Below, piece after piece: positions 1 to 64,000 of a DNA stretch of 64,000 nucleotides. Position numbers and translations under genes: made by a program. Each line of letters opens with the position of its first letter. Position 1 is the stretch's first letter. This stretch comes from Micromonospora echinofusca (GTDB lineage Bacteria > Actinomycetota > Actinomycetes > Mycobacteriales > Micromonosporaceae), in contig NZ_LT607733.1 of the NCBI RefSeq assembly GCF_900091445.1, forward strand, positions 2,930,501 through 2,994,500, given 5' to 3'. A model generated the notes under the pieces. It did no database searches and was not told the origin of the DNA. It saw only the letters and a program-made list of their open reading frames with translations.

Positions 1-298
1 CACCCCGGAACCACTCACCCTCAACCTGTACTGCCGGCTCACCGTGGCCGTGACCGACCCGCAGGTGCTCACCGAGTACGCGGTGGCCGACCTGCGGGCC
101 GCCGACATCGACTGGCCCGCCGAGGAGGACGACCTCGAGGCGGCGGTGGCCGACCTGCGCAACGACATCGTGGTGTCGCTGGCGTCCGTGGTGGACATCA
201 GCCGGATGGTCGAGGGACTGCCCGGCGTGGCGGCCCGCGGCGGGCTGTGCTGGGCCGAGCCCGGGCCGCCCCGCGAGGCCGTCTGGCGCGCCGAGTAG
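1..298 (+). CDS. Hypothetical protein, 5' end outside window
   Basis: An open frame runs from the first bases of the window to a TAG at 296-298, with no in-frame stop upstream. The first visible codons read TPEPLTLNLYCRLTVAVTDP, so the true start is probably only a few codons to the left. The product is a small acidic protein (about 98 visible residues), rich in Ala and Asp, with no signal peptide or membrane segment. It resembles other short actinobacterial proteins of unknown function, but I do not recognise the family. A GTG at 44 would be an internal start and is less likely because the frame stays open before it. Confidence 0.55.
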   Translation, partial: TPEPLTLNLYCRLTVAVTDPQVLTEYAVADLRAADIDWPAEEDDLEAAVADLRNDIVVSLASVVDISRMVEGLPGVAARGGLCWAEPGPPREAVWRAE

Positions 299-452
299 GG
301 CCGACCGGGCCGGGCGCGGGGCGTCGCTGTGTCGGTCCCGGACACGCCGGCGACGCCCGAGGTGTCGGCGGCACTCATGTCCACTGTGCCCGACGTCACG
401 TTAGCGTCTGCGCACGACGGCACCACCGCCCGCTCCCGGACAGGAGAGCGCC

Positions 453-1487
453 ATGACCGCACCGCTGAGGGCCACCGCCGCCCTCGTCACCGCCCTGCTG
501 CTCGTCCTCACCGCCACCGTCCCCGCCCAGGCCGCCGCCACCCCCGCCACCAAGGCCCCGGTCGCCGGCACGCTGCGCGCCTACAACGTCTCCGGCGTGT
601 ACGTCGCCGGCGTCTCCTCCGGTGGCTACATGGCCACCCAGCTGCACGTCGCCTACTCGTCGCGGATCCGGGGCGCGGCGGTCTTCGCCGCGGGGCCGTA
701 CTACTGCGCGCAGAACAACGTCGCCCAGGCACTCGACGGCTGCGGCGACAACGTGTACCCCACGAACGTGTCGGCCCTGCAGGCGTACACCCGGACGTGG
801 GCCTCCTACGGCTGGGTCGACCCGGTGGGCAACCTGTCCGGCGATCCCGTGTACGTCCTGCACGGCACCAACGACACCGTGGTCCAGAAGTCCGTCACCG
901 ACGACCTGGTCCGGTACTACCGGCACTTCGGTGCCAACGTGCAGTACGACAGCGGCACCCCGGCCGGCCACGCCTGGGTCACCCCGTACGGGACCCTGGG
1001 GTGCGCCACCACGGCGTCGCCGTTCCTCGCCGACTGCGGCACCGACCCGCAGAGCGCCCTGCTGCGCAAGCTGCTCGGCAGCGTACGGGCGCCGAACACC
1101 GGCCCGCTGGGCGGCAGTCTGATCCGGTTCAGCCAGCACACGTACGCGGTCAACGGCTGGGCCGACGGCCTGAGCATGGCCGCCGACGGGTTCGCCTACG
1201 TGCCGGCGTCCTGCGCCGCCGGGCAGTCCTGCCGGCTGCTCGTCGCCCTGCACGGCTGCCTCCAGGGCCACGGCGCGGTCGGCACCGCCTTCGTGGACCG
1301 GGCGAACCTCAACCAGTACGCCGACACCAACCAGTTGATCGTGCTCTACCCCCAGGCGCGCGCCGCCGCCGCCAACCCGAACGGCTGCTGGGACTGGTGG
1401 GGCTACCTGGGCGCGACGAACTACCCGATCAAGGGCGGCGCCCAGGTGGAGACGATCATGAACATGGTGCGCCGGCTGGACGGCTGA
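453..1487 (+). CDS. Secreted type 2 short-chain-length PHA (PHB) depolymerase
   Basis: Predicted extracellular esterase that hydrolyses short-chain polyhydroxyalkanoates such as poly(3-hydroxybutyrate). A Sec-type signal peptide covers residues 1 to about 28 (hydrophobic LVTALLLVLTATVPAQA). The lipase box GVSSG places the nucleophile at Ser55, near the N terminus. The acid is in the VLHGTNDTVV segment and the base in TPAGHAW. The oxyanion-hole sequence LHGCLQGH lies after the triad, and that order defines the type 2 catalytic domain. At 344 residues it is about the size of a lone catalytic domain; no C-terminal substrate-binding domain is present, so it may act on oligomers or amorphous polymer. 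The ATG has an AGGAG seven bases upstream. A hairpin at 1500-1523 separates it from the convergent next gene. Confidence 0.8.
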   Translation: MTAPLRATAALVTALLLVLTATVPAQAAATPATKAPVAGTLRAYNVSGVYVAGVSSGGYMATQLHVAYSSRIRGAAVFAAGPYYCAQNNVAQALDGCGDNVYPTNVSALQAYTRTWASYGWVDPVGNLSGDPVYVLHGTNDTVVQKSVTDDLVRYYRHFGANVQYDSGTPAGHAWVTPYGTLGCATTASPFLADCGTDPQSALLRKLLGSVRAPNTGPLGGSLIRFSQHTYAVNGWADGLSMAADGFAYVPASCAAGQSCRLLVALHGCLQGHGAVGTAFVDRANLNQYADTNQLIVLYPQARAAAANPNGCWDWWGYLGATNYPIKGGAQVETIMNMVRRLDG

Positions 1488-1499
1488 GCCGCCACCCGG

Positions 1500-1523
1500 G
1501 CGGGGCCCTGGCGTGGGCCCCGC
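1500..1523. terminator. Bidirectional terminator hairpin
   Basis: Perfect 9-bp inverted repeat, GCGGGGCCC and GGGCCCCGC, with a 6-base loop. It lies between the convergent stops of the depolymerase (1487) and the STAND/TPR gene (1524). There is no U-tract, as is usual in high-GC actinomycetes. Confidence 0.6.
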
Positions 1524-3878
1524 TCAGGCCGGCGCGTCGCTGCCCACCAGGCGGGCGTCGGCCGCGGCCTGACCTTCGACGTCCCCCGCCTCCTCGCACA
1601 CGCCCGCCGCGTCCGCCCAGTGCCGCCGGGCCTCCTCGGCGTCGCCGAGGGCCGCCGCCGCGTCGCCCAGGTGCAGCAGCGTCCGCCCCAGCCCGGCCGT
1701 CGGCCGCCCGTCGCGCAGCCGCAGGCTCTCGGCCAGCATCCCGTACGCCTGCCGGGCCTGCGCCGGCGTGGCGGCCAGCAGCGCGGCACCCGCGTTGAGC
1801 AGCGCGGCGGCCCGGTTGGTCGGGTCGACCACCGTGTCGTACTCGCGCAGCGCCGCCCGCCACGACTGGGTCGCGTCGAGGTGCTCGCCGAGCCCGGCGT
1901 GCACCAGCACCAGGTTGGTCAGCGCCGCCGCGTAGCCCCGGGCGTCGCCGAGCGCGCGGAAGGCGTTCGCCGCGCGGACCAGGTGGTGGTGCGCGACCTC
2001 CAGCTCCCCGCGGGCCAGCCGGGCGGCACCCAGACCCAGGTCGGTCAGGGCGTGCCCGGACCGGTCCGCCGCCGAGCGGTGCCGCCGCGACAGCTCCAGG
2101 TGCTCCACCGCGTCGTCGAGCTGCCCCAGGTCCAGCAGCACCAGGCCCAGGTTCATCCGCGCCTGCGCGGTGCCCCGCCGGCCCCGCTCCGCCACCGCGA
2201 GGCTCAGCGCCGTCGCCGCCCCCTGCGGGTCGTGCCGGCGGCGGCGCAGCACCCCCAGCTCGTTGTGCGCCCAGCCGGCGATCTCCGGCCGGTCGTCGGC
2301 CGTGGGCGTGGCGAGCACCGTGCGGCACACCTGCGCCCAATCGTCGAGCCGCCCGGCGTGGGCGAGCCACCCGCACAGCGCCACCGCCAGCCGGAACCAC
2401 CACCGGCGCACCCGCCGGGGCAGGGTCTCCGCCGCGCCCGCCGGCACCCGCACCACGGCCAGCAGCAGCTCCTGGTGCAGGTCGAACCAGCCGTACGGGT
2501 CGTCGTCCAGCGCCAGCGTCGGCTCCCGGTCCGGCGGCGAGCCGACCACGGCCAGGCTCGCCGCGTGCCGCTCGGCCCGCCGCGCCAGGTGCCGGGTGAG
2601 TCGCGCCTGCGCGGCGACCCGCCGCCGCGCAGGCTCCGCGTGCCGCAGGTGCATCCGGGCGTACGGGGCCAGCAGCGGGCGCACCTCGTAGCGGTCGCCG
2701 GGAGCGCCGGTGACGAACCCGCCAGTGGCCAGCTCGTGCAGCAGGGCGGCCACCCGGTCCGGGCGGCGACCGTCGAGCGCCGCGAGCGTCGGCCGGTCCA
2801 GCGGCACCGGGCTGAGCGACATCAGTCGCCACAACCGCCGGGCCTCGCCGCCCAGCGCGTGGTACGCGGTGTCCCGCGCGGTCACCAGCAGGGTCGCCGG
2901 GGAGGCGGCGACGTGCTGGTGCGGGGGAGTGTCGACGGCGCGGCGCAGCGCGTCGAGCACGTCGCCGTGCCGCCACCCGTGCTGGGCCGTACGCCGACCC
3001 AGCTCCGCGACCGTGCGGGGCTGGCGCCCGCAGAGCTCGACGAGGGCGCGTACCGCCGGGTCGGTGCGCGGGTCCGGGCGGTGCGGTCGGGCGACGGGCG
3101 CGGTGGCGCCGGCGGCCGCGAACAGCTCGACGGCGTCGTCGGCGTCCGGCTCGACGAGCCCGTGCGCCACCACCCCGTCCAGCGCGGCCAGCGCCCCCGT
3201 GCCGGCCAGCAGCAGGCGGCACGTGCGTGCCGTCGGCGGCAGCAGCGGTCGCACCTGGGCCGGGTCGTCCACGTTGTCCAGCACCACGAGGATCGCCCGG
3301 CCGTCGAGCTGGCCGCTCAGCTCGTCGGCGGCGTCGGCGAGGTCGTCGGTGCGCCCCGACGCCGGCGGCCGGGTGCCGAGGATCCGGGCCAGCGCGGTCA
3401 GCACCTGCCGGGCGTCGAGCGGACGGCCGCCCCGGCGCAGGTCCAGGTAGTACTGGCCGTCGGGGAAGTCGTCCCGGCACAGGTTGGCGGCCTGGACCGC
3501 GCAGGCCGACGTGCCGACGGCCCGCCGTCCGACCACCGCGACCGCGTGCTCCTTGCGCAACAGCTCGATGATCGCGTCGACGTGCCCGGCGCGCCCGGTG
3601 AACCCGGCCGGCCACGGCAGGGTGGGCGTGCCGGCGGCCGGCGTCGCCTCGGTGTCGTCCGGCCCCGCGGCCTGCTGCCGCTGGCGGCGCCACTCCACGA
3701 CCATCGCGGCGGCGAGGCCGAGCACGATCACCCCGGCGCTGGCGGAGCCGAGCTGGGCGACGGAGAGCTCGGAGAGCAGGTTGCCGGTGACGTTGCCGAG
3801 CACCGCGCTGACCGTTCCGCCGACCACGCCGCCGATCGCGAGCAGCAGGCTCAGCCGTCGGGGGCGGCGCCCCGTCAC
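1524..3878 (-). CDS. Membrane-anchored STAND-like (NB-ARC-type) protein with TPR repeats, degenerate P-loop
   Basis: The 784-residue protein has two hydrophobic segments (about 9-34 and 44-62), a NB-ARC-like nucleotide-binding region (about 90-400) and a long C-terminal run of TPR-like helices. The usual Walker A GxxxxGK[ST] is GRRAVGTS at 117-124, so the lysine is replaced by threonine. A Walker B-like AILVVLDNVDD is at 195-205. There is no DNA-binding domain of the kind found in SARP/AfsR regulators. GTG at 3878 overlaps the permease stop (GTGA), so it is the last gene of the ABC operon and is probably translationally coupled. A membrane sensor or scaffold linked to the transporter is inference; nucleotide hydrolysis looks doubtful. 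Confidence 0.65.
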   Translation of the reverse strand: MTGRRPRRLSLLLAIGGVVGGTVSAVLGNVTGNLLSELSVAQLGSASAGVIVLGLAAAMVVEWRRQRQQAAGPDDTEATPAAGTPTLPWPAGFTGRAGHVDAIIELLRKEHAVAVVGRRAVGTSACAVQAANLCRDDFPDGQYYLDLRRGGRPLDARQVLTALARILGTRPPASGRTDDLADAADELSGQLDGRAILVVLDNVDDPAQVRPLLPPTARTCRLLLAGTGALAALDGVVAHGLVEPDADDAVELFAAAGATAPVARPHRPDPRTDPAVRALVELCGRQPRTVAELGRRTAQHGWRHGDVLDALRRAVDTPPHQHVAASPATLLVTARDTAYHALGGEARRLWRLMSLSPVPLDRPTLAALDGRRPDRVAALLHELATGGFVTGAPGDRYEVRPLLAPYARMHLRHAEPARRRVAAQARLTRHLARRAERHAASLAVVGSPPDREPTLALDDDPYGWFDLHQELLLAVVRVPAGAAETLPRRVRRWWFRLAVALCGWLAHAGRLDDWAQVCRTVLATPTADDRPEIAGWAHNELGVLRRRRHDPQGAATALSLAVAERGRRGTAQARMNLGLVLLDLGQLDDAVEHLELSRRHRSAADRSGHALTDLGLGAARLARGELEVAHHHLVRAANAFRALGDARGYAAALTNLVLVHAGLGEHLDATQSWRAALREYDTVVDPTNRAAALLNAGAALLAATPAQARQAYGMLAESLRLRDGRPTAGLGRTLLHLGDAAAALGDAEEARRHWADAAGVCEEAGDVEGQAAADARLVGSDAPA

Positions 3879-5638
3879 CGCACGCCCCCGGCGACCAGGC
3901 CGGCGACCAGCTGGCGGCGGGCCAGCACCACCAGCAGCACCGGCAGGATCGAGGCGATCACCGAGCCGGCGGCAAGCGCCCCGCTGTTGGCCGCGAAGCC
4001 CCGGGTCTGCCCGGCGAGGAACAGCCCCAGCGGCAGCGCGCCCGGCCCGCTGAACAGCAGACCCACCACCAGGTCGTTCCACACCTGCACGAACTCCAGC
4101 ACCGCGACCGCCACCACCGCCGGGCGGTTGTGCCGGGCGAGCAGCCGCAGGGTGCCCCACCAGTGCCGCCCGCCCACCCGGGCCGCCCGCACCTGCTCGG
4201 CGGGCAGGTCCGCGAACGCGTTACGCAGCACCAGCACGGCGAACGGCACGCCCAGCGCGACGTGCACCAGCGCCAGGCCGCGCGCCGTGCCCGAGGAGAG
4301 CACCACGCCGAGCACCTCGTTGACCGGCCCGGCGATCACCTGCACCGGCACGATGCTGGCGGCCATCAGCAGCAGCCCGGTGGCCTGGGCGGGCGGCCCG
4401 GTCAGCCACGCCAGCGGGTACGCGGCGAGCAGCGCGACGCCCAGCACCACGGCGGTGACCACGGTCGCCAGCACCAGCGTGAAGCCCAGCGTGCGCCACA
4501 GCTCGGCGCCGGTGAGCAGCTCCCGATAGGAGTCGAGGCTGGGTGGGCTCCACCACCAGCCCCGGGCCGCCGCGTCCACCGTGCCGTGCAGCGAGGTGGC
4601 GAGCAGCACCCCGAGGGGCACCAGCCAGGCGACCGCCGCGCCGGCCACCAGCAGCCGGGTCGTCCGGCGCGGTGCCGGCGCCGCCGGCTCGGGCGCGACG
4701 GGCACCGGGTCCCGGGGCGGCGGCCACGCCTGCCGCACGAACAGCGCCGCGACCAGCAGGCCGGCGGCCACCGCCGCCAGCCACACCACCCCGAGCGCGG
4801 CGCCCTCGCCGGTGGTGGCGCCGTTGGAGGTCTGCCAGACCCGCAGCGCGAGCACCGACGCCTCGTCGCGCACCGAGCCGGGCGTCATCACCAGGATCAG
4901 GTCGAACGTCCTGGCGGTGCCGAGCGCCGCCAGGGTGAACACCACCGCCACGGTGCGCAGCAGCAGCGGCCGCCACTGCGCGTCCCAGAGCACGTCGCGG
5001 CGGTTGCCGCCGTAGGCGCGTACCGCGTCGGCGAGGCTGGGCGGCACCGCGTCGAGGGCGGCCCGGAACACCAGCACGGCCAGCCCGACCCACGCCCACA
5101 CGAACGCCGACATCAGCGCCACCGTCACCAGGCGGGGGCCGAGCAGTTGCGGGGCGTCGGCCGCGGACCGGCCGGTCAGCGTCGCGGCGACCAGCGTGGC
5201 CAGCCCGCGCTCCGGGTCCGGGTCGTACATCAGCCGGAAGGTGACCCCGGTGACCACCAGCGGCAGCGCGGTCGGCACCACCAGGATGAGGCGGACCAGC
5301 CCGCCCTCCTGCGAGCGGCGCGAGGCGGCGGCGAGCAGGTAGCCCAGCACCGTGACCACCGCAGGCACCAGCAGCGCCCAGAGCAGCGTGCGTCCCACCA
5401 CGGCGCCGGTGCCGGGCGCGGCCAGCGCGGTGCGGAAGTGCTCCGCGCCCACCCACCGGCCGTCGGTGGTGACGCTGGCGTGCAGCGTACGCAGCACCGG
5501 CCACGCCACCAGCCCGCCGAGCAGCAGCAGGGCGGGCAGCAGCAGCGCCGAGGTGGCGCCGGCCGCCGGATAGGCCCGCCCGCGCCGGGGCGGCCCGACG
5601 TCGTCGAGGACCGCCAGCTCGCCCAGTACGCGGCTCAC
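3875..5638 (-). CDS. Fused double ABC sugar-type permease (MalF-MalG-like fusion)
   Basis: A single 587-residue polypeptide carries two binding-protein-dependent permease domains normally encoded as separate MalF- and MalG-type proteins. The first half has several membrane segments and an EAA-like cytoplasmic loop (DAVRAYGGNRRDVLW). After a Pro-rich linker (PVPVAPEPAAPAPRR), the second half repeats this with AEQVRAARVGGRHWWG. The GTG start at 5638 overlaps the binding-protein stop by four bases, and the stop overlaps the STAND gene start. Known family role: forms the membrane channel of a CUT1-like carbohydrate importer. The fusion is uncommon but reads cleanly with no frameshift. Substrate unknown. 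Confidence 0.75.
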   Translation of the reverse strand: MSRVLGELAVLDDVGPPRRGRAYPAAGATSALLLPALLLLGGLVAWPVLRTLHASVTTDGRWVGAEHFRTALAAPGTGAVVGRTLLWALLVPAVVTVLGYLLAAASRRSQEGGLVRLILVVPTALPLVVTGVTFRLMYDPDPERGLATLVAATLTGRSAADAPQLLGPRLVTVALMSAFVWAWVGLAVLVFRAALDAVPPSLADAVRAYGGNRRDVLWDAQWRPLLLRTVAVVFTLAALGTARTFDLILVMTPGSVRDEASVLALRVWQTSNGATTGEGAALGVVWLAAVAAGLLVAALFVRQAWPPPRDPVPVAPEPAAPAPRRTTRLLVAGAAVAWLVPLGVLLATSLHGTVDAAARGWWWSPPSLDSYRELLTGAELWRTLGFTLVLATVVTAVVLGVALLAAYPLAWLTGPPAQATGLLLMAASIVPVQVIAGPVNEVLGVVLSSGTARGLALVHVALGVPFAVLVLRNAFADLPAEQVRAARVGGRHWWGTLRLLARHNRPAVVAVAVLEFVQVWNDLVVGLLFSGPGALPLGLFLAGQTRGFAANSGALAAGSVIASILPVLLVVLARRQLVAGLVAGGVR

Positions 5639-6933
5639 CGGCCGCCCCCGCTCAAGCGGGCCGCCGCCGCCAGTTGCCCGACGGCCCGGCGGGCGGCCCG
5701 GCCAGCGGGGACCTTGTCGGTGACGTCGGCGAAGAAGTCCTGCATGATCCGCCAGATGCCCACCCCGTCGGAGCCGGTGAACGGGCCCGGCAGCCGGTCG
5801 GACAGGTCGAAACGCACGGCCCCGGCCGTACGCAGCTCGGCGGCGAGGCGGCGGCGGACGGGATCGCGGTAGTCCGCCAGCGGCACGGTGACGTTGGGGG
5901 AGAGGTAGCCGCCGGCGCGCAACCACGGCCCGAACGCCGACCCGCCGCTGAGCCAACGCACCAGCTCCGCCCCGCCGGCCGAGCCGGCGAACGCCACGGC
6001 GGCGTCGCCGCCGACGATCAGCGGGCTGTCGGCCAGCCGGGAGCCGGGGAAACGGAAGGTCTCCGGCTGCTCCGGGCCCCGGCGGAACCGGCGGCTGACG
6101 TCGTCGACGAAGTCGGCCCCGAAGAGCATCGTCGCCCGCCGGTGGTGCACCACCTGGATGGCCGACTCCTCGTACTGGGTGAGCAGGGCCCGGCGGCCGC
6201 CACCGGGGAACGCGCCGTCGACGCTCCACAGCTCCGCCAGCCGGTCCAGCGCCGTGTGCACCGACGGGCTGCGCCAGTCGGCCTCGCCGCGGGCCAGCGC
6301 CTCGTAGTAGCCGGGCGGCGCCACGTCGGCGAGCACGTTCTCGAACCAGTCGGTGAGCACCCAGCCGTCGGCCGCACCGATGGCCAGCGGGGCCGGGCCG
6401 TCGCCCGCGCGGGCCCGCGCGCCGAGGTGCCGGGTGAGCGTCACGAGCTGGTCCCAGGTGCGCGGCGGCGCGGGGAGCATCGACGGGAAGTACCAGAACA
6501 GCGACTTGTGGGCCGCCTTCACCCAGACGCCGTAGCGGCGCCCGTCGGCGGAGAGCAGGTCGGCCATGCCGGGCGGGAGGGCGTAGCTGGGGGCCGGGCT
6601 CAGCTCGCGCAGCCAGCCGCGGCGGGCGTACTCGACGACCAGCCCCGACGTGGGCAGGATCGCCACGTCGGGGCTGGTGCCGGCCAGCTGGCGGGCACGC
6701 AGGAACGCGTCGATGTCGTTGCCGGCGCTGACCACCTGCACGCCGGTGTCGTAGCCGGCCAGGACCTCGCGGAAACGGGCCAGCTCGCTGCCGTTCCACA
6801 CGACGGCGACCTGGACCGCCGGCGGCGCCCCCGAGCAGCCCGCGACGGCCGTCGCGGTGGCCCCGGCGGCGGCCCGCAGCAGCGTACGGCGGCCCAGCCG
6901 CGCCGCCGGCACGATCCGACCCGCCGGCGTCAT
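5635..6933 (-). CDS. ABC transporter substrate-binding lipoprotein, sugar-type
   Basis: The 432-residue product has an N-terminal arginine-rich stretch (AARLGRRTLLRAAAG) followed by a lipobox-like AVAGCSG, so it is probably exported, perhaps by Tat, and lipid-anchored. The body looks like a family 1 extracellular solute-binding protein (segments such as SPDVAILPTSGLVVEYARRG). ATG at 6933 overlaps the TGA of the upstream ATPase-like gene (ATGA). It supplies the substrate to the fused permease encoded immediately downstream. Sugars or oligosaccharides are the family's common ligands; nothing here pins one down. Confidence 0.75.
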   Translation of the reverse strand: MTPAGRIVPAARLGRRTLLRAAAGATATAVAGCSGAPPAVQVAVVWNGSELARFREVLAGYDTGVQVVSAGNDIDAFLRARQLAGTSPDVAILPTSGLVVEYARRGWLRELSPAPSYALPPGMADLLSADGRRYGVWVKAAHKSLFWYFPSMLPAPPRTWDQLVTLTRHLGARARAGDGPAPLAIGAADGWVLTDWFENVLADVAPPGYYEALARGEADWRSPSVHTALDRLAELWSVDGAFPGGGRRALLTQYEESAIQVVHHRRATMLFGADFVDDVSRRFRRGPEQPETFRFPGSRLADSPLIVGGDAAVAFAGSAGGAELVRWLSGGSAFGPWLRAGGYLSPNVTVPLADYRDPVRRRLAAELRTAGAVRFDLSDRLPGPFTGSDGVGIWRIMQDFFADVTDKVPAGRAARRAVGQLAAAARLSGGGR

Positions 6934-7538
6934 CCGCCCACCTCGGCGGCGACCGGCACGTCGGGCAGCGCGCCCGGCTCGGCCGTGCAGACCAGCACCG
7001 CCACCCCCGGGGTGTCCGGTGGGGTCAGCCGGCCGAGCAGCTCGGTCAGCCGTCCACCCCCGGCCGGCCCGGTCGGCAGGTCGATCACCAGCGCCTCGGG
7101 CAGGCAGACCACGGCGCGGGCGAGCGCCACCCGGAACCGCTGCGCCTCCGACAGCAGGTGCGGTCGCAGCCCCAGCGTCGGGGCCAGCTCCAGCCGGTCG
7201 ACCACCGTCGCCGTCCACGCGTCGGCCACCTCGCGTACCCGTTCCCGGCGACGCTGGCCGTAGGCGATGTTGCGCCGCACGGTCAGGTGCGGCAGCAGCG
7301 CGCCGCCCGCCGGCACGTAGGCGATGCGGCGCTGCGGCGGCGGCAGGGCGGTGACCTCGCGGTCGCCCACCAGGACCCGCCCGGCGACCGGCGCGGCCAG
7401 CCCGCTCACCACCCGGGCGACGGCGGTGCCGACGGGTGGGGCCGCGACCAGTGCGGCCGTGGCGCCGGCGGGGACATCGAGGTCCACGGCGGCGGCGTCC
7501 GGCCCGGCGACGAGTGCGCACAGTCGTAACGTGGCCAT
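6930..7538 (-). CDS. Degenerate ABC ATPase-like protein, probably catalytically inactive
   Basis: The 202-residue product keeps the outline of an ABC nucleotide-binding domain (DREVTALPPPQRRIAYVPAG, LPHLTVRRNIAYGQ, LLSEAQRFRVALARAVV, ALVIDLPTG) but lacks the key residues. The Walker A region is APPVGTAV with no lysine. The signature is LSEAQ rather than LSGGQ. The glutamate after Walker B is Leu, there is no Q-loop glutamine, and the H-loop histidine is missing (VCTAEPG). The C-terminal TOBE region of sugar-importer ATPases is also absent. ATG at 7538 follows GGAGG closely (only two bases between). It heads the operon of binding protein, permease and STAND protein. A regulatory or structural role, with a shared MsiK-type ATPase elsewhere powering import, is inference. 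Confidence 0.65.
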   Translation of the reverse strand: MATLRLCALVAGPDAAAVDLDVPAGATAALVAAPPVGTAVARVVSGLAAPVAGRVLVGDREVTALPPPQRRIAYVPAGGALLPHLTVRRNIAYGQRRRERVREVADAWTATVVDRLELAPTLGLRPHLLSEAQRFRVALARAVVCLPEALVIDLPTGPAGGGRLTELLGRLTPPDTPGVAVLVCTAEPGALPDVPVAAEVGG

Positions 7539-7623
7539 CACCTCCGGTGACCGGACGGTCGCCCCCAGGGTCGCACAACCGGGCGACAATCGGCGCCCCG
7601 CCACCGTCCGCTGTTGAGGGGCA

Positions 7624-7639
7624 CCGGGGCTCAGCCCGG
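7624..7639 (-). terminator. Possible terminator hairpin after DUF2470 gene
   Basis: CCGGG and CCCGG arms around a 6-base loop lie about 90 bases past the DUF2470 stop. The stem is short (5 bp) and there is no U-tract, so this is tentative. Confidence 0.3.
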
Positions 7640-7730
7640 CATCCGCCCACCGGATGGGAGCGCGTAGAGGTCGGCGGCGGTCGCGGCGAGCCGCTCGCGC
7701 AGTGCCGCCGGGGCCACGGTCGTCGCCCGG

Positions 7731-8036
7731 TCAGCCGGCCGCGCGTGGCGGGAGCCCGAGGCGCCGGCACGCCTCCCGGTACATGCGCACCACCTCCTGG
7801 CGGATCTGCGCGCGTTCGGTCAGCCGCTGGGCGAACGGCACCCGCACCGGGACCTCGACGTCGTCCACGGTCACGGCGAACTCCATGCCCCCGTCGTCCA
7901 GGCCGGTTGCCCGGGCCCGGATGGCCGCGGGGTGACCGCCGAGCGCGCGGCAGATGAGCAACGAGTCCGCGGCGTGGTCGTCGTTCATGTGCCGGCAGAC
8001 AGCGGCGACCACGTCGGCGCCGAACGGGGCGCTCAC
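7731..8036 (-). CDS. DUF2470 domain protein, heme-utilisation associated
   Basis: A 101-residue protein with the DUF2470 pattern: an N-terminal helix ending MNDDHAADSLL, then a mixed alpha/beta region (GMEFAVTVDDVEVPVRVPF) and a C-terminal helix. The domain is known from the C-terminal part of HugZ-type heme-iron utilisation proteins and from plant and bacterial proteins that bind heme or heme oxygenase. The GTG start at 8036 overlaps the TGA of the heme oxygenase gene (GTGA), so the two are almost certainly co-translated. A heme-binding helper role for the oxygenase is inferred from this coupling. Confidence 0.75.
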   Translation of the reverse strand: MSAPFGADVVAAVCRHMNDDHAADSLLICRALGGHPAAIRARATGLDDGGMEFAVTVDDVEVPVRVPFAQRLTERAQIRQEVVRMYREACRRLGLPPRAAG

Positions 8037-8704
8037 GCGGACGCCTCGGCGTCGGTGGCCGGCGCGAGGTGCGACAGGGCGGCGAGGACCTCGGTGTTGT
8101 GCCGGTACGCCACGAGCACCTCGGCCCGCAGCGCGGCCCGTCCCGCCTCGCCGAGCGGGAGGTCGTCCAGCCTGGCCCGGTAGGCGTCCTTGTACACCTT
8201 CGGACTCGGGATCCGGTCGAACCGGTAGAACGCCGCCCCGGCGTCCCCGGTCAGCCCGTAGTGCCGGGCGAGCGAGCGTCCGATGTGTAGGCCGCCGGAG
8301 AGGTCGCCGAGGTAGCGGGTGTAGTGGTGGGCGATGAACCGCTCCGGTGCGCCGGCCCGCAGCGCGGCGAGGCGAGCGGCGTAGGCGACCGTCGCCGGGG
8401 TCGGCTCGATCCGCCGGCGCCAGCCGGGCCCGAGCAGGAACTCCAGGTCCGCGGCGAGGGCGGGCAGCCGGGTCAGCGCGTCGTCGACGAACGGGCCGGC
8501 GAGCGGGTCGTGGCGCATCGCCTCGGCGGCGCCCTCCAGCGCCTCGTAGATCACGTGGTGCTGCATCACGAGCGCGGCGTAGGCGTCGCGGTCCAGGTCG
8601 CCCGCGACCAGGGCGGAGACGTACCGCTGGGACTCCGCGCCCTGGTGGGCCTCCTTGCTGGCGGCCCGCAGTTCGGCCGAGAACGGGGTGCTGGTCGGGC
8701 TCAA
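8033..8704 (-). CDS. Biliverdin-producing heme oxygenase
   Basis: A 223-residue protein with heme oxygenase motifs. SKEAHQGAE near the N terminus carries the likely proximal His ligand, and HHYTRYLGDLSGG is the distal-helix Gly motif that contacts the heme. Known reaction: O2-dependent opening of heme to biliverdin, Fe2+ and CO, in the cytoplasm, freeing iron. The best start is TTG at 8704, with GGAGGAG just upstream; the frame stays open further but without family sequence. The gene is followed by the coupled DUF2470 gene. Length fits HmuO-type bacterial enzymes. Confidence 0.85.
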   Translation of the reverse strand: MSPTSTPFSAELRAASKEAHQGAESQRYVSALVAGDLDRDAYAALVMQHHVIYEALEGAAEAMRHDPLAGPFVDDALTRLPALAADLEFLLGPGWRRRIEPTPATVAYAARLAALRAGAPERFIAHHYTRYLGDLSGGLHIGRSLARHYGLTGDAGAAFYRFDRIPSPKVYKDAYRARLDDLPLGEAGRAALRAEVLVAYRHNTEVLAALSHLAPATDAEASA

Positions 8705-8804
8705 CTCTCCTCCAGGGTGACGCAAGCCGGACCGCTCGCCGCCGTCGGGAACGATCAACGGTAGCGGGGTGCGGGGTCCGGCACGACCTCGCGTCCCGGC
8801 GGGC

Positions 8805-9467
8805 TCAGGTCGGCGGGGGAGCGGTGCCCCGGTAGATCGCCGCCAGCCAGACGTCACGCAGGACGTCGACGACGTCGGCCTCGGCCACCGCCGGCCCGTC
8901 GCCGGCGAACGTGGCGTACCAGACGCGCTCGTTCATGGAGTTGAGTGCGATGGCGAGGTCGCGGGCGGGTATGCCGTCGGGGGCCGCCCCGCGCCGCCGC
9001 TCGGCCTCGATCGCGGTCTCGATGGCGTGCACCCAGCGTGCCAGCACGGCGGCCCAGAGCCGGCGCACCTCGGCGTTGGTGCCGCGTACCTGCGCGCAGG
9101 CCAGCACCACCGCCCGGTGCGCGCCGAACGTCTCGTGGAAGCGGTGGATCAGCTCCCGCCAGCGTGCCCGGGGATCCTCGGCCAGCCGCTCCAGCACGTC
9201 GCCGGCGGCGGCGTCGGCCTCCTCGGTGACCCGGTCCAGCAGCGTGAGCAGCACCGCGTCCTTGGACGGGAAGTAGAAGTAGAAGGTGGGCCGGGAGATG
9301 CCCGCGCCGCGCGCCAGGTCGTCGATGGAGATGTCGGCGAAGGCCCGCTCCCGCAGCAGCCGCTCGGCGGTGGCCAGGATGGCCGACTCCCGTTCGTCAC
9401 CGGCGGAGCGCGCCGCGCGCCGTCCGCGCCCGGTGGCGCTCCCGGCGGCCGTACGGGCGGGTGTCAT
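8805..9467 (-). CDS. TetR-family repressor, EthR-like, divergent from ethA homologue
   Basis: A 220-residue TetR regulator. The N-terminal helix-turn-helix reads ILATAERLLRERAFADIS, then DDLARGAGISRPTFYFYFPS, a canonical TetR DNA-binding domain. It is divergent from an EthA-type monooxygenase gene, the same arrangement as ethR-ethA of Mycobacterium tuberculosis, where EthR represses ethA. A long palindrome between the two genes (9489-9524) is the obvious operator. The ATG at 9467 was chosen because the Arg-rich tail before the HTH is usual in EthR-like proteins. The inducer is unknown. Confidence 0.85.
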   Translation of the reverse strand: MTPARTAAGSATGRGRRAARSAGDERESAILATAERLLRERAFADISIDDLARGAGISRPTFYFYFPSKDAVLLTLLDRVTEEADAAAGDVLERLAEDPRARWRELIHRFHETFGAHRAVVLACAQVRGTNAEVRRLWAAVLARWVHAIETAIEAERRRGAAPDGIPARDLAIALNSMNERVWYATFAGDGPAVAEADVVDVLRDVWLAAIYRGTAPPPT

Positions 9468-9488
9468 GCCCGGTGACTCTACACCGGA

Positions 9489-9524
9489 TCAACACCCTGT
9501 CGATCCAACTCGACAGGGTGTTGA
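9489..9524. promoter_or_regulatory. TetR/EthR-type operator palindrome
   Basis: Perfect inverted repeat with 15-base arms, TCAACACCCTGTCGA and TCGACAGGGTGTTGA, around a 6-base spacer. It lies in the 112-bp gap between the divergent TetR and monooxygenase genes and covers the -35 element of the latter. That placement fits repression by blocking RNA polymerase. Confidence 0.85.
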
Positions 9525-9550
9525 CGCGCCTCGACGGCCGTGGCTAGTGT
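9521..9550 (+). promoter_or_regulatory. Predicted promoter of the monooxygenase operon
   Basis: TTGACG at 9521-9526 and TAGTGT at 9545-9550, with an 18-bp spacer, form a sigma-70-like promoter 30 bp before the ethA-like ATG. The -35 hexamer overlaps the right arm of the TetR palindrome. Confidence 0.6.
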
Positions 9551-9579
9551 CCGGTGTCACACGGCGGACGGGAGACGAG

Positions 9580-11064
9580 ATGGCCACCGACCACGTCGAC
9601 GTGCTCATCGTCGGGGCCGGCCTGTCCGGCGTCGGCGCCGCCTGTCACCTGCGCCGCCGCTGCCCCGACAAGACGTACGCGGTGCTGGAGTCCCGCGACG
9701 CGATCGGCGGCACCTGGGACCTGTTCCGCTATCCCGGCGTCCGGTCGGACTCCGACATGTTTACCCTCGGCTACTCCTTCAAGCCGTGGACCGACCCGAA
9801 GGCCATCGCCGACGGCGACGCCATCCGCGACTACGTCCGCCGCACCGCCGACGAGTACGGCGTCGCCGACCACATCCGCTTCCGCCACCGCGTGCTGCGG
9901 GCCGACTGGGACAGCGCCAGCGCCCGCTGGACGGTGCACGCCCACCGCGACGACACCGGCGAGACGGTCGTGCTGACCTGCTCCTTCCTGTTCACCTGCG
10001 CGGGCTACTACCGCTACGACGCCGGCTACACCCCTGCGCTGCCGGGCGCCGAGCGTTTCGCCGGGCGGATCGTGCACCCGCAGCACTGGCCCGACGACCT
10101 CGACCACACCGGCAAGCGGGTGGTGGTGATCGGCAGCGGCGCCACCGCCGTGACCCTGGTGCCGGCGATGGCCGAGCGGGCCGCCCACGTCACGATGCTC
10201 CAGCGCTCACCCACGTACGTCCTGGCGTTGCCCTCGCGCGACGTGCTCGCCGACGCGCTGCGGCGCTGGCTGCCGGCGAAGGCCGCGTATCCGGTGGTGC
10301 GGTGGAAGAACGTCCTGCTCTCCACCGCCAACTTCCAGCTCAGCCGGCGCGCGCCCGCCCTGGTCCGGCGGCTGCTGCTGCGCGCCGCCCGGGGCCGGCT
10401 GCCGGCCGGCTACGACGTCGCCCGGCACTTCTCGCCCCGCTACGACCCGTGGGACCAGCGGCTGTGCGTGGTGCCCGACGGCGACCTGTTCGCGGCACTG
10501 GCGCGGGGGCGCGCGTCGGTGGTCACCGACACCATCGAGACGTTCACCGAGCGGGGCGTCCGCCTCGCCTCCGGCGAGGAACTGGCCGCGGACGTCGTGG
10601 TCACGGCCACCGGGCTCAACCTGCTCGCCCTCGGCGGCATGACACTGAGCGTGGACGGCGCGCAGGTGGACCTGCCCGGCACCGTCGCCTACAAGGGCAT
10701 GATGCTCTCCGGGGTGCCGAACTTCGCGATGACCATCGGCTACACCAACGCCTCGTGGACGCTGAAGGCCGACCTGGTCGCCACCTACGTCTGCCGGCTG
10801 CTGCGGCACCTGGACCGCACCGGTCAGCAGGTCGTCACCCCGCTGCCACCCCCCGACGGCGAGCGCGAGCCGATCATCGACCTGACGGCCGGCTACGTGC
10901 TGCGCAGCGTCGACGTCCTGCCCAAGCAGGGCACCCGGGCGCCCTGGCGGCTGCACCAGAACTATCCCCGGGACGTCCTGCTGATGCGGCACGGCCGGCT
11001 CACCGACCCCGGCGTGCGCTTCTCCCGCGCCGGCACACCGCAAAGGAGGACCGTCCGTGCGTAG
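9580..11064 (+). CDS. ethA: EthA/MymA-type FAD-dependent Baeyer-Villiger monooxygenase
   Basis: A 494-residue flavoprotein closely resembling mycobacterial EthA along its length. It has an N-terminal FAD motif VDVLIVGAGLSGVGAACHL, the GGTWDLFRYPGVRSDSDM block, an NADPH-binding VVVIGSGATAVTLVPA and late blocks such as GYTNASWTLKADL. Known family reaction: NADPH/O2-dependent insertion of oxygen next to a ketone, also S-oxidation (EthA activates ethionamide). The ATG at 9580 follows a GGAGA-like site. The SDR start overlaps the 3' end by 8 bases. With the hydrolase that follows, the operon could convert an alcohol to a ketone, the ketone to an ester, and split the ester; that pathway is inference. 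Confidence 0.9.
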   Translation: MATDHVDVLIVGAGLSGVGAACHLRRRCPDKTYAVLESRDAIGGTWDLFRYPGVRSDSDMFTLGYSFKPWTDPKAIADGDAIRDYVRRTADEYGVADHIRFRHRVLRADWDSASARWTVHAHRDDTGETVVLTCSFLFTCAGYYRYDAGYTPALPGAERFAGRIVHPQHWPDDLDHTGKRVVVIGSGATAVTLVPAMAERAAHVTMLQRSPTYVLALPSRDVLADALRRWLPAKAAYPVVRWKNVLLSTANFQLSRRAPALVRRLLLRAARGRLPAGYDVARHFSPRYDPWDQRLCVVPDGDLFAALARGRASVVTDTIETFTERGVRLASGEELAADVVVTATGLNLLALGGMTLSVDGAQVDLPGTVAYKGMMLSGVPNFAMTIGYTNASWTLKADLVATYVCRLLRHLDRTGQQVVTPLPPPDGEREPIIDLTAGYVLRSVDVLPKQGTRAPWRLHQNYPRDVLLMRHGRLTDPGVRFSRAGTPQRRTVRA

Positions 11065-11983
11065 GTTCGTCTTCACCGGCGGCACAGCCGTGGTGACCGG
11101 CGCCGCCAGCGGGATCGGGGAGGCCCTCGCCCACTCGCTCGCCCGCCGGGGCAGCGACCTGGTGCTGCTCGACCGCGACGCCGCCCGGCTCGACGCCGTC
11201 GTCGCGGCCGTGCGCGCCGCGTACCCCGACCGGCAGCTCACCGCCCACGTGGTCGACCTGGCCGACGCCGCCGCGACCGCCCGGGTGGCGGAGGAGATCC
11301 GGCAGCGGCACCCGGTGGTACGGCTGCTGGTCAACAACGCCGGGGTGGCGCTGGGTGGGCGCTTCGACCAGGTGAGCCTGGACGAGTTCAGCTGGGTCGT
11401 CGACGTCAACTTCCGGGCCGTGGTGCAGATGACCCACGCGCTGCTGCCCACCCTGCGGGCCGAGCCGGGCGCGCACCTGGTCAACCTCTCCAGTCTCTTC
11501 GGGATCATCGCCCCGGCGGGGCAGACCGCCTACTCGGCCAGCAAGTTCGCCGTCCGGGGCTTCACCGAGGCGCTGCGCCAGGAACTGGCCGGTGAGGGGA
11601 TCGGGGTGACCTGCGTGCACCCGGGCGGCATCCGCACCCGCATCGCGCAGAACGCCCGTGCGGGCGCCGGCGTGCCCGCCGAGGAGTTCGAGACCGGCCG
11701 CCGGCAGTTCGAGCGGCTGCTGACCATCGACCCCGCCACGGCCGCCGAGGTGATCCTGCGGGGCGTGCACCGCCGCCGGGGCCGGGTGCTGATCGGCTGG
11801 TCGGCGAAACTGCCCGACCTGCTGGCCCGGGTGGCGCCGGTGTCGTACCAGCGGGTCCTCGCCTTCGGGCTGAACCGGATCGCGGGCGAGTCCACCCGCC
11901 GGCTCACCACCGGGCGACCCGCCCCGGCGCAGCGGCAGGCCGAGGCGACCCCGGCGGCCGACCCGGCCGGGGAGCCGGCGTGA
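11057..11983 (+). CDS. Short-chain dehydrogenase/reductase of the monooxygenase operon
   Basis: A 308-residue SDR with the cofactor motif TGAASGIG, the LVNNAG motif and the catalytic YSASK, followed by the PGGIRT loop. The C-terminal extension of about 60 residues is longer than a minimal SDR and ends in a low-complexity Ala/Pro tail. GTG at 11057 lies inside the end of ethA and has a near-perfect Shine-Dalgarno site (AAAGGAGGA at 11042-11050). The stop overlaps the hydrolase start (GTGA). Likely role: interconversion of an alcohol and the ketone substrate of the neighbouring monooxygenase, similar to SadH in the mycobacterial mymA operon. Confidence 0.85.
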   Translation: MRRFVFTGGTAVVTGAASGIGEALAHSLARRGSDLVLLDRDAARLDAVVAAVRAAYPDRQLTAHVVDLADAAATARVAEEIRQRHPVVRLLVNNAGVALGGRFDQVSLDEFSWVVDVNFRAVVQMTHALLPTLRAEPGAHLVNLSSLFGIIAPAGQTAYSASKFAVRGFTEALRQELAGEGIGVTCVHPGGIRTRIAQNARAGAGVPAEEFETGRRQFERLLTIDPATAAEVILRGVHRRRGRVLIGWSAKLPDLLARVAPVSYQRVLAFGLNRIAGESTRRLTTGRPAPAQRQAEATPAADPAGEPA

Positions 11984-12843
11984 GCGCCCCGGCGGGACGC
12001 CGGCACGTCACCGTGGACGGCCGGCGGGTGTGTCACCGCGTCGACGGCGACGGGCCACCGGTGCTGCTGCTGCACGGCATCGGCCGCACCCTGCGCGACT
12101 TCACCGAGCTGCACGAGCTGCTCGCCGAGCGGTTCCGGGTGCACAGCGTCGACCTGCCCGGCTACGGCGGTTCGTTGCCGATGGCCCGCCCCTGCAACCT
12201 GTCGGCGCTGGGCGAGTTCGCCGCCCGCTACCTCGACGCCGTCGGCGTCGAGAAGCCGGTGCACGTGGTCGGCAACTCCCTCGGCGGCGCGGTCGCCATG
12301 CGCCTCGCGGCGTCCGAGCCGGCCCGGGTCGGCAGCCTGACGCTGGTCAACAGCGCCGGCTTCGGCCGGGAGGTCACCATCGCGCTGCGGCTGCTGGCGC
12401 TGCGCCCGCTGGGCCGGCTGCTGCTGCGCCCCACCCGCTGGGCGGCCCGCCGCGCCGAGCGGTCCCTCTTCCACGACCCGGCGCACGCCACCGCCGAACG
12501 CGTCGCCCACGCCCTGGCGGTCGCCCGCCAGCCGTACGCCGCCCGGGTCATGCTGGAGACGGCACGCGACCTCGGCACCTTCCGGGGCGTGAGCCCGCGG
12601 TGGCGCGAGGAGCTGCTGGCCGAGGTGCAGCGGCTCGACGTGCCCACCCTGGTCGTCTGGGGCGACCGGGACCTGATCCTGCCGGCGACGCACCTCGACG
12701 CCGCCCGGTCCCGGCTGCCGAAGGCCCGCACCCACCTGTTCGCCGACTGCGGTCACATGCCGCAGATCGAGTGCGCGGCCGAGTTCCACCGCCTGCTCGT
12801 CGACTTCTGGGCCGAGGCCGGCGCGGACGCCGCCGGCAGGTGA
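11980..12843 (+). CDS. Alpha/beta hydrolase of the monooxygenase operon
   Basis: A 287-residue alpha/beta-hydrolase with the oxyanion motif LLHGIG, nucleophile motif GNSLGG, acid in VVWGDRDLILP and base in CGHMPQ. There is no signal peptide, so it acts in the cytoplasm. Its GTG start overlaps the SDR stop by four bases. It is well placed to hydrolyse the ester or lactone made by the Baeyer-Villiger monooxygenase two genes upstream. The substrate is not evident from sequence, and meta-cleavage product hydrolases look similar. Confidence 0.85.
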   Translation: MSAPAGRRHVTVDGRRVCHRVDGDGPPVLLLHGIGRTLRDFTELHELLAERFRVHSVDLPGYGGSLPMARPCNLSALGEFAARYLDAVGVEKPVHVVGNSLGGAVAMRLAASEPARVGSLTLVNSAGFGREVTIALRLLALRPLGRLLLRPTRWAARRAERSLFHDPAHATAERVAHALAVARQPYAARVMLETARDLGTFRGVSPRWREELLAEVQRLDVPTLVVWGDRDLILPATHLDAARSRLPKARTHLFADCGHMPQIECAAEFHRLLVDFWAEAGADAAGR

Positions 12844-12873
12844 GCCGGCGGCGGGACGGGGAAGGCGGGCGGG

Positions 12874-13977
12874 GTGCCTGAGCTGACCCTGTTCCTCGGC
12901 GGCGACGTGATGACCGGCCGGGGCGTGGACGCGATCCTGCCCGCGCCCGGTCCGCCCGAGCTGCGCGAACCGGCGGTACGCGACGCCCGCGACTACGTCG
13001 ACCTGGCCCGCGCCGCCAACGGGCCGGTCCCGCGCCCGGCGCCCCCGGCCTGGCCGTGGGGCGAGGCGCTCGACCTGCTCGACGAGGTGCGGCCCGACGC
13101 GCGCGTGGTCAACCTGGAGACCGCGGTGACCGGCCGGGGCGAGCACGCACCGGGCAAGGCGATCCACTACCGGATGCACCCGGGAAACCTCGGCTGCCTC
13201 GCGGCGGCCCGGCTCGACGTCTGCGCCCTGGCCAACAACCACAGCCTCGACTTCGGCACGGTGGGGCTCACCGACACCCTCGACGCGCTCGCCGCCGCCG
13301 GCATCGCCACGGCGGGCGCCGGCCGGGACGCGGCCTCGGCCTGGCGACCCGCCCGGGTGCCCCTCGGCACGGGCGGACGGCTGCTCGTCTGGTCGGTGGC
13401 CGCGCCGTCGAGCGGGGTGCCCCCGCCCTGGGCGGCCACCACCGGGGCGCCTGGGGTGGCGTACCTGCCGGAGGTCTCGGTCGCCTCGGCGGACGCGCTG
13501 GCGGCACGGATCGCCGCCGTGGCCGGGCCCGGGGACCGGGTGCTGGTCTCCGTGCACTGGGGCACCAACTGGGGGTACGACGTGCCGGCCGCGCACGTCG
13601 ACTTCGCCCACCGGCTCGTCGATGCCGGCGTGGACGTGGTGCACGGCCACTCGTCGCACCATCCGCGCCCCGTCGAGGTGTACCGCGAACGGCTGGTCCT
13701 CTACGGCTGCGGCGACCTTCTCGACGACTACGAGGGCATCGGCGGACGGGAGGCGTACCGGCCTTGGCTGCGGCTGCTGTGGCTGCCGACCCTCGACGCG
13801 GCCACCGGTGCGCTGCAGCGACTGCGGGCGGCACCGGTGCGGATGCGCCGGCTGCGGCTGGCGCGGGCCGCGCCCGACGAGGCCCGCTGGCTCGCGGAGC
13901 TGCTCGGCGGCTTCGGCCCGCCGTTCGCGCCCGGGTTCGCTGTCGACGACGGCCTGCTGGCCCTGCGAGCGCGCTGA
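12874..13977 (+). CDS. CapA-family protein (PGA capsule synthesis-like metallophosphatase fold)
   Basis: A 367-residue CapA/PGA_cap-family protein. Conserved metal-site-like blocks appear in order: LFLGGDVMTGRG near the N terminus, VVNLETAVT, CALANNHSLDFG, VHWGTNWGYDV, HGHSSHHPRPVEVY and YGCGDLLDDY. The fold is that of calcineurin-like phosphoesterases. In Bacillus, CapA takes part in poly-gamma-glutamate export, but the role of most actinobacterial members is unknown. No signal peptide is visible. The GTG at 12874 lies 30 bp after the hydrolase stop. Co-transcription with the monooxygenase operon is possible but there is no clear functional link. Confidence 0.8.
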   Translation: MPELTLFLGGDVMTGRGVDAILPAPGPPELREPAVRDARDYVDLARAANGPVPRPAPPAWPWGEALDLLDEVRPDARVVNLETAVTGRGEHAPGKAIHYRMHPGNLGCLAAARLDVCALANNHSLDFGTVGLTDTLDALAAAGIATAGAGRDAASAWRPARVPLGTGGRLLVWSVAAPSSGVPPPWAATTGAPGVAYLPEVSVASADALAARIAAVAGPGDRVLVSVHWGTNWGYDVPAAHVDFAHRLVDAGVDVVHGHSSHHPRPVEVYRERLVLYGCGDLLDDYEGIGGREAYRPWLRLLWLPTLDAATGALQRLRAAPVRMRRLRLARAAPDEARWLAELLGGFGPPFAPGFAVDDGLLALRAR

Positions 13978-13979
13978 CG

Positions 13980-13995
13980 GGTGGCGCACGCCACC
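13980..13995 (+). terminator. Possible terminator after capA-like gene
   Basis: GGTGGC and GCCACC arms with a 4-base loop begin three bases past the CapA-family stop. The stem is short, and the next gene has the same orientation, so termination may be partial. Confidence 0.4.
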
Positions 13996-14046
13996 TCCGG
14001 CGGGGGCGCGGGGGTGCGCCGGCGCGACGGGATCCACGATAGATAC

Positions 14047-14709
14047 ATGACGCATCCCTCCTCGCCGGGCCGGACGGCCACGCCCTCGGCCGCCGAGCGG
14101 GCCTACCGGCACCTCAAGCGCGAGATCCTGGAGCAGATCCACCCGGGCGGCTCGCTGGTCAGCGAGGGGGAGATCGCCGAGGCCACCGGGGTCTCCCGCA
14201 CCCCCGTCCGGGAGGCGCTGCTGCGCCTGGAGGTGGAGGGACTGGTCCGGCTCTATCCGAAGCGGGGCGCGCTGATCCGCCCGGTCTCCGCCCGCGAGAT
14301 CAACGACGTGATCGAGGCGCGGCGGCTGGTCGAGCTGCACGCCGCCGAGCGGGTCTGGCCCCGGCGCGCGGCGCTGCGCGGCGACCTCGCCGCCCGGCTG
14401 GCCGAGATGCGCGCCGCGCACGCCGCCGGCGACCTCGCCGCACTCATGCAGGCCGACCGGGCCTTCCACGCGACCGTGGTGGAGGCGGCCGACAACGAGA
14501 TCCTCGCCGAGCTGTACCAGCGGCTGCGCGACCGGCAGCTGCGGATGGGCGAGGCCAGCTTCCGGCTCTCGCCCGGCTGGGCCGAGACGGCGCTCACCGA
14601 GCACGCCGAGCAGGTCGCGGCGCTCGACTCCGACGACCCCCGGCGGTGGCTCGCCGCCGTCGCCGCGCACATCGACAACGCCGCGGACGTGCTGCGGACC
14701 CTGCGGTGA
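14047..14709 (+). CDS. GntR-family regulator, FadR/FCD subfamily
   Basis: A 220-residue protein with an N-terminal winged helix (AYRHLKREILEQI, SEGEIAEATGVSRTPVREAL) and a C-terminal FCD effector domain with the typical ADRAFHATVVEAADN segment carrying metal/ligand-site Asp and His. The ATG at 14047 gives a tail of normal length before the HTH. The stop overlaps the start of an MFS transporter gene (GTGA), so the regulator and transporter form an operon; it probably controls the transporter in response to a small organic acid or related ligand. The ligand is not predictable. Confidence 0.85.
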   Translation: MTHPSSPGRTATPSAAERAYRHLKREILEQIHPGGSLVSEGEIAEATGVSRTPVREALLRLEVEGLVRLYPKRGALIRPVSAREINDVIEARRLVELHAAERVWPRRAALRGDLAARLAEMRAAHAAGDLAALMQADRAFHATVVEAADNEILAELYQRLRDRQLRMGEASFRLSPGWAETALTEHAEQVAALDSDDPRRWLAAVAAHIDNAADVLRTLR

Positions 14710-16001
14710 GGATGCTGACCGCACCGGTCTCCTCGCGCCGGTCGGCGGGCGGCCTCGTCTGGGGCGTCGCCGTGGCCGCGTACGTGGCCGCCGTGTTCCA
14801 CCGCAGCTCGCTCGGCGTCACCGGCGTCGACGCGACGCACCGCTTCGACGTCAACGCCTCGGCGCTGGCCACCTTCTCCGTCGCCCAGCTCGCCGTGTAC
14901 GCGGCGATGCAGGTACCGGTCGGCGTGCTGCTCGACCGGTTCGGGTCCCGCCGGCTGCTCATCGCAGGCGGCGCCCTCATGGTGGCCGGCCAGCTCTGCT
15001 TCGCCTTCGCCACCGACGTGCCCCTGGCGATCGCCGCCCGCGTGCTGATCGGGCTCGGCGACGCGATGACCTTCATCAGCGTGCTGCGCATCGTGGCGCT
15101 GTGGTTCCCGGGGCGGCGCTACGCGATGATGACCCAGCTCACCGGCACCCTCGGCCAGCTCGGGGCGATCCTTGGCGCCGTACCGCTGGTGGCGCTGCTG
15201 CACTCGGCGGGCTGGACCCCCGCCTTCGTGACCGCCGCGGCGGTCGGGGCGAGCGTGCTGCTGATGATCGTCGTCGCCGTCCGGGACACCCCGGGCGGGC
15301 CGGTCCCGGCCGGCGCGGCGCCCACCCTCGCCGGCGTCCGCCGGGAGCTGGCCGCCGCGTGGGCTGCGCCGGGCACCCGCCTGGGGCTCTGGACGCACTT
15401 CGTCACCCAGTTCTCCGGCGCCGTGTTCGCCCTGCTCTGGGGGTACCCGTTCCTCGTGCAGGGGCAGGGGCTCAGCCCGACCACGGCGGCGTCGCTGCTC
15501 ACCCTGATGACGGCCGCCATGCTGCTGACCGGGCCGGTGGTCGCGCACCTGTGCGCCCGGCACCCGTTCCACCGCTCGGTGCTCGTCTTCGCGACCACCG
15601 GCGCCACCGCCGCGGTCTGGGCCGTCGTGCTCGCCTGGCCGGGACGCGCGCCGGGCTGGCTGCTGGTCGTGCTGGTCCTGGTGCTCGCCGTCAACGGCCC
15701 GGCCTCGCTCATCGGGTTCGACTACGCGCGCAGCTTCAACCCGGTCAACCGGATCGGCAGCGCCACCGGGGTCGTCAACGTCGGCGGCTTCGTCGCCTCG
15801 ATCGTGCTGGTGCTGGCCGTCGGCGTCGTGCTCGACCTGGCCACCCCGGCCGAGCGGGCCACCCCGGACCTGGCCGCCTTCCGGTGGGCCTTCGCCGTGC
15901 AGTACCTCCTCTGGGCACTCGGCGCGGTCCAGGTGCTGCGCTACCGCAACGCCGCCCGCCGCGACCTGGCCGCGCGGACACCCGCCGCGACGCCAAGCTG
16001 A
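14706..16001 (+). CDS. MFS transporter
   Basis: About 431 residues with 12 predicted membrane segments. The loop after the second segment has the MFS-like motif LLDRFGSRRLLIAGG, and RVLIGLGDAMTFISVLRI is a conserved helix. The GTG at 14706 overlaps the GntR stop; an ATG two codons later (14712) is an equally possible start. It is probably a proton-coupled importer or exporter regulated by the adjacent GntR protein. The substrate cannot be assigned; overall it looks like metabolite or organic-acid porters rather than drug exporters. Confidence 0.8.
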   Translation: MRMLTAPVSSRRSAGGLVWGVAVAAYVAAVFHRSSLGVTGVDATHRFDVNASALATFSVAQLAVYAAMQVPVGVLLDRFGSRRLLIAGGALMVAGQLCFAFATDVPLAIAARVLIGLGDAMTFISVLRIVALWFPGRRYAMMTQLTGTLGQLGAILGAVPLVALLHSAGWTPAFVTAAAVGASVLLMIVVAVRDTPGGPVPAGAAPTLAGVRRELAAAWAAPGTRLGLWTHFVTQFSGAVFALLWGYPFLVQGQGLSPTTAASLLTLMTAAMLLTGPVVAHLCARHPFHRSVLVFATTGATAAVWAVVLAWPGRAPGWLLVVLVLVLAVNGPASLIGFDYARSFNPVNRIGSATGVVNVGGFVASIVLVLAVGVVLDLATPAERATPDLAAFRWAFAVQYLLWALGAVQVLRYRNAARRDLAARTPAATPS

Positions 16002-16092
16002 CCCGTCGCACCGGCTGCGGGACGCCGACCGCCCTCCCGGCGTGGGCGCGTGACGCGGCGCGGGCGTGTTCGCCGGTCGCCGGCGCGGGACG

Positions 16093-16512
16093 TCAGCGGC
16101 GCCGGCGGCCGTGGGTGAAATCGTCCAGCACCAGGGTCAGGCCGGCCCCGAGCAGCCAGACGTCCTTGGCCAGGCCGATGCCCTGCTGGGTGGGCCGGAG
16201 CCTGCCCGCCTCGCGCATCCCCGGCGTGCGCAGGTAGAGCTGCACCAGACCCGCGCCGAACGCGGCCAGCCCCAGCCCCGCCAGCGCCGACGGCACGAAC
16301 GGCGCGAGCAGCGCGGCGCCCAGGGCGATCTCGGCCCGCGAGAGCAGCCGGGCGAACCGGTCCGGGTCGAGCCTGCCGAGCTGCGGCACGGCCCCGACGG
16401 CCATTCCGTGCACGCCCTGCGCGGCCTCGCCCTCCAGCGACCGCTTGCCCAACCCCGAGTTGAGGACGAACGCGCCGATGCTGACCCGCAGCGGCAGATG
16501 GCTGACCCTCAT
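16093..16512 (-). CDS. DoxX-family integral membrane protein
   Basis: A 139-residue protein with hydrophobic helices and the DoxX-like pattern: LPLRVSIGAFVLNSGLGK near the N terminus, RAEIALGAALLAPF, then KDVWLLGAGLTLVLDD. DoxX-like proteins are small four-helix membrane proteins; in mycobacteria they act with SseA and SodA in a membrane oxidoreductase complex. The ATG at 16512 has a GGGAG-type ribosome site. A possible stress-sigma promoter lies 38-62 bp upstream. The gene stands alone, convergent with the MFS gene. Confidence 0.7.
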   Translation of the reverse strand: MRVSHLPLRVSIGAFVLNSGLGKRSLEGEAAQGVHGMAVGAVPQLGRLDPDRFARLLSRAEIALGAALLAPFVPSALAGLGLAAFGAGLVQLYLRTPGMREAGRLRPTQQGIGLAKDVWLLGAGLTLVLDDFTHGRRRR

Positions 16513-16549
16513 GGCGCACTCCCGTCCGACTGTCGAACCGTGCCCCCGC

Positions 16550-16574
16550 CTACCCCTCGCCGCCCGCGATAACC
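16550..16574 (-). promoter_or_regulatory. Possible general-stress sigma promoter of doxX-like gene
   Basis: Read on the minus strand, GGTT (16574-16571) is followed after 15 bases by GGGTAG (16555-16550). This resembles the SigB/SigF-type consensus GTTT-N15-17-GGGTA. The same spacing occurs at 30716-30740 and 60918-60942. Confidence 0.4.
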
Positions 16575-16698
16575 GCCCGGCGGCCCCGGTCGTCCGCGAC
16601 GATCGGGGGTAGTTTCGGCCCGAGGGACGTGATCGAGGTGCCGCGTCAGCGCACCGACGGACGGCGGCGCGACGCGTCGGCGTGGAGCAGGAGGAAGC

Positions 16699-17784
16699 GT
16701 GAGCCAGGAGGTCAGGGGAGTCATCTCCCGCAGCAAGGGCGCGCCGGTCGAGGTGACCACGATCGTGCTGCCCGACCCGGGTCCGGGCGAGGCGATCGTG
16801 CGGATCCAGTCCTGCGGGGTCTGCCACACCGACCTGCACTACCGCGAGGGCGGCATCAACGACGACTACCCGTTCCTGCTCGGGCACGAGGCCGCCGGCG
16901 TCGTCGAGCAGGTCGGGCCGGGCGTCGACGGCGTCGCGCCGGGCGACTTCGTGGTGCTCAACTGGCGGGCCGTCTGCGGGGAGTGCCGGGCCTGCCGCCG
17001 GGGCCGCCCGTGGTACTGCTTCGCCACCCACAACGCGGCGCAGAAGATGACCCTCACCGACGGCACCGAGCTCACGCCGGCGCTGGGCATCGGCGCCTTC
17101 GCCGAGAAGACCCTGGTCCACGCCGGGCAGTGCACCAAGGTCGATCCGGCGGCCCGGCCCGCCGCCGTCGGTCTGCTCGGCTGCGGCGTGATGGCCGGTC
17201 TCGGGGCCGCCATGAACACCGGCGGGGTCACCCGGGGCGACTCGGTGGCCGTGATCGGCTGCGGCGGCGTCGGGGACGCGGCGGTGGCCGGCGCGGCGCT
17301 GGCCGGCGCGACGACGATCGTCGCCGTGGACACCGACCCCCGCAAGCTCGACTGGGCCCGGAAGTTCGGCGCCACCCACACCGTCAACGCCCGCGAGGAC
17401 GACCCGGTCGAGGCGATCCGCGCCGCCACCGGCGGCTTCGGCGCCGACGTCGTGATCGACGCGGTCGGTCGCCCCGAGACCTGGAAGCAGGCCTTCTACG
17501 CCCGCGACCTCGCCGGCACCGTCGTGCTGGTGGGCGTACCGACGCCGGAGATGACCGTCGAGGTGCCGCTGCTCGACGTCTTCGGCCGGGGCGGCGCGTT
17601 GAAGTCCAGCTGGTACGGCGACTGCCTGCCCAGCCGCGACTTCCCCATGCTCACCGAGCTCTACCTTCAGGGCCGGCTCGACCTGGACGCCTTCGTCACC
17701 GAGGAGATCGCCCTGGCGCAGGTCGAGGAGGCGTTCGCCCGGATGCACCGGGGCGACGTGCTGCGCTCGGTGGTGGTGCTCTGA
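16699..17784 (+). CDS. mscR: S-(hydroxymethyl)mycothiol dehydrogenase / S-nitrosomycothiol reductase
   Basis: A 361-residue zinc-dependent class III-type alcohol dehydrogenase. Catalytic zinc ligands appear in [11 protein letters not shown] and LLGHEAAG; structural zinc cysteines in [16 protein letters not shown]; the NAD site in [15 protein letters not shown]. The sequence closely follows mycobacterial MscR (AdhE2). Known role: NAD-dependent oxidation of the formaldehyde-mycothiol adduct toward formate, and reduction of S-nitrosomycothiol. Mycothiol is specific to Actinobacteria. GTG at 16699 has AGGAGG upstream. The stop TGA overlaps the ATG of an MBL-fold gene, an order also seen in mycobacteria. 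Confidence 0.9.
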
Positions 17785-18413
17785 TGGCCGCGCGCGTCGA
17801 CCACGCCGTCACCTCCGGCACGTTCTCCCTCGACGGCCAGACCTTCGACGTGGACAACAACGTATGGGTCGTCGGCGACGACACCGAGTGCGTCGTCGTC
17901 GACGCTCCGCACGACGTCGACGCGATACTGGCCGCCGTCGGCGACCGGCGGGTGCGGGCGATCCTCGCCACCCACGCGCACGACGACCACGTCCGGGTGG
18001 CCCCGGCGCTGGCCCGGGCCACCGGCGCCCCGGTGCTGCTGCACCCGGCCGACCGGGTGCTGTGGGACATGGTGCACCCCGACGAGGCGCCGGGCGCGGA
18101 CCTGCGCGACGGGCAGGTCGTCGAGGTGGCCGGCACCGCGCTGACCGTGCTGCACACGCCCGGGCACAGCCCCGGCGGGTGCAGCTTCCACGCGCCGCAG
18201 CTCGGCGTCGTCTTCACCGGCGACACGCTCTTCGCCGGCGGGCCGGGGGCGACGGGACGCTCGTACAGCGACTTCGGCACCATCGTCGCCTCGATCCGGG
18301 ACCGGCTGCTCACGCTCCCACCGGAGACGGTCGTGCACACCGGGCACGGGGAGAGCACGACCGTCGCGGCGGAGGCTCCACACCTCGACGAGTGGCTGGC
18401 CCGCGGCCACTGA
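17784..18413 (+). CDS. MBL-fold hydrolase coupled to mscR
   Basis: A 209-residue metallo-beta-lactamase-fold protein. Metal ligands are visible in ATHAHDDH (HxHxDH), HTPGHSPGG, FTGDTLFAGG and HTGHGEST, the glyoxalase II-like pattern with two metal sites. It overlaps mscR (TGATG), so it is co-translated. By context it probably hydrolyses the S-formylmycothiol or another mycothiol thioester produced by MscR; this is inference, though the pairing is conserved in mycothiol-producing genera. Confidence 0.85.
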   Translation: MAARVDHAVTSGTFSLDGQTFDVDNNVWVVGDDTECVVVDAPHDVDAILAAVGDRRVRAILATHAHDDHVRVAPALARATGAPVLLHPADRVLWDMVHPDEAPGADLRDGQVVEVAGTALTVLHTPGHSPGGCSFHAPQLGVVFTGDTLFAGGPGATGRSYSDFGTIVASIRDRLLTLPPETVVHTGHGESTTVAAEAPHLDEWLARGH

Positions 18414-18427
18414 GCGGGCCGGCGGTC

Positions 18428-18461
18428 GTCCCGGGCAGTCGCCGTACGGGCTGCCCGGGAC
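18428..18461. terminator. Bidirectional terminator hairpin
   Basis: Perfect 11-bp arms GTCCCGGGCAG and CTGCCCGGGAC with a 12-base loop lie between the convergent stops at 18413 and 18489. Confidence 0.7.
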
Positions 18462-18488
18462 CGCTCGACGGCTACCTGCCGGGCCGGG

Positions 18489-19430
18489 TCACGCCGGGCG
18501 GCGCACGTACATCCGGATGGTCGTGCCGGCGGCGGTCGTGTGTACGCGTACCAGGTCGCACAGCGCCTGCACGATCACCAGCCCCCGGCCGCCGATGCCG
18601 TCCGCCGCCGGGGTCAGCCGCCCGGTCAGCGGGTCGGTCAGCGAACCGTCGTCGTGGATCTCGCAGACCAGGTGCTCGGCCGTCCGCCACACGCGCAGCA
18701 CACCGGCGCCGCCGGCGTGCGCGACGCTGTTGGTCGCCAGCTCGGTCACCGCGATCTGGAGGTCGGCCAGCCGGTCCGCGTCCAGCCCCGCGGCCTCCCC
18801 GTGCCCTGCCACGAACCGGCGCACGGCGGAGAGCGTGTCCAGCTCGTACGCCAGCGCCGCGACCGGCTCCGTCGGGCTCGACAGGGGCTCGTTGTAGCGG
18901 GCCACCACCTCCGCCGGGGCGTAACGCGGGCTTGGCCGTCGCCCGGCGTCGTCGACGAGCACGGGGTGCGTGGCGTACGCGTCGGCCAGCACGTCGGCGT
19001 CGAGCCCGGTGGTGTCGTACGGGCAGAGGATGGTCGCGTCGCGGCCGGCGAAGGCCATGTTGATCAGTGCCTCGTGCTGGGCGCACGCCGGGTACTCCGT
19101 GTCGCTGCGCCCGGCCCAGATCGGCTCGCCGATGATGCGCACCCGCCGGCCGGCGTGCTGTTCGATGAACGCCTGCAACACCCACGGGATGATCCGGCCC
19201 GGGTTCCGGCCGGCCTGCGTCATGTCCGCCCAGCGCACGGCGTCGGCGGGGCCGACCTCGGCGCGGACCCGCCACAGGTTGGCGCCCGGCATCGCGACCA
19301 GCACCGGCTCCCCGGCGGCGAGACCGTCGGTGATGAACGGGACCGTGCCGGCGAGCAGGGCCCGCGGACCGTCGTAGAAGAACCCCTCGTGCACGAAGGC
19401 GCCCTGCTCGACCACGGCACCACCAGTCAT
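18489..19430 (-). CDS. MEDS-domain / HATPase anti-sigma-type regulator
   Basis: A 313-residue two-domain protein. The N-terminal part (FFYDGPRALLAGTVPFITDG, RIIPWVLQAFIEQHAGRRVR) is a MEDS domain, a sensor module related to RecA-like folds and known from DcmR. The C-terminal third is an RsbW-like HATPase with LQIAVTELATNSVAHAGG (N box), EIHDDG (G1) and GGRGLVIVQALCD (G2). Such proteins are common in actinomycetes and are thought to act as anti-sigma kinases or light/redox-linked regulators. The ATG at 19430 has GGAAGG six bases upstream. It is a plausible partner for the SpoIIE-type phosphatase at the right edge, but they are 43 kb apart. Confidence 0.75.
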   Translation of the reverse strand: MTGGAVVEQGAFVHEGFFYDGPRALLAGTVPFITDGLAAGEPVLVAMPGANLWRVRAEVGPADAVRWADMTQAGRNPGRIIPWVLQAFIEQHAGRRVRIIGEPIWAGRSDTEYPACAQHEALINMAFAGRDATILCPYDTTGLDADVLADAYATHPVLVDDAGRRPSPRYAPAEVVARYNEPLSSPTEPVAALAYELDTLSAVRRFVAGHGEAAGLDADRLADLQIAVTELATNSVAHAGGAGVLRVWRTAEHLVCEIHDDGSLTDPLTGRLTPAADGIGGRGLVIVQALCDLVRVHTTAAGTTIRMYVRRPA

Positions 19431-19630
19431 TCGTCGCCTTCCGCTTGGCGCCTCCCACTGTAATCGTCGGTCCAGATGCCGGCCCACCGGGTGAAACGTC
19501 GGCGTCGCCGCGCCGCCCACCCGACTGCGCCCAAGGCCGTGACCGGGTCGACGCGAGCGTGCCGGCCAGGACACCACCGAAGAAAAAAAGGGGGTGCGTC
19601 CCCGCCCGCGCATGGGAGACATTCGTCGCC

Positions 19631-20758
19631 GTGCGACCCACCGCTGAACCGGCCGCCGCGCAGGCGGCACCGGCACTCACCCCCGCCCAGAGCGCCGCCC
19701 TCGCGTACGTCCGCGCGGTGGCGCTGCGTGACCGTCCCGCCGCCCTGGCCGCCATCGCCCGCGCGCTCGCCGGCTCCGGCGTCACCCACGGTCCGGAACT
19801 GTTGATCGCGGCGGTCGGCCGGCACGGACGGCTCACCCTCAACTTCCACCCCGACCGGCTGCTCGCCGACGGGCGTACGGTCGCCGAGGCCCTCGCCGCC
19901 GAGGGCGTCTACCGCAGCCAGTTCGAGACCGGTATCTCCAACGGCGGCCTGACCGCCTTCCCCGGCGGTGACCGGGACCGCTGGGAGGAGTCCCTCTTCG
20001 GCGGCGCCTACCAGGCACCCGGCGTACCCCTCGCGGACCGGCCGAAGTACGGCGGCCTCAACCTGCTCGACCATCCCGACGGCGCGTGCCCCCGGTTCGG
20101 CTCCTGTCACCTGCGGCTGCGTCCGCAGGTGCTCGCGCGGGCCACGTTCTGCTTCGGCGACAGCCACCTCGGGCCCCGGGACCTGGGCACCGTCGACGTC
20201 TTCGAGCCGGTGCTGGCGGCCCTGCTGGCCGCCACCGACGACACCGGGATCAGCCTCGGCGTGCCGGGCGACGTGGTGAGCCTGGCCCAGAGCCTGCTGC
20301 GCCGCCGGGAGGACGCCGCGTGGGCCCCCGGCGCGGCGGGGCGCGCGCTCGACGACTACATCGAGGCCCAGATCCACGGCGAGCTGAGCCTCGCCCGCGA
20401 CGTGGAGGCGATGGTCGTCGACCCGTCCTTCCGGGGCACCGAGGCCGGGGACATCCTCGCCGCGCTCGCCCGACGGCACGGCTTCGCCCTGCACTGGCAC
20501 GCCGGCTTCGCGCTTCCCGTCGACCGGATCGACGCCGACTTCCGGGGCCCGGCCATCCCGCCGCTGGCCGCCCGGGTGCACGCCGAGTTCGCCCGGCCGG
20601 GGGATCTGGTCGACGCCGCCCTGATCGGCCGGGCGGCGGCCTCGGTGGTCAGGGAGCCGTCCCGCTGGGCCGACCGTGGGCCGACGCAGGTGACCCTCCA
20701 GCACCTCAAGCAGCTCTGGCACGTCCTGGTCCGCTTCGGCGCCCCGCGCGACGCCTAG
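19631..20758 (+). CDS. DUF3626 domain protein
   Basis: A 375-residue protein matching DUF3626. Characteristic blocks are RLTLNFHPDRLL, YRSQFETGISNGGLTAFP, KYGGLNLLDHPDGACPRFG and TFCFGDSHLGPRDLGT. The function of the family is unknown; conserved His, Asp and Arg residues suggest an enzyme. There is no signal peptide. GTG at 19631 was chosen because the frame upstream encodes a low-complexity segment unlike the family. A GGGAG lies 11 bases before it, which is a wide spacing. It is divergent from the MEDS gene. Confidence 0.7.
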   Translation: MRPTAEPAAAQAAPALTPAQSAALAYVRAVALRDRPAALAAIARALAGSGVTHGPELLIAAVGRHGRLTLNFHPDRLLADGRTVAEALAAEGVYRSQFETGISNGGLTAFPGGDRDRWEESLFGGAYQAPGVPLADRPKYGGLNLLDHPDGACPRFGSCHLRLRPQVLARATFCFGDSHLGPRDLGTVDVFEPVLAALLAATDDTGISLGVPGDVVSLAQSLLRRREDAAWAPGAAGRALDDYIEAQIHGELSLARDVEAMVVDPSFRGTEAGDILAALARRHGFALHWHAGFALPVDRIDADFRGPAIPPLAARVHAEFARPGDLVDAALIGRAAASVVREPSRWADRGPTQVTLQHLKQLWHVLVRFGAPRDA

Positions 20759-21010
20759 GAACGCCACACACCAGCCGCTTTGCCGGGCGCCTGCGGCTCG
20801 TCCCGGACAGGTCGATTGGTGCCTCTCCGTCCGCTCCGCGTAGTGACCCCGGTCGCAGCCGACCACGACCGGCGCATATCCGGAATGACCGACAGGCCCG
20901 GCTGGTTGTGTCCCCCGTACCGCCGGAGCCGAAACCCGTCCGGCGCGGAAGTTTCCCCTCCAGGAGTGCTCATCCAGGGAGCGCTTCGCCTGACCGAAAG
21001 GGCAACCATC
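20759..21010 (+). promoter_or_regulatory. Long structured leader before first lysozyme-like gene
   Basis: A 252-bp gap with no gene. It contains a strong hairpin (CCGGTCG and CGACCGG arms, about 20891-20914 region) and a second one around GCCGAAACCC near 20935. It precedes a secreted cell-wall-type protein, as do the leaders at 22104 and 33274, which share scattered blocks with it. Genes of this kind in Actinobacteria are often under a c-di-AMP (ydaO) riboswitch; some blocks here resemble it, but I cannot confirm the fold. Confidence 0.35.
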
Positions 21011-21718
21011 GTGAAGTACGACTTCACTCGATGGCTCCCGGCCATCGCGAAGGACTCGACGGACTCGAACCGCAAGATCGCGCTGAGCGTGGTGGGTGTC
21101 GCCGCCCTCGGTGGTCTCGCCTTCGGGCCGACGGCCGTGGCCGCGCCGGTCACGTCCGCGCCCCACGAGGGTGCCGTGGCGGCGATCGAGCAGGCCACCG
21201 GCAAGAGCCGGCCGGGCGCGGCCGAGGAGTCGGCACTGACCACGGGCGGTACGACCACCAAGCCCTCCGCCGACAAGCCCAGCCGCGAGAAGCTCATCCC
21301 GCACGGCGTGCAGGGCGCCCAGTCGCGCATCCCGCTCGACGACGCGCAGCTCGCCAACGCCAAGGCCATCATCGAGGAGGCCAAGGAGAGCGGTGTGGGT
21401 GAGCGGGGTGCCGTCATCGGCATCGCCACGTCGCTTCAGGAGTCGAAGCTCTACAACCTCGGCCACCTGGGCGTGTACAACGACCACGACTCGCAGGGCC
21501 TGTTCCAGCAGCGCCCGTCGTCGGGTTGGGGCTCGCCCGAGCAGATCACCGACCCCGAGTACGCCTCGGAGGCCTTCTACCGGGCGCTCAAGAACGTGGG
21601 CGGCTGGCAGGACCTGCCGCTGACCTCCGCCGCGCAGACCGTGCAGGTCTCGGCCTACCCCTTCGCGTACGCGCAGTGGGAGGAGCAGGCGGCGGACATC
21701 GTGTCCCAGCTCTGGTGA
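21011..21718 (+). CDS. Secreted lysozyme/transglycosylase-like protein, paralogue 1
   Basis: A 235-residue protein with an N-terminal hydrophobic export segment (IALSVVGVAALGGLAFGP) and a C-terminal domain of about 140 residues. Its blocks ATSLQESKLYNLGHLGVYND, HDSQGLFQQRPSSGWG and AQTVQVSAYPFAYAQWEEQA fit a lytic-transglycosylase/lysozyme-like fold, with the Glu of LQES as probable catalytic acid. It differs from the two later paralogues in its longer, Thr/Lys-rich linker. GTG at 21011 has a GAAAGGG site. Likely role: peptidoglycan remodelling during growth or germination; substrate cleavage is inferred. Confidence 0.7.
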   Translation: MKYDFTRWLPAIAKDSTDSNRKIALSVVGVAALGGLAFGPTAVAAPVTSAPHEGAVAAIEQATGKSRPGAAEESALTTGGTTTKPSADKPSREKLIPHGVQGAQSRIPLDDAQLANAKAIIEEAKESGVGERGAVIGIATSLQESKLYNLGHLGVYNDHDSQGLFQQRPSSGWGSPEQITDPEYASEAFYRALKNVGGWQDLPLTSAAQTVQVSAYPFAYAQWEEQAADIVSQLW

Positions 21719-21733
21719 CGACGATCGCGTGAT

Positions 21734-21766
21734 ACCGGCCGGTCCCGCGTCTCGGGGCCGGCCGGT
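21734..21766 (+). terminator. Terminator hairpin after paralogue 1
   Basis: ACCGGCCGG and CCGGCCGGT arms extend inward through a T-G wobble to CCCG/CGGG, giving a 14-bp stem with a 5-base loop. It starts 15 bases past the stop. Confidence 0.75.
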
Positions 21767-21938
21767 CGCGTCCATGCCGACGACGCCCCGCATCCGGGCC
21801 GGACCGCCGCCCGGCCGCAGCCGGCGCAGCGTCTCGTCGTGGTGGCCAACGCGAGCCCCTGTCGAGCTGCCCCGTCCACGAGACCGCCTTCCAGGTCCGG
21901 GCCCGCGACGCTAGCCGGCCACCGTTTCTGTGTCCCGT

Positions 21939-21989
21939 GAGATCTTGGTAGGAATGTGCCCCTCCAGGGCGCGAAACTACCAAGATCTC
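21939..21989. repeat. Dispersed long palindrome, AGATCTTGG family, copy 1
   Basis: Perfect 13-bp outer arms GAGATCTTGGTAG and CTACCAAGATCTC enclose an inner GCCC/GGGC hairpin with a CTCCA-type loop. A second copy with the same outer core and same apical loop lies at 33094-33143. Each sits at the left edge of a duplicated leader and gene block. It is a REP-like or MITE-like element; no protein is encoded. The surrounding stretch 21767-22103 holds no other recognisable feature. Confidence 0.75.
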
Positions 21990-22103
21990 GTCGGCCACGA
22001 TCACACCTACCTGCGTCGCGTGTCCGGTTGTGGCGCAAGCGTGCGGGACTGCGGCTGGCTGTGCTCGTCTGGTCCGGGATGGCTAACGGTGCCCGGTTTG
22101 AGG

Positions 22104-22623
22104 GTGTGGTCGGGGGCATCGTGGGGGCGGAATCGTGGCCGGGGCGGGGTCGTTACACCCTGCGTACGACCGAGCAAGGCCACACGCCGAGGCCACACGC
22201 CAAGGCCACACCGCCCGCCCCGACGGGGTGGCGAGCCGGCCCCGACGGGCAAGCGCCAAGGCGATGCCGCCCCGCCGGGATGGCGGGCCCGCCCCGACGG
22301 GGTGGCGGGACCGGGGTCCCGGAATGATGGCGGGCCGGTGGTCGTTACACATGGTCCGGCCGACGTGAGGGCAACCCCCCGCCCCCGCGAAACAGTCCGG
22401 GTCCTTCCGACCCGCACAGGTCGGACATCCGGCCGACACGGCCGATCTGTTCTTTCCTCCAGCGCGACGCGGGAGACCTTTCCTCCGGTACGACGCCGGA
22501 GAAATCTCCTCCGGTTCGACTGGAGATCCCCTGAGTTCCTTGGGCGCCGGACGGTGCTTGCACCCGCGTGAAGCCGATCCCCCTCGGCGTTGTGGGTGCC
22601 GACCCCCGAATGGAGCATCTGCG
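22104..22623 (+). promoter_or_regulatory. Duplicated promoter/leader block A before paralogue 2
   Basis: A 520-bp non-coding block sharing long near-identical stretches with 33274-33689. Shared items are two copies of TCGTTACAC (22150 and 22342); a hairpin at 22406-22425 (TCCGACC/GGTCGGA); GGTGC-TT-GCACC near 22553; and a hairpin at 22573-22588 (GCCGA, loop TCCCCC, TCGGC). A 13-bp unit GGCCACACGCC(R)A is repeated about three times at 22176-22212 and is absent from the other copy. The hairpins keep pairing despite base changes between copies, so an RNA leader is likely. Parts resemble the ydaO (c-di-AMP) riboswitch, unproven. Confidence 0.55.
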
Positions 22624-23220
22624 ATGAACACGATCATTCGTAACAGCGTTCTCGGTATCGCCGGTCTCGCGTTCGCCGGTGGTGTGGCCGCCGGTCCGAT
22701 GACCGACACCGCCCACACCAGCGCCCCGAGCGTGGACACGACGGCTGTCGCCGTCGCGGTGCAGGCTGACAAGCCGGACATGGGCAAGCTGGTGCCGCAT
22801 GGTGTGCAGGGTGCCCAGTCGCGTATCGACCTCTCGGACGAGCAGGTCGGCAACGTCAAGGCCATCATCGCGGCGACGAAGAAGGCCGGCATGGACGAGC
22901 GGGCCGCGGTGGTGTCGATCGCGACGGCGTTGCAGGAGTCGAAGTTGGAGAACCTGGGTCACCTGGGTGACCGCAACGACCATGATTCGCAGGGCCTGTT
23001 CCAGCAGCGTCCGTCCAGTGGTTGGGGCACGGTGGAGCAGATCACCGACCCGGAGTACTCGACGACGGCGTTCCTGAAGGGTCTGAAGCAGGTCGACGGG
23101 TGGCAGGACATGCCGCTGACCGAGGCGGCGCAGACGGTGCAGGTGTCGGCGTACCCGGACCACTACGCGCAGTGGGAGCAGATGGCCGCCGACCTGGTCG
23201 CCGAGCACTGGAACAGCTGA
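22624..23220 (+). CDS. Secreted lysozyme/transglycosylase-like protein, paralogue 2
   Basis: A 198-residue protein with an N-terminal signal-like segment (NSVLGIAGLAFAGGVAAGP) and the lysozyme-like domain. The motif ATALQESKLENLGHLG carries the probable catalytic Glu, followed by DSQGLFQQRPSSGWG and VSAYPDHYAQWEQMAADL. It is nearly identical to paralogue 3 (33690-34289), differing mainly in a few residues of the linker and Met/Gln before AADL. The ATG at 22624 follows a GGAGC-type site. It is predicted to be secreted and act on peptidoglycan. Confidence 0.7.
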   Translation: MNTIIRNSVLGIAGLAFAGGVAAGPMTDTAHTSAPSVDTTAVAVAVQADKPDMGKLVPHGVQGAQSRIDLSDEQVGNVKAIIAATKKAGMDERAAVVSIATALQESKLENLGHLGDRNDHDSQGLFQQRPSSGWGTVEQITDPEYSTTAFLKGLKQVDGWQDMPLTEAAQTVQVSAYPDHYAQWEQMAADLVAEHWNS

Positions 23221-23244
23221 CCTGAGCAGTGTGAACGACTGCCG

Positions 23245-23276
23245 CTGGCCGGTACCCCACCCGGGGTGCCGGCCAG
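23245..23276 (+). terminator. Terminator hairpin after paralogue 2
   Basis: CTGGCCGGTACCCC and GGGGTGCCGGCCAG pair over 14 bp with one T-G wobble and a 4-base loop, 24 bases past the stop. The related hairpin at 34328-34360 follows paralogue 3. Confidence 0.8.
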
Positions 23277-23355
23277 ACGCATGCCCGGAGCCGGGGAGGC
23301 GCGGAGCCGGCGGCCGTCGTCACGCCGGTCAGGGCGGCGGCTGTCGTGACGCCGG

Positions 23356-24813
23356 TCAGGGGCGGCGGCCGTCGTGACGGCGGTGGCCGAGGGTGACGTC
23401 GACCAGGGCCGCCACCAGCGCGAGGGCGATCACCCCGGCGGCCAGCAGCAGCGAGTGCCGGAACGCGAGCGGGAAGTCCCCGTCGCTGGCGGCCAGCGAG
23501 GAGAAGAAGACCGAGCCGACGGCGGCGATGCCGGCGGCGGAACCGATCCGCTGGCCGGTCTGGAGCATGCCCGCCCCGCTGCCCGCCTGCCGCACCGGCA
23601 CCTGGGACAGCGTCAGGGTCTGGTTCGGTGCGATCACCAGGCCGCTGCCCAGCCCGGCGACCAGCAGGGGGGCGGCGGTCAGCCACGGCACGGGTACGCC
23701 GCTGGGGGCCAGGTCGAGCACGACGACGACCGCCCCGAGCCCGACCACCACGGTGAGCAGCCCGACCGCGACGAGTGGGCGCCCGAAGCGGTCGACGATC
23801 CGGCCTCCGAGCGCCGACGCGGCGGCCGAGCCCAGCGCGAACGGGGTGATGGCCAGGCCGGCGACCAGCGCGCTGTAGCCGAGGCCGTTCTGGAGGTAGA
23901 GCGTGAAGATGAAGAAGATCGCGGTGAACCCGCCGAAGTAGACCAGCGCGATCAGCGAACCCAGGGCGTACGACCGGAAGCCGAACAGCCCCAGGTCGAA
24001 CAGCGGTTCCTGGCGTCGGGCGTACCACCGTTCCCACACGGCGAAGCCGGCCAGGGTGAGCAGCCCCACGGGCACGAGCAGCCACCTCGCCGGGTTCCGC
24101 CACTCCTGCTGCACCAGCGGCAACAGCACGAGCAGCACTCCGGCGCCGAGCAGCAGCACCCCGACGGGGTCCAGCCGCCGGTGGTCGCGTGGGCCGGCCG
24201 GTCGGGCGGGGAGCAGCCGCCAGCCGAGGACCACCGCCAGGACGCCCACCGGCACGTTGACGAAGAACACCCACCGCCAGCCGTGCTCCTCGCCGCCGAC
24301 GGCGATCAGCAGGCCACCGAGCAGCGGGCCGACGGCCGTGGAGATGCCGATGGTGGCGCCGAGCAGCCCGAACGGTCGGCCCCGCTCGGGGCCCTGGAAG
24401 AGCTCCTGGATCAGCCCGGTGACCTGCGGGTTGACCACTCCGGCGGCGGCGCCCTGGAGCAACCGGGCCGCGATCAGCCAGGCGGGGGAGGGCGACAGCC
24501 CGGCCAGCGCGCTGGCCAGCGTGAACAGGGCGATCCCGAAGACGAACGCGGTACGCCGGCCGCGTGCGTCGCCGAAGCGGCCGGCGGAGACCAGCACCAG
24601 CCCGAACGTCAGCGCGTACCCGGACAGCACCCACTGTAGGTCGCTGGGGGAGGCGCCGAGCGAACGGTCCATCGACGGTACGGCAACGTTGACGATGCTC
24701 ACGTCGAGCAGCGTCATGAAGGCGGCGACCAGCCCGACCCCGAGGGCCTGCCAGCGCCGCCGGTCGTCCGGGGACGCGGCGGGTTCGGCCGGTGGCGTAC
24801 CCGCCGGGCTCAT
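23356..24813 (-). CDS. DHA2-family (EmrB/QacA) MFS drug exporter
   Basis: A 485-residue protein with about 14 membrane segments, as expected for DHA2 exporters. Typical motifs are LDVSIVNVAVPSMDRSL (first helix), LVSAGRFGDARGRRTAF (motif A), RLLQGAAAGVVNPQVTGLI (motif B) and GPLLGGLL (motif C, the antiporter signature). Known role: proton-driven export of drugs or secondary metabolites. ATG at 24813 has GGGAGG four bases upstream. No regulator is adjacent except a small winged-helix gene just upstream on the same strand. Confidence 0.85.
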   Translation of the reverse strand: MSPAGTPPAEPAASPDDRRRWQALGVGLVAAFMTLLDVSIVNVAVPSMDRSLGASPSDLQWVLSGYALTFGLVLVSAGRFGDARGRRTAFVFGIALFTLASALAGLSPSPAWLIAARLLQGAAAGVVNPQVTGLIQELFQGPERGRPFGLLGATIGISTAVGPLLGGLLIAVGGEEHGWRWVFFVNVPVGVLAVVLGWRLLPARPAGPRDHRRLDPVGVLLLGAGVLLVLLPLVQQEWRNPARWLLVPVGLLTLAGFAVWERWYARRQEPLFDLGLFGFRSYALGSLIALVYFGGFTAIFFIFTLYLQNGLGYSALVAGLAITPFALGSAAASALGGRIVDRFGRPLVAVGLLTVVVGLGAVVVVLDLAPSGVPVPWLTAAPLLVAGLGSGLVIAPNQTLTLSQVPVRQAGSGAGMLQTGQRIGSAAGIAAVGSVFFSSLAASDGDFPLAFRHSLLLAAGVIALALVAALVDVTLGHRRHDGRRP

Positions 24814-24898
24814 CGTGCCTCCCGTAAACCAGTGAACGGGCATCGCTGAGCGCTACCCCGGTCCCCGGGAGGCGAACCATCACGTGGCGGGCGACGGC

Positions 24899-25135
24899 TC
24901 ACGCCATCTGGCGGGCACAGAACCGGGGTCCGAAGTCCAGCCCGGCCATGGGGGAGTCCTCCCGGTGCAACAGGTTCTTCTCGGTGAGCTGGTGCAGCGG
25001 CTCGCGCAACTGCTCCGCGGTGAGGCCGGCCTCCTCGGCGATGAGGTCCGGGTACGGCACCTGCCCTCGGGCCTCCAGCGCCGCGACCGCGTCGTACACC
25101 CGTTCCTCGACATCCGACAGTTGCACCTGCCGCAT
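24899..25135 (-). CDS. Small winged-helix-like protein
   Basis: A 78-residue protein with a helix-turn-helix-like pattern: VEERVYDAVAALEARGQVPY, PDLIAEEAGLTAEQLREPLH, then LTEKNLLHRED, which reads as a winged-helix recognition region plus wing. ATG at 25135 has AAGGA upstream. It is encoded 85 bp upstream of the DHA2 exporter on the same strand and divergent from the flavoprotein gene at 25286. A regulator of one neighbour is possible; the short length and acidic charge also fit a protein-protein adaptor. Confidence 0.6.
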   Translation of the reverse strand: MRQVQLSDVEERVYDAVAALEARGQVPYPDLIAEEAGLTAEQLREPLHQLTEKNLLHREDSPMAGLDFGPRFCARQMA

Positions 25136-25273
25136 GGCCCTTCCTCCTTCGCCTGGCCCGCCTCCGTGCGGGCGGTTGCGCCGCGCGGTTACCCGGTGGA
25201 CGTCCGAAGATGCCCACCCGATCGGGCGGTGCCGCCGGTCGCGCCGACGCTGCCCGCGCGCCGCGGCTTGCCC

Positions 25274-25279
25274 TAGGCT
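25274..25279 (+). promoter_or_regulatory. -10 element of a leaderless transcript
   Basis: TAGGCT ends six bases before the GTG start at 25286, so transcription probably begins at or next to the start codon. No Shine-Dalgarno site precedes the GTG. Confidence 0.5.
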
Positions 25280-25285
25280 GCACCA

Positions 25286-26404
25286 GTGATCGTCTGGGAT
25301 CTCGCCGTCGTCGGCGCCGGCCCCGCCGGGCTCACCGCCGCCCGTGCCGCCGCCCGCGCCGGCCTGCGCACGCTGGTCGTCGAGCGCGCCGCACACCCGC
25401 GCTACAAGACCTGCGGGGGCGGCCTGATCGGCACGTCCCTGGCGGCGGTGGCCGGCCGGATCGAGGTGCCGGCGCACGACCGGGTCGACCGGGTGACGTT
25501 CACCCGGGACGGGCGGCGTGGGTTCACCCGCCACCATCGCGGCGGGCCGCTGGTGAGCATGGTGCGCCGGGAGGAGTTCGACGACCGGCTGCGCGCCGCC
25601 GCGGTCGCCGCCGGCGCCGAGGTCCGTGAGCGGGTCGCGGTCCGCGCCGTCGAGCAGGACCCCGACGTCGTACGCCTCAGGCTCGCCGACGGGGACACGG
25701 TGCACGCGCGGGCGGTGATCGGGGCGGACGGTTCCTCGGGCGTGACCGCACGGCACGTGGGGGCCCGTTACCGGCAGGTGGACCTGGGGCTGGAGCTGGA
25801 ACTGCCCGTGCCGCCGCGGGAGCAGGCCCGTTGGCGGGGCCGCCTCCTGCTGGACTGGGGTCGGCTGCCGGGCTCGTACGCCTGGGTCTTCCCGAAGGGC
25901 GACCGGCTGACGGTCGGCGTGATCGCGGCCCGGGGTGAGGGGGAGCGGACCAGGGCCTACCTGCGGGGGTTCGTCGAGCGGCTGGGCCTGGCCACGGTGT
26001 CGCCGGCGCACGACTCCGGTCACCTGACGCGCTGCCGGACGGAGGACTCGCCGCTGCGCCGGGGCCGGGTGCTGGTCGCGGGCGACGCGGCCGGGCTGCT
26101 GGAGCCGTGGAGCCGGGAGGGGATCAGCTACGCGCTGCGTTCCGGCGCGCTGGCCGGCGCGGCGGTCGCGTCCGGTGACCTGGCGGGGTACGAGCGCGCG
26201 GTCGACCGGGACCTGGTGCCGTCGATGCGCGCCGGGCATCGGCTGCTCGACGTGTTCGCCCGGCGGCCGGAGGTCTTCCACGCGTTGTTGGCCACCCCGC
26301 CGGGCTGGCGGATGTTCGTGCGGTTCTGTCAGGGCCGGGCGAGCTTCGACGAGACGCTGGACCGCGCCCCGGTCCGGGCGGCCCTGGCGCTGCTGGACCG
26401 GTAG
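25286..26404 (+). CDS. Geranylgeranyl reductase family FAD protein
   Basis: A 372-residue flavoprotein. The FAD dinucleotide motif VVGAGPAGLTAARAAARAG starts at about residue 8 and is followed by KTCGGGLIG. The GGR-family motif SYAWVFPKGDRLTVGV and the FAD motif VAGDAAGLLEPWSREGISYA are both present. The family reduces double bonds of isoprenoid chains, for example in menaquinone (mycobacterial MenJ), archaeal lipids or chlorophyll side chains. It could act on the beta-isoprene of menaquinone here; that is inference, as no men genes are adjacent. Short-chain family members also include flavin halogenase relatives. Confidence 0.8.
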   Translation: MIVWDLAVVGAGPAGLTAARAAARAGLRTLVVERAAHPRYKTCGGGLIGTSLAAVAGRIEVPAHDRVDRVTFTRDGRRGFTRHHRGGPLVSMVRREEFDDRLRAAAVAAGAEVRERVAVRAVEQDPDVVRLRLADGDTVHARAVIGADGSSGVTARHVGARYRQVDLGLELELPVPPREQARWRGRLLLDWGRLPGSYAWVFPKGDRLTVGVIAARGEGERTRAYLRGFVERLGLATVSPAHDSGHLTRCRTEDSPLRRGRVLVAGDAAGLLEPWSREGISYALRSGALAGAAVASGDLAGYERAVDRDLVPSMRAGHRLLDVFARRPEVFHALLATPPGWRMFVRFCQGRASFDETLDRAPVRAALALLDR

Positions 26405-26548
26405 GGCAGGGTGCCGGCGCAAGGCACCTCGGTGGCGAGCACGTGGCCCGGAGCCTGCCCATCCGTTTCACCCAGGATCCTAGGATGCTTTAGCGGTGGT
26501 GTGCGACGCCACCACCGCACAGAATGATGACGTCGAAGGAGAGCAGCC

Positions 26549-26740
26549 ATGGCAGAGGACCACTCCGGGACGTCGTTCACCGACGACGAGTACCACTTCC
26601 TGCGGCACGTGCGCTTCGGCGAGCTGCCGCCCGCGGTTCGCCCGGAGGAGCGGACCGCGCTGACCGAGACCGACCCGCGGCGCGACCAGCCGGATCCGGG
26701 TGACGAGCGCGACCGGTGGGACCTGCGGCACGGGGCCTGA
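26549..26740 (+). CDS. Small acidic hypothetical protein
   Basis: A 63-residue, highly charged protein. FTDDEYHFLRHVRFGELPP forms a conserved-looking N-terminal helix, followed by an Asp/Arg-rich tail. A strong AAGGAGAG lies a few bases before the ATG at 26549. There are no membrane segments or Cys. I do not recognise a family beyond similar short actinobacterial proteins. Confidence 0.6.
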   Translation: MAEDHSGTSFTDDEYHFLRHVRFGELPPAVRPEERTALTETDPRRDQPDPGDERDRWDLRHGA

Positions 26741-26877
26741 CCGACCGCCACGGGAGCTGAAACGTTCGTCCTCCGCTCGAAGCCGGTCCACCGACGACGG
26801 GGGACCGCCGACGACGGGGGACCGCCGACGCCGCCGCGCCGGGTGAAAACCGGGCGGAGTCGTTGCGTCGGCGCTGC

Positions 26878-26883
26878 TAAGGT
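26878..26883 (+). promoter_or_regulatory. -10 element before ABC-F leader peptide
   Basis: TAAGGT ends seven bases before the ATG of the 14-codon ORF, so the mRNA probably starts at or next to that ATG (leaderless). No convincing -35 is seen. Confidence 0.5.
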
Positions 26884-26890
26884 TGCCGCC

Positions 26891-26935
26891 ATGGCACGAG
26901 GTATCTGGTCGCAGAAGGTCCGCTCCGCCCGCTGA
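26891..26935 (+). CDS. Leader peptide upstream of ABC-F gene
   Basis: A 14-residue [17 protein letters not shown], starting right after a -10 element and ending 100 bp before the ABC-F start. It is basic, as are many attenuation leader peptides that sense ribosome stalling. A 9-bp hairpin lies between it and the main gene. Control of the ABC-F gene by drug-stalled ribosomes is inference from this layout. Confidence 0.55.
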
Positions 26936-26984
26936 CGGCGGCGCCTTCCCTCTGCTGAGTCCGCGCTCGCCGTTCCGGTTCCCG

Positions 26985-27010
26985 CCGGGCGGCCGCCTGC
27001 TGCTGCCCGG
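26985..27010 (+). promoter_or_regulatory. Hairpin between leader peptide and ABC-F gene
   Basis: CCGGGCGGC and GCTGCCCGG pair over 9 bp (one G-U) with an 8-base loop, 25 bases before the TTG start. It could act as attenuator or mask the GGAG ribosome site at about 27027. Confidence 0.5.
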
Positions 27011-27035
27011 CTCCACCACGAGCTGCGGAGCACCG

Positions 27036-28712
<1,677 letters not shown>

Positions 28713-28735
28713 TCCGGCTTCATCCGCCCGGACGC

Positions 28736-28774
28736 CCGGACGGGCCGTGGGCGATCCGCCCACGGCCCGTCCGG
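28736..28774. terminator. Strong bidirectional terminator hairpin
   Basis: Perfect 17-bp arms (inner core GGACGGGCCGTGGGC and its complement) with a 5-base loop sit between the convergent stops of the ABC-F gene (28712) and the nucleotidase (28782). Confidence 0.85.
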
Positions 28775-28781
28775 CGCTGGA

Positions 28782-30572
28782 TCAGAACACTGGTACGCCC
28801 TCGCGTACCAGCCGCCAGTTCGGCTGGTGGAAGTCGGCCGGGTCGATGGTGCCCCTGGCCTGCGCCCAGTCGATCAGCAGCTGGCGGATCTCCTGCTGCT
28901 CGTTGTAGACCTGGGTCTTGACGATGCCGGGGAAGTTGCCGCCGCCGCTGCGCCGGTAGTTGTTGACCGCCACCACGAACTGCGCGTTGTCCGCCACCGG
29001 CGTGTCGGTGCCGGGCAGCACCAGGCGGGTGAGGCGTTGGCCCACCAGCTTGGAGATGTCGATGTCGTAGTCCAGGCCGGAGACGACGTCGTAGTTGTAG
29101 TCCGGCACGGCCGGGTCGCTGATCGTCGCCGGGTCGACCGGGGCGCCCGGGGCGAGGGTCCGGAAGTACTTCGCCGAGTACTCCAGGTAGGTGCGTACCT
29201 CGGCACCGCTGAGCACGACGGCTTCGAGGGTGTTGTCGAAGACGTACAGCCCGGCCACGTCGCGGATCTTCACGTCGCCCGCGGGGAAGACCGCGGTGCG
29301 GCTGAACGGCGCCGCGATCGACAGCACCGGCAGGTCCGCGTACGAGGTGCCGGCCAGCGCCTGACCGACGACCTCGGTCTGGACGTGGTTGATGAAGTCC
29401 AGGATCGGGGTGTCCTTGTAGCGGCTCTCGGCCGCCGACAGCTCCACGGTGGAGCGGGCGACGACCTGGTTGACGTACGCCACGGTCTTCTGGTGCTGTG
29501 CCCGCACGGCCGCGAGGACCTTCGGGTCCTCGACCACCGTGTTGGTGTTCAACAGGGCGGCGGTCTTCTTGGTGATCTTCCAGCTACCCCGCTCGCGGGT
29601 GAGCGTGAAGTCCATCCGGCTCAGCCGCTGGCCCCACTTCGACGGCTCGGTGAGCAGCACCTGCTCGCCGGTGCGCTCGTTGGTCACGAACTTCTCGGCG
29701 ACCTCGGCGTGGGCGTGGCCGAACAGGATCGCGTCGATGCCGGGGACCCGCTGGGCGATCAGCGCCGTCGGGTTCTCGATCGGCAGCTCGGGGCCGTAGC
29801 TGGAGGTGCCGCTGTCGCCGCCGTGGGCGGAGACCAGCACGATGTCGGCGCCGCGCGCCCGCATGATCGGCACGTACTTCGCCGCGGTGGCGATCATGTC
29901 GTCGAACCGCAGCTTGCCCTCGACGTTGGCCCGGTCCCAGATCGCGCTGCCCGGGTTGGTCAGGCCGAGGATGCCGACGCGCAGCGGCGGCGCGGCGAAG
30001 CCGACGGAGACCTTCTTGATGACGTACGGCAGGAAGGCCGGCTTGCCGGTGGCGGCGTTGACGGCGTTGGCGGCCAGCGCCGGGAAGCCCAGCTGCGAGA
30101 TCCACTTCGCCAGCAGCGGCAGCCCGTAGTTGAACTCGTGGTTGCCGAGCGTCACGGCGTCGTAGCCGAGCACGTTCATCGCGTTGGCCATCGGGTGCGT
30201 CTCACCGGTGCTGGTGATCGGCTCCTGCTTGGCGTAGAAGGTCGCCAGCGGGGTGCCCTGGATGGTGTCGCCGGCGTCGAGCACCAGCGTCGCCTTGCCG
30301 CGCCGCTCGGCGCGGATCTGCTTGACCAGCGCGGCCAGCTTGGCGACGCCGACGTCGTTGTGCTTGCTGTCGTCGTACTCGGCGTCGGAGTAGTAGTCCC
30401 AGTTGAAGACGTTGCCGTGGGTGTCCGAGGTGCCGAGGATCGTGAGGTCCCAGGTCCTCGACCGGGCCGCGCCGGCCGCCTGGGCGGGGGTGGCGGCGAT
30501 CAGCGGGACGCTCGCCGCCGCGGCCGCGGCGGCGAGCACCGTCCGACGCGACGGGCCGGAGGGAGAGGTCAT
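28782..30572 (-). CDS. Tat-exported 5'-nucleotidase / 2',3'-cyclic phosphodiesterase-like
   Basis: A 596-residue secreted metallophosphatase. The N terminus has a Tat signal (SRRTVLAAAAAAAS followed by an AQA cleavage site). Metal-ligand motifs of the catalytic domain appear in order: GTSDTHGNVF, LDAGDTIQG, TLGNHEFNYG, VSAHGGDSG and LFGHAHAEV. The C-terminal 5'-nucleotidase substrate domain carries NNYRRSGGGNFPG. Known family role: periplasmic or extracytoplasmic scavenging of nucleotides and 2',3'-cyclic nucleotides for phosphate. ATG at 30572 is preceded by GGAAGGG; an in-frame ATG five codons upstream is an alternative. Confidence 0.85.
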   Translation of the reverse strand: MTSPSGPSRRTVLAAAAAAASVPLIAATPAQAAGAARSRTWDLTILGTSDTHGNVFNWDYYSDAEYDDSKHNDVGVAKLAALVKQIRAERRGKATLVLDAGDTIQGTPLATFYAKQEPITSTGETHPMANAMNVLGYDAVTLGNHEFNYGLPLLAKWISQLGFPALAANAVNAATGKPAFLPYVIKKVSVGFAAPPLRVGILGLTNPGSAIWDRANVEGKLRFDDMIATAAKYVPIMRARGADIVLVSAHGGDSGTSSYGPELPIENPTALIAQRVPGIDAILFGHAHAEVAEKFVTNERTGEQVLLTEPSKWGQRLSRMDFTLTRERGSWKITKKTAALLNTNTVVEDPKVLAAVRAQHQKTVAYVNQVVARSTVELSAAESRYKDTPILDFINHVQTEVVGQALAGTSYADLPVLSIAAPFSRTAVFPAGDVKIRDVAGLYVFDNTLEAVVLSGAEVRTYLEYSAKYFRTLAPGAPVDPATISDPAVPDYNYDVVSGLDYDIDISKLVGQRLTRLVLPGTDTPVADNAQFVVAVNNYRRSGGGNFPGIVKTQVYNEQQEIRQLLIDWAQARGTIDPADFHQPNWRLVREGVPVF

Positions 30573-30715
30573 GAGGTGCCCTTCCATGGGGGTTCGCGAC
30601 GCCCGGTGAGCGCCGAGCGCACCATAAACGAGGCATCGCCACTGCTGCCACAGCCGCCCCGGGTGTTTCATCCCACCCCCGCGTGCGGGCCCACCGGTGT
30701 AACACCGGGACCGCC

Positions 30716-30740
30716 GTTTCCGCTCGCCGCCGCAGGGTAG
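30716..30740 (+). promoter_or_regulatory. Possible general-stress sigma promoter of SDR gene
   Basis: GTTT (30716-30719), 15 bases, then GGGTAG (30735-30740), 44 bp before the GTG start. This is a near match to SigB/SigF-type promoters and suits a general stress SDR. Confidence 0.5.
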
Positions 30741-30784
30741 GGCGGTGGGAGACCCACACCCGACCGGTGCGCGAGGAGACGTCG

Positions 30785-31687
30785 GTGACCGAGGACCAGC
30801 ACACCCAGCAGGACCCCACGAGCCAGTACGGCCAGCAGGAGGGACAACCGAAGCAGCAGCAGACGCCGCCCGGCTCGACTCAGGAGATGACCCCGAAGCC
30901 GGATCACGGCGAGGAGTCGTACCGCGGCAGCGGCAAGCTCGAGGGGCGGCGGGCGGTCATCACCGGTGGCGACTCCGGCATCGGTCGCGCCATCGCCATC
31001 GCGTACGCCCGGGAGGGCGCCGACGTGCTCATCTCCTACCTGGGCGAGGAGGAGGACGCCGACGCCCGGGAGACCGTCCGGCTCGTCGAGGAGGCCGGCC
31101 GCAGGGGCATCGCGGTACGCGGCGACATCACCGACCAGCGGCACTGCCAGGAGTTGATCGAGCGGGCCGTACGCGACCTCGGCGGCATCGACATCCTGGT
31201 CAACAACGCGGCCTACCAGATGGCGCAGGAGGACGGCATCCTCGGCATCAGCGACGAGCAGTTCGACCGCGTGCTGAAGACCAACCTGTACGCGATGTTC
31301 TGGCTCTGCCGGGCGGCCGTGCCGCACCTGCCCGAGGGTTCGGCGATCATCAACACGTCGTCGATCCAGGCGTTCGACCCGTCGCCGCAGCTGCTGGACT
31401 ACGCCACCACCAAGTCGGGGATCGCCAACTTCACCAAGGCGCTCGCCGCCGACCTGGCCGGGCGGGGGATCCGGGTGAACGCGGTGGCGCCCGGTCCGAT
31501 CTGGACGCCGCTCATCCCGGCCACCATGCCGCAGGAGAAGGTCGAGAAGTTCGGCCAGGACACCCCGGAGGGCCGCCCGGGCCAGCCGGCCGAGCTGGCC
31601 CCGGCGTACGTCTTCTTCGCCTCCCAGGAGTCCAGCTACGTCACCGGCGAGATCCTCGGCGTGACGGGCGGCCGCCCCACGAAGTAA
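30785..31687 (+). CDS. General-stress type SDR oxidoreductase (YghA/GSP39-like)
   Basis: A 300-residue SDR with the long Gln/Pro-rich N-terminal extension typical of the YghA / general stress protein 39 group. Key sites are TGGDSGIGRAIAIAYAREGA (cofactor), ILVNNAAYQ, the catalytic YATTKSG and the C-terminal YVTGEILGVTGG. The family reduces aldehydes or oxidises sugars and is usually induced by osmotic or general stress. GTG at 30785 has GAGGAG upstream, and a SigB-like promoter lies before it. Confidence 0.8.
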   Translation: MTEDQHTQQDPTSQYGQQEGQPKQQQTPPGSTQEMTPKPDHGEESYRGSGKLEGRRAVITGGDSGIGRAIAIAYAREGADVLISYLGEEEDADARETVRLVEEAGRRGIAVRGDITDQRHCQELIERAVRDLGGIDILVNNAAYQMAQEDGILGISDEQFDRVLKTNLYAMFWLCRAAVPHLPEGSAIINTSSIQAFDPSPQLLDYATTKSGIANFTKALAADLAGRGIRVNAVAPGPIWTPLIPATMPQEKVEKFGQDTPEGRPGQPAELAPAYVFFASQESSYVTGEILGVTGGRPTK

Positions 31688-31785
31688 CCCCGTCACACCC
31701 CGCGGCCCCGCGTCCCCGACCCGCCCTTCGCCCGCGCCCCTTGACCTGGTGTCCCTCGGCCCGCCGCCTGGCCCTGGCCAGTGCC

Positions 31786-31854
31786 GATCATGCAGTTGTG
31801 GTGCCTGACGAAAGGTGCGAACCGTCGCCTCCCGCCCACCACGACTGCGTGATC
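31786..31854. repeat. Long imperfect palindrome between convergent genes
   Basis: Outer arms GATCATGCAGTTGTGGTG (31786-31803) and CACCACGACTGCGTGATC (31837-31854) pair over 18 bp, with two G-U wobbles, around a 33-base interior that has a GACG/CGTC stem. It lies in the 186-bp gap between the convergent SDR and AbiEii-like genes, so it may end transcription from both sides. Its form suggests a dispersed REP-like element. Confidence 0.7.
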
Positions 31855-31873
31855 GACGAGGGTGGGCAGGGGG

Positions 31874-32533
31874 TCAGCGGGGCCAGGGGGTCAGGCGGGT
31901 GCGGACCTGGGCTATGGCGGCGGGGTCCAGGCCGTAACGGGCGAAGCGGCGGTCCGGCAGCCGGTCCAGGTAGCGGCCGGCCGCCCGCACGTCCTCGTCG
32001 TCCAGGGCCGGGTCGAGTTGGCGGGCCAACTCCAGCAACTCCGCCACGCCGTGGTGCTCGAGAGCGGCCGCGACGTCGATGTAGTCCCGGACCTCCCGCC
32101 GGTTGACCAGGGCGGCGGTCTTGTTCGCCATCAGGTCCCGCACGTCCATCACGGGCCCGAGATCCATGACCACCGGACTGCGGTGCCGGTCCAGGCGGGC
32201 CAGGCTGAGCCGGATGAGTCGCCCGTCCCGGCTCACCACGAAGTCCCGCAGGTCCCGGTCGAAGCCCTCGAACAGCTCGGCCAACTCGCTGTCCGGGTCG
32301 GCGTCGGTCACCTCGAACCCGGCCCGTTCCAGTGCCGCCCGCACCACGTCCGCCGCCGCGGCGGCGGCCCCCTCCACATCCGCGAAGAGATCCACGTCCT
32401 CCGTCGGGCGGGTCACCAGCCCGTGCGCGGCCCACGCCACCCCGCCGCCGAGCACGAACCGGTACGGCCCCGCGGCGGACAGCGCCACCCGGGCCACCTC
32501 GCGGTAGAACTCGTGCGGGTGCGCGCTGCTCAC
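31874..32533 (-). CDS. AbiEii/AbiGii-type nucleotidyltransferase, toxin-like
   Basis: A 219-residue protein with the nucleotidyltransferase (MNT) pattern FVLGGGVAWAAHGLVTRPTE then DVDLFADVE, in which the two aspartates of DVD are probable metal ligands. A later block (LMANKTAALVNRREVRDYID) is shared with AbiEii/AbiGii proteins, where K and DYID are conserved. Known AbiEii proteins are toxins of type IV toxin-antitoxin or abortive-infection systems. GTG at 32533 overlaps the stop of a 113-residue partner gene (GTGA). Antiphage function here is inference. Confidence 0.7.
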   Translation of the reverse strand: MSSAHPHEFYREVARVALSAAGPYRFVLGGGVAWAAHGLVTRPTEDVDLFADVEGAAAAAADVVRAALERAGFEVTDADPDSELAELFEGFDRDLRDFVVSRDGRLIRLSLARLDRHRSPVVMDLGPVMDVRDLMANKTAALVNRREVRDYIDVAAALEHHGVAELLELARQLDPALDDEDVRAAGRYLDRLPDRRFARYGLDPAAIAQVRTRLTPWPR

Positions 32534-32871
32534 GCCGTACGCAGCCCCCGGTGGCGGCTCTCCCACGCCTGGCGTACGCCCCGGGGCAGGTTGAGCAGCC
32601 GCCACACCCGGCGCAGCGTGCGCCCGTCGATGAGCAGCCGGAGGTCCTCCGCGCGGGTGGTCTCGCGCAGCACGTTCTCGTACATCCAGAGCAGTTCGTC
32701 CGGATCGCCCAGGTCGAAGGTGCGGTCCGCGTTCCACATCAGCCGCACCGGCAGCTCCACCACACCACGGGTGGGGCCGGTCAGCTCAGCGAGCGTGCGG
32801 GCCACCACGGCGGGCCGGCCCGGGCGGGCCAGGTGGGCCGCGCGGGTCGGAGCGGGGGAGAGGGCCTGCAT
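32530..32871 (-). CDS. Partner protein of the AbiEii-like gene, putative antitoxin
   Basis: A 113-residue basic protein of unknown family. It lacks an obvious HTH; it has LAELTGPTRGVVELPVRLMW, then DLGDPDELLWMYENVLR and a basic C terminus. It is encoded directly upstream of, and coupled to, the AbiEii-like gene, the usual position of an antitoxin. The ATG at 32871 follows a TACCCT -10-like element by seven bases, implying a leaderless mRNA. No Shine-Dalgarno site is present. Confidence 0.55.
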   Translation of the reverse strand: MQALSPAPTRAAHLARPGRPAVVARTLAELTGPTRGVVELPVRLMWNADRTFDLGDPDELLWMYENVLRETTRAEDLRLLIDGRTLRRVWRLLNLPRGVRQAWESRHRGLRTA

Positions 32872-33093
32872 GCTGTCAGGGTAACCCCAGGTCGGGCCGC
32901 TGGGGATCGCGGTTTCGCCGACGTCGCCGCGTGGCGGGCGCGGCCGGGACGGTTTTTGCGTTCCTCGGCGTCGGTGAGCGCAGGTCGCCGTGGCTGGGTG
33001 CGAGGTGATCGTGGCGGTGGTTGCTCGGTGTCGGATGGCTGCGGGCCAACACCCCGGCTGCCCAATCTCGGCCCGCCCGCCGGCCTCCCTTTC

Positions 33094-33143
33094 AGATCTT
33101 GGCGAGAAACGGCCCCTCCGAGGGCCGTCTCCTTCCAAGATCT
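33094..33143. repeat. Dispersed long palindrome, AGATCTTGG family, copy 2
   Basis: AGATCTTGG and CCAAGATCT outer arms enclose ACGGCCC/GGGCCGT with a CTCCGA loop. It is the counterpart of 21939-21989. The stretch 32872-33093 has no gene or other clear signal. Confidence 0.7.
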
Positions 33144-33273
33144 CCACCGTTCACCTACCGACCCGTCCGGGGTGGGTGTCCGGTTTCGTGGCGGCTGCCC
33201 GGTGCGACCGTGGCTGAGCAGGTGCCCCGGATCGTCGTCGGGGCGCATCACGGCGCGGATGCCCGGTCCCGGC

Positions 33274-33689
33274 GTGTGATCGGGGGCATCGTGGGGGCGG
33301 AATCGTGGCGGGGGTGGGGTCGTTACACCCGGCGTACGACCGAGCAGGAAAGGCCACGCCGCCCCGACGGGATGGTGGGCCGGGGCCCGGAATGATGGCG
33401 GGCCGGTGGTCGTTACACATGGTCCGGCCGGCGTGAGGGCAACCCCCGCCCTACGCAGTCGACGGGAGGGCCCCCAGCCCCGCGAAACAGCCCCGGCCCT
33501 TCCGACCCGCACAGCTCGGACATTCGGCCGACACGGCTGATCTGATCATCCTTCCGTGCGACGACCGGAGATCCCTCCGGTTGCGCTGGAGATTTCCCCT
33601 TGAGTTTCCTGGGCGCCGGACGGTGCTTGCATCCGCGTAGCCGAATCCCCCTTCGGTGCGGGTGCCAACCCCCGAATGGAGCGTTTCTG
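33274..33689 (+). promoter_or_regulatory. Duplicated promoter/leader block B before paralogue 3
   Basis: A 416-bp non-coding block homologous to 22104-22623. It has TCGTTACAC at 33320 and 33410, a hairpin at 33501-33520 (TCCGA/TCGGA), GGTGC-TT-GCATC near 33622, and a hairpin at 33641-33656 (CCGAA, loop TCCCCC, TTCGG). It lacks most of the GC-rich insert of copy A. The terminal segment GCCGAATCCCCCTTCGGTGC followed by GGGTGCCAACC resembles the 5' half of the ydaO riboswitch, but it ends only about 35 bases before the ATG. Confidence 0.55.
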
Positions 33690-34289
33690 ATGAACACGTT
33701 CATCCGTAACAGCGTTCTCGGTATCGCCGGTCTGGCCTTCGCCGGTGGTGTGGCCGCCGGTCCGATGACCGACACCGCCCACACCAGCGCCCCGACCGTG
33801 GACACCACGGCCATCGCCGTCGCCGCCGTGCAGGCTGACAAGCCGGACATGGGCAAGCTGGTGCCGCATGGTGTGCAGGGTGCGCAGTCGCGCATCGACC
33901 TGTCCGACGAGCAGGTCGGCAACGTGAAGGCGATCATCGCGGCGACGAAGAAGGCCGGCATGGACGAGCGCGCGGCGGTGGTGTCGATCGCGACGGCGTT
34001 GCAGGAGTCGAAGTTGGAGAACCTGGGTCACCTGGGTGACCGCAACGACCATGATTCGCAGGGTCTGTTCCAGCAGCGTCCGTCCAGTGGTTGGGGCACG
34101 GTGGAGCAGATCACCGACCCGGAGTACTCGACGACGGCGTTCCTGAAGGGTCTGAAGCAGGTCGACGGGTGGCAGGACATGCCGCTGACCGAGGCGGCGC
34201 AGACGGTGCAGGTGTCGGCGTACCCGGACCACTACGCCCAGTGGGAGCAGCAGGCCGCCGACCTGGTCGCCGAGCACTGGAACAGCTGA
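33690..34289 (+). CDS. Secreted lysozyme/transglycosylase-like protein, paralogue 3
   Basis: A 199-residue protein almost identical to paralogue 2, with the same export segment and lysozyme-like domain (ATALQESKLENLGHLG, DSQGLFQQRPSSGWG). It differs by an extra Ala in the linker and Gln in place of Met near the C terminus (WEQQAADL). The nucleotide identity, including synonymous positions, is very high from the KPDMGKLVPHG region onward, so the duplication is recent or kept uniform by gene conversion. Likely a secreted peptidoglycan-active enzyme. Confidence 0.7.
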   Translation: MNTFIRNSVLGIAGLAFAGGVAAGPMTDTAHTSAPTVDTTAIAVAAVQADKPDMGKLVPHGVQGAQSRIDLSDEQVGNVKAIIAATKKAGMDERAAVVSIATALQESKLENLGHLGDRNDHDSQGLFQQRPSSGWGTVEQITDPEYSTTAFLKGLKQVDGWQDMPLTEAAQTVQVSAYPDHYAQWEQQAADLVAEHWNS

Positions 34290-34327
34290 CACACACGCAC
34301 ACAGACTTTCCACCACAAGGGGGATCG

Positions 34328-34360
34328 CTGGTCGGCACCCGAACCCGGGGTGCCGGCCAG
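34328..34360 (+). terminator. Terminator hairpin after paralogue 3
   Basis: CTGGTCGGCACCC and GGGTGCCGGCCAG pair over 13 bp with one T-G wobble and a 7-base loop, 38 bases past the stop. Confidence 0.75.
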
Positions 34361-34600
34361 CGGCACATCCACCGCAGGTGCACCTTGGCGGGCCCTGGCA
34401 CATCGCGCGCGGGTGTGGCGGGGCGCGTCGGCGCGTCCTCGTGGAAGGTCTACTGTCCGTGGAGCGACAGTTACTTGTGATCACCTTCATGCTTGTGGTG
34501 ATCTCAGCGCGATGACGTGAGTGAATCGCGGTGGGGGTCGATGTGAACTGTGGCCGCACGTCCGGTTGCCGTTGTCCGTTGCGTCTCGGCATCTGATCTG
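34361..34600. other. AT-richer gap before the GTPase cluster
   Basis: This stretch has no gene I can support. It includes a locally AT-richer patch around 34450-34550 (ACAGTTACTTGTGATCACC) that probably holds the promoter of the cluster. No clear -35/-10 pair was identified. A GTG at 34550 is in frame with the next gene and could extend it by 17 codons. Confidence 0.4.
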
Positions 34601-36106
34601 ATGGCGTTCGACGCCGAGCGCTACGACCGCGAGGTCATCAAGCCACTGCGGGGCAGACACGGACGGCTACCCGCTGGCGACCTCGCCGCCCGCTACGCGG
34701 TGCAGCCCGAGTGGAGCCCGCAACAGCTTGTCGCCCACCTCGCGGAACTACGCGGGTTCTGGCGCGAACGGGCCACCGGCCCGGACAGCCGGGCCGAGGT
34801 CTGCCGGCTGCTGATCTCGGCGGACGACAAGCTCCGGCGCGAGACCGGCGACCTGATGAACGATCCCACCTGGTGGCGGGAGCAGGCGGGCGTGACCGGG
34901 GACTCGCCGCGGAGCGTGCCGGCCACCCCCGCACCGCAACAGGAGGAGCCCGTCCAGCCCGCCCGGTCGGCCGGGCCGCCCACCAGCGACTGGCGTGTCT
35001 GGTCCTGGCGGAGAGAGGCGCACGACTTCATCCAGGCCCGGCTCGACACCCCGATCGGCGGTGACCGTAGGCGGCAGCCCGCCGGCGGCGTCGACGATCG
35101 GCGGCACGACCGGGTGGGCGAGGCGGACGGCGGCGCGCCCGCCCAGCGCCGCCCCGGCCGGGCCGCGCAACCGGGGATCGCCGTCGGACAGGCGGACCTC
35201 ACCGTCGGGGTGCTCGGCGGGTCGGGCGACCGGTGCCGGGTGCGGCTGTCGTGGCCGGCCGCGGGCGGCGATCGGGTACGGATCCGCTGGGCGGCGACGC
35301 CTCCGCCATGGCGGGCCGGGGCCGTCCTGCCCGTCTCCGCGCTGTCCGCCTTCGGCGCCGAGGTGGTTGGCGTACGGCAGGAACGCGACGGCGAGGTCAG
35401 CGTCGTGGCCGAGGTCCCGGTCGGCTACCACCTCTATGTGCCGTTCCTGGTCGAGGGCGACCAGGCCACCGTGGGGCGCCTGGTCGCCCTCGGCGTGGCC
35501 GAACCGGTGCGGCGACTGCGGGCCGAGCGCCGGGGCGACGACGCGGTCTTGTCGTGGATCTGGCCGGCGGGGGCGCGGCTGGCGCTGGTGGAGTGGACCT
35601 CGCCGACGGGCACCGAACGCGGCCAGGTGAGCCGTGCCGGCTACGCCAGTGCCAACGGCTTCCGCATCCCCGCCGCTGCGGACCCGTGCGTCGTACGAGT
35701 CGCGATCCTCGCCTCCGTCGTCGCCGACGAGGTGCGCTCACCGGTCCGTGAGGTGGCACTGCCGCCCCGGCCGGTGCGTGTCTCGTACACCCTGGCCCGG
35801 CACTGGCGCTGGCATCTCGGTCGCCGGGAGATCAGTGTCCGCCTGCGGGCGGCGACCGACGTCACGGACCTCGTCGTCACGGTGGTGCTCGGCGCGGAGC
35901 CCACGATGCCGCCCTCGCCCGTGGCCGGCACCGTCCTCGCCGAGGTCGTTGGCGTCGAGCTGCACCGAGAGCAGACCAGGGAACTCACCGTCGTGGTGCC
36001 CGAGCTGCCTCGGCTTCACCACCCCTACTGGATCCGGTGTTTCGTGCGTGGCGCCGTGCCGATCGCGGTTTCCGTTCCTCCCGTCGAGTCGATGAGGGTG
36101 TCGTAA
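34601..36106 (+). CDS. First protein of the GTPase/GAP1 cluster, unknown N-terminal helical domain plus beta-rich region
   Basis: About 501 residues. The first 95 residues are helical (FDAERYDREVIKPLRGRHG, then RAEVCRLLISADDKLRRETG) and look like a discrete adaptor domain. A long disordered, Pro/Arg-rich linker follows, then beta-rich segments resembling Fn3-type or other sandwich folds (RAERRGDDAVLSWIWPAG). There are no catalytic motifs. The start is uncertain: ATG 34601 gives a compact domain start, GTG 34550 adds 17 residues. Its stop TAA directly abuts the GTG of the next gene, so it is the first gene of a five-gene operon with two GTPases and a GAP1 protein. An adaptor or recognition role is inference. 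Confidence 0.6.
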   Translation: MAFDAERYDREVIKPLRGRHGRLPAGDLAARYAVQPEWSPQQLVAHLAELRGFWRERATGPDSRAEVCRLLISADDKLRRETGDLMNDPTWWREQAGVTGDSPRSVPATPAPQQEEPVQPARSAGPPTSDWRVWSWRREAHDFIQARLDTPIGGDRRRQPAGGVDDRRHDRVGEADGGAPAQRRPGRAAQPGIAVGQADLTVGVLGGSGDRCRVRLSWPAAGGDRVRIRWAATPPPWRAGAVLPVSALSAFGAEVVGVRQERDGEVSVVAEVPVGYHLYVPFLVEGDQATVGRLVALGVAEPVRRLRAERRGDDAVLSWIWPAGARLALVEWTSPTGTERGQVSRAGYASANGFRIPAAADPCVVRVAILASVVADEVRSPVREVALPPRPVRVSYTLARHWRWHLGRREISVRLRAATDVTDLVVTVVLGAEPTMPPSPVAGTVLAEVVGVELHREQTRELTVVVPELPRLHHPYWIRCFVRGAVPIAVSVPPVESMRVS

Positions 36107-37312
36107 GTGGCCGAGGTGGCGTGTCCGTTCTGCTATCAGCGCATCGACGGGTCGACGCTGTGGTTCCAGTGTCTGGGCAAGGGTGACGCCGACCACCGGG
36201 GGTGTGAGCCGGGCCCCGACGCCACCCGCCGCAACATGACCGGGTTCACGGAGATCATGCGACCCGTCTTCCCGCCGCCCCGTCACCAGCGGCTGCGGCC
36301 GGTGCGGGTGGCGTGGTGCCCGAACTGCGGTGGCAGGACGGGCATCCGCGCCTGCCCCTCCTGCCACACCCCGGTGCCACCGAACTTCGGGGAGACGGCC
36401 AGCCCGATGATCGCCATGTTCGGCGGCAAGGGCACCGGCAAGACGGTCTACCTGACTGTCCTCGCCAACGAGCTGCGTTCCTCGGACCTGCGCCGCAGGT
36501 TCGCCGCCGACATCCGGATGACCGGGGACGGGCAGGGCGGTTTCAAGTCCCCGCTGGAGTGGCTCGAACAGAACGTGGACCGGATGTTCACCGAGCACAA
36601 GCTCTTCGAGGCCACCGCCGCAGCGGTGAACGGCCGGCAGAACCCCCTGGTCTTCGAGTGGCGGGGTGAGCATCGACGATGGGGCCGGCCCCCGGTCTAC
36701 CGCACCAGCTACCTGTCCTTCCACGACACGGCGGGCGAGGACGTCGGGACCCTCAGCGGCGCCAACGACCTGGCGTACGTCGGCGCCGCGGACGGCCTGA
36801 TCCTGCTGCTCGACCCGTTCATGCTGCCCGGGGCCCGCGAGAAACTCCGGCTTCCGCCGTCGGCGATCCGGTCGACGGAGGACACCATCGCGGTGGTCGA
36901 CCGGCTGACCCAGAGCCTGCGCGCCAGCAACGGGGTGCGTGGCAGCGAGCGGATCAGCAAACCGGTGGCCGTCGCGTTCGCCAAGATGGACGCGTTCTAC
37001 GAGGAGCTGGGGCCGGAGCACCCGTTGCGCCAGGAACCCCCGCGAGGGCCGGCGTACGACGAACAGCTGGGCCGGGCCACCCACGAGCAGGTCGCCGCGC
37101 TGCTGCGGGGCTGGCAGGGCGACGACATCGAGCAGCACCTGCGGATGAACTACAAGACCTTCCGCTACTTCTTCGTCTCGGCACTCGGTGCCGAGCCCGA
37201 CTACGACAACGCCCTGGTGGAGGAGCGCGGGGTGCGTCCGTACCGCGTCGACGAGCCGCTGCTCTGGCTGCTCAGCCTGCCCCGCTTCGGCGTCGTACCC
37301 CGGCAGGGCTGA
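36107..37312 (+). CDS. Zinc-ribbon P-loop GTPase (DO-GTPase / TRAFAC-type), first of two
   Basis: A 401-residue protein. Two Cys clusters (CPFC...C near the N terminus, then WCPNCGGRTGIRACPSC at 70-86) form zinc ribbons. The P-loop FGGKGTGKT is at 105-113, the G3-like site is FHDTAGED, and AFAKMDAF is a G4-like site (KxD). This order suits the GTPase class predicted in NTP-dependent conflict systems. There are no membrane segments. The GTG at 36107 abuts the previous stop, and the stop abuts the ATG of the GAP1-like gene. It is expected to switch on GTP binding with GAP1 as partner; the effector is unknown. Confidence 0.75.
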   Translation: MAEVACPFCYQRIDGSTLWFQCLGKGDADHRGCEPGPDATRRNMTGFTEIMRPVFPPPRHQRLRPVRVAWCPNCGGRTGIRACPSCHTPVPPNFGETASPMIAMFGGKGTGKTVYLTVLANELRSSDLRRRFAADIRMTGDGQGGFKSPLEWLEQNVDRMFTEHKLFEATAAAVNGRQNPLVFEWRGEHRRWGRPPVYRTSYLSFHDTAGEDVGTLSGANDLAYVGAADGLILLLDPFMLPGAREKLRLPPSAIRSTEDTIAVVDRLTQSLRASNGVRGSERISKPVAVAFAKMDAFYEELGPEHPLRQEPPRGPAYDEQLGRATHEQVAALLRGWQGDDIEQHLRMNYKTFRYFFVSALGAEPDYDNALVEERGVRPYRVDEPLLWLLSLPRFGVVPRQG

Positions 37313-39706
37313 ATGACCGGGCGGTTCGAGAGCCTCATCTACACCGACTGCCGCCAGGGCCAGGGGCTGCGCGGCACGCCGGGGCTGCAGTTCCAGGCCC
37401 GTTCCGCGGGCGCGGACCGCAGCGCCGAGGCAGTCGTGCAGCGCAATCTGCTCTACGAACCCCCACCTCGGTGGATGCGGGAGCGTCGCCCGGTGAGCGA
37501 GTACCCGGTGTCGTTCGCCCACGTCTACGACGGGCTGTTCGCCACGGCCTCCGGGGTCTACCTGGGCCGGGAGAGCGTGGGCGGTCGGGAGGGCAACCAG
37601 CTCACCCACGCCATCGTGACCGACGACCCCGCCGCGTACGGGCTGGTGCGCCCGGCGCAGCTCTTCGGGGCGCCGTTCTGGACCGTCGAGCCGGCGCCCG
37701 ACACGCGGTGCCCGCGGTTGGAGCCGGGCTGGCAGCCGGGTTCGTTCGGCGCGGCGGAGGCCCGGGCGTTCGTGCACGCCGCCTCCGACGGTGCCGACCT
37801 GCTGACGGCGCTGCTGTCGACGTTGCGCCCGCCAGCGGACGAGCCGAGCCGCCGGGTGCTCTTCGTCGCCCGCGAGCCCGCGGAGGTGCTGCGCTGGGTG
37901 ACTGCGGCGACGCTGCTGTTGCCGCAGCGCGAGGCCCTGCGGATCGGGTTCAAGGTCTTCACCCTCAACCCCGCGTACGCGCCCCAGCGGATCCTCGCCG
38001 TGCACCCCGACTGGGGTGGCGCCGGCGCGACCCTCGACAACGACCAGGGCTATGTGGTGTTCGACCTGGTCCGGCACGTTTGGAGCCGGGTGGTGGAGAC
38101 CCGGGCGGCGCGGCGGTGGGCCGAGCTGTTCCTCGCCGAGGACCCGCTGGACGTGGTGGACGCGGTGGAGGTCGCCGCCGCGTCCGGCGTGGACGGCGAG
38201 GGATCGGCCGACGTGGCCCTCGCCGCCGTCCTGCGGCGTCTCCCCCCGCGGGAGCAGGTGGCCGGGCTGGTGCGCTGGCTGAGGAAGGGACCGCCACCGC
38301 TGGTACGGCGCTACGGCGCAGGCATCGTCGACCTGCTCGTGGAGGCCGCGCCGCGGTGGCCCGTCGACGTCCTGCGCGGCCTCGACGACGTCAGCCGGGC
38401 GGCCACCTTCCCGCACCGGGGCGCGACCGTGCGCCTGGCGCTGATCGACGCGGAACTGCGGGAGGCGTTGGCCTCGGGCACTGTCCACGAGCGGGCCGCG
38501 CCGTCCATCGACGGGTGGACGCGGGCGGACGAGGCGAGGGCGCTCGGCCCGATCAGCGAGGCGCTACGCGCGGCCGAGCCGCGCCGATTCGAGGCGCTGC
38601 TCCGGTTGTGCGGGCGATTCGGGCTCAAGCCGCCGCTCGGCGGGTTGCAGCCGGGCCTGGAGCGGTTCGTCCTCGACTGGGCCGACCATCCTGACCGGGC
38701 GTACCGGACCGAGGCGTGGGCCTGCGCCGAGGGCGTCGAGCGGCTGCTGCGCCGGGAACTCGGCCAGCGCCTCGCCGCCGAACCGGACATCGCCTACGAG
38801 CTCGGCGACCAGTGGTGGGACGTGCTGCTGCGGGAGCCGATGCGGCTCGACGAGCCGTTGGACGCGGCGGTGGTGGAGGCCGCCCTGCGTCACCTGCCGC
38901 CGGTGCAGCAGCTGGACCTGATCGAGCAGTGCCTCCGCACCGCCGTGGACGCCGATCGGCCCGCCGCGCTGGTGAACCGTACCGCCGCCGTCATCTGGAC
39001 GCACCGCCCGGTGGACCTGGCCGAGGCGCACCTGCTGCGGCGGCTGCTGCCCCGCAACGCGCCTCTGGACCCCCGGATCTTCGCCGAGCTGGGGGCGGTG
39101 CTCGTGGGGTACCCGCCGCATTCGGAGTACCTGGAGGCGGCGCTGGTGCTGATGGCGCACGGCCTGTGGTCACCGCCGCCGGAGGTGGCCCGCGCCATCC
39201 ACGGTCACCGTGCGCTGACCGTGGCGCTCGAGCAGTTGGCGTCCCCTCGGCCCGACATCGACGAGCTGACCCTGGCGCTGCGCCACGTGCCGGCGCGGCT
39301 CGTGGCCGCCCGGGTGCGGGAGTTGTGTGACGCGCTGGCGGCAGCGCCGGCGGCCGCGGCCTTCGCCGTGCTCGTCCACGCGCCGCAGCTCACCGAGCCC
39401 TGCTCCCGGAAGATCCGCGGTGAGCTGATGGGCAACTCGAACCCGGCGCACGTCGCCCTCGCCTTCGTGCTGGTGCACATCGAACGGCAGTCGGCGACCA
39501 TGGCCGCGATGGTCCAGCCGGGCACCCACGCGGACCTCGACCGGATGGTGCGTACCGCAGTGATCCGCTGTTCGCAGAAGCGGCTCGACGACATGACGGC
39601 GCAGGTGGAGGCAATGGGACCGATGTGGCTGGCGCGGTGGCGGACCCTGGTGCGCGACAACCGTCGCGGCCTGCTGCGCCGCCTGCGACCCGGCGGACGG
39701 GGGTGA
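37313..39706 (+). CDS. GAP1-type GTPase-associated protein
   Basis: A 797-residue protein beginning FESLIYTDCRQGQGLRGTPG, the N-terminal signature I associate with GTPase-associated protein 1 (GAP1-N). A middle domain (RVLFVAREPAEVLRWVTAAT, FKVFTLNPAYAPQRI) and a long alpha-helical C-terminal half follow. There is no Walker motif or signal peptide. Its ATG abuts the stop of the first GTPase gene and its stop lies three bases before the second GTPase gene, so it is flanked by both. In the published computational descriptions such proteins accompany these GTPases, but no activity is established. It may be the target or regulator of the two switches. Confidence 0.7.
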   Translation: MTGRFESLIYTDCRQGQGLRGTPGLQFQARSAGADRSAEAVVQRNLLYEPPPRWMRERRPVSEYPVSFAHVYDGLFATASGVYLGRESVGGREGNQLTHAIVTDDPAAYGLVRPAQLFGAPFWTVEPAPDTRCPRLEPGWQPGSFGAAEARAFVHAASDGADLLTALLSTLRPPADEPSRRVLFVAREPAEVLRWVTAATLLLPQREALRIGFKVFTLNPAYAPQRILAVHPDWGGAGATLDNDQGYVVFDLVRHVWSRVVETRAARRWAELFLAEDPLDVVDAVEVAAASGVDGEGSADVALAAVLRRLPPREQVAGLVRWLRKGPPPLVRRYGAGIVDLLVEAAPRWPVDVLRGLDDVSRAATFPHRGATVRLALIDAELREALASGTVHERAAPSIDGWTRADEARALGPISEALRAAEPRRFEALLRLCGRFGLKPPLGGLQPGLERFVLDWADHPDRAYRTEAWACAEGVERLLRRELGQRLAAEPDIAYELGDQWWDVLLREPMRLDEPLDAAVVEAALRHLPPVQQLDLIEQCLRTAVDADRPAALVNRTAAVIWTHRPVDLAEAHLLRRLLPRNAPLDPRIFAELGAVLVGYPPHSEYLEAALVLMAHGLWSPPPEVARAIHGHRALTVALEQLASPRPDIDELTLALRHVPARLVAARVRELCDALAAAPAAAAFAVLVHAPQLTEPCSRKIRGELMGNSNPAHVALAFVLVHIERQSATMAAMVQPGTHADLDRMVRTAVIRCSQKRLDDMTAQVEAMGPMWLARWRTLVRDNRRGLLRRLRPGGRG

Positions 39707-39709
39707 CCG

Positions 39710-41308
39710 GTGTCCGCCCCGGCCGTTGTCGTACTGGTGGTGCTCGGCTGCCTCGTGTCGATCGCGTACATCCTGGCCGCGGTGACGGTCGCGCCGGTCG
39801 TCGTCTACTGCCTCCTGGCGGGCCTGCTGGCCGGTGCCGTCCTCGGGTTGGCCGAGGCGACGCGGGTGCTCGGCGCTCTGGTGGACCCCCCGCGGGTGCG
39901 CACGCCGCATGACGAGTTCCGCGCCCGACCGGCTGGCCCGCTGCGGTCGTACCGGCGCGACTACGCCTGGCCCCACTACGCCGTGCGGCAGGCCGGCTAC
40001 GACCTGCGGCACGTCGTCGAGCGCTGCTATGAGCGCGTCATCGGCTGGTGGCGGGCCGGCTGGCGGGCCCTGCCCCGGCTGCCTCGCTACCACGTGCGGG
40101 CGCTCGAAGCGCTCGACGGCGTCGCCGAGACGGAGACCAACCCCAGCCGGGCATGGTCGGTGGCGCTGGCCTGGCCGTTGCTCGCCGTGCCCTGCGCGGC
40201 CCTCGTCGGGGTCACCGTGGGGACGCTGGCCGTGTTGGTGCTGCTGGCCGTGGTCGTCGCCGTGGTGACCGCGACGTCCTGGCTCCTCGGTGCGGCGGCG
40301 GCCGGAGCGCTGCGGGCCGCCGACTGGCGGTGGCGTGCCGCCTGGCGGACGGATACCTGCTGCCCCCGGTGCTACTTCCTGGTGGAGCTGCCGGTGTTCG
40401 TCTGTCCGGGCGGCCACGCCGACCTGGCGCCGGCCCCGCCCGGGTCGTGGCGGCACCGGCTGCTACGGCCCGACAGCCAGGGCCTGTGGCGGCGCCGGTG
40501 CGGCTGCGGGGTGTCCCTGCCGGCTCGACAGTCGTCGGCGGGAGCGCGGCTGAGCGCGAGGTGCCCCAAGTGCGACAGCCCGCTCGCCGCCGGTACCGGC
40601 CGGGCCACGGAGATCCGGGTCGCGGTGTTCGGGGCCCCCGACGCCGGCAAGACGACGCTCGTCGACGCCGTGGTGGACCGGCTGTCCGTGCGCTTCCCGC
40701 CGGACAGGTGCGCGGTCGACCGGCCCGTTCCCGGCGGCCGGGACAGCACCCGGGTGGTCGGCGTCGCCCTGCAGGCACAGCGTGCGCCCCAGCGGGTGCA
40801 GGTGTTCGACGCCCCCGGGCGCAGCCTCGTGGACCGCGAGGTCTGCGCGTCGTACGGCTTCCTGGACGAGACCCGCAACTTCATGTTCGTCCTGGACCCG
40901 CTGTCGCTGCCAGCGCTACGTCGGCGGGTGGCGGAGGCGCCTGCCCACCTCGTCCCCGCCGTCCGGGTCGCCCGGCACGACGTGGCGGACTCGTACGAGG
41001 CCGTGGTCGTCGGCCTGCGGCACCGGGGCGTCGCCACGGAACGGTGCCGACTGGCCTTCGTGGTGTCCAAAGCGGACCTGCTCGGGCTGCTCCCCGGTGT
41101 CGTCGCGCCGGCGGACGACTCGGCGGCCGTGCGACGTTGGTTGGCCGGCCACGGCCTCGACCACCTCCTGACGGCCGTCGGGCGGGACTTCGCCGAGGTG
41201 CGCTTCTTCCTGCACGGCACGGTTGACCCTCCGCCGTCGGATCCGTTGCTGTGGTTGCTGCGCGGTGAGCGCGTCCTGCGTCGGGAGGTGGCCGGTGCGC
41301 TCCGCTGA
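39710..41308 (+). CDS. Membrane-anchored zinc-ribbon GTPase, second of two
   Basis: A 532-residue protein. Membrane segments lie at about 4-50 (VVVLVVLGCLVSIAYILAA) and 152-195, then zinc-ribbon cysteines (CCPRC, CGCG, CPKC at about 217-288). The GTPase core follows: P-loop FGAPDAGKTT at 307-316, G3 VFDAPGRS and G4 FVVSKADLLG. It therefore couples a membrane anchor to a P-loop switch. The TM-ribbon-GTPase order differs from the soluble first GTPase. The last 14 bases overlap the next small membrane-protein gene. It probably holds the complex at the membrane. Confidence 0.75.
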   Translation: MSAPAVVVLVVLGCLVSIAYILAAVTVAPVVVYCLLAGLLAGAVLGLAEATRVLGALVDPPRVRTPHDEFRARPAGPLRSYRRDYAWPHYAVRQAGYDLRHVVERCYERVIGWWRAGWRALPRLPRYHVRALEALDGVAETETNPSRAWSVALAWPLLAVPCAALVGVTVGTLAVLVLLAVVVAVVTATSWLLGAAAAGALRAADWRWRAAWRTDTCCPRCYFLVELPVFVCPGGHADLAPAPPGSWRHRLLRPDSQGLWRRRCGCGVSLPARQSSAGARLSARCPKCDSPLAAGTGRATEIRVAVFGAPDAGKTTLVDAVVDRLSVRFPPDRCAVDRPVPGGRDSTRVVGVALQAQRAPQRVQVFDAPGRSLVDREVCASYGFLDETRNFMFVLDPLSLPALRRRVAEAPAHLVPAVRVARHDVADSYEAVVVGLRHRGVATERCRLAFVVSKADLLGLLPGVVAPADDSAAVRRWLAGHGLDHLLTAVGRDFAEVRFFLHGTVDPPPSDPLLWLLRGERVLRREVAGALR

Positions 41309-41477
41309 CCTGCCCGACTCCTACCGTTCGTTCCGGCTGGTCGTCCTCGCCTTGACCCTCCTGGTCATGGCGGGCCTGGTGGCGTGGGCGCTGCGCGACG
41401 GCGTGCCGCAGGCGGTGGCCGGTTGGGCCGCGGAGGTGCGGCGCGACTCCTGGAGCGTGTGGACGCTCTTCGGCTAG
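41295..41477 (+). CDS. Small single-pass membrane protein ending the GTPase operon
   Basis: A 60-residue protein with one membrane helix (FRLVVLALTLLVMAGLVAWA). GTG at 41295 lies inside the end of the GTPase gene and has GGAGG six bases upstream, which fixes the start. Its TAG stop shares the tetranucleotide CTAG with the stop of the minus-strand gene 41474-45685. It is probably a membrane partner of the second GTPase. No family recognised. Confidence 0.65.
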   Translation: MRSADLPDSYRSFRLVVLALTLLVMAGLVAWALRDGVPQAVAGWAAEVRRDSWSVWTLFG

Positions 41478-44400
41478 TTCTCGGTTCGCCGGGCCGCGCC
41501 GCCCTCGGTGAGCCGTCGTGCCTGCACCCGGTGCCCGTTCGCGGCCGTCCCGTCGCCGGCGCGTTCCCACAGCCCGGCGAGGTCCGCGTGGGTGCGCGCC
41601 AACCGGGCGCGTACGGTGGCGTCGCCGGTGTCGTCGCGGAACACCCGGCTCAGCACCGCGCAGCTCTCGGTGAGCGCCTCGATCGCGGCGCCGACGTCGT
41701 CGGTCTCGGCGAGCAGCCCGGCCTGGTGCCCCAGCACGGCGGCCAGGTCGGCGGCGTACCGGGCCGGATCGGCGGTGGCGAGCTGCCGGTGCAGGACGAC
41801 CACCTCACGCAGCGCCGCGGCGGCCTCGGCGTGCCGTTCGAGGTCGTACAGCTGCACCGCCTGGCAGTGCAGCGCCGTCGCCAGACCGGCGAGGGCGTCG
41901 AGGCCACTCTCGGCCGCCAGTACGCGGTGCAGGCGTACCGCCTCGTCGCCGACCGACAGGGCGAGCTGGGGCGATCCGACCTCGTCCAGGTCCATGGCCT
42001 GCCGCAGCAGCCCCCGGGCCAACGCCGGTACGTGCGCCGTGTCCGCGGCGGCGAGCCGGCGGCGCAGGCGGACGCTCTCGTCCTGCGCCGCCAGGGCGGC
42101 GGTGCCGTGGCGTTCGCGGCGGTGCAGGGTGGCCAGCGTGTCGAGCGCCTCGGTCAGCCGGGCGAGGTCGGGAAGCCCGCCGTGGGTGCCGGCGCCCGCC
42201 GGGCCGGCGCTGCCGGCGTCGGCCAGGGTGCGGGCGTGAGCCACAGCCGTCGTCGCGGCGGCCAGTCCCTCGCCGCAGCGGCCCAGCTCGCCCAGGAGCC
42301 GCGCCCGCCGGATCTCGGCGTCGCAGAGCGGCGCGAGACGGCCGCCGGGCACACTGGCGTGAAGCTGCTCGTGGTACGCCACGGCCCGGTTCGTCGCGCT
42401 GAGCGCCTGCACGGTCAGGTCGGCCCGGTGCAGGGCGACGGCGTGTGCGTCCAGGGCCGACGTCAGGCGTTCCAGGGCGTTGCGCGTGGCCGGGGCGCCG
42501 CTACGGTCGAGTGCCCGTACCCGCAGGTCGATCTCCTCGGCCAGCGCGGCGAGCACGTCACCGTCCGACCCGCCGTCGGCCAGCCGCCGCCGGTGCTGGG
42601 TCAGCGCCTCCGCCAGCCACGGCAGGTACTGGTCGGCCTCCCCGAGCCGGCGGATGCCCTCGACGAGCCGGGCCGAGAGGGCCACCGGCTGGTCGGCGAA
42701 GAGGACCCCGGGGTCGGCGAGCCCGCTGGCGACGGCCCGGAGCATCGGCAGGGCGGCCCGTGGGTCCTGCACCAGCAGGCGCAGGCGCTCCACCAGGGCG
42801 GGTGGCAGGATCGACGTGCGGGAGCGCGTCTGCTGCAGCAGGGTGAGCAGCAGCGCCGGCTGGTCCTGGACGACCTGCCAGAGCGGGGCGGCCAGGGCGG
42901 GATGCCGGTGGCAGGCCGGCCCGAGCACCGTCACGGCCCGTCGCGCCTGCTCGGGGGTGCAGTGCGGCAGGACGTCCGTGACCAGCGCCGGGTTGTCGAG
43001 CGCGGCGGCGGTGCCGAGGGCGAGCCGAACCTCGTCCGGCTCGACGGGTCCCCAGTACGCACCGTCGTCGCCCGGATAGAGCTCGTGCAGCCAGTTCGCC
43101 AGGCGGTGCAGGATGGTCCGGTCGGGTGCCTCCCGGTGGCGGATCCGGCGCACCACGTCCTGGGCATCGGCGGCGGTGCGTGCGCCGTACAGGGCGGCCG
43201 CCGCCAGGTACTCGTCGAGGTGGCCCGCCTGGGCGTACGAGATCCGCGCGGACACTGCGGTGGCCTCCCCGTACCGGCGTTCCCGGGCGAGCAGCACCGC
43301 CACGACGTCCGGCACGGAGAAGGGCGGAGGCGGCCCCGGCGTGCCCCGCAGCAGGATCCGCAGCGCCGCCAGATGCAGCGCGACCGGCCTGGAGAACCGT
43401 TCGTGGCCGACATCGGGAAGGCGCGTCAACCGGGCGCGGTGCTGCCAGCGATCGTCGCCGGTGTCGGCGTCCAGCGCCGCGGCGATGCCGGCCAAGGCGT
43501 CGCGCAGCGCCTCCTGCCGCTCGCGTCCGGGCGGCCAGGGGGCCCGCAGCTGTTGGACGGTCGCCTTGCTGACCAGCCCCGCCGGGTCGGCGCGGCGCAG
43601 TTCCTGCCACCAATCGCCGGCGGAACGGGCGAGCAGGAGCAGGCGGCCCGGCGCGTCGCCGCGGGTGGCCCGGTCGAGCTCCTCCAGCACCTCGTCGGGT
43701 CGGGTCTCGGCGCGGTCGACCACGACCAGCCCGCCGTCGTCCGGCCCCGGGTCGAGGCCCGACTGCGGCGGCGCGCCCCGCCAGCGCGTACGACGCCCGG
43801 CCACCAGCTCGCGGGCCAGGCGCGTCTTGCCCTGGCCGGGACCGCCGACGAGCACCCGCACCGCTGCGCCCTTCGCCGCGCACCACCGTTCCAGCTCGGC
43901 CAGCTCCGCCGCGCGGCCGCTGAAGGGCACCACCCGGCGGTGCGGGGAGAACAGGTCGGGACCGCTGCCCGTGGGCGGGCCTGCCGTCTCGTCGCTCGGG
44001 GACCCGGCCCGGGGTTCGCGCACGAGGGGCGACGAGCCGTCCGGCGCAGCGGGAGAGGGACCGTCCGTTCCGGGGGGCGCGGGGTCGTCCGGCGGCGGCA
44101 CGTCGGCGGGCCCGGCCGCCACCGGTTCGACGTGCCGCGCCGGGCGGGCCGTGACCCGGTCCAGCCTGGCCCGCCCGATGGTGTTGATCACCGCGAAGGG
44201 CGTGTCGTCGGGTCCCAGCCCGGGCCGGCCGGGGCTCGGGGTCAGCGCCGTGAAGTGCTCGCGTGCGACACCCACCCGCGCCTGCACGGACCGGGACAGG
44301 TGCTCCAGCAGTTCCCCGGCCCGGACCAGGTCGGGGCGCGCCAGCGTGTCGAGCAGCAGCGGCTGGACCCCGTCGACGAACCGGTAGCGCCCGGCCCGGG

Positions 44401-45685
44401 CGTCGACCACCCTCAGCAGGCCGCTGAGCAGCACCTCCGCCAGCTGCGACGGCGGGGCCGGGCGGAACATCGCGTGCTGGATGTAGCGGATCACCGGCAG
44501 CACCGGCTCGGTCATCGCGACGTACCCGGCCAGCCGGAACGCCTCGGGGGACGCCGACGAGCGGAAGCGCCGGACCCGCTGGGCCGGGCTGGGCGCCGCA
44601 CCCTCGCGCCCGGGCGAGGTCCTCAGCCGGTCCCCGGTGACCACCGTGACCGCGCTGGTCACGGCGGGCGCGCCGGCGAGCAGCCGGGCCCAGCGGCCGA
44701 TCCAGCGCGGCGACACCTCCAACACCGGTACCACCGTGCCGCCCTGCACGCGCATGCCGTCGAAGGCGCTGAACCGCAGGTCGGTGTTCGGTGTGCCCGG
44801 TCTCGGCGCGCTGAGCAGTCCCGCCACCGTCCGCCCGCCGGTACGCGACCACATCCGCTCGGGCAGCGGCTGGAGGATGGACACCGGCCCGTGTCGTGCC
44901 CAGCGGCGCAGAAGGGCGCCGGCGGCGCCGGTGTGCCAGATCTGGTCGACGCAGTCGCTGACGATGATCACCACGCGGCGCCCGCTCGGGTCGATCAGTT
45001 CCGCCGGGCGTCGCGCCTCGCCCCGCCAGCTCGACAGGGCGGCGGTGCCGTCACCCGCGCCGCGGTGCAGCCGCCACCGGCTGACCTGCCGGAAGATGCC
45101 CGACGCGGCCAGTGTCTCGACGACGCCGGTCGCGAGGTCGCGCCACAGCGTCATCGACTCCGTCCGGTCCACCACCACGGCGACGTCCAGCCACCGTTCG
45201 AGCGAGGGTTTCGTCACCGCCGGCCACGGCCGGTCGACCAGCGTGTGTTCGGCGACGGTGCGTACCGTGGCGTCCTCGTCGAGGACATCGACCCGGGGGC
45301 AGGGCACCCGCCGCAGCAGCGGACGCAGCGCCCGCTGGAAGCCCAGCCGGTCGGGCAGCGCGGCCGAGCGGGGCACGGCCACCTCCGCCGCCGTCACCCT
45401 GCCCGGTTCGGCCGGCGGCACGTACAGGCTGGTGGGCGTCGGCGCGGACGCCGGCGGCGGCAGCGACTCGGCCGGGGGCTCGGGTGCGTCGGCGGGAGGT
45501 GGCCGGTCGGGCACCGGATGGCCGGCCGGTGCGGGCGCGGTGGGCGTCTGCGCGTCCGGCTGTGGTCGGGCGGTCGGGATGCGGGCCCGCAGGTGGTCGG
45601 CCAGCCAGAGCGCCTCCGCCAACTCCCGGGGCGTGGGGTCGCCACCGGCGGCCACGATCGCCGCGCGGAGCCGGTCAATCGTCAT
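41474..45685 (-). CDS. vWA/SAV_2336-type - STAND ATPase - TPR giant protein
   Basis: A 1403-residue protein. An N-terminal Pro-rich linker is followed by a vWA-like domain (LDVAVVVDRTESM at 166-178, a DxTxS MIDAS-like site; VVIIVSDCVDQIW about 238-250), a pattern I associate with SAV_2336 N-terminal-domain proteins. A winged or helical region follows, then a long disordered linker, then a STAND-type ATPase with P-loop GGPGQGKT at 614-621 and LVVVDRAE as Walker B-like. The C-terminal half is TPR-like helices. ATG at 45685 overlaps the MoxR stop by 11 bp. It is the large sensor/effector-like member of the minus-strand operon; ligand and output are unknown. Confidence 0.75.
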   Translation of the reverse strand: MTIDRLRAAIVAAGGDPTPRELAEALWLADHLRARIPTARPQPDAQTPTAPAPAGHPVPDRPPPADAPEPPAESLPPPASAPTPTSLYVPPAEPGRVTAAEVAVPRSAALPDRLGFQRALRPLLRRVPCPRVDVLDEDATVRTVAEHTLVDRPWPAVTKPSLERWLDVAVVVDRTESMTLWRDLATGVVETLAASGIFRQVSRWRLHRGAGDGTAALSSWRGEARRPAELIDPSGRRVVIIVSDCVDQIWHTGAAGALLRRWARHGPVSILQPLPERMWSRTGGRTVAGLLSAPRPGTPNTDLRFSAFDGMRVQGGTVVPVLEVSPRWIGRWARLLAGAPAVTSAVTVVTGDRLRTSPGREGAAPSPAQRVRRFRSSASPEAFRLAGYVAMTEPVLPVIRYIQHAMFRPAPPSQLAEVLLSGLLRVVDARAGRYRFVDGVQPLLLDTLARPDLVRAGELLEHLSRSVQARVGVAREHFTALTPSPGRPGLGPDDTPFAVINTIGRARLDRVTARPARHVEPVAAGPADVPPPDDPAPPGTDGPSPAAPDGSSPLVREPRAGSPSDETAGPPTGSGPDLFSPHRRVVPFSGRAAELAELERWCAAKGAAVRVLVGGPGQGKTRLARELVAGRRTRWRGAPPQSGLDPGPDDGGLVVVDRAETRPDEVLEELDRATRGDAPGRLLLLARSAGDWWQELRRADPAGLVSKATVQQLRAPWPPGRERQEALRDALAGIAAALDADTGDDRWQHRARLTRLPDVGHERFSRPVALHLAALRILLRGTPGPPPPFSVPDVVAVLLARERRYGEATAVSARISYAQAGHLDEYLAAAALYGARTAADAQDVVRRIRHREAPDRTILHRLANWLHELYPGDDGAYWGPVEPDEVRLALGTAAALDNPALVTDVLPHCTPEQARRAVTVLGPACHRHPALAAPLWQVVQDQPALLLTLLQQTRSRTSILPPALVERLRLLVQDPRAALPMLRAVASGLADPGVLFADQPVALSARLVEGIRRLGEADQYLPWLAEALTQHRRRLADGGSDGDVLAALAEEIDLRVRALDRSGAPATRNALERLTSALDAHAVALHRADLTVQALSATNRAVAYHEQLHASVPGGRLAPLCDAEIRRARLLGELGRCGEGLAAATTAVAHARTLADAGSAGPAGAGTHGGLPDLARLTEALDTLATLHRRERHGTAALAAQDESVRLRRRLAAADTAHVPALARGLLRQAMDLDEVGSPQLALSVGDEAVRLHRVLAAESGLDALAGLATALHCQAVQLYDLERHAEAAAALREVVVLHRQLATADPARYAADLAAVLGHQAGLLAETDDVGAAIEALTESCAVLSRVFRDDTGDATVRARLARTHADLAGLWERAGDGTAANGHRVQARRLTEGGAARRTEN

Positions 45686-46694
45686 CGGACTGGCGGGACA
45701 GGCTGGCCATCACCTTGTCGGCGAGTTGCAGCCGGTCGACGCCGCCGGACCGGCCGGCCTGGTCGGTCAGGTAGATGGCGTTGAGCAGTTGGTCGGTGGC
45801 GAGGTCGCGAGGTTCCCGGCGGGCGAGGAAGCTGTCGATCAGGTCGGTGCTGTCGTCGGCGAGGTCGTCGAGGTGCGCGCCGACGATGCGGGCCAGCTTG
45901 TCGCCGTCGGGTTGCAGCAGCGTGACCTGGACACACCGGCGCAGGAAGGCGGGCGGGAACTCCCGTTCGTCGTTGCTGGTCATGACGATGAGGGGGAACG
46001 CCCGGCAGCGCACCCGACCCGCGTGGATGGGGACCCGTTCGGTGCTGTCGGCGGCCATCACCAGCGCGTCGGGGGAGTGGTCCGCCTGCCGGACCAGCTC
46101 GGGGATCTCGTACGCGCCGTCCTCGAAGATCGTGAGCAGGTCGTTGGGCAGGTCGAGGTCACCCTTGTCGATCTCGTCGATCAACAGCACCCGGGGTTTC
46201 TCGGCGGGGAGCAGGGCGGTGCCGAGCGGGCCGAGGCGGATGAAGCGGCCGATGTCCTCGCCGTCCTCAGTCACCCCACCCCGGTTCCCGGCCGCCCCGC
46301 CCTGGTTGTTGTGGTAGAGCCGCGCCAGGGGGTCGTACTGGTAGAGGCCGTCCTTGACGGTGACCCGGCTGGTGATGTTCCACCTCAGCGGACGGCCGAG
46401 CCTGAGTTCGTGGGCTATCGCCGCCGCCAGGGTCGACTTGCCGGTGCCGGGTCGGCCGGTCACCAGCAGCGGACGTCGCAGGTAGAGGGCGGCGTTGACC
46501 AGCTCGACGGTGTCCTGGTCCGGCCGGTACCTCTCGCCCCGCCGCACGTCGGCGGCGGTCTCGGCGACCAGCGGTGCGGTGGGTGTGGCGGCCTCGTCGA
46601 ACGAGCGCCACGGCGGCGGCGCGGGCAGCCGTTCGATGCCGTCGTGCGGGCCGCCCGTCCCCTTGTAGATCCACCAGCCCGGCGTCTCGGACAC
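45675..46694 (-). CDS. MoxR-family AAA+ ATPase of the vWA-MoxR conflict-type operon
   Basis: A 339-residue AAA+ ATPase. Walker A GRPGTGKST is at 80-88, Walker B VLLIDEIDKGD at about 170, sensor 1-like IVMTSNDEREF, and arginine finger candidates in FLRRCVQ. This fits MoxR-type AAA_5 proteins, which remodel partners that carry vWA domains. GTG at 46694 is preceded by GGAG. The stop overlaps the start of the vWA-STAND gene. Together with the trypsin-VMAP gene it makes the vWA-MoxR-VMAP set known from computational work. Confidence 0.85.
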   Translation of the reverse strand: MSETPGWWIYKGTGGPHDGIERLPAPPPWRSFDEAATPTAPLVAETAADVRRGERYRPDQDTVELVNAALYLRRPLLVTGRPGTGKSTLAAAIAHELRLGRPLRWNITSRVTVKDGLYQYDPLARLYHNNQGGAAGNRGGVTEDGEDIGRFIRLGPLGTALLPAEKPRVLLIDEIDKGDLDLPNDLLTIFEDGAYEIPELVRQADHSPDALVMAADSTERVPIHAGRVRCRAFPLIVMTSNDEREFPPAFLRRCVQVTLLQPDGDKLARIVGAHLDDLADDSTDLIDSFLARREPRDLATDQLLNAIYLTDQAGRSGGVDRLQLADKVMASLSRQSDDD

Positions 46695-46703
46695 GTCCGC
46701 TCC

Positions 46704-48464
46704 TCACTTGGCGAAGCTCAACTGGACCGGCCGCCGCCGTGGGTCGTCCCACAGCAGGGTGACCTCCCGGCCGCAGTGGTCGTGCTCGTCGTCGACCGCA
46801 CCGGCCTCGACCCGCAGGTCACGGATGCGCAGCGGCAACTCGTCGCTGCGGATGTCGCCCAGCCGGGCCGCCATCGCGGTGCGGAACCGTACGCCGGCGC
46901 AGCCCCCGTGCCCCGTGGAGTGGTCGTGGCAGGCGGCACGTGGCCACAGCAACACCGGCAGCCCGCTGGCCACGGCCGAACTGATCCGCTCCGGCGTCGC
47001 CCAGGAGCCGGCCAGGCCGAGGACGCCCCGGCGCTCGCTCATGCGCAGCCACGCCTGGAACGACCCCAGCTTCCGCTCGGGCTCGGCGCAGTCGAGCCAC
47101 TCCAGCATCGCGTCGAGGCGCCGGGTGTCGGCCCGCAACCGTTCGGCCCGATCCTGGATCTTCCTCGGGTGCGGATGGTCGAACCAGTCCAGCGCGCGCA
47201 CCACGACGGGCCTGCTCCAGCCCAGGGGCACGTGCTCCAGGTCGTCGAGGGCACGCCAGTCGTCGACGGGCCAGGCGAGGTGCCCGAGGGGCAGTACGAA
47301 CTCCACCGTGATCGAGTCATAGGTCGCGTGGGGGATCGCCTGGTACGCGGCGGGCAGCGACCGCTCGACGGTGTCCTTGACCTCGTCCTCCGTGACGGTC
47401 TGCTCGAGGATTCGTTCGTCCATGCCACCGTCCGGGTCGGTGGCGGTCCAGATGGTGACGTGGTACGACCGGCGGACGCCCGCCGTCGGCGCGATGCGGA
47501 CGACCACCCATCCCGGCCGGGGGGCCGGGCCCGGCGCCGCGGCCGGGATGGGCGCGGCGCCCGCGCCCCAGCCGTGCTGGCCGACCCATTCGTGCAGGAG
47601 GGCCGCGCGTTGCGGTGACTCCTGGCCGATCCGGCGCAGCAGCGTGATCACGAGGTCGACGACCTCCTCGCGGGGAAACGTGGTGCCGACGGCGAGCCAC
47701 TCGACGGCGGCCAGCACGTTGCTCAGCACCGCGGGCGGCTGAGGGAAGAGCGGCCCACGCTGGCGCAGCACCTCCAGCAGCAGCCGGTGCGTCTCCGCGA
47801 GTTCCAGGCCGTGCAGGATCGCGTGCAACTCCCGGTACGCCTTCGCGCCGAACGGGCCGAGGCAGATGCGGTCGAGCAGCGGCGGCCAGTGCCGGCCGAT
47901 CTCGTCCAGCGGCAGCAGCATGCCGGTGCGCATCTCGGGGTCCCGGTCGGCGGCGGTCATCATGCCGACCACCTCGTCGGTGCCCTGCAGGTAGGCCGCC
48001 GAGCCGCTGTAGCCACGGTCCAGCCGTGGCCCTCTCGGCCCGATGGCGTCGGTCTGGCAGGTCCCGTTGGCCAGCCGGGCGCCCACTGCCGTGAAGTGGG
48101 CGATCTGGCCGGTGTCGCGGTAGCTGTCGGGGAAGCCGAGTGCGCTCAGTCGCTGTCCGGCGTAGATCTGCACCCCGTTCCACGGCGCGAGCCGGGCCGG
48201 TTCCAGGTCGACCGGGTCGGTCAGGCGGATCACCGCGATGTCGCCCTCGTCGGCCACGCCCCGAACCCAGGGCCCCCGGAACACCACCTCGCCCGGCAGC
48301 CCTCGCTTGTCGGCGAGCAGAAACGACACCGCCGCGTTCTTCGCGTCGCCCACCACGTGCGCACAGGTCAGCACGTGGTGGGCGTCGATCAGGAATCCGC
48401 TGCCACCGCGCCCGGACGCGTCGGTGACGTCGATGCGGGCGTGCCACCGCGGGCTCGCGCTCAC
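46704..48464 (-). CDS. Trypsin-like protease fused to a VMAP-type C-terminal region
   Basis: A 586-residue protein. The first 200 residues are a trypsin-fold protease with an intact triad: His36 in LTCAHVVG, Asp75 in EGDIAVIRL and Ser153 in DRGYSGSAAYL. There is no signal peptide, so the protease is intracellular. The rest is a helical linker plus a C-terminal domain (CAEPERKLGSFQAWLRMSER, GLPVLLWPRAACHDH) like VMAP, the vWA-MoxR-associated protein. GTG at 48464 overlaps the TRYPCO1 stop. The prediction is that proteolysis is switched by the MoxR/vWA partner; not tested. Confidence 0.75.
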   Translation of the reverse strand: MSASPRWHARIDVTDASGRGGSGFLIDAHHVLTCAHVVGDAKNAAVSFLLADKRGLPGEVVFRGPWVRGVADEGDIAVIRLTDPVDLEPARLAPWNGVQIYAGQRLSALGFPDSYRDTGQIAHFTAVGARLANGTCQTDAIGPRGPRLDRGYSGSAAYLQGTDEVVGMMTAADRDPEMRTGMLLPLDEIGRHWPPLLDRICLGPFGAKAYRELHAILHGLELAETHRLLLEVLRQRGPLFPQPPAVLSNVLAAVEWLAVGTTFPREEVVDLVITLLRRIGQESPQRAALLHEWVGQHGWGAGAAPIPAAAPGPAPRPGWVVVRIAPTAGVRRSYHVTIWTATDPDGGMDERILEQTVTEDEVKDTVERSLPAAYQAIPHATYDSITVEFVLPLGHLAWPVDDWRALDDLEHVPLGWSRPVVVRALDWFDHPHPRKIQDRAERLRADTRRLDAMLEWLDCAEPERKLGSFQAWLRMSERRGVLGLAGSWATPERISSAVASGLPVLLWPRAACHDHSTGHGGCAGVRFRTAMAARLGDIRSDELPLRIRDLRVEAGAVDDEHDHCGREVTLLWDDPRRRPVQLSFAK

Positions 48465-48802
48465 CGTTCGGCGACCTCGCCATCCTGGGTGCCGGACCAG
48501 GTGAGCTTGACGGTGAGGTGCGCGTCCACGCCGGTCTTGGCGATGACGGCGCCGGCCTGCGCGTTGACGTTGACCCCGAACTCGATTTCGATGTCGTTCG
48601 GCCGGTGGACGCTGTCGCGGAAGGTGGCCAGCGCCTTCTGCGCCGCCAGGTTGATCTCCCGCAGGCCGGACTCGAACCGCTTGCGCGCCTCGATCATCTC
48701 GTCGCCGAGCCCGGCCTCGCCGAAGCCGGCCTCCCGCCGGTCGACCTCGAAGACGACCTCGGCGCCGTCCTCCGTTCGGACGCGCATCAGCTCAGTTGCC
48801 AT
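48461..48802 (-). CDS. CU044_2847-family (TRYPCO1) trypsin-co-occurring protein
   Basis: A 113-residue protein. N-terminal MRVRTEDGAEVVFEVD leads into helices and a C-terminal beta segment (NDIEIEFGVNVNAQAGAVIA), a layout matching trypsin-co-occurring domain 1 proteins. The ATG at 48802 has GGGAAGGG upstream. The stop overlaps the trypsin-VMAP start (GTGA), as expected for a protein that binds and probably controls the protease. It is the first gene of the minus-strand operon. Confidence 0.75.
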   Translation of the reverse strand: MATELMRVRTEDGAEVVFEVDRREAGFGEAGLGDEMIEARKRFESGLREINLAAQKALATFRDSVHRPNDIEIEFGVNVNAQAGAVIAKTGVDAHLTVKLTWSGTQDGEVAER

Positions 48803-48961
48803 CGAAGCCCTTCCCGTCGGCCGAAGATCCTGCTGAGCATCGACCACCGTGGACCCCGCCGCTGTCGGCTCTCCGACTGAAAGGACCCTCGTTTTTTCCG
48901 TTGCCGCGTGCAGGCACCGGGCAGATCGGGGGCTCGGGTCGCGGGCGCGCGCGGGCTGCCC

Positions 48962-48967
48962 TAGTGT
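48962..48967 (+). promoter_or_regulatory. Possible -10 element of formate dehydrogenase operon
   Basis: TAGTGT, 43 bases before the ATG at 49011, resembles actinobacterial -10 hexamers. No clear -35. The gap 48803-49010 has no other gene. Confidence 0.35.
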
Positions 48968-49010
48968 TCGAGGGGTCGACGGTGTCAGGGCCGCGGGAGG
49001 GGGGTCGCGG

Positions 49011-52000
49011 ATGGGTCTGCGGACCTTCATCCAGGGCTGGCCGGTCTACCGGCAACTCACCGGCACCGACCCGCTGGGCCGGGGCGCCGCGGCGCAGTCG
49101 GGCCGGTCGGCGGAGCTGACTCCCCGCACCGAAGCCGCCGACAGCGTGGCCCGCTCGGTCTGCCCCTACTGCGCGGTGGGCTGCGGCCAGCGCGTCTTCG
49201 TGAAGGACGGCGCGGTCACCCAGATCGAGGGCGACCCGGACAGCCCGATCTCCCGGGGCCGGCTGTGCCCGAAGGGGTCGGCCAGCAAGAGCCTCGTGAC
49301 CAGCCCGCTGCGGCAGACGAAGGTCCGCTACCGGCGGCCGTACGCCACCGAGTGGGAGGACCTGGAGCTCGACGTCGCGCTCGACATGATCGCCGACCGG
49401 ATCCTCGCCGCCCGCGCGGAGACCTGGGAGGACGTGGACGCCCAGGGCCGGCCGTTGAACCGTACGTTGGGCATCTCCAGCCTGGGCGGCGCGACGCTGG
49501 ACAACGAGGAGAACTACCTCATCAAGAAGCTGTTCACGGCGATGGGGGCGCTCCAGATCGAGAACCAGGCGCGCATTTGACACTCCGCCACCGTCCCCGG
49601 TCTGGGGGCCAGCTTCGGTCGCGGTGGCGCGACGGACTTCCAGCAGGACGTCGCCAACGCTGACGTCGTCATCATCCAGGGCTCGAACATGGCCGAGGCC
49701 CATCCGGTGGGCTTCCAGTGGGTGCTGGAGGCCAAGCGGCGCGGCGCCAAGGTGTTCCACGTCGATCCGCGGTTCACCCGCACCAGCGCGCTGGCCGACA
49801 CGTACCTGCCGATCCGCGCGGGCTCCGACATCGCGCTGCTCGGTGGCGTGGTGCGGCACATCCTGGAGAACGAGCTGGACTTCCGGGAGTACGTGCTGGC
49901 GTACACGAACGCCGCGACGATCGTCAGCGCGCGCTTCGTCGACACCGAGGACGGCGACGGCTTCTTCTCCGGCTTCGACCCGGAGACGGGCAGCTACGTC
50001 CAGGACTCCTGGCAGTACGCGGGCCACGAGTCGGACTCCGGCAGCGGGCACACCGCCAAGGAGCGCGACACCGCCGCGGGGCTGCGTCACGAGTCGCACG
50101 GCGCCCAGGTCGGCGGGCAGGTCGAGCGGGACGAGACGTTGCAGCATCCGCGCTGCGTCTACCAGATCCTCAAGCGGCACTTCGCCCGCTACACCCCGGA
50201 GATGGTGGAGCGGGTGTGCGGCATCCCCCGGGAGAAGTTCCTGGAACTGGCCGAGGCGTGGACGGCCAACTCGGGTCGGGAGCGCACCGGCGTGCTGATC
50301 TACTCGGTAGGGTGGACGCAGCACAGCGTCGGCGTGCAGTACATCCGTACGGGCGCGATCATCCAGCTGCTGCTGGGCAACATGGGCCGCCCCGGCGGGG
50401 GCATCCTGGCGCTGCGGGGGCACGCCAGCATCCAGGGCTCCACCGACATCCCGACGCTGTTCAACCTGCTGCCCGGCTACCTGCCGATGCCGCACCACGC
50501 CGACCATCCCACCTTCGACGAGTGGGTGGACAGGATCCGCCACCCGGGTCGGAAGGGCTTTTGGGGCAATGCCCGCGCCTACGCGGCGAGCCTGCTGAAG
50601 GCGTACTGGGGGGACGCGGCGACGCCCGAGAACGACTTCTGCTACGGGTACATGCCCCGGATGACCGGCGACCACGGGACGTACCAGCAGGTGCTGAACA
50701 TGATCGACGGGAAGGTGCGGGGCTACTTCCTGCTCGGCCAGAACCCGGCGGTCGGCTCGGCGCACGGCCGGGCGCAGCGCCTCGGCATGGCCAACCTGGA
50801 CTGGCTGGTGGTCCGCGACCTGTTCATGATCGAGAGCGCCACCTTCTGGCGCAACAGCCCCGAGGTCGCCACCGGCGAGATCGTGCCGGAGCGGTGCGGG
50901 ACGGAGGTGTTCTTCCTGCCGGCCGCCTCGCACGTGGAGAAGGAGGGCACCTTCACCCAGACCCAGCGGCTGTTGCAGTGGCGGGAGAAGGCCGTGGACC
51001 CGCCGGGCGACGCACGCTCCGAGCTGTGGTTCTTCTACCACCTGGGGCTGCGGCTGCGGAAGAAGCTGGCCGGCTCCGACCTGCCGCGCGACCGGGCGCT
51101 GCTCGACCTGGCCTGGGACTATCCGACGCACGGCCCGCACGCCGAGCCGAGCGCCGAGGCGGTGCTGCGCGAGATCAACGGCTACGAGGTGGCGACCGGT
51201 CGCCCGCTGTCCGCGTTCGCCGAGGCCCGCGACGACGGTTCCACCGCCGTCGGTTGTTGGATCTACTCCGGGGTGTACGCCGAGGGCGTCAACCAGGCGG
51301 CGCGGCGCAGGTCGCGCCACGAGCAGGACTGGGTGGCGGCCGAGTGGGGCTGGGCGTGGCCGGCGAACCGGCGCACCCTCTACAACCGCGCCTCGGCCGA
51401 CCCGCAGGGCCGGCCGTGGAGCGAGCGCAAGCGCTACGTCTGGTGGGATCCGGACGCCGGGGAGTGGACCGGCTACGACGTGCCGGACTTCGAGCGGACC
51501 AAGCCGCCGACGTACCGGCCGCCCGAGGGCGCGTCCGGCCCGGAGGGGATCGCCGGCGACGACCCGTTCGTCATGCAGGGCGACGGCAAGGGCTGGCTGT
51601 ACGCGCCCAGCGGCGTGCTCGACGGCCCGCTGCCGACGCACTACGAGCCGGCCGAGTCGCCGGTGCGCAACCCGTTCTACCGGCAGCAGGCCAACCCCAC
51701 CCGCAAGGTGTACGCGCATCCGGTGAACTCGGTGAACCCGAGCCCGCCGCAGGAGCACAGTCAGGTCTTCCCGTACGTGTTCACGGTCAGCCGGCTCACC
51801 GAGCACCACACGGCGGGCGGGATGAGCCGTACGGTGCGGCCCTTGGCGGAGCTGCAACCGGAGATGTTCGTCGAGGTGTCCCCGGAACTGGCGGCGGAGG
51901 CGGGGCTGGCGCACCTGGGCTGGGCGCACCTGGTCAGCGGTCGGGCGGTGATCGAGGCGAAGGTGCTCATCACCGACCGGCTCACCCCGTTGCGCGTGGA

Positions 52001-52310
52001 CGGCCGGGTGATCCACCAGATGTGGCTGCCGTACCACTTCGGGTTCGAGGGCCTGGTGACCGGCGACTCGGCCAACGACCTGTTCGGGATCACCCTGGAC
52101 CCGAACGTGCTGATCCAGGAGAGCAAGATCGGTACCTGTGACGTGCGGCCGGGGCGGCGGCCCACCGGCCCGGCCCTGCTGGGCCTGGTGGCCGACTACC
52201 AGCGGCGGGCGGGCATCGTCCCCGGCCATCCGGCCCCGACGCTCACCCCGGGGGCGCTCGCCCCGCCGGCCGCCGCCGACGGTGCCGGGGAGGGCCGTGA
52301 TGCTTCCTGA
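49011..52310 (+). CDS. fdnG: Selenocysteine-containing formate dehydrogenase, alpha subunit
   Basis: An uninterrupted reading frame of 1099 residues if the UGA at 49578-49580 is read as selenocysteine (Sec190). The context, IENQARI-Sec-HSATVPG, is the conserved formate dehydrogenase active-site block. An N-terminal [4Fe-4S] site has Cys51, Cys54, Cys58 and Cys86 (CPYCAVGC, GRLCPKG). The remainder is a molybdopterin oxidoreductase plus dinucleotide-binding domain. There is no Tat signal (MGLRTFIQGWPVY), so it faces the cytoplasm. A SECIS hairpin follows the UGA. It oxidises formate to CO2, passing electrons to the beta subunit. E. coli FdnG is about 1015 residues; this one is somewhat longer. 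Confidence 0.92.
49578..49609 (+). promoter_or_regulatory. UGA codon and SECIS hairpin
   Basis: UGA at 49578-49580; 12 bases later a hairpin with stem GTCCCC/GGGGGC (49593-49598 and 49604-49609) and loop GGTCT. The loop matches the GGUCU of the E. coli fdhF SECIS element, bound by SelB, and the distance (11-12 bases) also matches. Confidence 0.9.
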
Positions 52311-53226
52311 CCCGCACAGCCTGTCCGGGCCGCTGGATCCCGCCCCCGAGGCGGGCTGGACCGACGCGCCGCCCCGGATGGGGTTCTTCACCGACACGAG
52401 CGTCTGCATCGGCTGCAAGGCGTGCGAGGTGGCCTGCAAGGAGTGGAACGACGTCCCCGGCTCGGGGCTGGACCTGCTGGGCATGTCGTACGACAACACC
52501 GGCGCGTTGACCGCGAACTCGTGGCGGCACGTGGCGTTCGTCGAGCAGCCCCGCCCGGCCGGGACCCAGGACCCGCCGGGCCGGACCGACGGGCCGGAGT
52601 TCCTGGGGATGCCGGGGGCGCAGCCGCCGGGGCGCGCCGGGGGCGCGGAGGGGCGCACCGACTTCCGGTGGCTGATGATGTCCGACGTCTGCAAGCACTG
52701 CACCCACGCGGCCTGCCTCGACGTGTGCCCGACCGGCTCGCTGTTCCGCACCGAGTTCGGCACGGTGGTGGTGCAGGAGGACATCTGCAACGGCTGCGGC
52801 TACTGCATCTCCGCCTGCCCGTACGGCGTCATCGACCAGCGCAAGGGCGACGGCCGGGCGTGGAAGTGCACGCTGTGCTACGACCGGATCGGCGCTGGCG
52901 GGACCCCCGCCTGCGCGCAGGCGTGCCCGACCGAGTCGATCCAGTACGGGCCCCTCGACGAGTTGCGGGAACGCGCGGCGGCCCGGGTGGCGACGCTGCA
53001 CGAGCGGGGCGTGCCCGAGGCGCGGCTCTACGGGCACGACCCGGGCGACGGGGTGGGCGGCGACGGCGCGTTCTTCCTACTGCTCGACGAGCCCGAGGTG
53101 TACGGGCTGCCGCCGGACCCGGTGGTCACCACGCGGGACCTGCCGAAGATGTGGAAGCGGGCCGGCGTGGCGGCGCTGGCGATGGCGGCGGCGGCCGTGG
53201 CCGCGTTCGTGGGAGGTTCCTCGTGA
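52300..53226 (+). CDS. Formate dehydrogenase beta (iron-sulfur) subunit
   Basis: A 308-residue protein with four ferredoxin-like Cys clusters: CIGCKACEVAC, CKHCTHAACLDVC, CNGCGYCISAC and the split CTLC...CAQAC. This is the FdnH/HybA-like electron-transfer pattern. The C terminus has one membrane helix (AALAMAAAAVAAFVG), suiting attachment to the membrane. ATG at 52300 overlaps the alpha-subunit end and has GGGAGG upstream. It carries electrons from the alpha subunit to the NrfD-like subunit. Confidence 0.85.
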   Translation: MLPDPHSLSGPLDPAPEAGWTDAPPRMGFFTDTSVCIGCKACEVACKEWNDVPGSGLDLLGMSYDNTGALTANSWRHVAFVEQPRPAGTQDPPGRTDGPEFLGMPGAQPPGRAGGAEGRTDFRWLMMSDVCKHCTHAACLDVCPTGSLFRTEFGTVVVQEDICNGCGYCISACPYGVIDQRKGDGRAWKCTLCYDRIGAGGTPACAQACPTESIQYGPLDELRERAAARVATLHERGVPEARLYGHDPGDGVGGDGAFFLLLDEPEVYGLPPDPVVTTRDLPKMWKRAGVAALAMAAAAVAAFVGGSS

Positions 53227-54212
53227 GTCCGGAGCGTGGTGGGCGCAGGCGGCGCGGCGGCGAGGAGCTGCGCGTCCCGGAGGCCGAGTTCACCTCCTAC
53301 TACGGCCGGCCGATCCTCAAGGCGCCGGTCTGGAAGTGGGACATCGCCGCGTACCTGTTCACCGGCGGGCTGGCCGCCGGCTCGTCGCTGCTCGCCGCGG
53401 GCGGGCAGCTCACCGGCCGGCCCGCGCTGCGCCGCGCCGGCCGGGTCACCTCGCTGGCGGCCGTCACCGCCAGCACCGTCTTCCTGATCAGGGACCTGGG
53501 CCGGCCCGCCCGGTTCCACCACATGCTGCGGGTGGCCAAGCCCACCTCGCCCATGTCCGTGGGCACCTGGATCCTCGGCGCGTTCGGCCCGGCAGCCGGC
53601 GTCGCGGCGGTCGCCGAGGGCGCGGCGTGGCTGCCCGAGCGGGGGCTGTCCGGCCTCGCCCGCCGGGTGCTGCCACCCGTGGGGCACGCCGCCGGGCTGG
53701 CCGCCGCGGCGACCGCGCCGGCGCTCGCCACCTACACGGGGGTGCTGCTGGCCGACACGGCCGTGCCGTCGTGGCACGAGGCGTACCCGGAACTGCCGGT
53801 CATCTTCGCGGGCAGCGCCCTGGCCAGCGGCGCGGGAGTCGGGCTGATCGCCGCGCCCGCCGCGCAGGCCGGGCCCGCCCGGCGGATGGCGGTGGCGGGC
53901 GCGGCCCTGGAGCTGTACGGCGCGCACCGCGTGGAGACCCGGCTCGGGCTGCTCAGCGAGCCCTACCGCACCGCGTCCGCCGGTCGCCTGCTGCGCGCCG
54001 GGCGGGCCCTGACCGCCGTCGGGGTGGCCGGCGCGCTGCTGGGCCGGCGCAGCCGCACGCTCTCCGCGTTGTCCGGGGCGGCCCTGCTGGGCGCCTCGGT
54101 GGCGACCCGGTTCGGCATCTTCCACGGCGGCGTCGCCTCGGCGAAGGACCCGAAGTACACGGTGGTGCCGCAGCGCGAGCGCCTCCAGCGGCGGCGCGCC
54201 GCCGAGGGCTGA
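53223..54212 (+). CDS. NrfD/polysulfide-reductase-like membrane subunit
   Basis: A 329-residue integral membrane protein with an N-terminal basic region, then about eight hydrophobic helices (WDIAAYLFTGGLAAGSSLLA and so on). Sequence suits NrfD/PsrC-type quinone-interacting subunits, not FdnI-type cytochrome b, since no heme His pattern is seen. GTG at 53223 overlaps the beta stop (GTGA). Role: transfer of electrons from formate to the quinone pool. There is no fdhD in the window. Confidence 0.8.
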   Translation: MSPERGGRRRRGGEELRVPEAEFTSYYGRPILKAPVWKWDIAAYLFTGGLAAGSSLLAAGGQLTGRPALRRAGRVTSLAAVTASTVFLIRDLGRPARFHHMLRVAKPTSPMSVGTWILGAFGPAAGVAAVAEGAAWLPERGLSGLARRVLPPVGHAAGLAAAATAPALATYTGVLLADTAVPSWHEAYPELPVIFAGSALASGAGVGLIAAPAAQAGPARRMAVAGAALELYGAHRVETRLGLLSEPYRTASAGRLLRAGRALTAVGVAGALLGRRSRTLSALSGAALLGASVATRFGIFHGGVASAKDPKYTVVPQRERLQRRRAAEG

Positions 54213-54256
54213 CGCCGCCCACGCCCGCCCGCCGGGCCTGTGGTTCACTGCTGCGT

Positions 54257-54352
54257 GGAGGCGTTCAGGCGGCTGGTGCCCCTCCCGGTCTTCAAAACCG
54301 GTGTGGTCCGGGATCCGGGCCAGGCGGGTTCGATTCCCGTCCGTCTCCGCCA
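54257..54352 (+). tRNA. selC: tRNA-Sec (anticodon UCA)
   Basis: A 96-base tRNA with encoded CCA end. Acceptor GGAGGCG pairs with CGTCTCC. Anticodon stem CCGGT/ACCGG encloses loop CTTCAAA with anticodon TCA at 54292-54294. There is a large extra arm (about 54303-54325) and T loop GGTTCGATTC. Long variable arm and UCA anticodon identify selenocysteine tRNA. It lies between the formate dehydrogenase operon and selA. Confidence 0.95.
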
Positions 54353-54370
54353 TGCTGCGGAAGAGGGACC

Positions 54371-55675
54371 ATGGGGGACGTCGCGGCCGATCCGCGCCGG
54401 CGGGTGCCGCGCACCGACGCGCTGCTCGCCGACCCCCGGCTGGCCGCCGCGGCGGTCACCGTCGGCCGGGAGCGGGTCAAGGCCGCCGTCCACCGCGCCC
54501 AGGAGCGGGCCCGCCGTGGCGAGATCACCCCCGAGGCGGTACGCGACGCCGCGCTGGCCGCCCTGCCCGCGTCGACGCCCCGGGCGGTGCTCAACGCCAC
54601 CGGGGTGGTGCTGCACACCAACCTGGGACGCGCCGCGCTGTCGCCCGCCGCCGTCGCGGCGGTGGCCGCGGCCACCGGGCACACGGACGTCGAGCTGGAC
54701 CTGCGCACCGGACGGCGGGCCCGGCGCGGACGCGACGCCCTCGACGCCCTCGCGGCGGCGGTGCCCGACGCGGGCGCGGTGCACGTGGTCAACAACGGCG
54801 CCGCCGCGCTGGTGCTCGCCGCCACCGCCCTGGCCGCCGACGCCGAGATCGTCGTGAGCCGGGGCGAGCTGGTGGAGATCGGCGACGGGTTCCGCCTGCC
54901 CGACCTGCTGGAGAGCACCGGCGCCCGGCTGCGCGAGGTCGGCACCACCAACCGCAGCACCCTCGACGACTACGCCGCCGCGCTCGGCCCCCGTACCGGC
55001 TTCGTGCTCAAGGTGCACCCGTCGAACTTCCAGGTCACCGGCTTCACCTCCGCCGTGCCCGTACGGGCGCTGGCCACCCTCGGCGTCCCCGTGGTCGCCG
55101 ACATCGGCTCCGGGCTGCTCGCGCCCGATGCGCTGCTGCCCGCCGAGCCGGACGCCGCGTCCACCCTGCGGGCCGGCGCGGCGCTGGTCACCGCCAGCGG
55201 CGACAAGCTGCTCGGCGGCCCACAGACCGGCCTGCTGCTCGGCGCCGCCGACCTGGTCGAGCGGCTGCGCCGCCACCCCCTGGCCCGGGCGCTGCGCGTG
55301 GACAAGCTGACCCTCGCCGCGCTGGCCGCCACCCTCGGCGACCCGACCACCCCCACCCGGACCGCGCTGCACGCCGACCCGGGTGCGCTGCGCGAGCGCA
55401 CCGAGCGGCTGCGTGACGCGCTCGCCGCCGACGGGTGCGAGGCGCAGGTGGTGCCCGCCGGGGCGGTCGTCGGCGGCGGTGGCGCGCCCGGCGTCGAGCT
55501 GCCCTCCTGGGCGCTCGCCCTGCCCGAGCACTATGCGGGGCCGCTGCGCCTCGGCGACCCGCCGGTGCTGGGCCGGGTCATACGGGGACGGCTGCTGCTG
55601 GACCTGCGCTGCGTGCCCGTCGACGCCGACGCGGCGCTGCGCGCCGCCGTGCTGCGCGTACCCGGGCGGGGCTGA
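54371..55675 (+). CDS. selA: Selenocysteine synthase (L-seryl-tRNA(Sec) selenium transferase)
   Basis: A 434-residue PLP enzyme. The PLP lysine is Lys279 in [14 protein letters not shown]. Other family blocks are [45 protein letters not shown] and [13 protein letters not shown]. It converts seryl-tRNA-Sec to selenocysteyl-tRNA-Sec using selenophosphate. ATG at 54371 has GAGGGA just upstream. It starts 19 bases after selC and ends three bases before selB, so the module is compact. SelD, which makes selenophosphate, is not in the window. Confidence 0.95.
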
Positions 55676-55678
55676 GCC

Positions 55679-57442
55679 GTGTTCGTGGTGGCCACCGCCG
55701 GGCACGTCGACCACGGCAAGTCGACGCTGGTGCGGGCGCTGACGGGGATGGAACCGGACCGGTGGGCCGAGGAACGCCGCCGGGGCATGACCATCGACCT
55801 CGGCTTCGCCTGGAGCACGCTGCCCTCGGGCGCGACGGTCGCGTTCGTCGACGTGCCGGGCCACGAGCGGTTCGTGCCGAACATGCTCGCCGGCGTCGGC
55901 CCGGTGCCCGCCGCGCTGATCGTCGTCGCCGCCGACGAGGGCTGGATGCCGCAGTCCGCCGAGCACCTGGCGGCGCTGGACGCGCTCGGGGTGGCGTACG
56001 GGCTGCTGGTGGTGACCCGCGCGGACCTGGCGGACCCGGGGCCGGCGACGGCGCAGGCCCGGGCGGAGCTGGTCGCCACCTCCCTCGGCGGCCTCGACGC
56101 GGTCGCCGTCAGCGCGGTCACCGGCGCCGGTCTGCCGCAGCTGCGCGCGGCGCTGGACCGGCTCGCCGCCCGGCTGCCCGGCGCGCCCACCGACGCCCCG
56201 GTGCGGCTGTGGGTGGACCGCGCCTTCACCGTCCGGGGCGCCGGCACGGTGGTGACCGGCACCCTCGGCGCCGGACGGCTGCGGGTGGGCGACGAGCTGG
56301 AGCTGGCGGGCAGTGCGGAGACGGTGCGGGTACGCGGCCTGCACTCCCTCGGCGTGGCGCGGCCCGAGGTCGCCGCGGTCGCGCGGGTGGCGGTGAACCT
56401 GCGCGGCACGCCCCGCGACCGCCTCGGGCGCGGCGACGCGCTGCTCACCCCCGGCCGGTTCCACCGCACGGACCTGCTGGACGTGAGGCTGGCCGGCGAT
56501 GCGGCCGGGGCCCTGCCGGCCACCCTGACCCTGCACATCGGCGCGGCGGCCGTGCCGGCCCGGGTCCGGCCGCTCGGCGCCGACACGGCCCGGCTGCGGC
56601 TGGCCCGGCCGCTGCCGCTGCTGGTCGGGGACCGGGCGCTGCTGCGTGATCCGGGCCGGCACCACGTCGCGGGCGGGGTGACCGTGCTGGACGTCGCGCC
56701 GCCGCCGCTGACCCGCCGGGGCGCGGCGGCGGCCCGCGCGGCCGTACTGGCCACCATGGACGGCCGCCCCGACCTGGCCGGCGAGCTGCGCCGGCGGCGG
56801 CTGGCGCGGGCCGGCGACCTTCTTCGCACCGGCGTCGAGGTGACCGGCCGGCCGGTCACCGGCGACTGGTTGGCCGACCCGGAGCACTGGCGGGTCCTCG
56901 GCGCCCGGCTGGTCGAGGAGGTCGCCCGGCACGCCCGGGAGCATCCGCTGGAGCCGGGTGTGCCGCTCGAGCTGCTGCGTCAGCGCCTCGACCTGCCCGA
57001 GCGGGCGCTGGTCGAGGCGCTGGTGCGGCCGCCGCTGCGGCTGCGCGCCGGCCGGGTCACCGCGTCGGCGGCCGACGCGCTGCCGGAACCGGTGGCCCGG
57101 GCCGTGGCCCAGGTCCGCGCCGAGTACGCCGACCGCCCGTTCCGGGCCCCCGAGGCCGAGCACCTCGCCGACCTGGGGCTGGGTCCCCGGGAGATCGGCG
57201 CGGCCGTACGCGCGGGGGCGCTGCTGCGGCTGGCCGAGAACGTGGTGCTGCTGCCCGGCGCGGCCGACGACGCCGTACGGGTGCTGGCCGGGCTGCCCCA
57301 GCCGTTCACGCTCAGCGCCGCCCGGCGGGCGCTGGACACCACCCGCCGGGTCGCGGTGCCGCTGCTGGAGCTGCTGGACCGCCGCGGCGTGACCCGGCGG
57401 CTGCCCGACGACGCGCGGATCGTGGTCACGGCCGGGTCCTGA
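55679..57442 (+). CDS. selB: Selenocysteine-specific elongation factor
   Basis: A 587-residue translation GTPase. G1 is [10 protein letters not shown] at the N terminus, switch [10 protein letters not shown]3 DVPGHERF and G4 VTRADLAD. The C-terminal third is a set of winged helices that bind the SECIS hairpin. E. coli SelB is about 614 residues, so this is full length. GTG at 55679 is three bases past selA. It brings Sec-tRNA to the UGA of the formate dehydrogenase mRNA. Confidence 0.95.
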
Positions 57443-57470
57443 AGCCGCCCCGGCGGGGCGGGCGGTCGCC

Positions 57471-57476
57471 TAGCGT
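57471..57476 (+). promoter_or_regulatory. -10 element of a leaderless transcript
   Basis: TAGCGT ends six bases before the ATG at 57483, and no ribosome site precedes that ATG. Confidence 0.5.
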
Positions 57477-57482
57477 GACGCC

Positions 57483-57680
57483 ATGGACCCTTCCGCGGTC
57501 TGGCGGGACAGGCAGCACAAGTGGCGGATCGAGGCGTACCGGGCGCCGGACCTGCGTTTCGCGATCTTCGCGACCAACGGCACCACCGAGTCCGCGCCGC
57601 TGTGGCTGTTCGGGATGTCGGCGCTGGCCCGGTGGCTGATGACGCACAAGATCTCCCTCGACGACCTGGAGGTCGACTGA
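57483..57680 (+). CDS. Small conserved-looking hypothetical protein
   Basis: A 65-residue protein (MDPSAVWRDRQHKWRIEAYR at the start, Trp-rich, then LFGMSALARWLMTHKISLDD). No membrane segment, Cys or known motif. The ATG follows a -10 element by six bases, implying a leaderless mRNA. The stop lies one base before the ATG of the CNNM/CorC-type gene, so both are on one transcript. Confidence 0.6.
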   Translation: MDPSAVWRDRQHKWRIEAYRAPDLRFAIFATNGTTESAPLWLFGMSALARWLMTHKISLDDLEVD

Positions 57681-57681
57681 C

Positions 57682-58971
57682 ATGGGGGCGCAGTTGGGTC
57701 AGCTCGCGCTGGTGGCGGTGCTGGTGCTGATCAACGCCGCCCTGTCGGGCAGCGAGATGGCGTTGGTGACGCTGCGCGAGGGGCAGGTGCGGCAGTTGGG
57801 CCGGCGCAGCCGCTCGGGGGAGCGGCTGGCGCGGCTGGTGCGCGACCCCAACCGGTATCTCGCCACCATCCAGCTCGGGATCACCCTCGCCGGGTTCCTC
57901 GCCTCCGCCGCGGCCGCGGTGTCCCTGGCCGAGCCGCTGGTCGGGCCGCTGAGCTTCCTCGGCGGCGCCGCGCGGGGCGTCGCGATCGTCCTGGTCACCG
58001 TGCTGCTGACGTTCGTCACCCTGGTCGTGGGCGAGCTGGCCCCCAAGCGGCTGGCGATGCAGCGCGCCGAGCGCTGGGGGCTGCTCAGCGCCGGCCCGCT
58101 GGACCTGCTGGCCCGGCTGTCCCGGCCGGCGGTCTGGCTGCTGAGCAAGGCCACCGACGTGGTGGTGCGGCTGGCCGGCGGGGATCCACGGGCCAGCCGT
58201 ACGGAGATGACCGAGGACGAGCTGCGGGAGATGCTGGTCAGCCAGCGGGGCCTGTCCGCGCAGCAGCGGGAGATCCTCATCGGCGCGTTCGACATCGCCG
58301 GCCGTACGCTGCGGGAGATCCTGGTGCCCCGGCTGGCCGTGACGACGCTGCCCGCCACGCTGTCGGCCGCCGACGGGCTGCGCCGGCTCGCCGCCGCCGG
58401 CCGCTCCCGCGCCCCGGTCGTCGGGCCGGGCGGGCTCGACGAGGTGCGCGGCGTGGTGCACATCCGCGAACTCGTCGGCGCGGACGGGGCGACCGTCGCC
58501 GGCCGGGCCCGCCCGCCGCTGCTGCTGCCGGGCACCCTGCCCGTCTCCGACGCGCTGCGGGAGCTGCGGGCGTGCCACCAGCAACTCGCCCTCGTCGTCG
58601 ACGAGCACGGCGGCGTCGACGGCATCATCACGATGGAGGACCTGCTGGAGGAGGTCGTCGGGGAGCTGTACGACGAGACCGACCGGGACGTGACCGGGGC
58701 GACCCGGGAGCCGGACGGCTCGCTGCTGGTGCCCGGCGACTTTCCGCTGCACGACCTGGCCGACGTCGGCGTACGCCTGCACTTCCGGCCGTCGCGGGAG
58801 TACACGACGGTGGCCGGGCTGGTGCTGGCCGGGCTGGGGCACCTGCCGAGCGGCCCGGGGGAGACCGTGCACCTGCCGGGGCTGACCGTCGAGGTGGTGG
58901 AGGTGTCCGACCGGGTGATCCGCCGGGTGCGGCTGCGCGGCTTCCCCGCCGGCCCTGACCCGGTCGGGTGA
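57682..58971 (+). CDS. CNNM/CorC-type hemolysin-family membrane protein
   Basis: A 429-residue protein with an N-terminal CNNM membrane domain (several helices, with SGSEMALVTLREGQVRQL and VGELAPKRLA), a tandem CBS pair (REILVPRLAVTTLPATLSAA, ELVVDEH-like LALVVDEHGGVDGIITMEDL) and a C-terminal CorC_HlyC domain. Family members are linked to magnesium or cobalt transport; the older name is hemolysin. The ATG lies one base after the upstream stop. Confidence 0.85.
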   Translation: MGAQLGQLALVAVLVLINAALSGSEMALVTLREGQVRQLGRRSRSGERLARLVRDPNRYLATIQLGITLAGFLASAAAAVSLAEPLVGPLSFLGGAARGVAIVLVTVLLTFVTLVVGELAPKRLAMQRAERWGLLSAGPLDLLARLSRPAVWLLSKATDVVVRLAGGDPRASRTEMTEDELREMLVSQRGLSAQQREILIGAFDIAGRTLREILVPRLAVTTLPATLSAADGLRRLAAAGRSRAPVVGPGGLDEVRGVVHIRELVGADGATVAGRARPPLLLPGTLPVSDALRELRACHQQLALVVDEHGGVDGIITMEDLLEEVVGELYDETDRDVTGATREPDGSLLVPGDFPLHDLADVGVRLHFRPSREYTTVAGLVLAGLGHLPSGPGETVHLPGLTVEVVEVSDRVIRRVRLRGFPAGPDPVG

Positions 58972-59010
58972 CGGCGGGCCGAACCACCACGAACGGAGCG
59001 GAGCCGGACG

Positions 59011-59016
59011 TACCGT
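59011..59016 (+). promoter_or_regulatory. -10 element of a leaderless transcript
   Basis: TACCGT ends seven bases before the GTG at 59024; no ribosome site precedes it. Confidence 0.4.
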
Positions 59017-59023
59017 CCGGTAC

Positions 59024-59209
59024 GTGAAGGACCGAGGGATGCGGACGTTCGTCACCGTGCTGGCCGGGCTCGCGGTGATCTACTTCGGCACCACCGGCCG
59101 CAGCGAGGAGGACGGCCGAGGCGTGTCCGGGGGGCTCGTCGTGCTCGCGCTGCTGGCGGCGCTGCTGGTGTGGCACCTGACGAAGCCGGGCGACAAGACG
59201 GCGAAGTAG
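59024..59209 (+). CDS. Small membrane protein, unknown
   Basis: A 61-residue protein with two hydrophobic helices (TVLAGLAVIYFGTT and GLVVLALLAALLVWHL) separated by a charged loop (GRSEEDGRG). The GTG is preceded by a -10-like hexamer. It is convergent with the HhH-GPD gene four bases away. No family recognised. Confidence 0.5.
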   Translation: MKDRGMRTFVTVLAGLAVIYFGTTGRSEEDGRGVSGGLVVLALLAALLVWHLTKPGDKTAK

Positions 59210-59213
59210 GCCC

Positions 59214-59864
59214 TCACGCGGCGGCGGCGCGGGTCACCTCACCGGCGGACTCCTCGCCGAGGGCCACCCGGACCAGCGCCGAGGCGAGCCGGCCGAAGTC
59301 GGCGGGGGCGACCAGCGCGGCCAGCCGCTCCGCCGAGCCGGGCAGGCCGAGGCGTTTCGCGCCGGCCAGGGCCCGCCGGTCGGCGAACGGGCGCAGGTCC
59401 GGCCAGACCACCTGCGCCTCGCGCAGGAAGATGTCCGCGCCGGTGGGGCCGATGCCGGGGAACTCGGTCAGCAGGCGGCGCAGTCCGGCCGGCTCGCCGC
59501 CGGCCTCGCGGTGCAACCGGCGCAGGTCGCCGCGCCAGCGCTCCCGGCACAGCCGCGCGCCGGTGCCGAGCATGGTCGAGGTCCGCTCGTCGTAGCGGCG
59601 GTAGTGGCCCCGGCCCAGCGCGTCGACCCGGTCCTGCCAGCTCGCCGCCTCCATCGCCTGCGGGGTCCGCAGGCGAGCGGCGAACAGTTCCCGCGCGGCC
59701 GCCACGGCCACGCCCGCCCGGATCCGGGTGCTCAGCAGCGTGGCGAGCACCAGCAGCTGGTAGAGCGGGGCGGGCCGGTCGGCGAGCGTGATGCCCGCCT
59801 CCTCCGCGTACGTGCGGCCCCGCCGGTCCAGCAGGATCCGCGCCACCTTCCGGTCGTCGCCCAT
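59214..59864 (-). CDS. HhH-GPD-type DNA glycosylase/endonuclease III-like protein
   Basis: A 216-residue protein with helix-hairpin-helix LLTEFPGIGPTGADIFLRE at about 155-175, and an Asp in FADRRALAG where the catalytic Asp of the superfamily lies. The C-terminal cysteines that bind iron-sulfur in endonuclease III are absent. It probably acts in base excision repair; substrate unknown. ATG at 59864 sits close after a -10-like TACATC, so leaderless expression is possible. Confidence 0.7.
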   Translation of the reverse strand: MGDDRKVARILLDRRGRTYAEEAGITLADRPAPLYQLLVLATLLSTRIRAGVAVAAARELFAARLRTPQAMEAASWQDRVDALGRGHYRRYDERTSTMLGTGARLCRERWRGDLRRLHREAGGEPAGLRRLLTEFPGIGPTGADIFLREAQVVWPDLRPFADRRALAGAKRLGLPGSAERLAALVAPADFGRLASALVRVALGEESAGEVTRAAAA

Positions 59865-59983
59865 CCCTCGGATGTACCCGCCCTGCGCCCGGCCACCCCT
59901 GCGAGCGTCGGCCCCGGCGGGCATGCCGCAGGGGTGGACGGGTAACCGACGCCGGACCCGGTCGAACCCGGAAGGAGAGACCC

Positions 59984-60187
59984 GTGGTGAATCCGCAGCA
60001 GGAGGAGTTCCGCCGCAACAACAAGGGCGCCACCAGCCAGGACAGCAAGGGCCCGAACCCCGCGGGGCACCCGCGCAACCGCGGCTCGTCGCACGGCGAC
60101 GAGGGTCGGCCGGTGCCCCGCGGGCAGGTGTCGCCGTACGGGCCGGCCGCCGAGCCGGTCGCCGACGACGAGAGCGCCCCGGGCTAG
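59984..60187 (+). CDS. Small hydrophilic disordered protein
   Basis: A 67-residue protein rich in Gly, Pro, Asn and Arg (QQEEFRRNNKGATSQDSKGP) with no predicted fold. GTG at 59984 has GAAGGAGAG upstream. Its TAG stop shares CTAG with the stop of the minus-strand gene 60184-60663. Its composition suits a stress-induced, desiccation-type protein; function not known. Confidence 0.55.
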   Translation: MVNPQQEEFRRNNKGATSQDSKGPNPAGHPRNRGSSHGDEGRPVPRGQVSPYGPAAEPVADDESAPG

Positions 60188-60663
60188 CGGCCCCGGCGCG
60201 AGGCGGGCGGTCGCAGCCGGTTCCAGGTGGCTGCGGCCGCCACGCCGTACGCGAGGTGCGGCACGAGGTCGGCCAGCCAGTCCCCGCGTCGCCACGTACG
60301 CGGATCGGTCACGCCGAGCACCGTCATCGACCCGTCGGACATCGTCATCACGCCGCCACCGAGCACCCCGGCGGCCAGCGGCAGCGGCATCCGGCGGCCC
60401 CGGGAGAGCAGGGCGTAGCCGATCCCCGCCGCGACACCGATGCCGTAGCCGAGCAGCGGGCCGAGGCCCGAGCGGCGGTTGGCCGCCCGGTCCCCGGGCC
60501 CCAGGTCCACGTGCGCCACCTGGGCCAGCCGTCCGGCGCTGCGCTCCGGGGTGCTGCTCGCCGGACGCGCCCGTACGACCATGTCCAGGTAGCTGACCAC
60601 GTTCAGGGCGGTGCTGCCGACCGCGCCGGCGATCGCCCCGTCGGCCAGGCCGCCCGCCCTCAC
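60184..60663 (-). CDS. Hypothetical membrane protein
   Basis: A 159-residue protein with an N-terminal Gly/Ala-rich segment (GAIAGAVGSTALNVVSYLDM) and two further hydrophobic stretches (LLGYGIGVAAGIGYALLS, LAAGVLGGGVMTM). GTG at 60663 overlaps the stop of the 70-residue gene upstream (GTGA). No family recognised. Confidence 0.55.
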   Translation of the reverse strand: MRAGGLADGAIAGAVGSTALNVVSYLDMVVRARPASSTPERSAGRLAQVAHVDLGPGDRAANRRSGLGPLLGYGIGVAAGIGYALLSRGRRMPLPLAAGVLGGGVMTMSDGSMTVLGVTDPRTWRRGDWLADLVPHLAYGVAAAATWNRLRPPASRRGR

Positions 60664-60872
60664 TTCGGGTCGCCCGGTTCGCGCTCGCCCTTGGGGCCGT
60701 AGACCCGCTCGCCGCGCACGACGCCCCGCTGCCCGCGGTCGGACTGCAGGATCCGGTTGGCCACGTCGTTGGCCTTGTCGTCGGGCACCCGTCGTCCCGA
60801 ATCGTCCATCGCGTTGCGGATGCGTGCCCGCTGCTTGTCGTACGCGTTACTGCCCGGCCGTGGTCCTGGCAT
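60660..60872 (-). CDS. Small basic/hydrophilic protein
   Basis: A 70-residue charged protein (NAYDKQRARIRNAMDDSG, RRVPDDKANDVANRILQSD) that looks like a short helical, plasmid-stabilisation-unrelated actinobacterial protein of unknown role. ATG at 60872 has GGAGGAGG seven to eight bases upstream. It is coupled to the membrane protein that follows, and a SigB-like promoter lies 46-70 bp upstream. Confidence 0.6.
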   Translation of the reverse strand: MPGPRPGSNAYDKQRARIRNAMDDSGRRVPDDKANDVANRILQSDRGQRGVVRGERVYGPKGEREPGDPK

Positions 60873-60917
60873 CGCTGCCTCCTCCGGTCGTCGTCGCCGT
60901 TGGCGTACCGCGGTCGT

Positions 60918-60942
60918 CTACCCGCCTGCGCCGCGACCAACC
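60918..60942 (-). promoter_or_regulatory. Possible general-stress sigma promoter
   Basis: On the minus strand, GGTT (60942-60939), 15 bases, GGGTAG (60923-60918). Same layout as at 16550-16574 and 30716-30740. Confidence 0.45.
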
Positions 60943-60972
60943 CCACGACCGGTTCGGCGCGGTGGGGCGGGC

Positions 60973-61854
60973 TCAGCGGGGCGCGCGGACCACCGCGACG
61001 GGACAGTCGGCGTGGTGCAGCATCGACTGGCTCACCGAGCCCAGCAGCAGCCCGGTCAGCTCCCCGCGGCCCTGCCGGCCGACCACCAGCAGCTGTGCCC
61101 GCCGGGACGCCTCGGCCAGCACGGTGGTGGGGCGGCCCCGGGAGGTCTCCCGGCTGACCGACACGTCCGGCCACCGTTGCGTCAGCCCGGCCAGCGTCTC
61201 GGCGACCACCCGATCCTCCTCGGAACGCAGCTCGGTGTCGTCGTACACCAGGGGCAGCATGTCCCCGGGGCCGGTGGATGCCGGATGCCGGTAGGCGTGC
61301 AACGCGACCAGCGGCGCGCCGCGCATGGACGCCTCCTCGATCGCGAACTCCGCGGCGAGCCGGGCGGTCTCGGAGCCGTCGACCCCCACGACCACGGGCC
61401 CGTCGGGGTGGTCGGTGCCCCGGGCGACCAGTACCGGGCAGTCGGCGTACGCGGCGACCTGCACCGCGACCGACCCGACCACCAGGGCGGAGAAGCCGCC
61501 GAGCCCCCGGTCGCCCAGCACGATCATCGCGGCGGCCGGGGACTCGCCGAGCAGCACCGCGGCAGCCTCACCGTCGATGATCTCGCCGGAGATCCGCAAC
61601 CCGGGCACCGTGGCCTCGGCCTCGTCCGTGGCGGCGGTGACGACCTGTTCCGCCTGCTCCCGCAGGCCGGCGCCGGGCGGTCCGCCGGCGGGGGCGTCGA
61701 CCGGGACGCGCAGCAGGGGCCAGATGAAGCCGTGCACGATCCGCAGCGGCCGGTGCCGGCGGGCCGCCTCGACGGCGGCCAGCCGTACGGCACGCAGCGC
61801 CGATTCCGAGCCGTCCACGCCGACGACCACCGCCGCGCCGTTCGCCGAGTTCAC
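60973..61854 (-). CDS. Tandem universal stress protein
   Basis: A 293-residue protein with two UspA domains. Domain 1 begins VVVGVDGSESALRAVRLAA and contains VLGDRGLGGFSALVVGSVA. Domain 2 begins VVVGVDGSETARLAAEFA and has VVGRQGRGELTGLLLGSVS. The GxRGxGG/GRxGRG motif with SV suits ATP-binding Usp. GTG at 61854 has GGGAGG upstream. Such tandem Usps in actinobacteria are induced by hypoxia and general stress. Confidence 0.85.
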   Translation of the reverse strand: MNSANGAAVVVGVDGSESALRAVRLAAVEAARRHRPLRIVHGFIWPLLRVPVDAPAGGPPGAGLREQAEQVVTAATDEAEATVPGLRISGEIIDGEAAAVLLGESPAAAMIVLGDRGLGGFSALVVGSVAVQVAAYADCPVLVARGTDHPDGPVVVGVDGSETARLAAEFAIEEASMRGAPLVALHAYRHPASTGPGDMLPLVYDDTELRSEEDRVVAETLAGLTQRWPDVSVSRETSRGRPTTVLAEASRRAQLLVVGRQGRGELTGLLLGSVSQSMLHHADCPVAVVRAPR

Positions 61855-61973
61855 CGCCCACCTCCCGCCGGTTCCCGGCCAGTATCGCGGCCGGCCGCCT
61901 GTCGGCGGGCCGATACCGCGCAGGCCGAGTGGTCGGTACGCTGTCCACGCCCACCGGGGAGGGAGCGTCGTCG

Positions 61974-62720
61974 ATGGTTGAGCCCGACCAGCCGAGCACC
62001 GCGCGCATGATCGATTTCTGGCTCGGCGGGGAGCACCACTTCCCGGTCGACGTGGCGGCCGCCCGTGCCTTCGAGCACGCGTACGGGCCGTGCGCGCCGG
62101 TCTTCCGCGAGCTGCGCGCCTTCCTCGGCCGGGCGGTGCGCACGATGGCCGCGCGGGGGGTGGACGGCTTCCTCGTCTTCGGCGCCGGGGTGCCCAGCAT
62201 GGGCAACGTGCACGAGGTCGCCCCGGAGGCCACCGTGCTCTACACCGACGTCGACCCGGTGACCATCCGCCTCGGTCAGCGCCTGCTGGCCGGCAGCGAC
62301 CGGGCCGGCTACGGCTACGGCGACGCCACCGACATCGGCACGGTCGACCGCGCCCAGCTGCACCGCTTCGTGCCGGGGTGGGGGAGGAGGCCGGTCGGGG
62401 TGGTCTTCCTCGGCCTGGCCGCGTTCCTGGACGACGAGACGCTGGCGCGCACCCTCGACGAGCTCTACCAGGCCACCGCGCCCGGCAGCCTGCTCGCCGT
62501 CGATTTCGACACCGAGGAGCTGGCCGGTCACCCGGAGGCCCTGGCGATGATGGGTCCGACGTTCCGGATGCGCGCGCCGGCCGCGTTCGCGCGGCTACTG
62601 GGCCGCTGGACGCCCACCGACGACGGCATCGTGCCGATCAGCCGGTGGCGCCCGGACGGCCCGCCGGCGCAGGTGCCGGACGCCTTCCACGGCGGGCTCG
62701 CCGTCCGCTCGCCGGGCTGA
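61974..62720 (+). CDS. DUF574-type SAM-dependent methyltransferase
   Basis: A 248-residue protein with the family start STARMIDFWLGGEHHFPVDV, followed by a Rossmann-type methyltransferase pattern (FLVFGAGVPSMGNVHEVAP, VLYTDVDPVTIRLGQ). Family members are abundant in actinomycetes and lack an assigned substrate. ATG at 61974 has GGGAGGGA upstream. Its last codons lie inside the 52-bp segment repeated downstream (62757-62808). Confidence 0.8.
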   Translation: MVEPDQPSTARMIDFWLGGEHHFPVDVAAARAFEHAYGPCAPVFRELRAFLGRAVRTMAARGVDGFLVFGAGVPSMGNVHEVAPEATVLYTDVDPVTIRLGQRLLAGSDRAGYGYGDATDIGTVDRAQLHRFVPGWGRRPVGVVFLGLAAFLDDETLARTLDELYQATAPGSLLAVDFDTEELAGHPEALAMMGPTFRMRAPAAFARLLGRWTPTDDGIVPISRWRPDGPPAQVPDAFHGGLAVRSPG

Positions 62721-62808
62721 CCGCCTCGCCCGGCGGACCGGGTTCCAGGACGCTTACCGTCCGCTCGCCGGGCTGACCGCCTCGCCCGGCGGGCCGGGTT
62801 CCAGGACG
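62701..62808. repeat. Tandem 52-bp duplication (56-bp period) at the methyltransferase 3' end
   Basis: Segment 62701-62752 is repeated at 62757-62808 with one base change. Each unit contains CGCCGGGC and GCCCGGCG arms, a terminator-like hairpin, plus a copy of the last six codons and stop of the methyltransferase gene. Confidence 0.85.
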
Positions 62809-62942
62809 GCGGAGGCGGTACCGGCCGCCCGCCGCAGCACGCACGCGCCGGCGCCGCCCCGGGTGGTGCCGGCGCCCCGTGTCGTGGCCGTCGACGCGCC
62901 CCGGCGGGCCCGCCCGCCGGGAGGCCGGGGCGCGGGCCTCCG

Positions 62943-62966
62943 TATGATGCTTGCCCTACGGCAAGC
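62943..62966 (+). promoter_or_regulatory. -10 element and palindrome before SpoIIE-type gene
   Basis: TATGAT (62943-62948) is a good -10. It is followed directly by a perfect palindrome GCTTGCC-CTAC-GGCAAGC (62949-62966) covering the expected start point. A GGAGG follows at 62972. The palindrome could be an operator or a 5'-UTR hairpin. Confidence 0.55.
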
Positions 62967-62982
62967 TTTTCGGAGGATGATC

Positions 62983-64000
62983 ATGTTGGAGGCACCGGGC
63001 CAGGTCTCGCGTGCGCTTCGCGCGGCCCCGCCCGACCAGGTGGTGGAGGCGGCGGACCGGGCCATCCGGTCCGCTCTGGGCGCCACGCGAACGGACGTGT
63101 TCATCGCCGACTACCGGATCACCGGGCTCTGGCCGGTGCTGGACACGGACCTCGCCGACGGCGGGGAGTTCCTCGCCTGCCACACCATGGCACAGCGCTG
63201 CTTCAGCAGCCAGCAGCCGGTGACCGACGCCATGGACGAGGGCCGGTGGTGGCTCTACCTGCCGCTGTCGGTGTGGGGGGAGCGGCTCGGGGTGCTCCTG
63301 GTCGAGCTGCCCGACCCGCCTGGTCCGGACGTCGTCGAGCGGGCCGCGGACGTCGCCGGTGAGCTGGCCGTCGTGCTGCGCGCGGCGGACCGGGAGACCG
63401 ACCGGTACCGCCGGGTCCGCCGGCGGGAGCGGCTCAGCATGGCGGCGGAGATGCAGTGGGAGCTGCTGCCGGGACGCGGCGTGAGCCACGCGGCGTTCGA
63501 TCTCGCCGGCCAGCTGGAGCCGGCGTACACCGTCGGCGGGGACCACTTCGACTGGTCCGTGGACGACGACCGGCTCACGGTGACGGTGCTCAACGGCGCC
63601 GGCATCGGGCTGGCGGCGGCGCTGCTGACCGCCGTCACCGTGAACGCGCTGCGCAACGCGCGGCGTTCCGGGGGGAGCCTCGTCGAGCAGGCCGAGCTGG
63701 CCTCCGACACGGTCTTCTACCAGCACCGTGGTCGCCGCTACGTGGCCACGCTCCTGCTCGAACTGGACACCGTCACCGGTCGGGTGCGGGCGGTGGATGC
63801 CGGCTCCCCGCACCTGTTGCGGCTGCGCGGCGGGACCGTGACGCCCATCCACCTGGAGCAGCAGCTGCCGCTGGGCATGTTCGCCGAGGCCCGCTACGAC
63901 GTCCAGGAGTTCGATCTGGAGCCGGGGGACCGGCTCTTCGTGGTCAGCGACGGCGTGTGGGCCGCCGACCCCGGTGACCGCGGGACGTACGGCGAGCGGG
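62983..64000 (+). CDS. GAF-like / SpoIIE PP2C-type phosphatase, 3' end outside window
   Basis: The frame is open from ATG 62983 to the window edge (339 visible residues). The N-terminal part looks like a GAF sensor (TDVFIADYRITGLWPVL, LSVWGERLGVLLVE). Then comes a PP2C/SpoIIE domain: MAAEMQWELLPGRG, LEPAYTVGGDHFDWSVDDDR, LNGAGIGLAAALLTAV, and RLFVVSDGVWAAD. GDHFD and SDG are the metal-binding aspartates. The ATG at 62983 has GGAGG six bases upstream; an ATG two codons earlier overlaps it. Role: dephosphorylation of an anti-anti-sigma factor in response to a signal. Confidence 0.85.
   Translation, partial: MLEAPGQVSRALRAAPPDQVVEAADRAIRSALGATRTDVFIADYRITGLWPVLDTDLADGGEFLACHTMAQRCFSSQQPVTDAMDEGRWWLYLPLSVWGERLGVLLVELPDPPGPDVVERAADVAGELAVVLRAADRETDRYRRVRRRERLSMAAEMQWELLPGRGVSHAAFDLAGQLEPAYTVGGDHFDWSVDDDRLTVTVLNGAGIGLAAALLTAVTVNALRNARRSGGSLVEQAELASDTVFYQHRGRRYVATLLLELDTVTGRVRAVDAGSPHLLRLRGGTVTPIHLEQQLPLGMFAEARYDVQEFDLEPGDRLFVVSDGVWAADPGDRGTYGER

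Follow-up and report, generated by a model that had tools for sequence, protein, structure and literature searches.

A predicted nine-gene conflict cassette combining a GAP1-N2/DO-GTPase operon with a MoxR–vWA–VMAP ternary system

Nine genes of a Micromonospora genome, lying in the 64-kb window (the whole stretch of DNA that was analysed), probably constitute a single heritable cassette, in which the usual HSP70–GrpE chaperone half of a GAP1-N2/DO-GTPase conflict system has been replaced by a MoxR–vWA–VMAP(trypsin) ternary system. The basis for this reading is the composition of the block, its convergent linkage, its presence or absence as a unit at one site, its complementarity with HSP70/GrpE and one gene fusion. 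Judged from its sequence, the block is a new hybrid of known predicted conflict systems, and the cassette might sense and answer infection. In the portion of Kaur et al. 2020 (PMC7159879) drawn on here, the MoxR–vWA and DO-GTPase–GAP1 systems are treated as analogous but separate, with core pairs that are not exchanged; its linked-systems section names peptide processing, DGR and DUF397, and its supplementary tables might list GAP1–VMAP adjacency.

Gene content of the two operons

All nine reading frames that the original prediction had assigned to two convergent operons were found at their positions, A to E on the plus strand and F to I on the minus strand, so that the operons stand tail to tail. 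Profile searches confirmed the plus-strand operon (34601-41477) as GAP1-N2/DO-GTPase type and the minus-strand operon I-H-G-F (48802-41474) as trypsin-VMAP/MoxR/vWA-STAND with Trypco1; the family assignments made beforehand are supported, with matches to GAP1-N2/M/C, DO-GTPase2, Trypsin_2, VMAP-M8, VMAP-C, Trypco1, SAV_2336_NTERM and AAA_5. B and F have P-loops, G has Walker A and B motifs, and H has the protease triad, in which Ser153 had been correctly named as an active-site residue.

The first protein of the GTPase operon, A (34601-36106, 501 aa), is a short form of a putative FNIII-type GTPase-associated protein and a candidate sensor or adaptor. Its FNIII type is inferred from the operon position described in the cited part of Kaur et al. 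2020 (PMC7159879) and from homology to long forms of A; an FN3 profile matched neither A nor its homologues P0123, P0130 and P0134 (E up to 1), and neither A nor E matched a family in Pfam, NCBIfam or PADLOC. Most homologues start with MAFDAERYD or a similar sequence, and a GTG at 34550 is a possible alternative start. Between Micromonospora carriers, few components are as poorly conserved as A, at 56-58% versus 77-87% for B, with H lower still (51%) in one of the three comparisons. B (36107-37312) is a double zinc-ribbon DO-GTPase (GTPase1; DZR) that scores 21.6 bits against the DO-GTPase2 profile, below the cut-off of 27, and retains its zinc ribbons and its P-loop, DTAGE and KMD motifs, the latter three intact in 10/10 hybrid loci. 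C (37313-39706) is the GAP1 protein, whose N2, M and C domains (PF20013, PF20014 and PF20052) score far over the cut-off. A sequence search of solved structures with GAP1, A and B returned nothing credible, the GAP1 query giving five chance-level rows with a best E of 0.07.

D (39710-41308) is a membrane zinc-ribbon DO-GTPase (GTPase2) that matches DO-GTPase2 (PF19993) at 30.9 bits, above the same cut-off of 27. Hydropathy places its hydrophobic stretches towards the N terminus (residues 1-54 and 148-201), with no C-terminal transmembrane segment, and E (41295-41477), a 60-aa one-helix membrane protein kept in 4/4 Micromonospora carriers, is perhaps the detached C-terminal transmembrane segment of D. 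A small open reading frame that resembles E by eye follows D in an HSP70-type locus (L045). No match to D was found in the four Actinoplanes/Paractinoplanes hybrid loci.

Upstream of A, an element at 34474..34506 (plus strand) with repeated TTGTGAT-like half-sites may serve the GTPase operon as promoter or operator. It is alignable and mostly retained in 4/4 Micromonospora carriers and has no second copy within the window; its own match to the pattern proves nothing, because the pattern was derived from that site. One promoter element common to both operons was considered and rejected, the element standing before A with none seen before Trypco1. At the junction, the stops of E and F overlap by 4 nt in a palindromic CTAG (41474-41477), an overlap kept in 4/4 Micromonospora carriers. 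Terminator-like sites there numbered 0 versus 2.2 in shuffles, a count of little information in GC-rich DNA.

The ternary operon runs, 5′ to 3′, in the order VMAP, MoxR, vWA (H-G-F), preceded by I (48461-48802), a trypsin-co-occurring domain 1 protein (Trypco1; PF19493, 81.2 bits). Its partner H (46704-48464) is a VMAP protein with an N-terminal trypsin domain (PF13365; triad His36/Asp75/Ser153), a VMAP-M8 middle (PF19969) and a VMAP-C region (PF20028). G (45675-46694) is a MoxR-type AAA+ ATPase (AAA_5), the N-terminal motifs of which, WWIYKG and PPWRSF, fit the VMAP-system definition WxhapG / PsWRxa, and its Walker A and B motifs are intact in 12/12 aligned rows, the window included. F (41474-45685) is the vWA component, with a SAV_2336 N-terminal region (NF041121, SAV_2336_NTERM, 387.6 bits), a MIDAS D-x-T-x-S motif and a STAND-like NTPase with the P-loop VGGPGQGKT; ATPase_2 and AAA_22 matched it below cut-off. 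Its C-terminal part is TPR-like, as read by eye both in the original prediction and here without a profile match.

Measured against the ternary system as described in the cited part of PMC7159879, the operon I-H-G-F has the same gene order, trypsin on VMAP with Trypco1, the same MoxR N-terminal motifs and a variable vWA C-terminal part; unlike that system, it is tied to a convergent DO-GTPase/GAP1 operon and is once fused to its GTPase. The GTPase operon shares with the GAP1-N2 HSP70/GrpE theme of the same source an A-type protein, a zinc-ribbon DO-GTPase, GAP1-N2/M/C and a membrane DO-GTPase in identical order, but A is ~400 aa shorter, HSP70, GrpE and CHAT gave no match in the stretches examined, and VMAP ternary genes stand there instead. 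It also shares GAP1-N2 with DO-GTPases with the actinobacterial GAP1-N2 tubulin theme, which that portion of the paper reports as mutually exclusive with VMAP systems, whereas here GAP1-N2 and VMAP are joined. Compared with known anti-phage systems (PADLOC-DB 2.0), the block proteins showed weak P-loop and trypsin similarities only (best 35.6 bits). The trypsin domain of H is weakly similar to Avs1b of AVAST type 1, scoring 21.2 bits where the family cut-off is 1500, and H is not a member of that system.

Linkage and inheritance of the block

Across 354 genomes of the family, which hold 56 GAP1-N2 loci and 143 VMAP loci, nine GAP1-N2 loci have a VMAP-C gene no more than 15 kb away, at distances of 7-11 kb and all convergent (the weakest, unlisted matches of the underlying profile search were all below cut-off). 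Uniform placement in 9.5-Mb genomes would give ~0.19 adjacent pairs, which rules out chance adjacency; the corresponding Poisson P, 7e-13, overstates the case, because the loci share descent. The convergent pair occurs in 10 species, under 4 genus codes and at more than one genomic site. Restriction to one strain had been set beforehand as the outcome that would count against the linkage, and an artefact of one strain is ruled out by these 10 species. Both systems also stand alone, with 134/143 VMAP and 47/56 GAP1 loci non-adjacent. VMAP-M8 was found at 11 loci in 10/354 genomes, eight adjoining GAP1 and three not. The hybrid looks narrow, since inspection by eye showed no such pair at the 22 other GAP1-N2 loci in a class sample of 236 genomes. 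GTPase1 and MoxR distances correlate at r = 0.93, with 0/5000 permutations as high, a value that still includes species descent.

In the Micromonospora carriers the block lies between the same two flanking genes, and this boundary is empty in 7/12 relatives examined. Carriers are scattered among non-carriers, patchily even between close relatives, and the block is largely retained or lost whole. A defence hotspot at this formate dehydrogenase boundary was considered and is not supported: 0/12 relatives examined carry another large insert there. At one locus syntenic with Paractinoplanes deccanensis (L095, genome G184), 74 bp stand in place of the A-B-C operon (~5.2 kb) and the ternary genes are still there, so the ternary half can live alone and the tie is strong, not obligate. 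The original interpretation is partly supported: that the two operons form one unit agrees with the convergent adjacency in 10 species, with a block that is either there or missing at one site, and with the vWA–GTPase fusion described below.

Apparent exchange of the chaperone half and a vWA–GTPase fusion

Among 30 other GAP1 loci (search returns plus hand picks, and not all 47 non-adjacent loci), HSP70 occurs in 27 and GrpE in 25, and A is mostly in the long form. All 10 VMAP-linked loci have a shortened A, which by alignment lacks the ~400-aa middle of the HSP70-linked relatives, and HSP70 and GrpE matched in 0/10 each, in neither the window nor the other nine. The chaperone half therefore seems to have been exchanged. 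Duplicates were left out of this count and of the trees (L025, L026, L029, L030, L056, L057, L058, L060, L064, L069 and L075), and the VMAP of L059 is incomplete, ending at the edge of the examined stretch.

In the trees, the hybrid GAP1 and GTPase1 rows nest within the HSP70 type. A careful GAP1 tree, which excludes L053, L068, L073 and L074, gave weak support for monophyly of all ten hybrid rows (51/62) and 98/97 for a core of eight. The MoxR tree holds 27 rows and misses 8/20 VMAP loci (L079-L084, L086 and L087), which had no match to the window's MoxR at 1e-6.

Actinoplanes sp. LDG1-06 (locus L062) encodes a 920-aa vWA–DO-GTPase fusion, in which the GTPase stands C-terminal to vWA, in the position of an effector. 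The MoxR of this locus falls in the hybrid MoxR clade (100/98), and the fused GTPase groups with Actinoplanes hybrid GTPases (100/99) in a GTPase1 group supported at 90/87 (not starred). On these placements, both halves of the fusion are descendants of the hybrid lineage. The fused GTPase has lost the switch II motif DTAGE and retains the P-loop and KMD. A search for further vWA–GTPase fusions returned only L062 itself and one A–GTPase fusion. The fusion suggests that GTPase and vWA proteins are in contact.

A possible relay and its alternatives

It is conceivable, if somewhat short of probable, that two predicted immune switches have merged here, GTPase–GAP1 having swapped DnaK–GrpE for MoxR–vWA–VMAP to give a relay of three stages (GTPase, AAA+, protease/STAND) in which the GTPase docks on vWA. 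In the mechanism proposed for the cassette, the fast-evolving FNIII-type A, and perhaps also the VMAP middle, would sense a trigger located in the vicinity of the membrane or at it, and GAP1 would set the state of both DO-GTPases. The GTPase module would then act on the vWA protein, and MoxR would remodel the vWA/VMAP complex, releasing the trypsin domain that had been kept with Trypco1; proteolysis would then free or activate the STAND-TPR part, which would oligomerise and stop or kill the cell. MoxR–vWA would thereby serve the GTPase–GAP1 core as DnaK–GrpE does in relatives. If so, chaperone classes would be interchangeable parts in bacterial immunity. MoxR–vWA in the place of a chaperone, together with the fusion, offers a direct handle on which protein touches which, and the hybrid lineage a handle on whether the GTPase core depends on an NTP-driven chaperone of some kind; a sequence-based prediction thus becomes a matter of simple interaction and deletion tests.

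Two independent conflict systems that are merely neighbours within a defence island, co-inherited by hitchhiking only, are quite unlikely. The many non-adjacent VMAP and GAP1 loci, the missing GTPase operon at L095 and the generic clustering of conflict operons noted in the cited part of Kaur et al. 2020 (PMC7159879) would fit such a pairing; an identical convergent layout that 10 species share and that occurs at more than one site, a boundary free of other large inserts in the 12 relatives examined, the absence of HSP70, GrpE and the A middle from 10/10 VMAP-linked loci, and a fusion drawn from both lineages argue against it. It is somewhat unlikely that the actual system consists of the VMAP ternary genes, which would drive the DO-GTPase/GAP1 operon as an effector or output module. 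VMAP-system effectors are fused C-terminal to vWA and inactive effector domains are described in the cited part of PMC7159879, which resembles the position of the L062 GTPase and its altered switch II beside a kept P-loop and KMD, and the ternary half survives alone at L095. Yet the window's vWA protein already has a STAND-TPR-like part, and the GTPase operon retains a putative sensor and a membrane GTPase of its own.

Nor is the vWA-STAND-TPR protein likely to be the sensor of a relay that passes through MoxR to the VMAP trypsin as effector. TPR repeats and STAND NTPases often serve as sensors, and F, at 60-65%, is less well conserved across the Micromonospora carriers than G, at 78-81%. A vWA-side sensor scheme is proposed for DGR-linked ternary systems in the cited part of PMC10907252, but taken alone it leaves the tie to the GTPase operon unexplained. 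Quite unlikely, too, is a regulator of development or envelope stress in filamentous actinobacteria in place of defence. The weakness of the PADLOC similarities, the membrane proteins D and E and a DO-GTPase next to psp genes, described in the cited part of PMC11237479, would accord with such a regulator; a developmental role nevertheless looks unlikely, because the adjacent pair is rare in the genus (4/160 genomes, the window's included) and patchy between close relatives.

Recurrence of the convergent operons

The original prediction treated nine genes of the window, arranged in two convergent operons, as one NTP-dependent conflict system, and the positions of all nine were confirmed. Pfam and NCBIfam profiles identified the plus-strand protein C as GAP1-N2/M/C and, in the minus-strand ternary operon, F (vWA–STAND) as SAV_2336_NTERM, G as a MoxR-like AAA+ protein, H as Trypsin_2, VMAP-M8 and VMAP-C, and I as Trypco1, in line with the protein types proposed from the sequence. 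Of the two proposed GTPases, the membrane protein D matched DO-GTPase2, and B (GTPase1) fell below the DO-GTPase2 cut-off with its motifs kept. Protein A, an FNIII-type candidate, had no family match in this search. Protein E is a 60-residue, one-helix membrane protein conserved in all four Micromonospora carriers, where the stops of E and F overlap by 4 nt; E could represent a C-terminal piece of GTPase2 that has become a separate gene. No match to D was found in the four Actinoplanes/Paractinoplanes hybrids, in which the end of the GAP1 gene lies at most ~15 nt from the end of F.

The adjacency of the two operons recurs well beyond one strain. GAP1-N2 is present in 9 of the 160 genomes of the genus and VMAP-C exceeds its cut-off in 31, with the pair lying within 10 kb in four. 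Among the 354 genomes of the family, 56 GAP1-N2 loci (in 53 genomes) and 143 VMAP-C loci (in 98 genomes) exceeded the cut-offs and formed nine pairs within 15 kb, all convergent and spaced 7.2–10.6 kb apart, against 0.19 expected with a single genome size for all genomes; a pair in G188, 45 kb apart, was left out of the nine. The P value for the pairing is too strong because the loci share descent. There are ten carriers, comprising the window, Micromonospora sp. H61 and sp. MA102, Paractinoplanes deccanensis, P. pyxinae and P. aksuensis, Actinoplanes rectilineatus, Phytohabitans flavus, and the genomes G169 and G311; the convergent layout has thus persisted in genomes with four different genus codes. 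In a sample of 236 genomes of the class, no adjacency besides the window was seen by eye.

Both systems were defined by Kaur et al. 2020 (PMC7159879), the available portion of which lists three kinds of system linked to ternary systems, none of them a GTPase system, describes the actinobacterial tubulin-type GAP1-N2 and VMAP systems as mutually exclusive, and holds that core pairs are not exchanged. In the main texts of the open-access articles searched, judged by listings or passages, we found no report of the hybrid and no experiment on its proteins.

Complementarity with HSP70 and GrpE

We probed 30 other GAP1 loci and the hybrids for HSP70, GrpE, CHAT and the central part of long-form A. 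HSP70 was present at 27 and GrpE at 25 of the non-hybrid loci, the three without HSP70 being L053 (a 4.4-kb contig), L054 and L073. Within the stretch examined, none of the four probes matched at any of the ten hybrid loci, at L062 (a vWA–GTPase fusion locus) or at L095 (the locus of G184). Protein A spans 464–572 residues in the hybrids versus mostly 780–900 elsewhere (first-start frames), and in the alignment the hybrid form is without the middle of the long one. A Pfam scan of the HSP70-type loci L038 and L045 identified HSP70 in each; GrpE and CHAT were named in one or both of them. CATRA and CHAT (caspase-like) genes (1838–3646 and 14260–17592) border L038 (M. haikouensis), and L045 has, 3′ of GTPase2, a small membrane ORF that is E-like by eye (13962–14198).

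The ten hybrids and the fusion group together in the GTPase1 tree (90/87). An eight-row hybrid core is firm in the GAP1 tree (98/97), which L040 (P. flavus) and L059 join weakly (51/62; 91 by SH-aLRT in a quick tree). Rooted on farther GAP1 loci, both trees nest the hybrids inside the HSP70 type, so that the hybrid is most simply read as the derived state.

Fusion and separation of the two halves

In Actinoplanes sp. LDG1-06 (G220), genes for Trypco1, trypsin–VMAP-M8 and MoxR are followed by one for a single 920-residue protein (P0133; L062, 11386–14148), in which a SAV_2336/vWA region precedes zinc ribbons and a GTPase that shares 48% identity with B; the Pfam DO-GTPase2 model did not reach E 0.01 on this fusion. 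A search of the GTPase part against proteins of 506–1610 residues yielded, among the best 8000 word-sharing candidates scored, P0133 and P0134, a GTPase fused to a long A-type protein. The MoxR of L062 belongs to a well-delimited clade (100/98) whose 12 rows are L062, L095 and the ten hybrids, and the fused GTPase clusters with the Actinoplanes hybrid GTPases (100/99); judged from these trees, both halves of the fusion locus therefore stem from the hybrid lineage. The 354-genome family search gave no GAP1-N2 match in G220. The fused GTPase keeps its P-loop and KMD, and its switch II reads HGLGD instead of DTAGE, which may leave it able to bind GTP but not to cycle normally; the altered switch recalls the inactive effector domains in the available portion of Kaur et al. 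2020 (PMC7159879). Genes for an X-Pro peptidase-like protein and for a protein with an NPP1 domain lie 3′ of the fusion.

With the parts, their linkage, the complementarity with HSP70/GrpE and the fusion established, family knowledge suggests that GTPase–GAP1 would serve as a threshold switch, with putative remodelling by MoxR, cleavage by the trypsin, oligomerization of the STAND protein and arrest of the cell. The fusion favours contact between the GTPase and the vWA protein, and neither direction of signalling.

Evidence against an obligate tie comes from L095, where synteny with P. deccanensis extends to either side but only 74 bp stand at the position of that species' A–B–C operon; L095 keeps Trypco1, VMAP, MoxR and the vWA–STAND protein; the ternary half is thus independent of the GTPase operon there. 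Three of the 11 VMAP-M8 loci do not adjoin GAP1. F aligns in pieces in L035 and L040, whose frames we describe as found, unmended; in L040, the GAP1 and vWA genes (10001–12414 and 15134–19253) are both broken into two frames and the operons lie ~1.15 kb apart, possibly through decay.

The shared site in Micromonospora

In all four Micromonospora carriers, the nine genes lie between the same SLT-like gene (33600–34289; profile match below cut-off) and a formate dehydrogenase gene. These two genes are 0.3–0.8 kb apart in 7 of 12 relatives examined; in the other five the SLT-like gene is absent there and the next known neighbour is 1.2–1.6 kb away, and none of the 12 has a large insert at this boundary. 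In a tree of the nearby 5′-nucleotidase (13 rows; four carriers and nine others), the carriers are scattered, requiring at least four changes, three of them forced by starred branches, and the whole block was therefore probably gained or lost together on more than one occasion. The Actinoplanes, Phytohabitans and G311 hybrid loci have neighbours that differ from those of this site. An element with repeated TTGTGAT-like half-sites (34474–34506), conserved in all four Micromonospora carriers, lies 5′ of A and was not seen 5′ of Trypco1. The formate dehydrogenase is a selenoprotein: the frame 48849–49580 ends at a TGA within the motif NQARI-U-HSATVPG, and reading resumes past it in a frame running to 52310 (entry 49011–52310), with tRNA-Sec and SelB downstream (entry coordinates 54257–54352 and 55679–57442).
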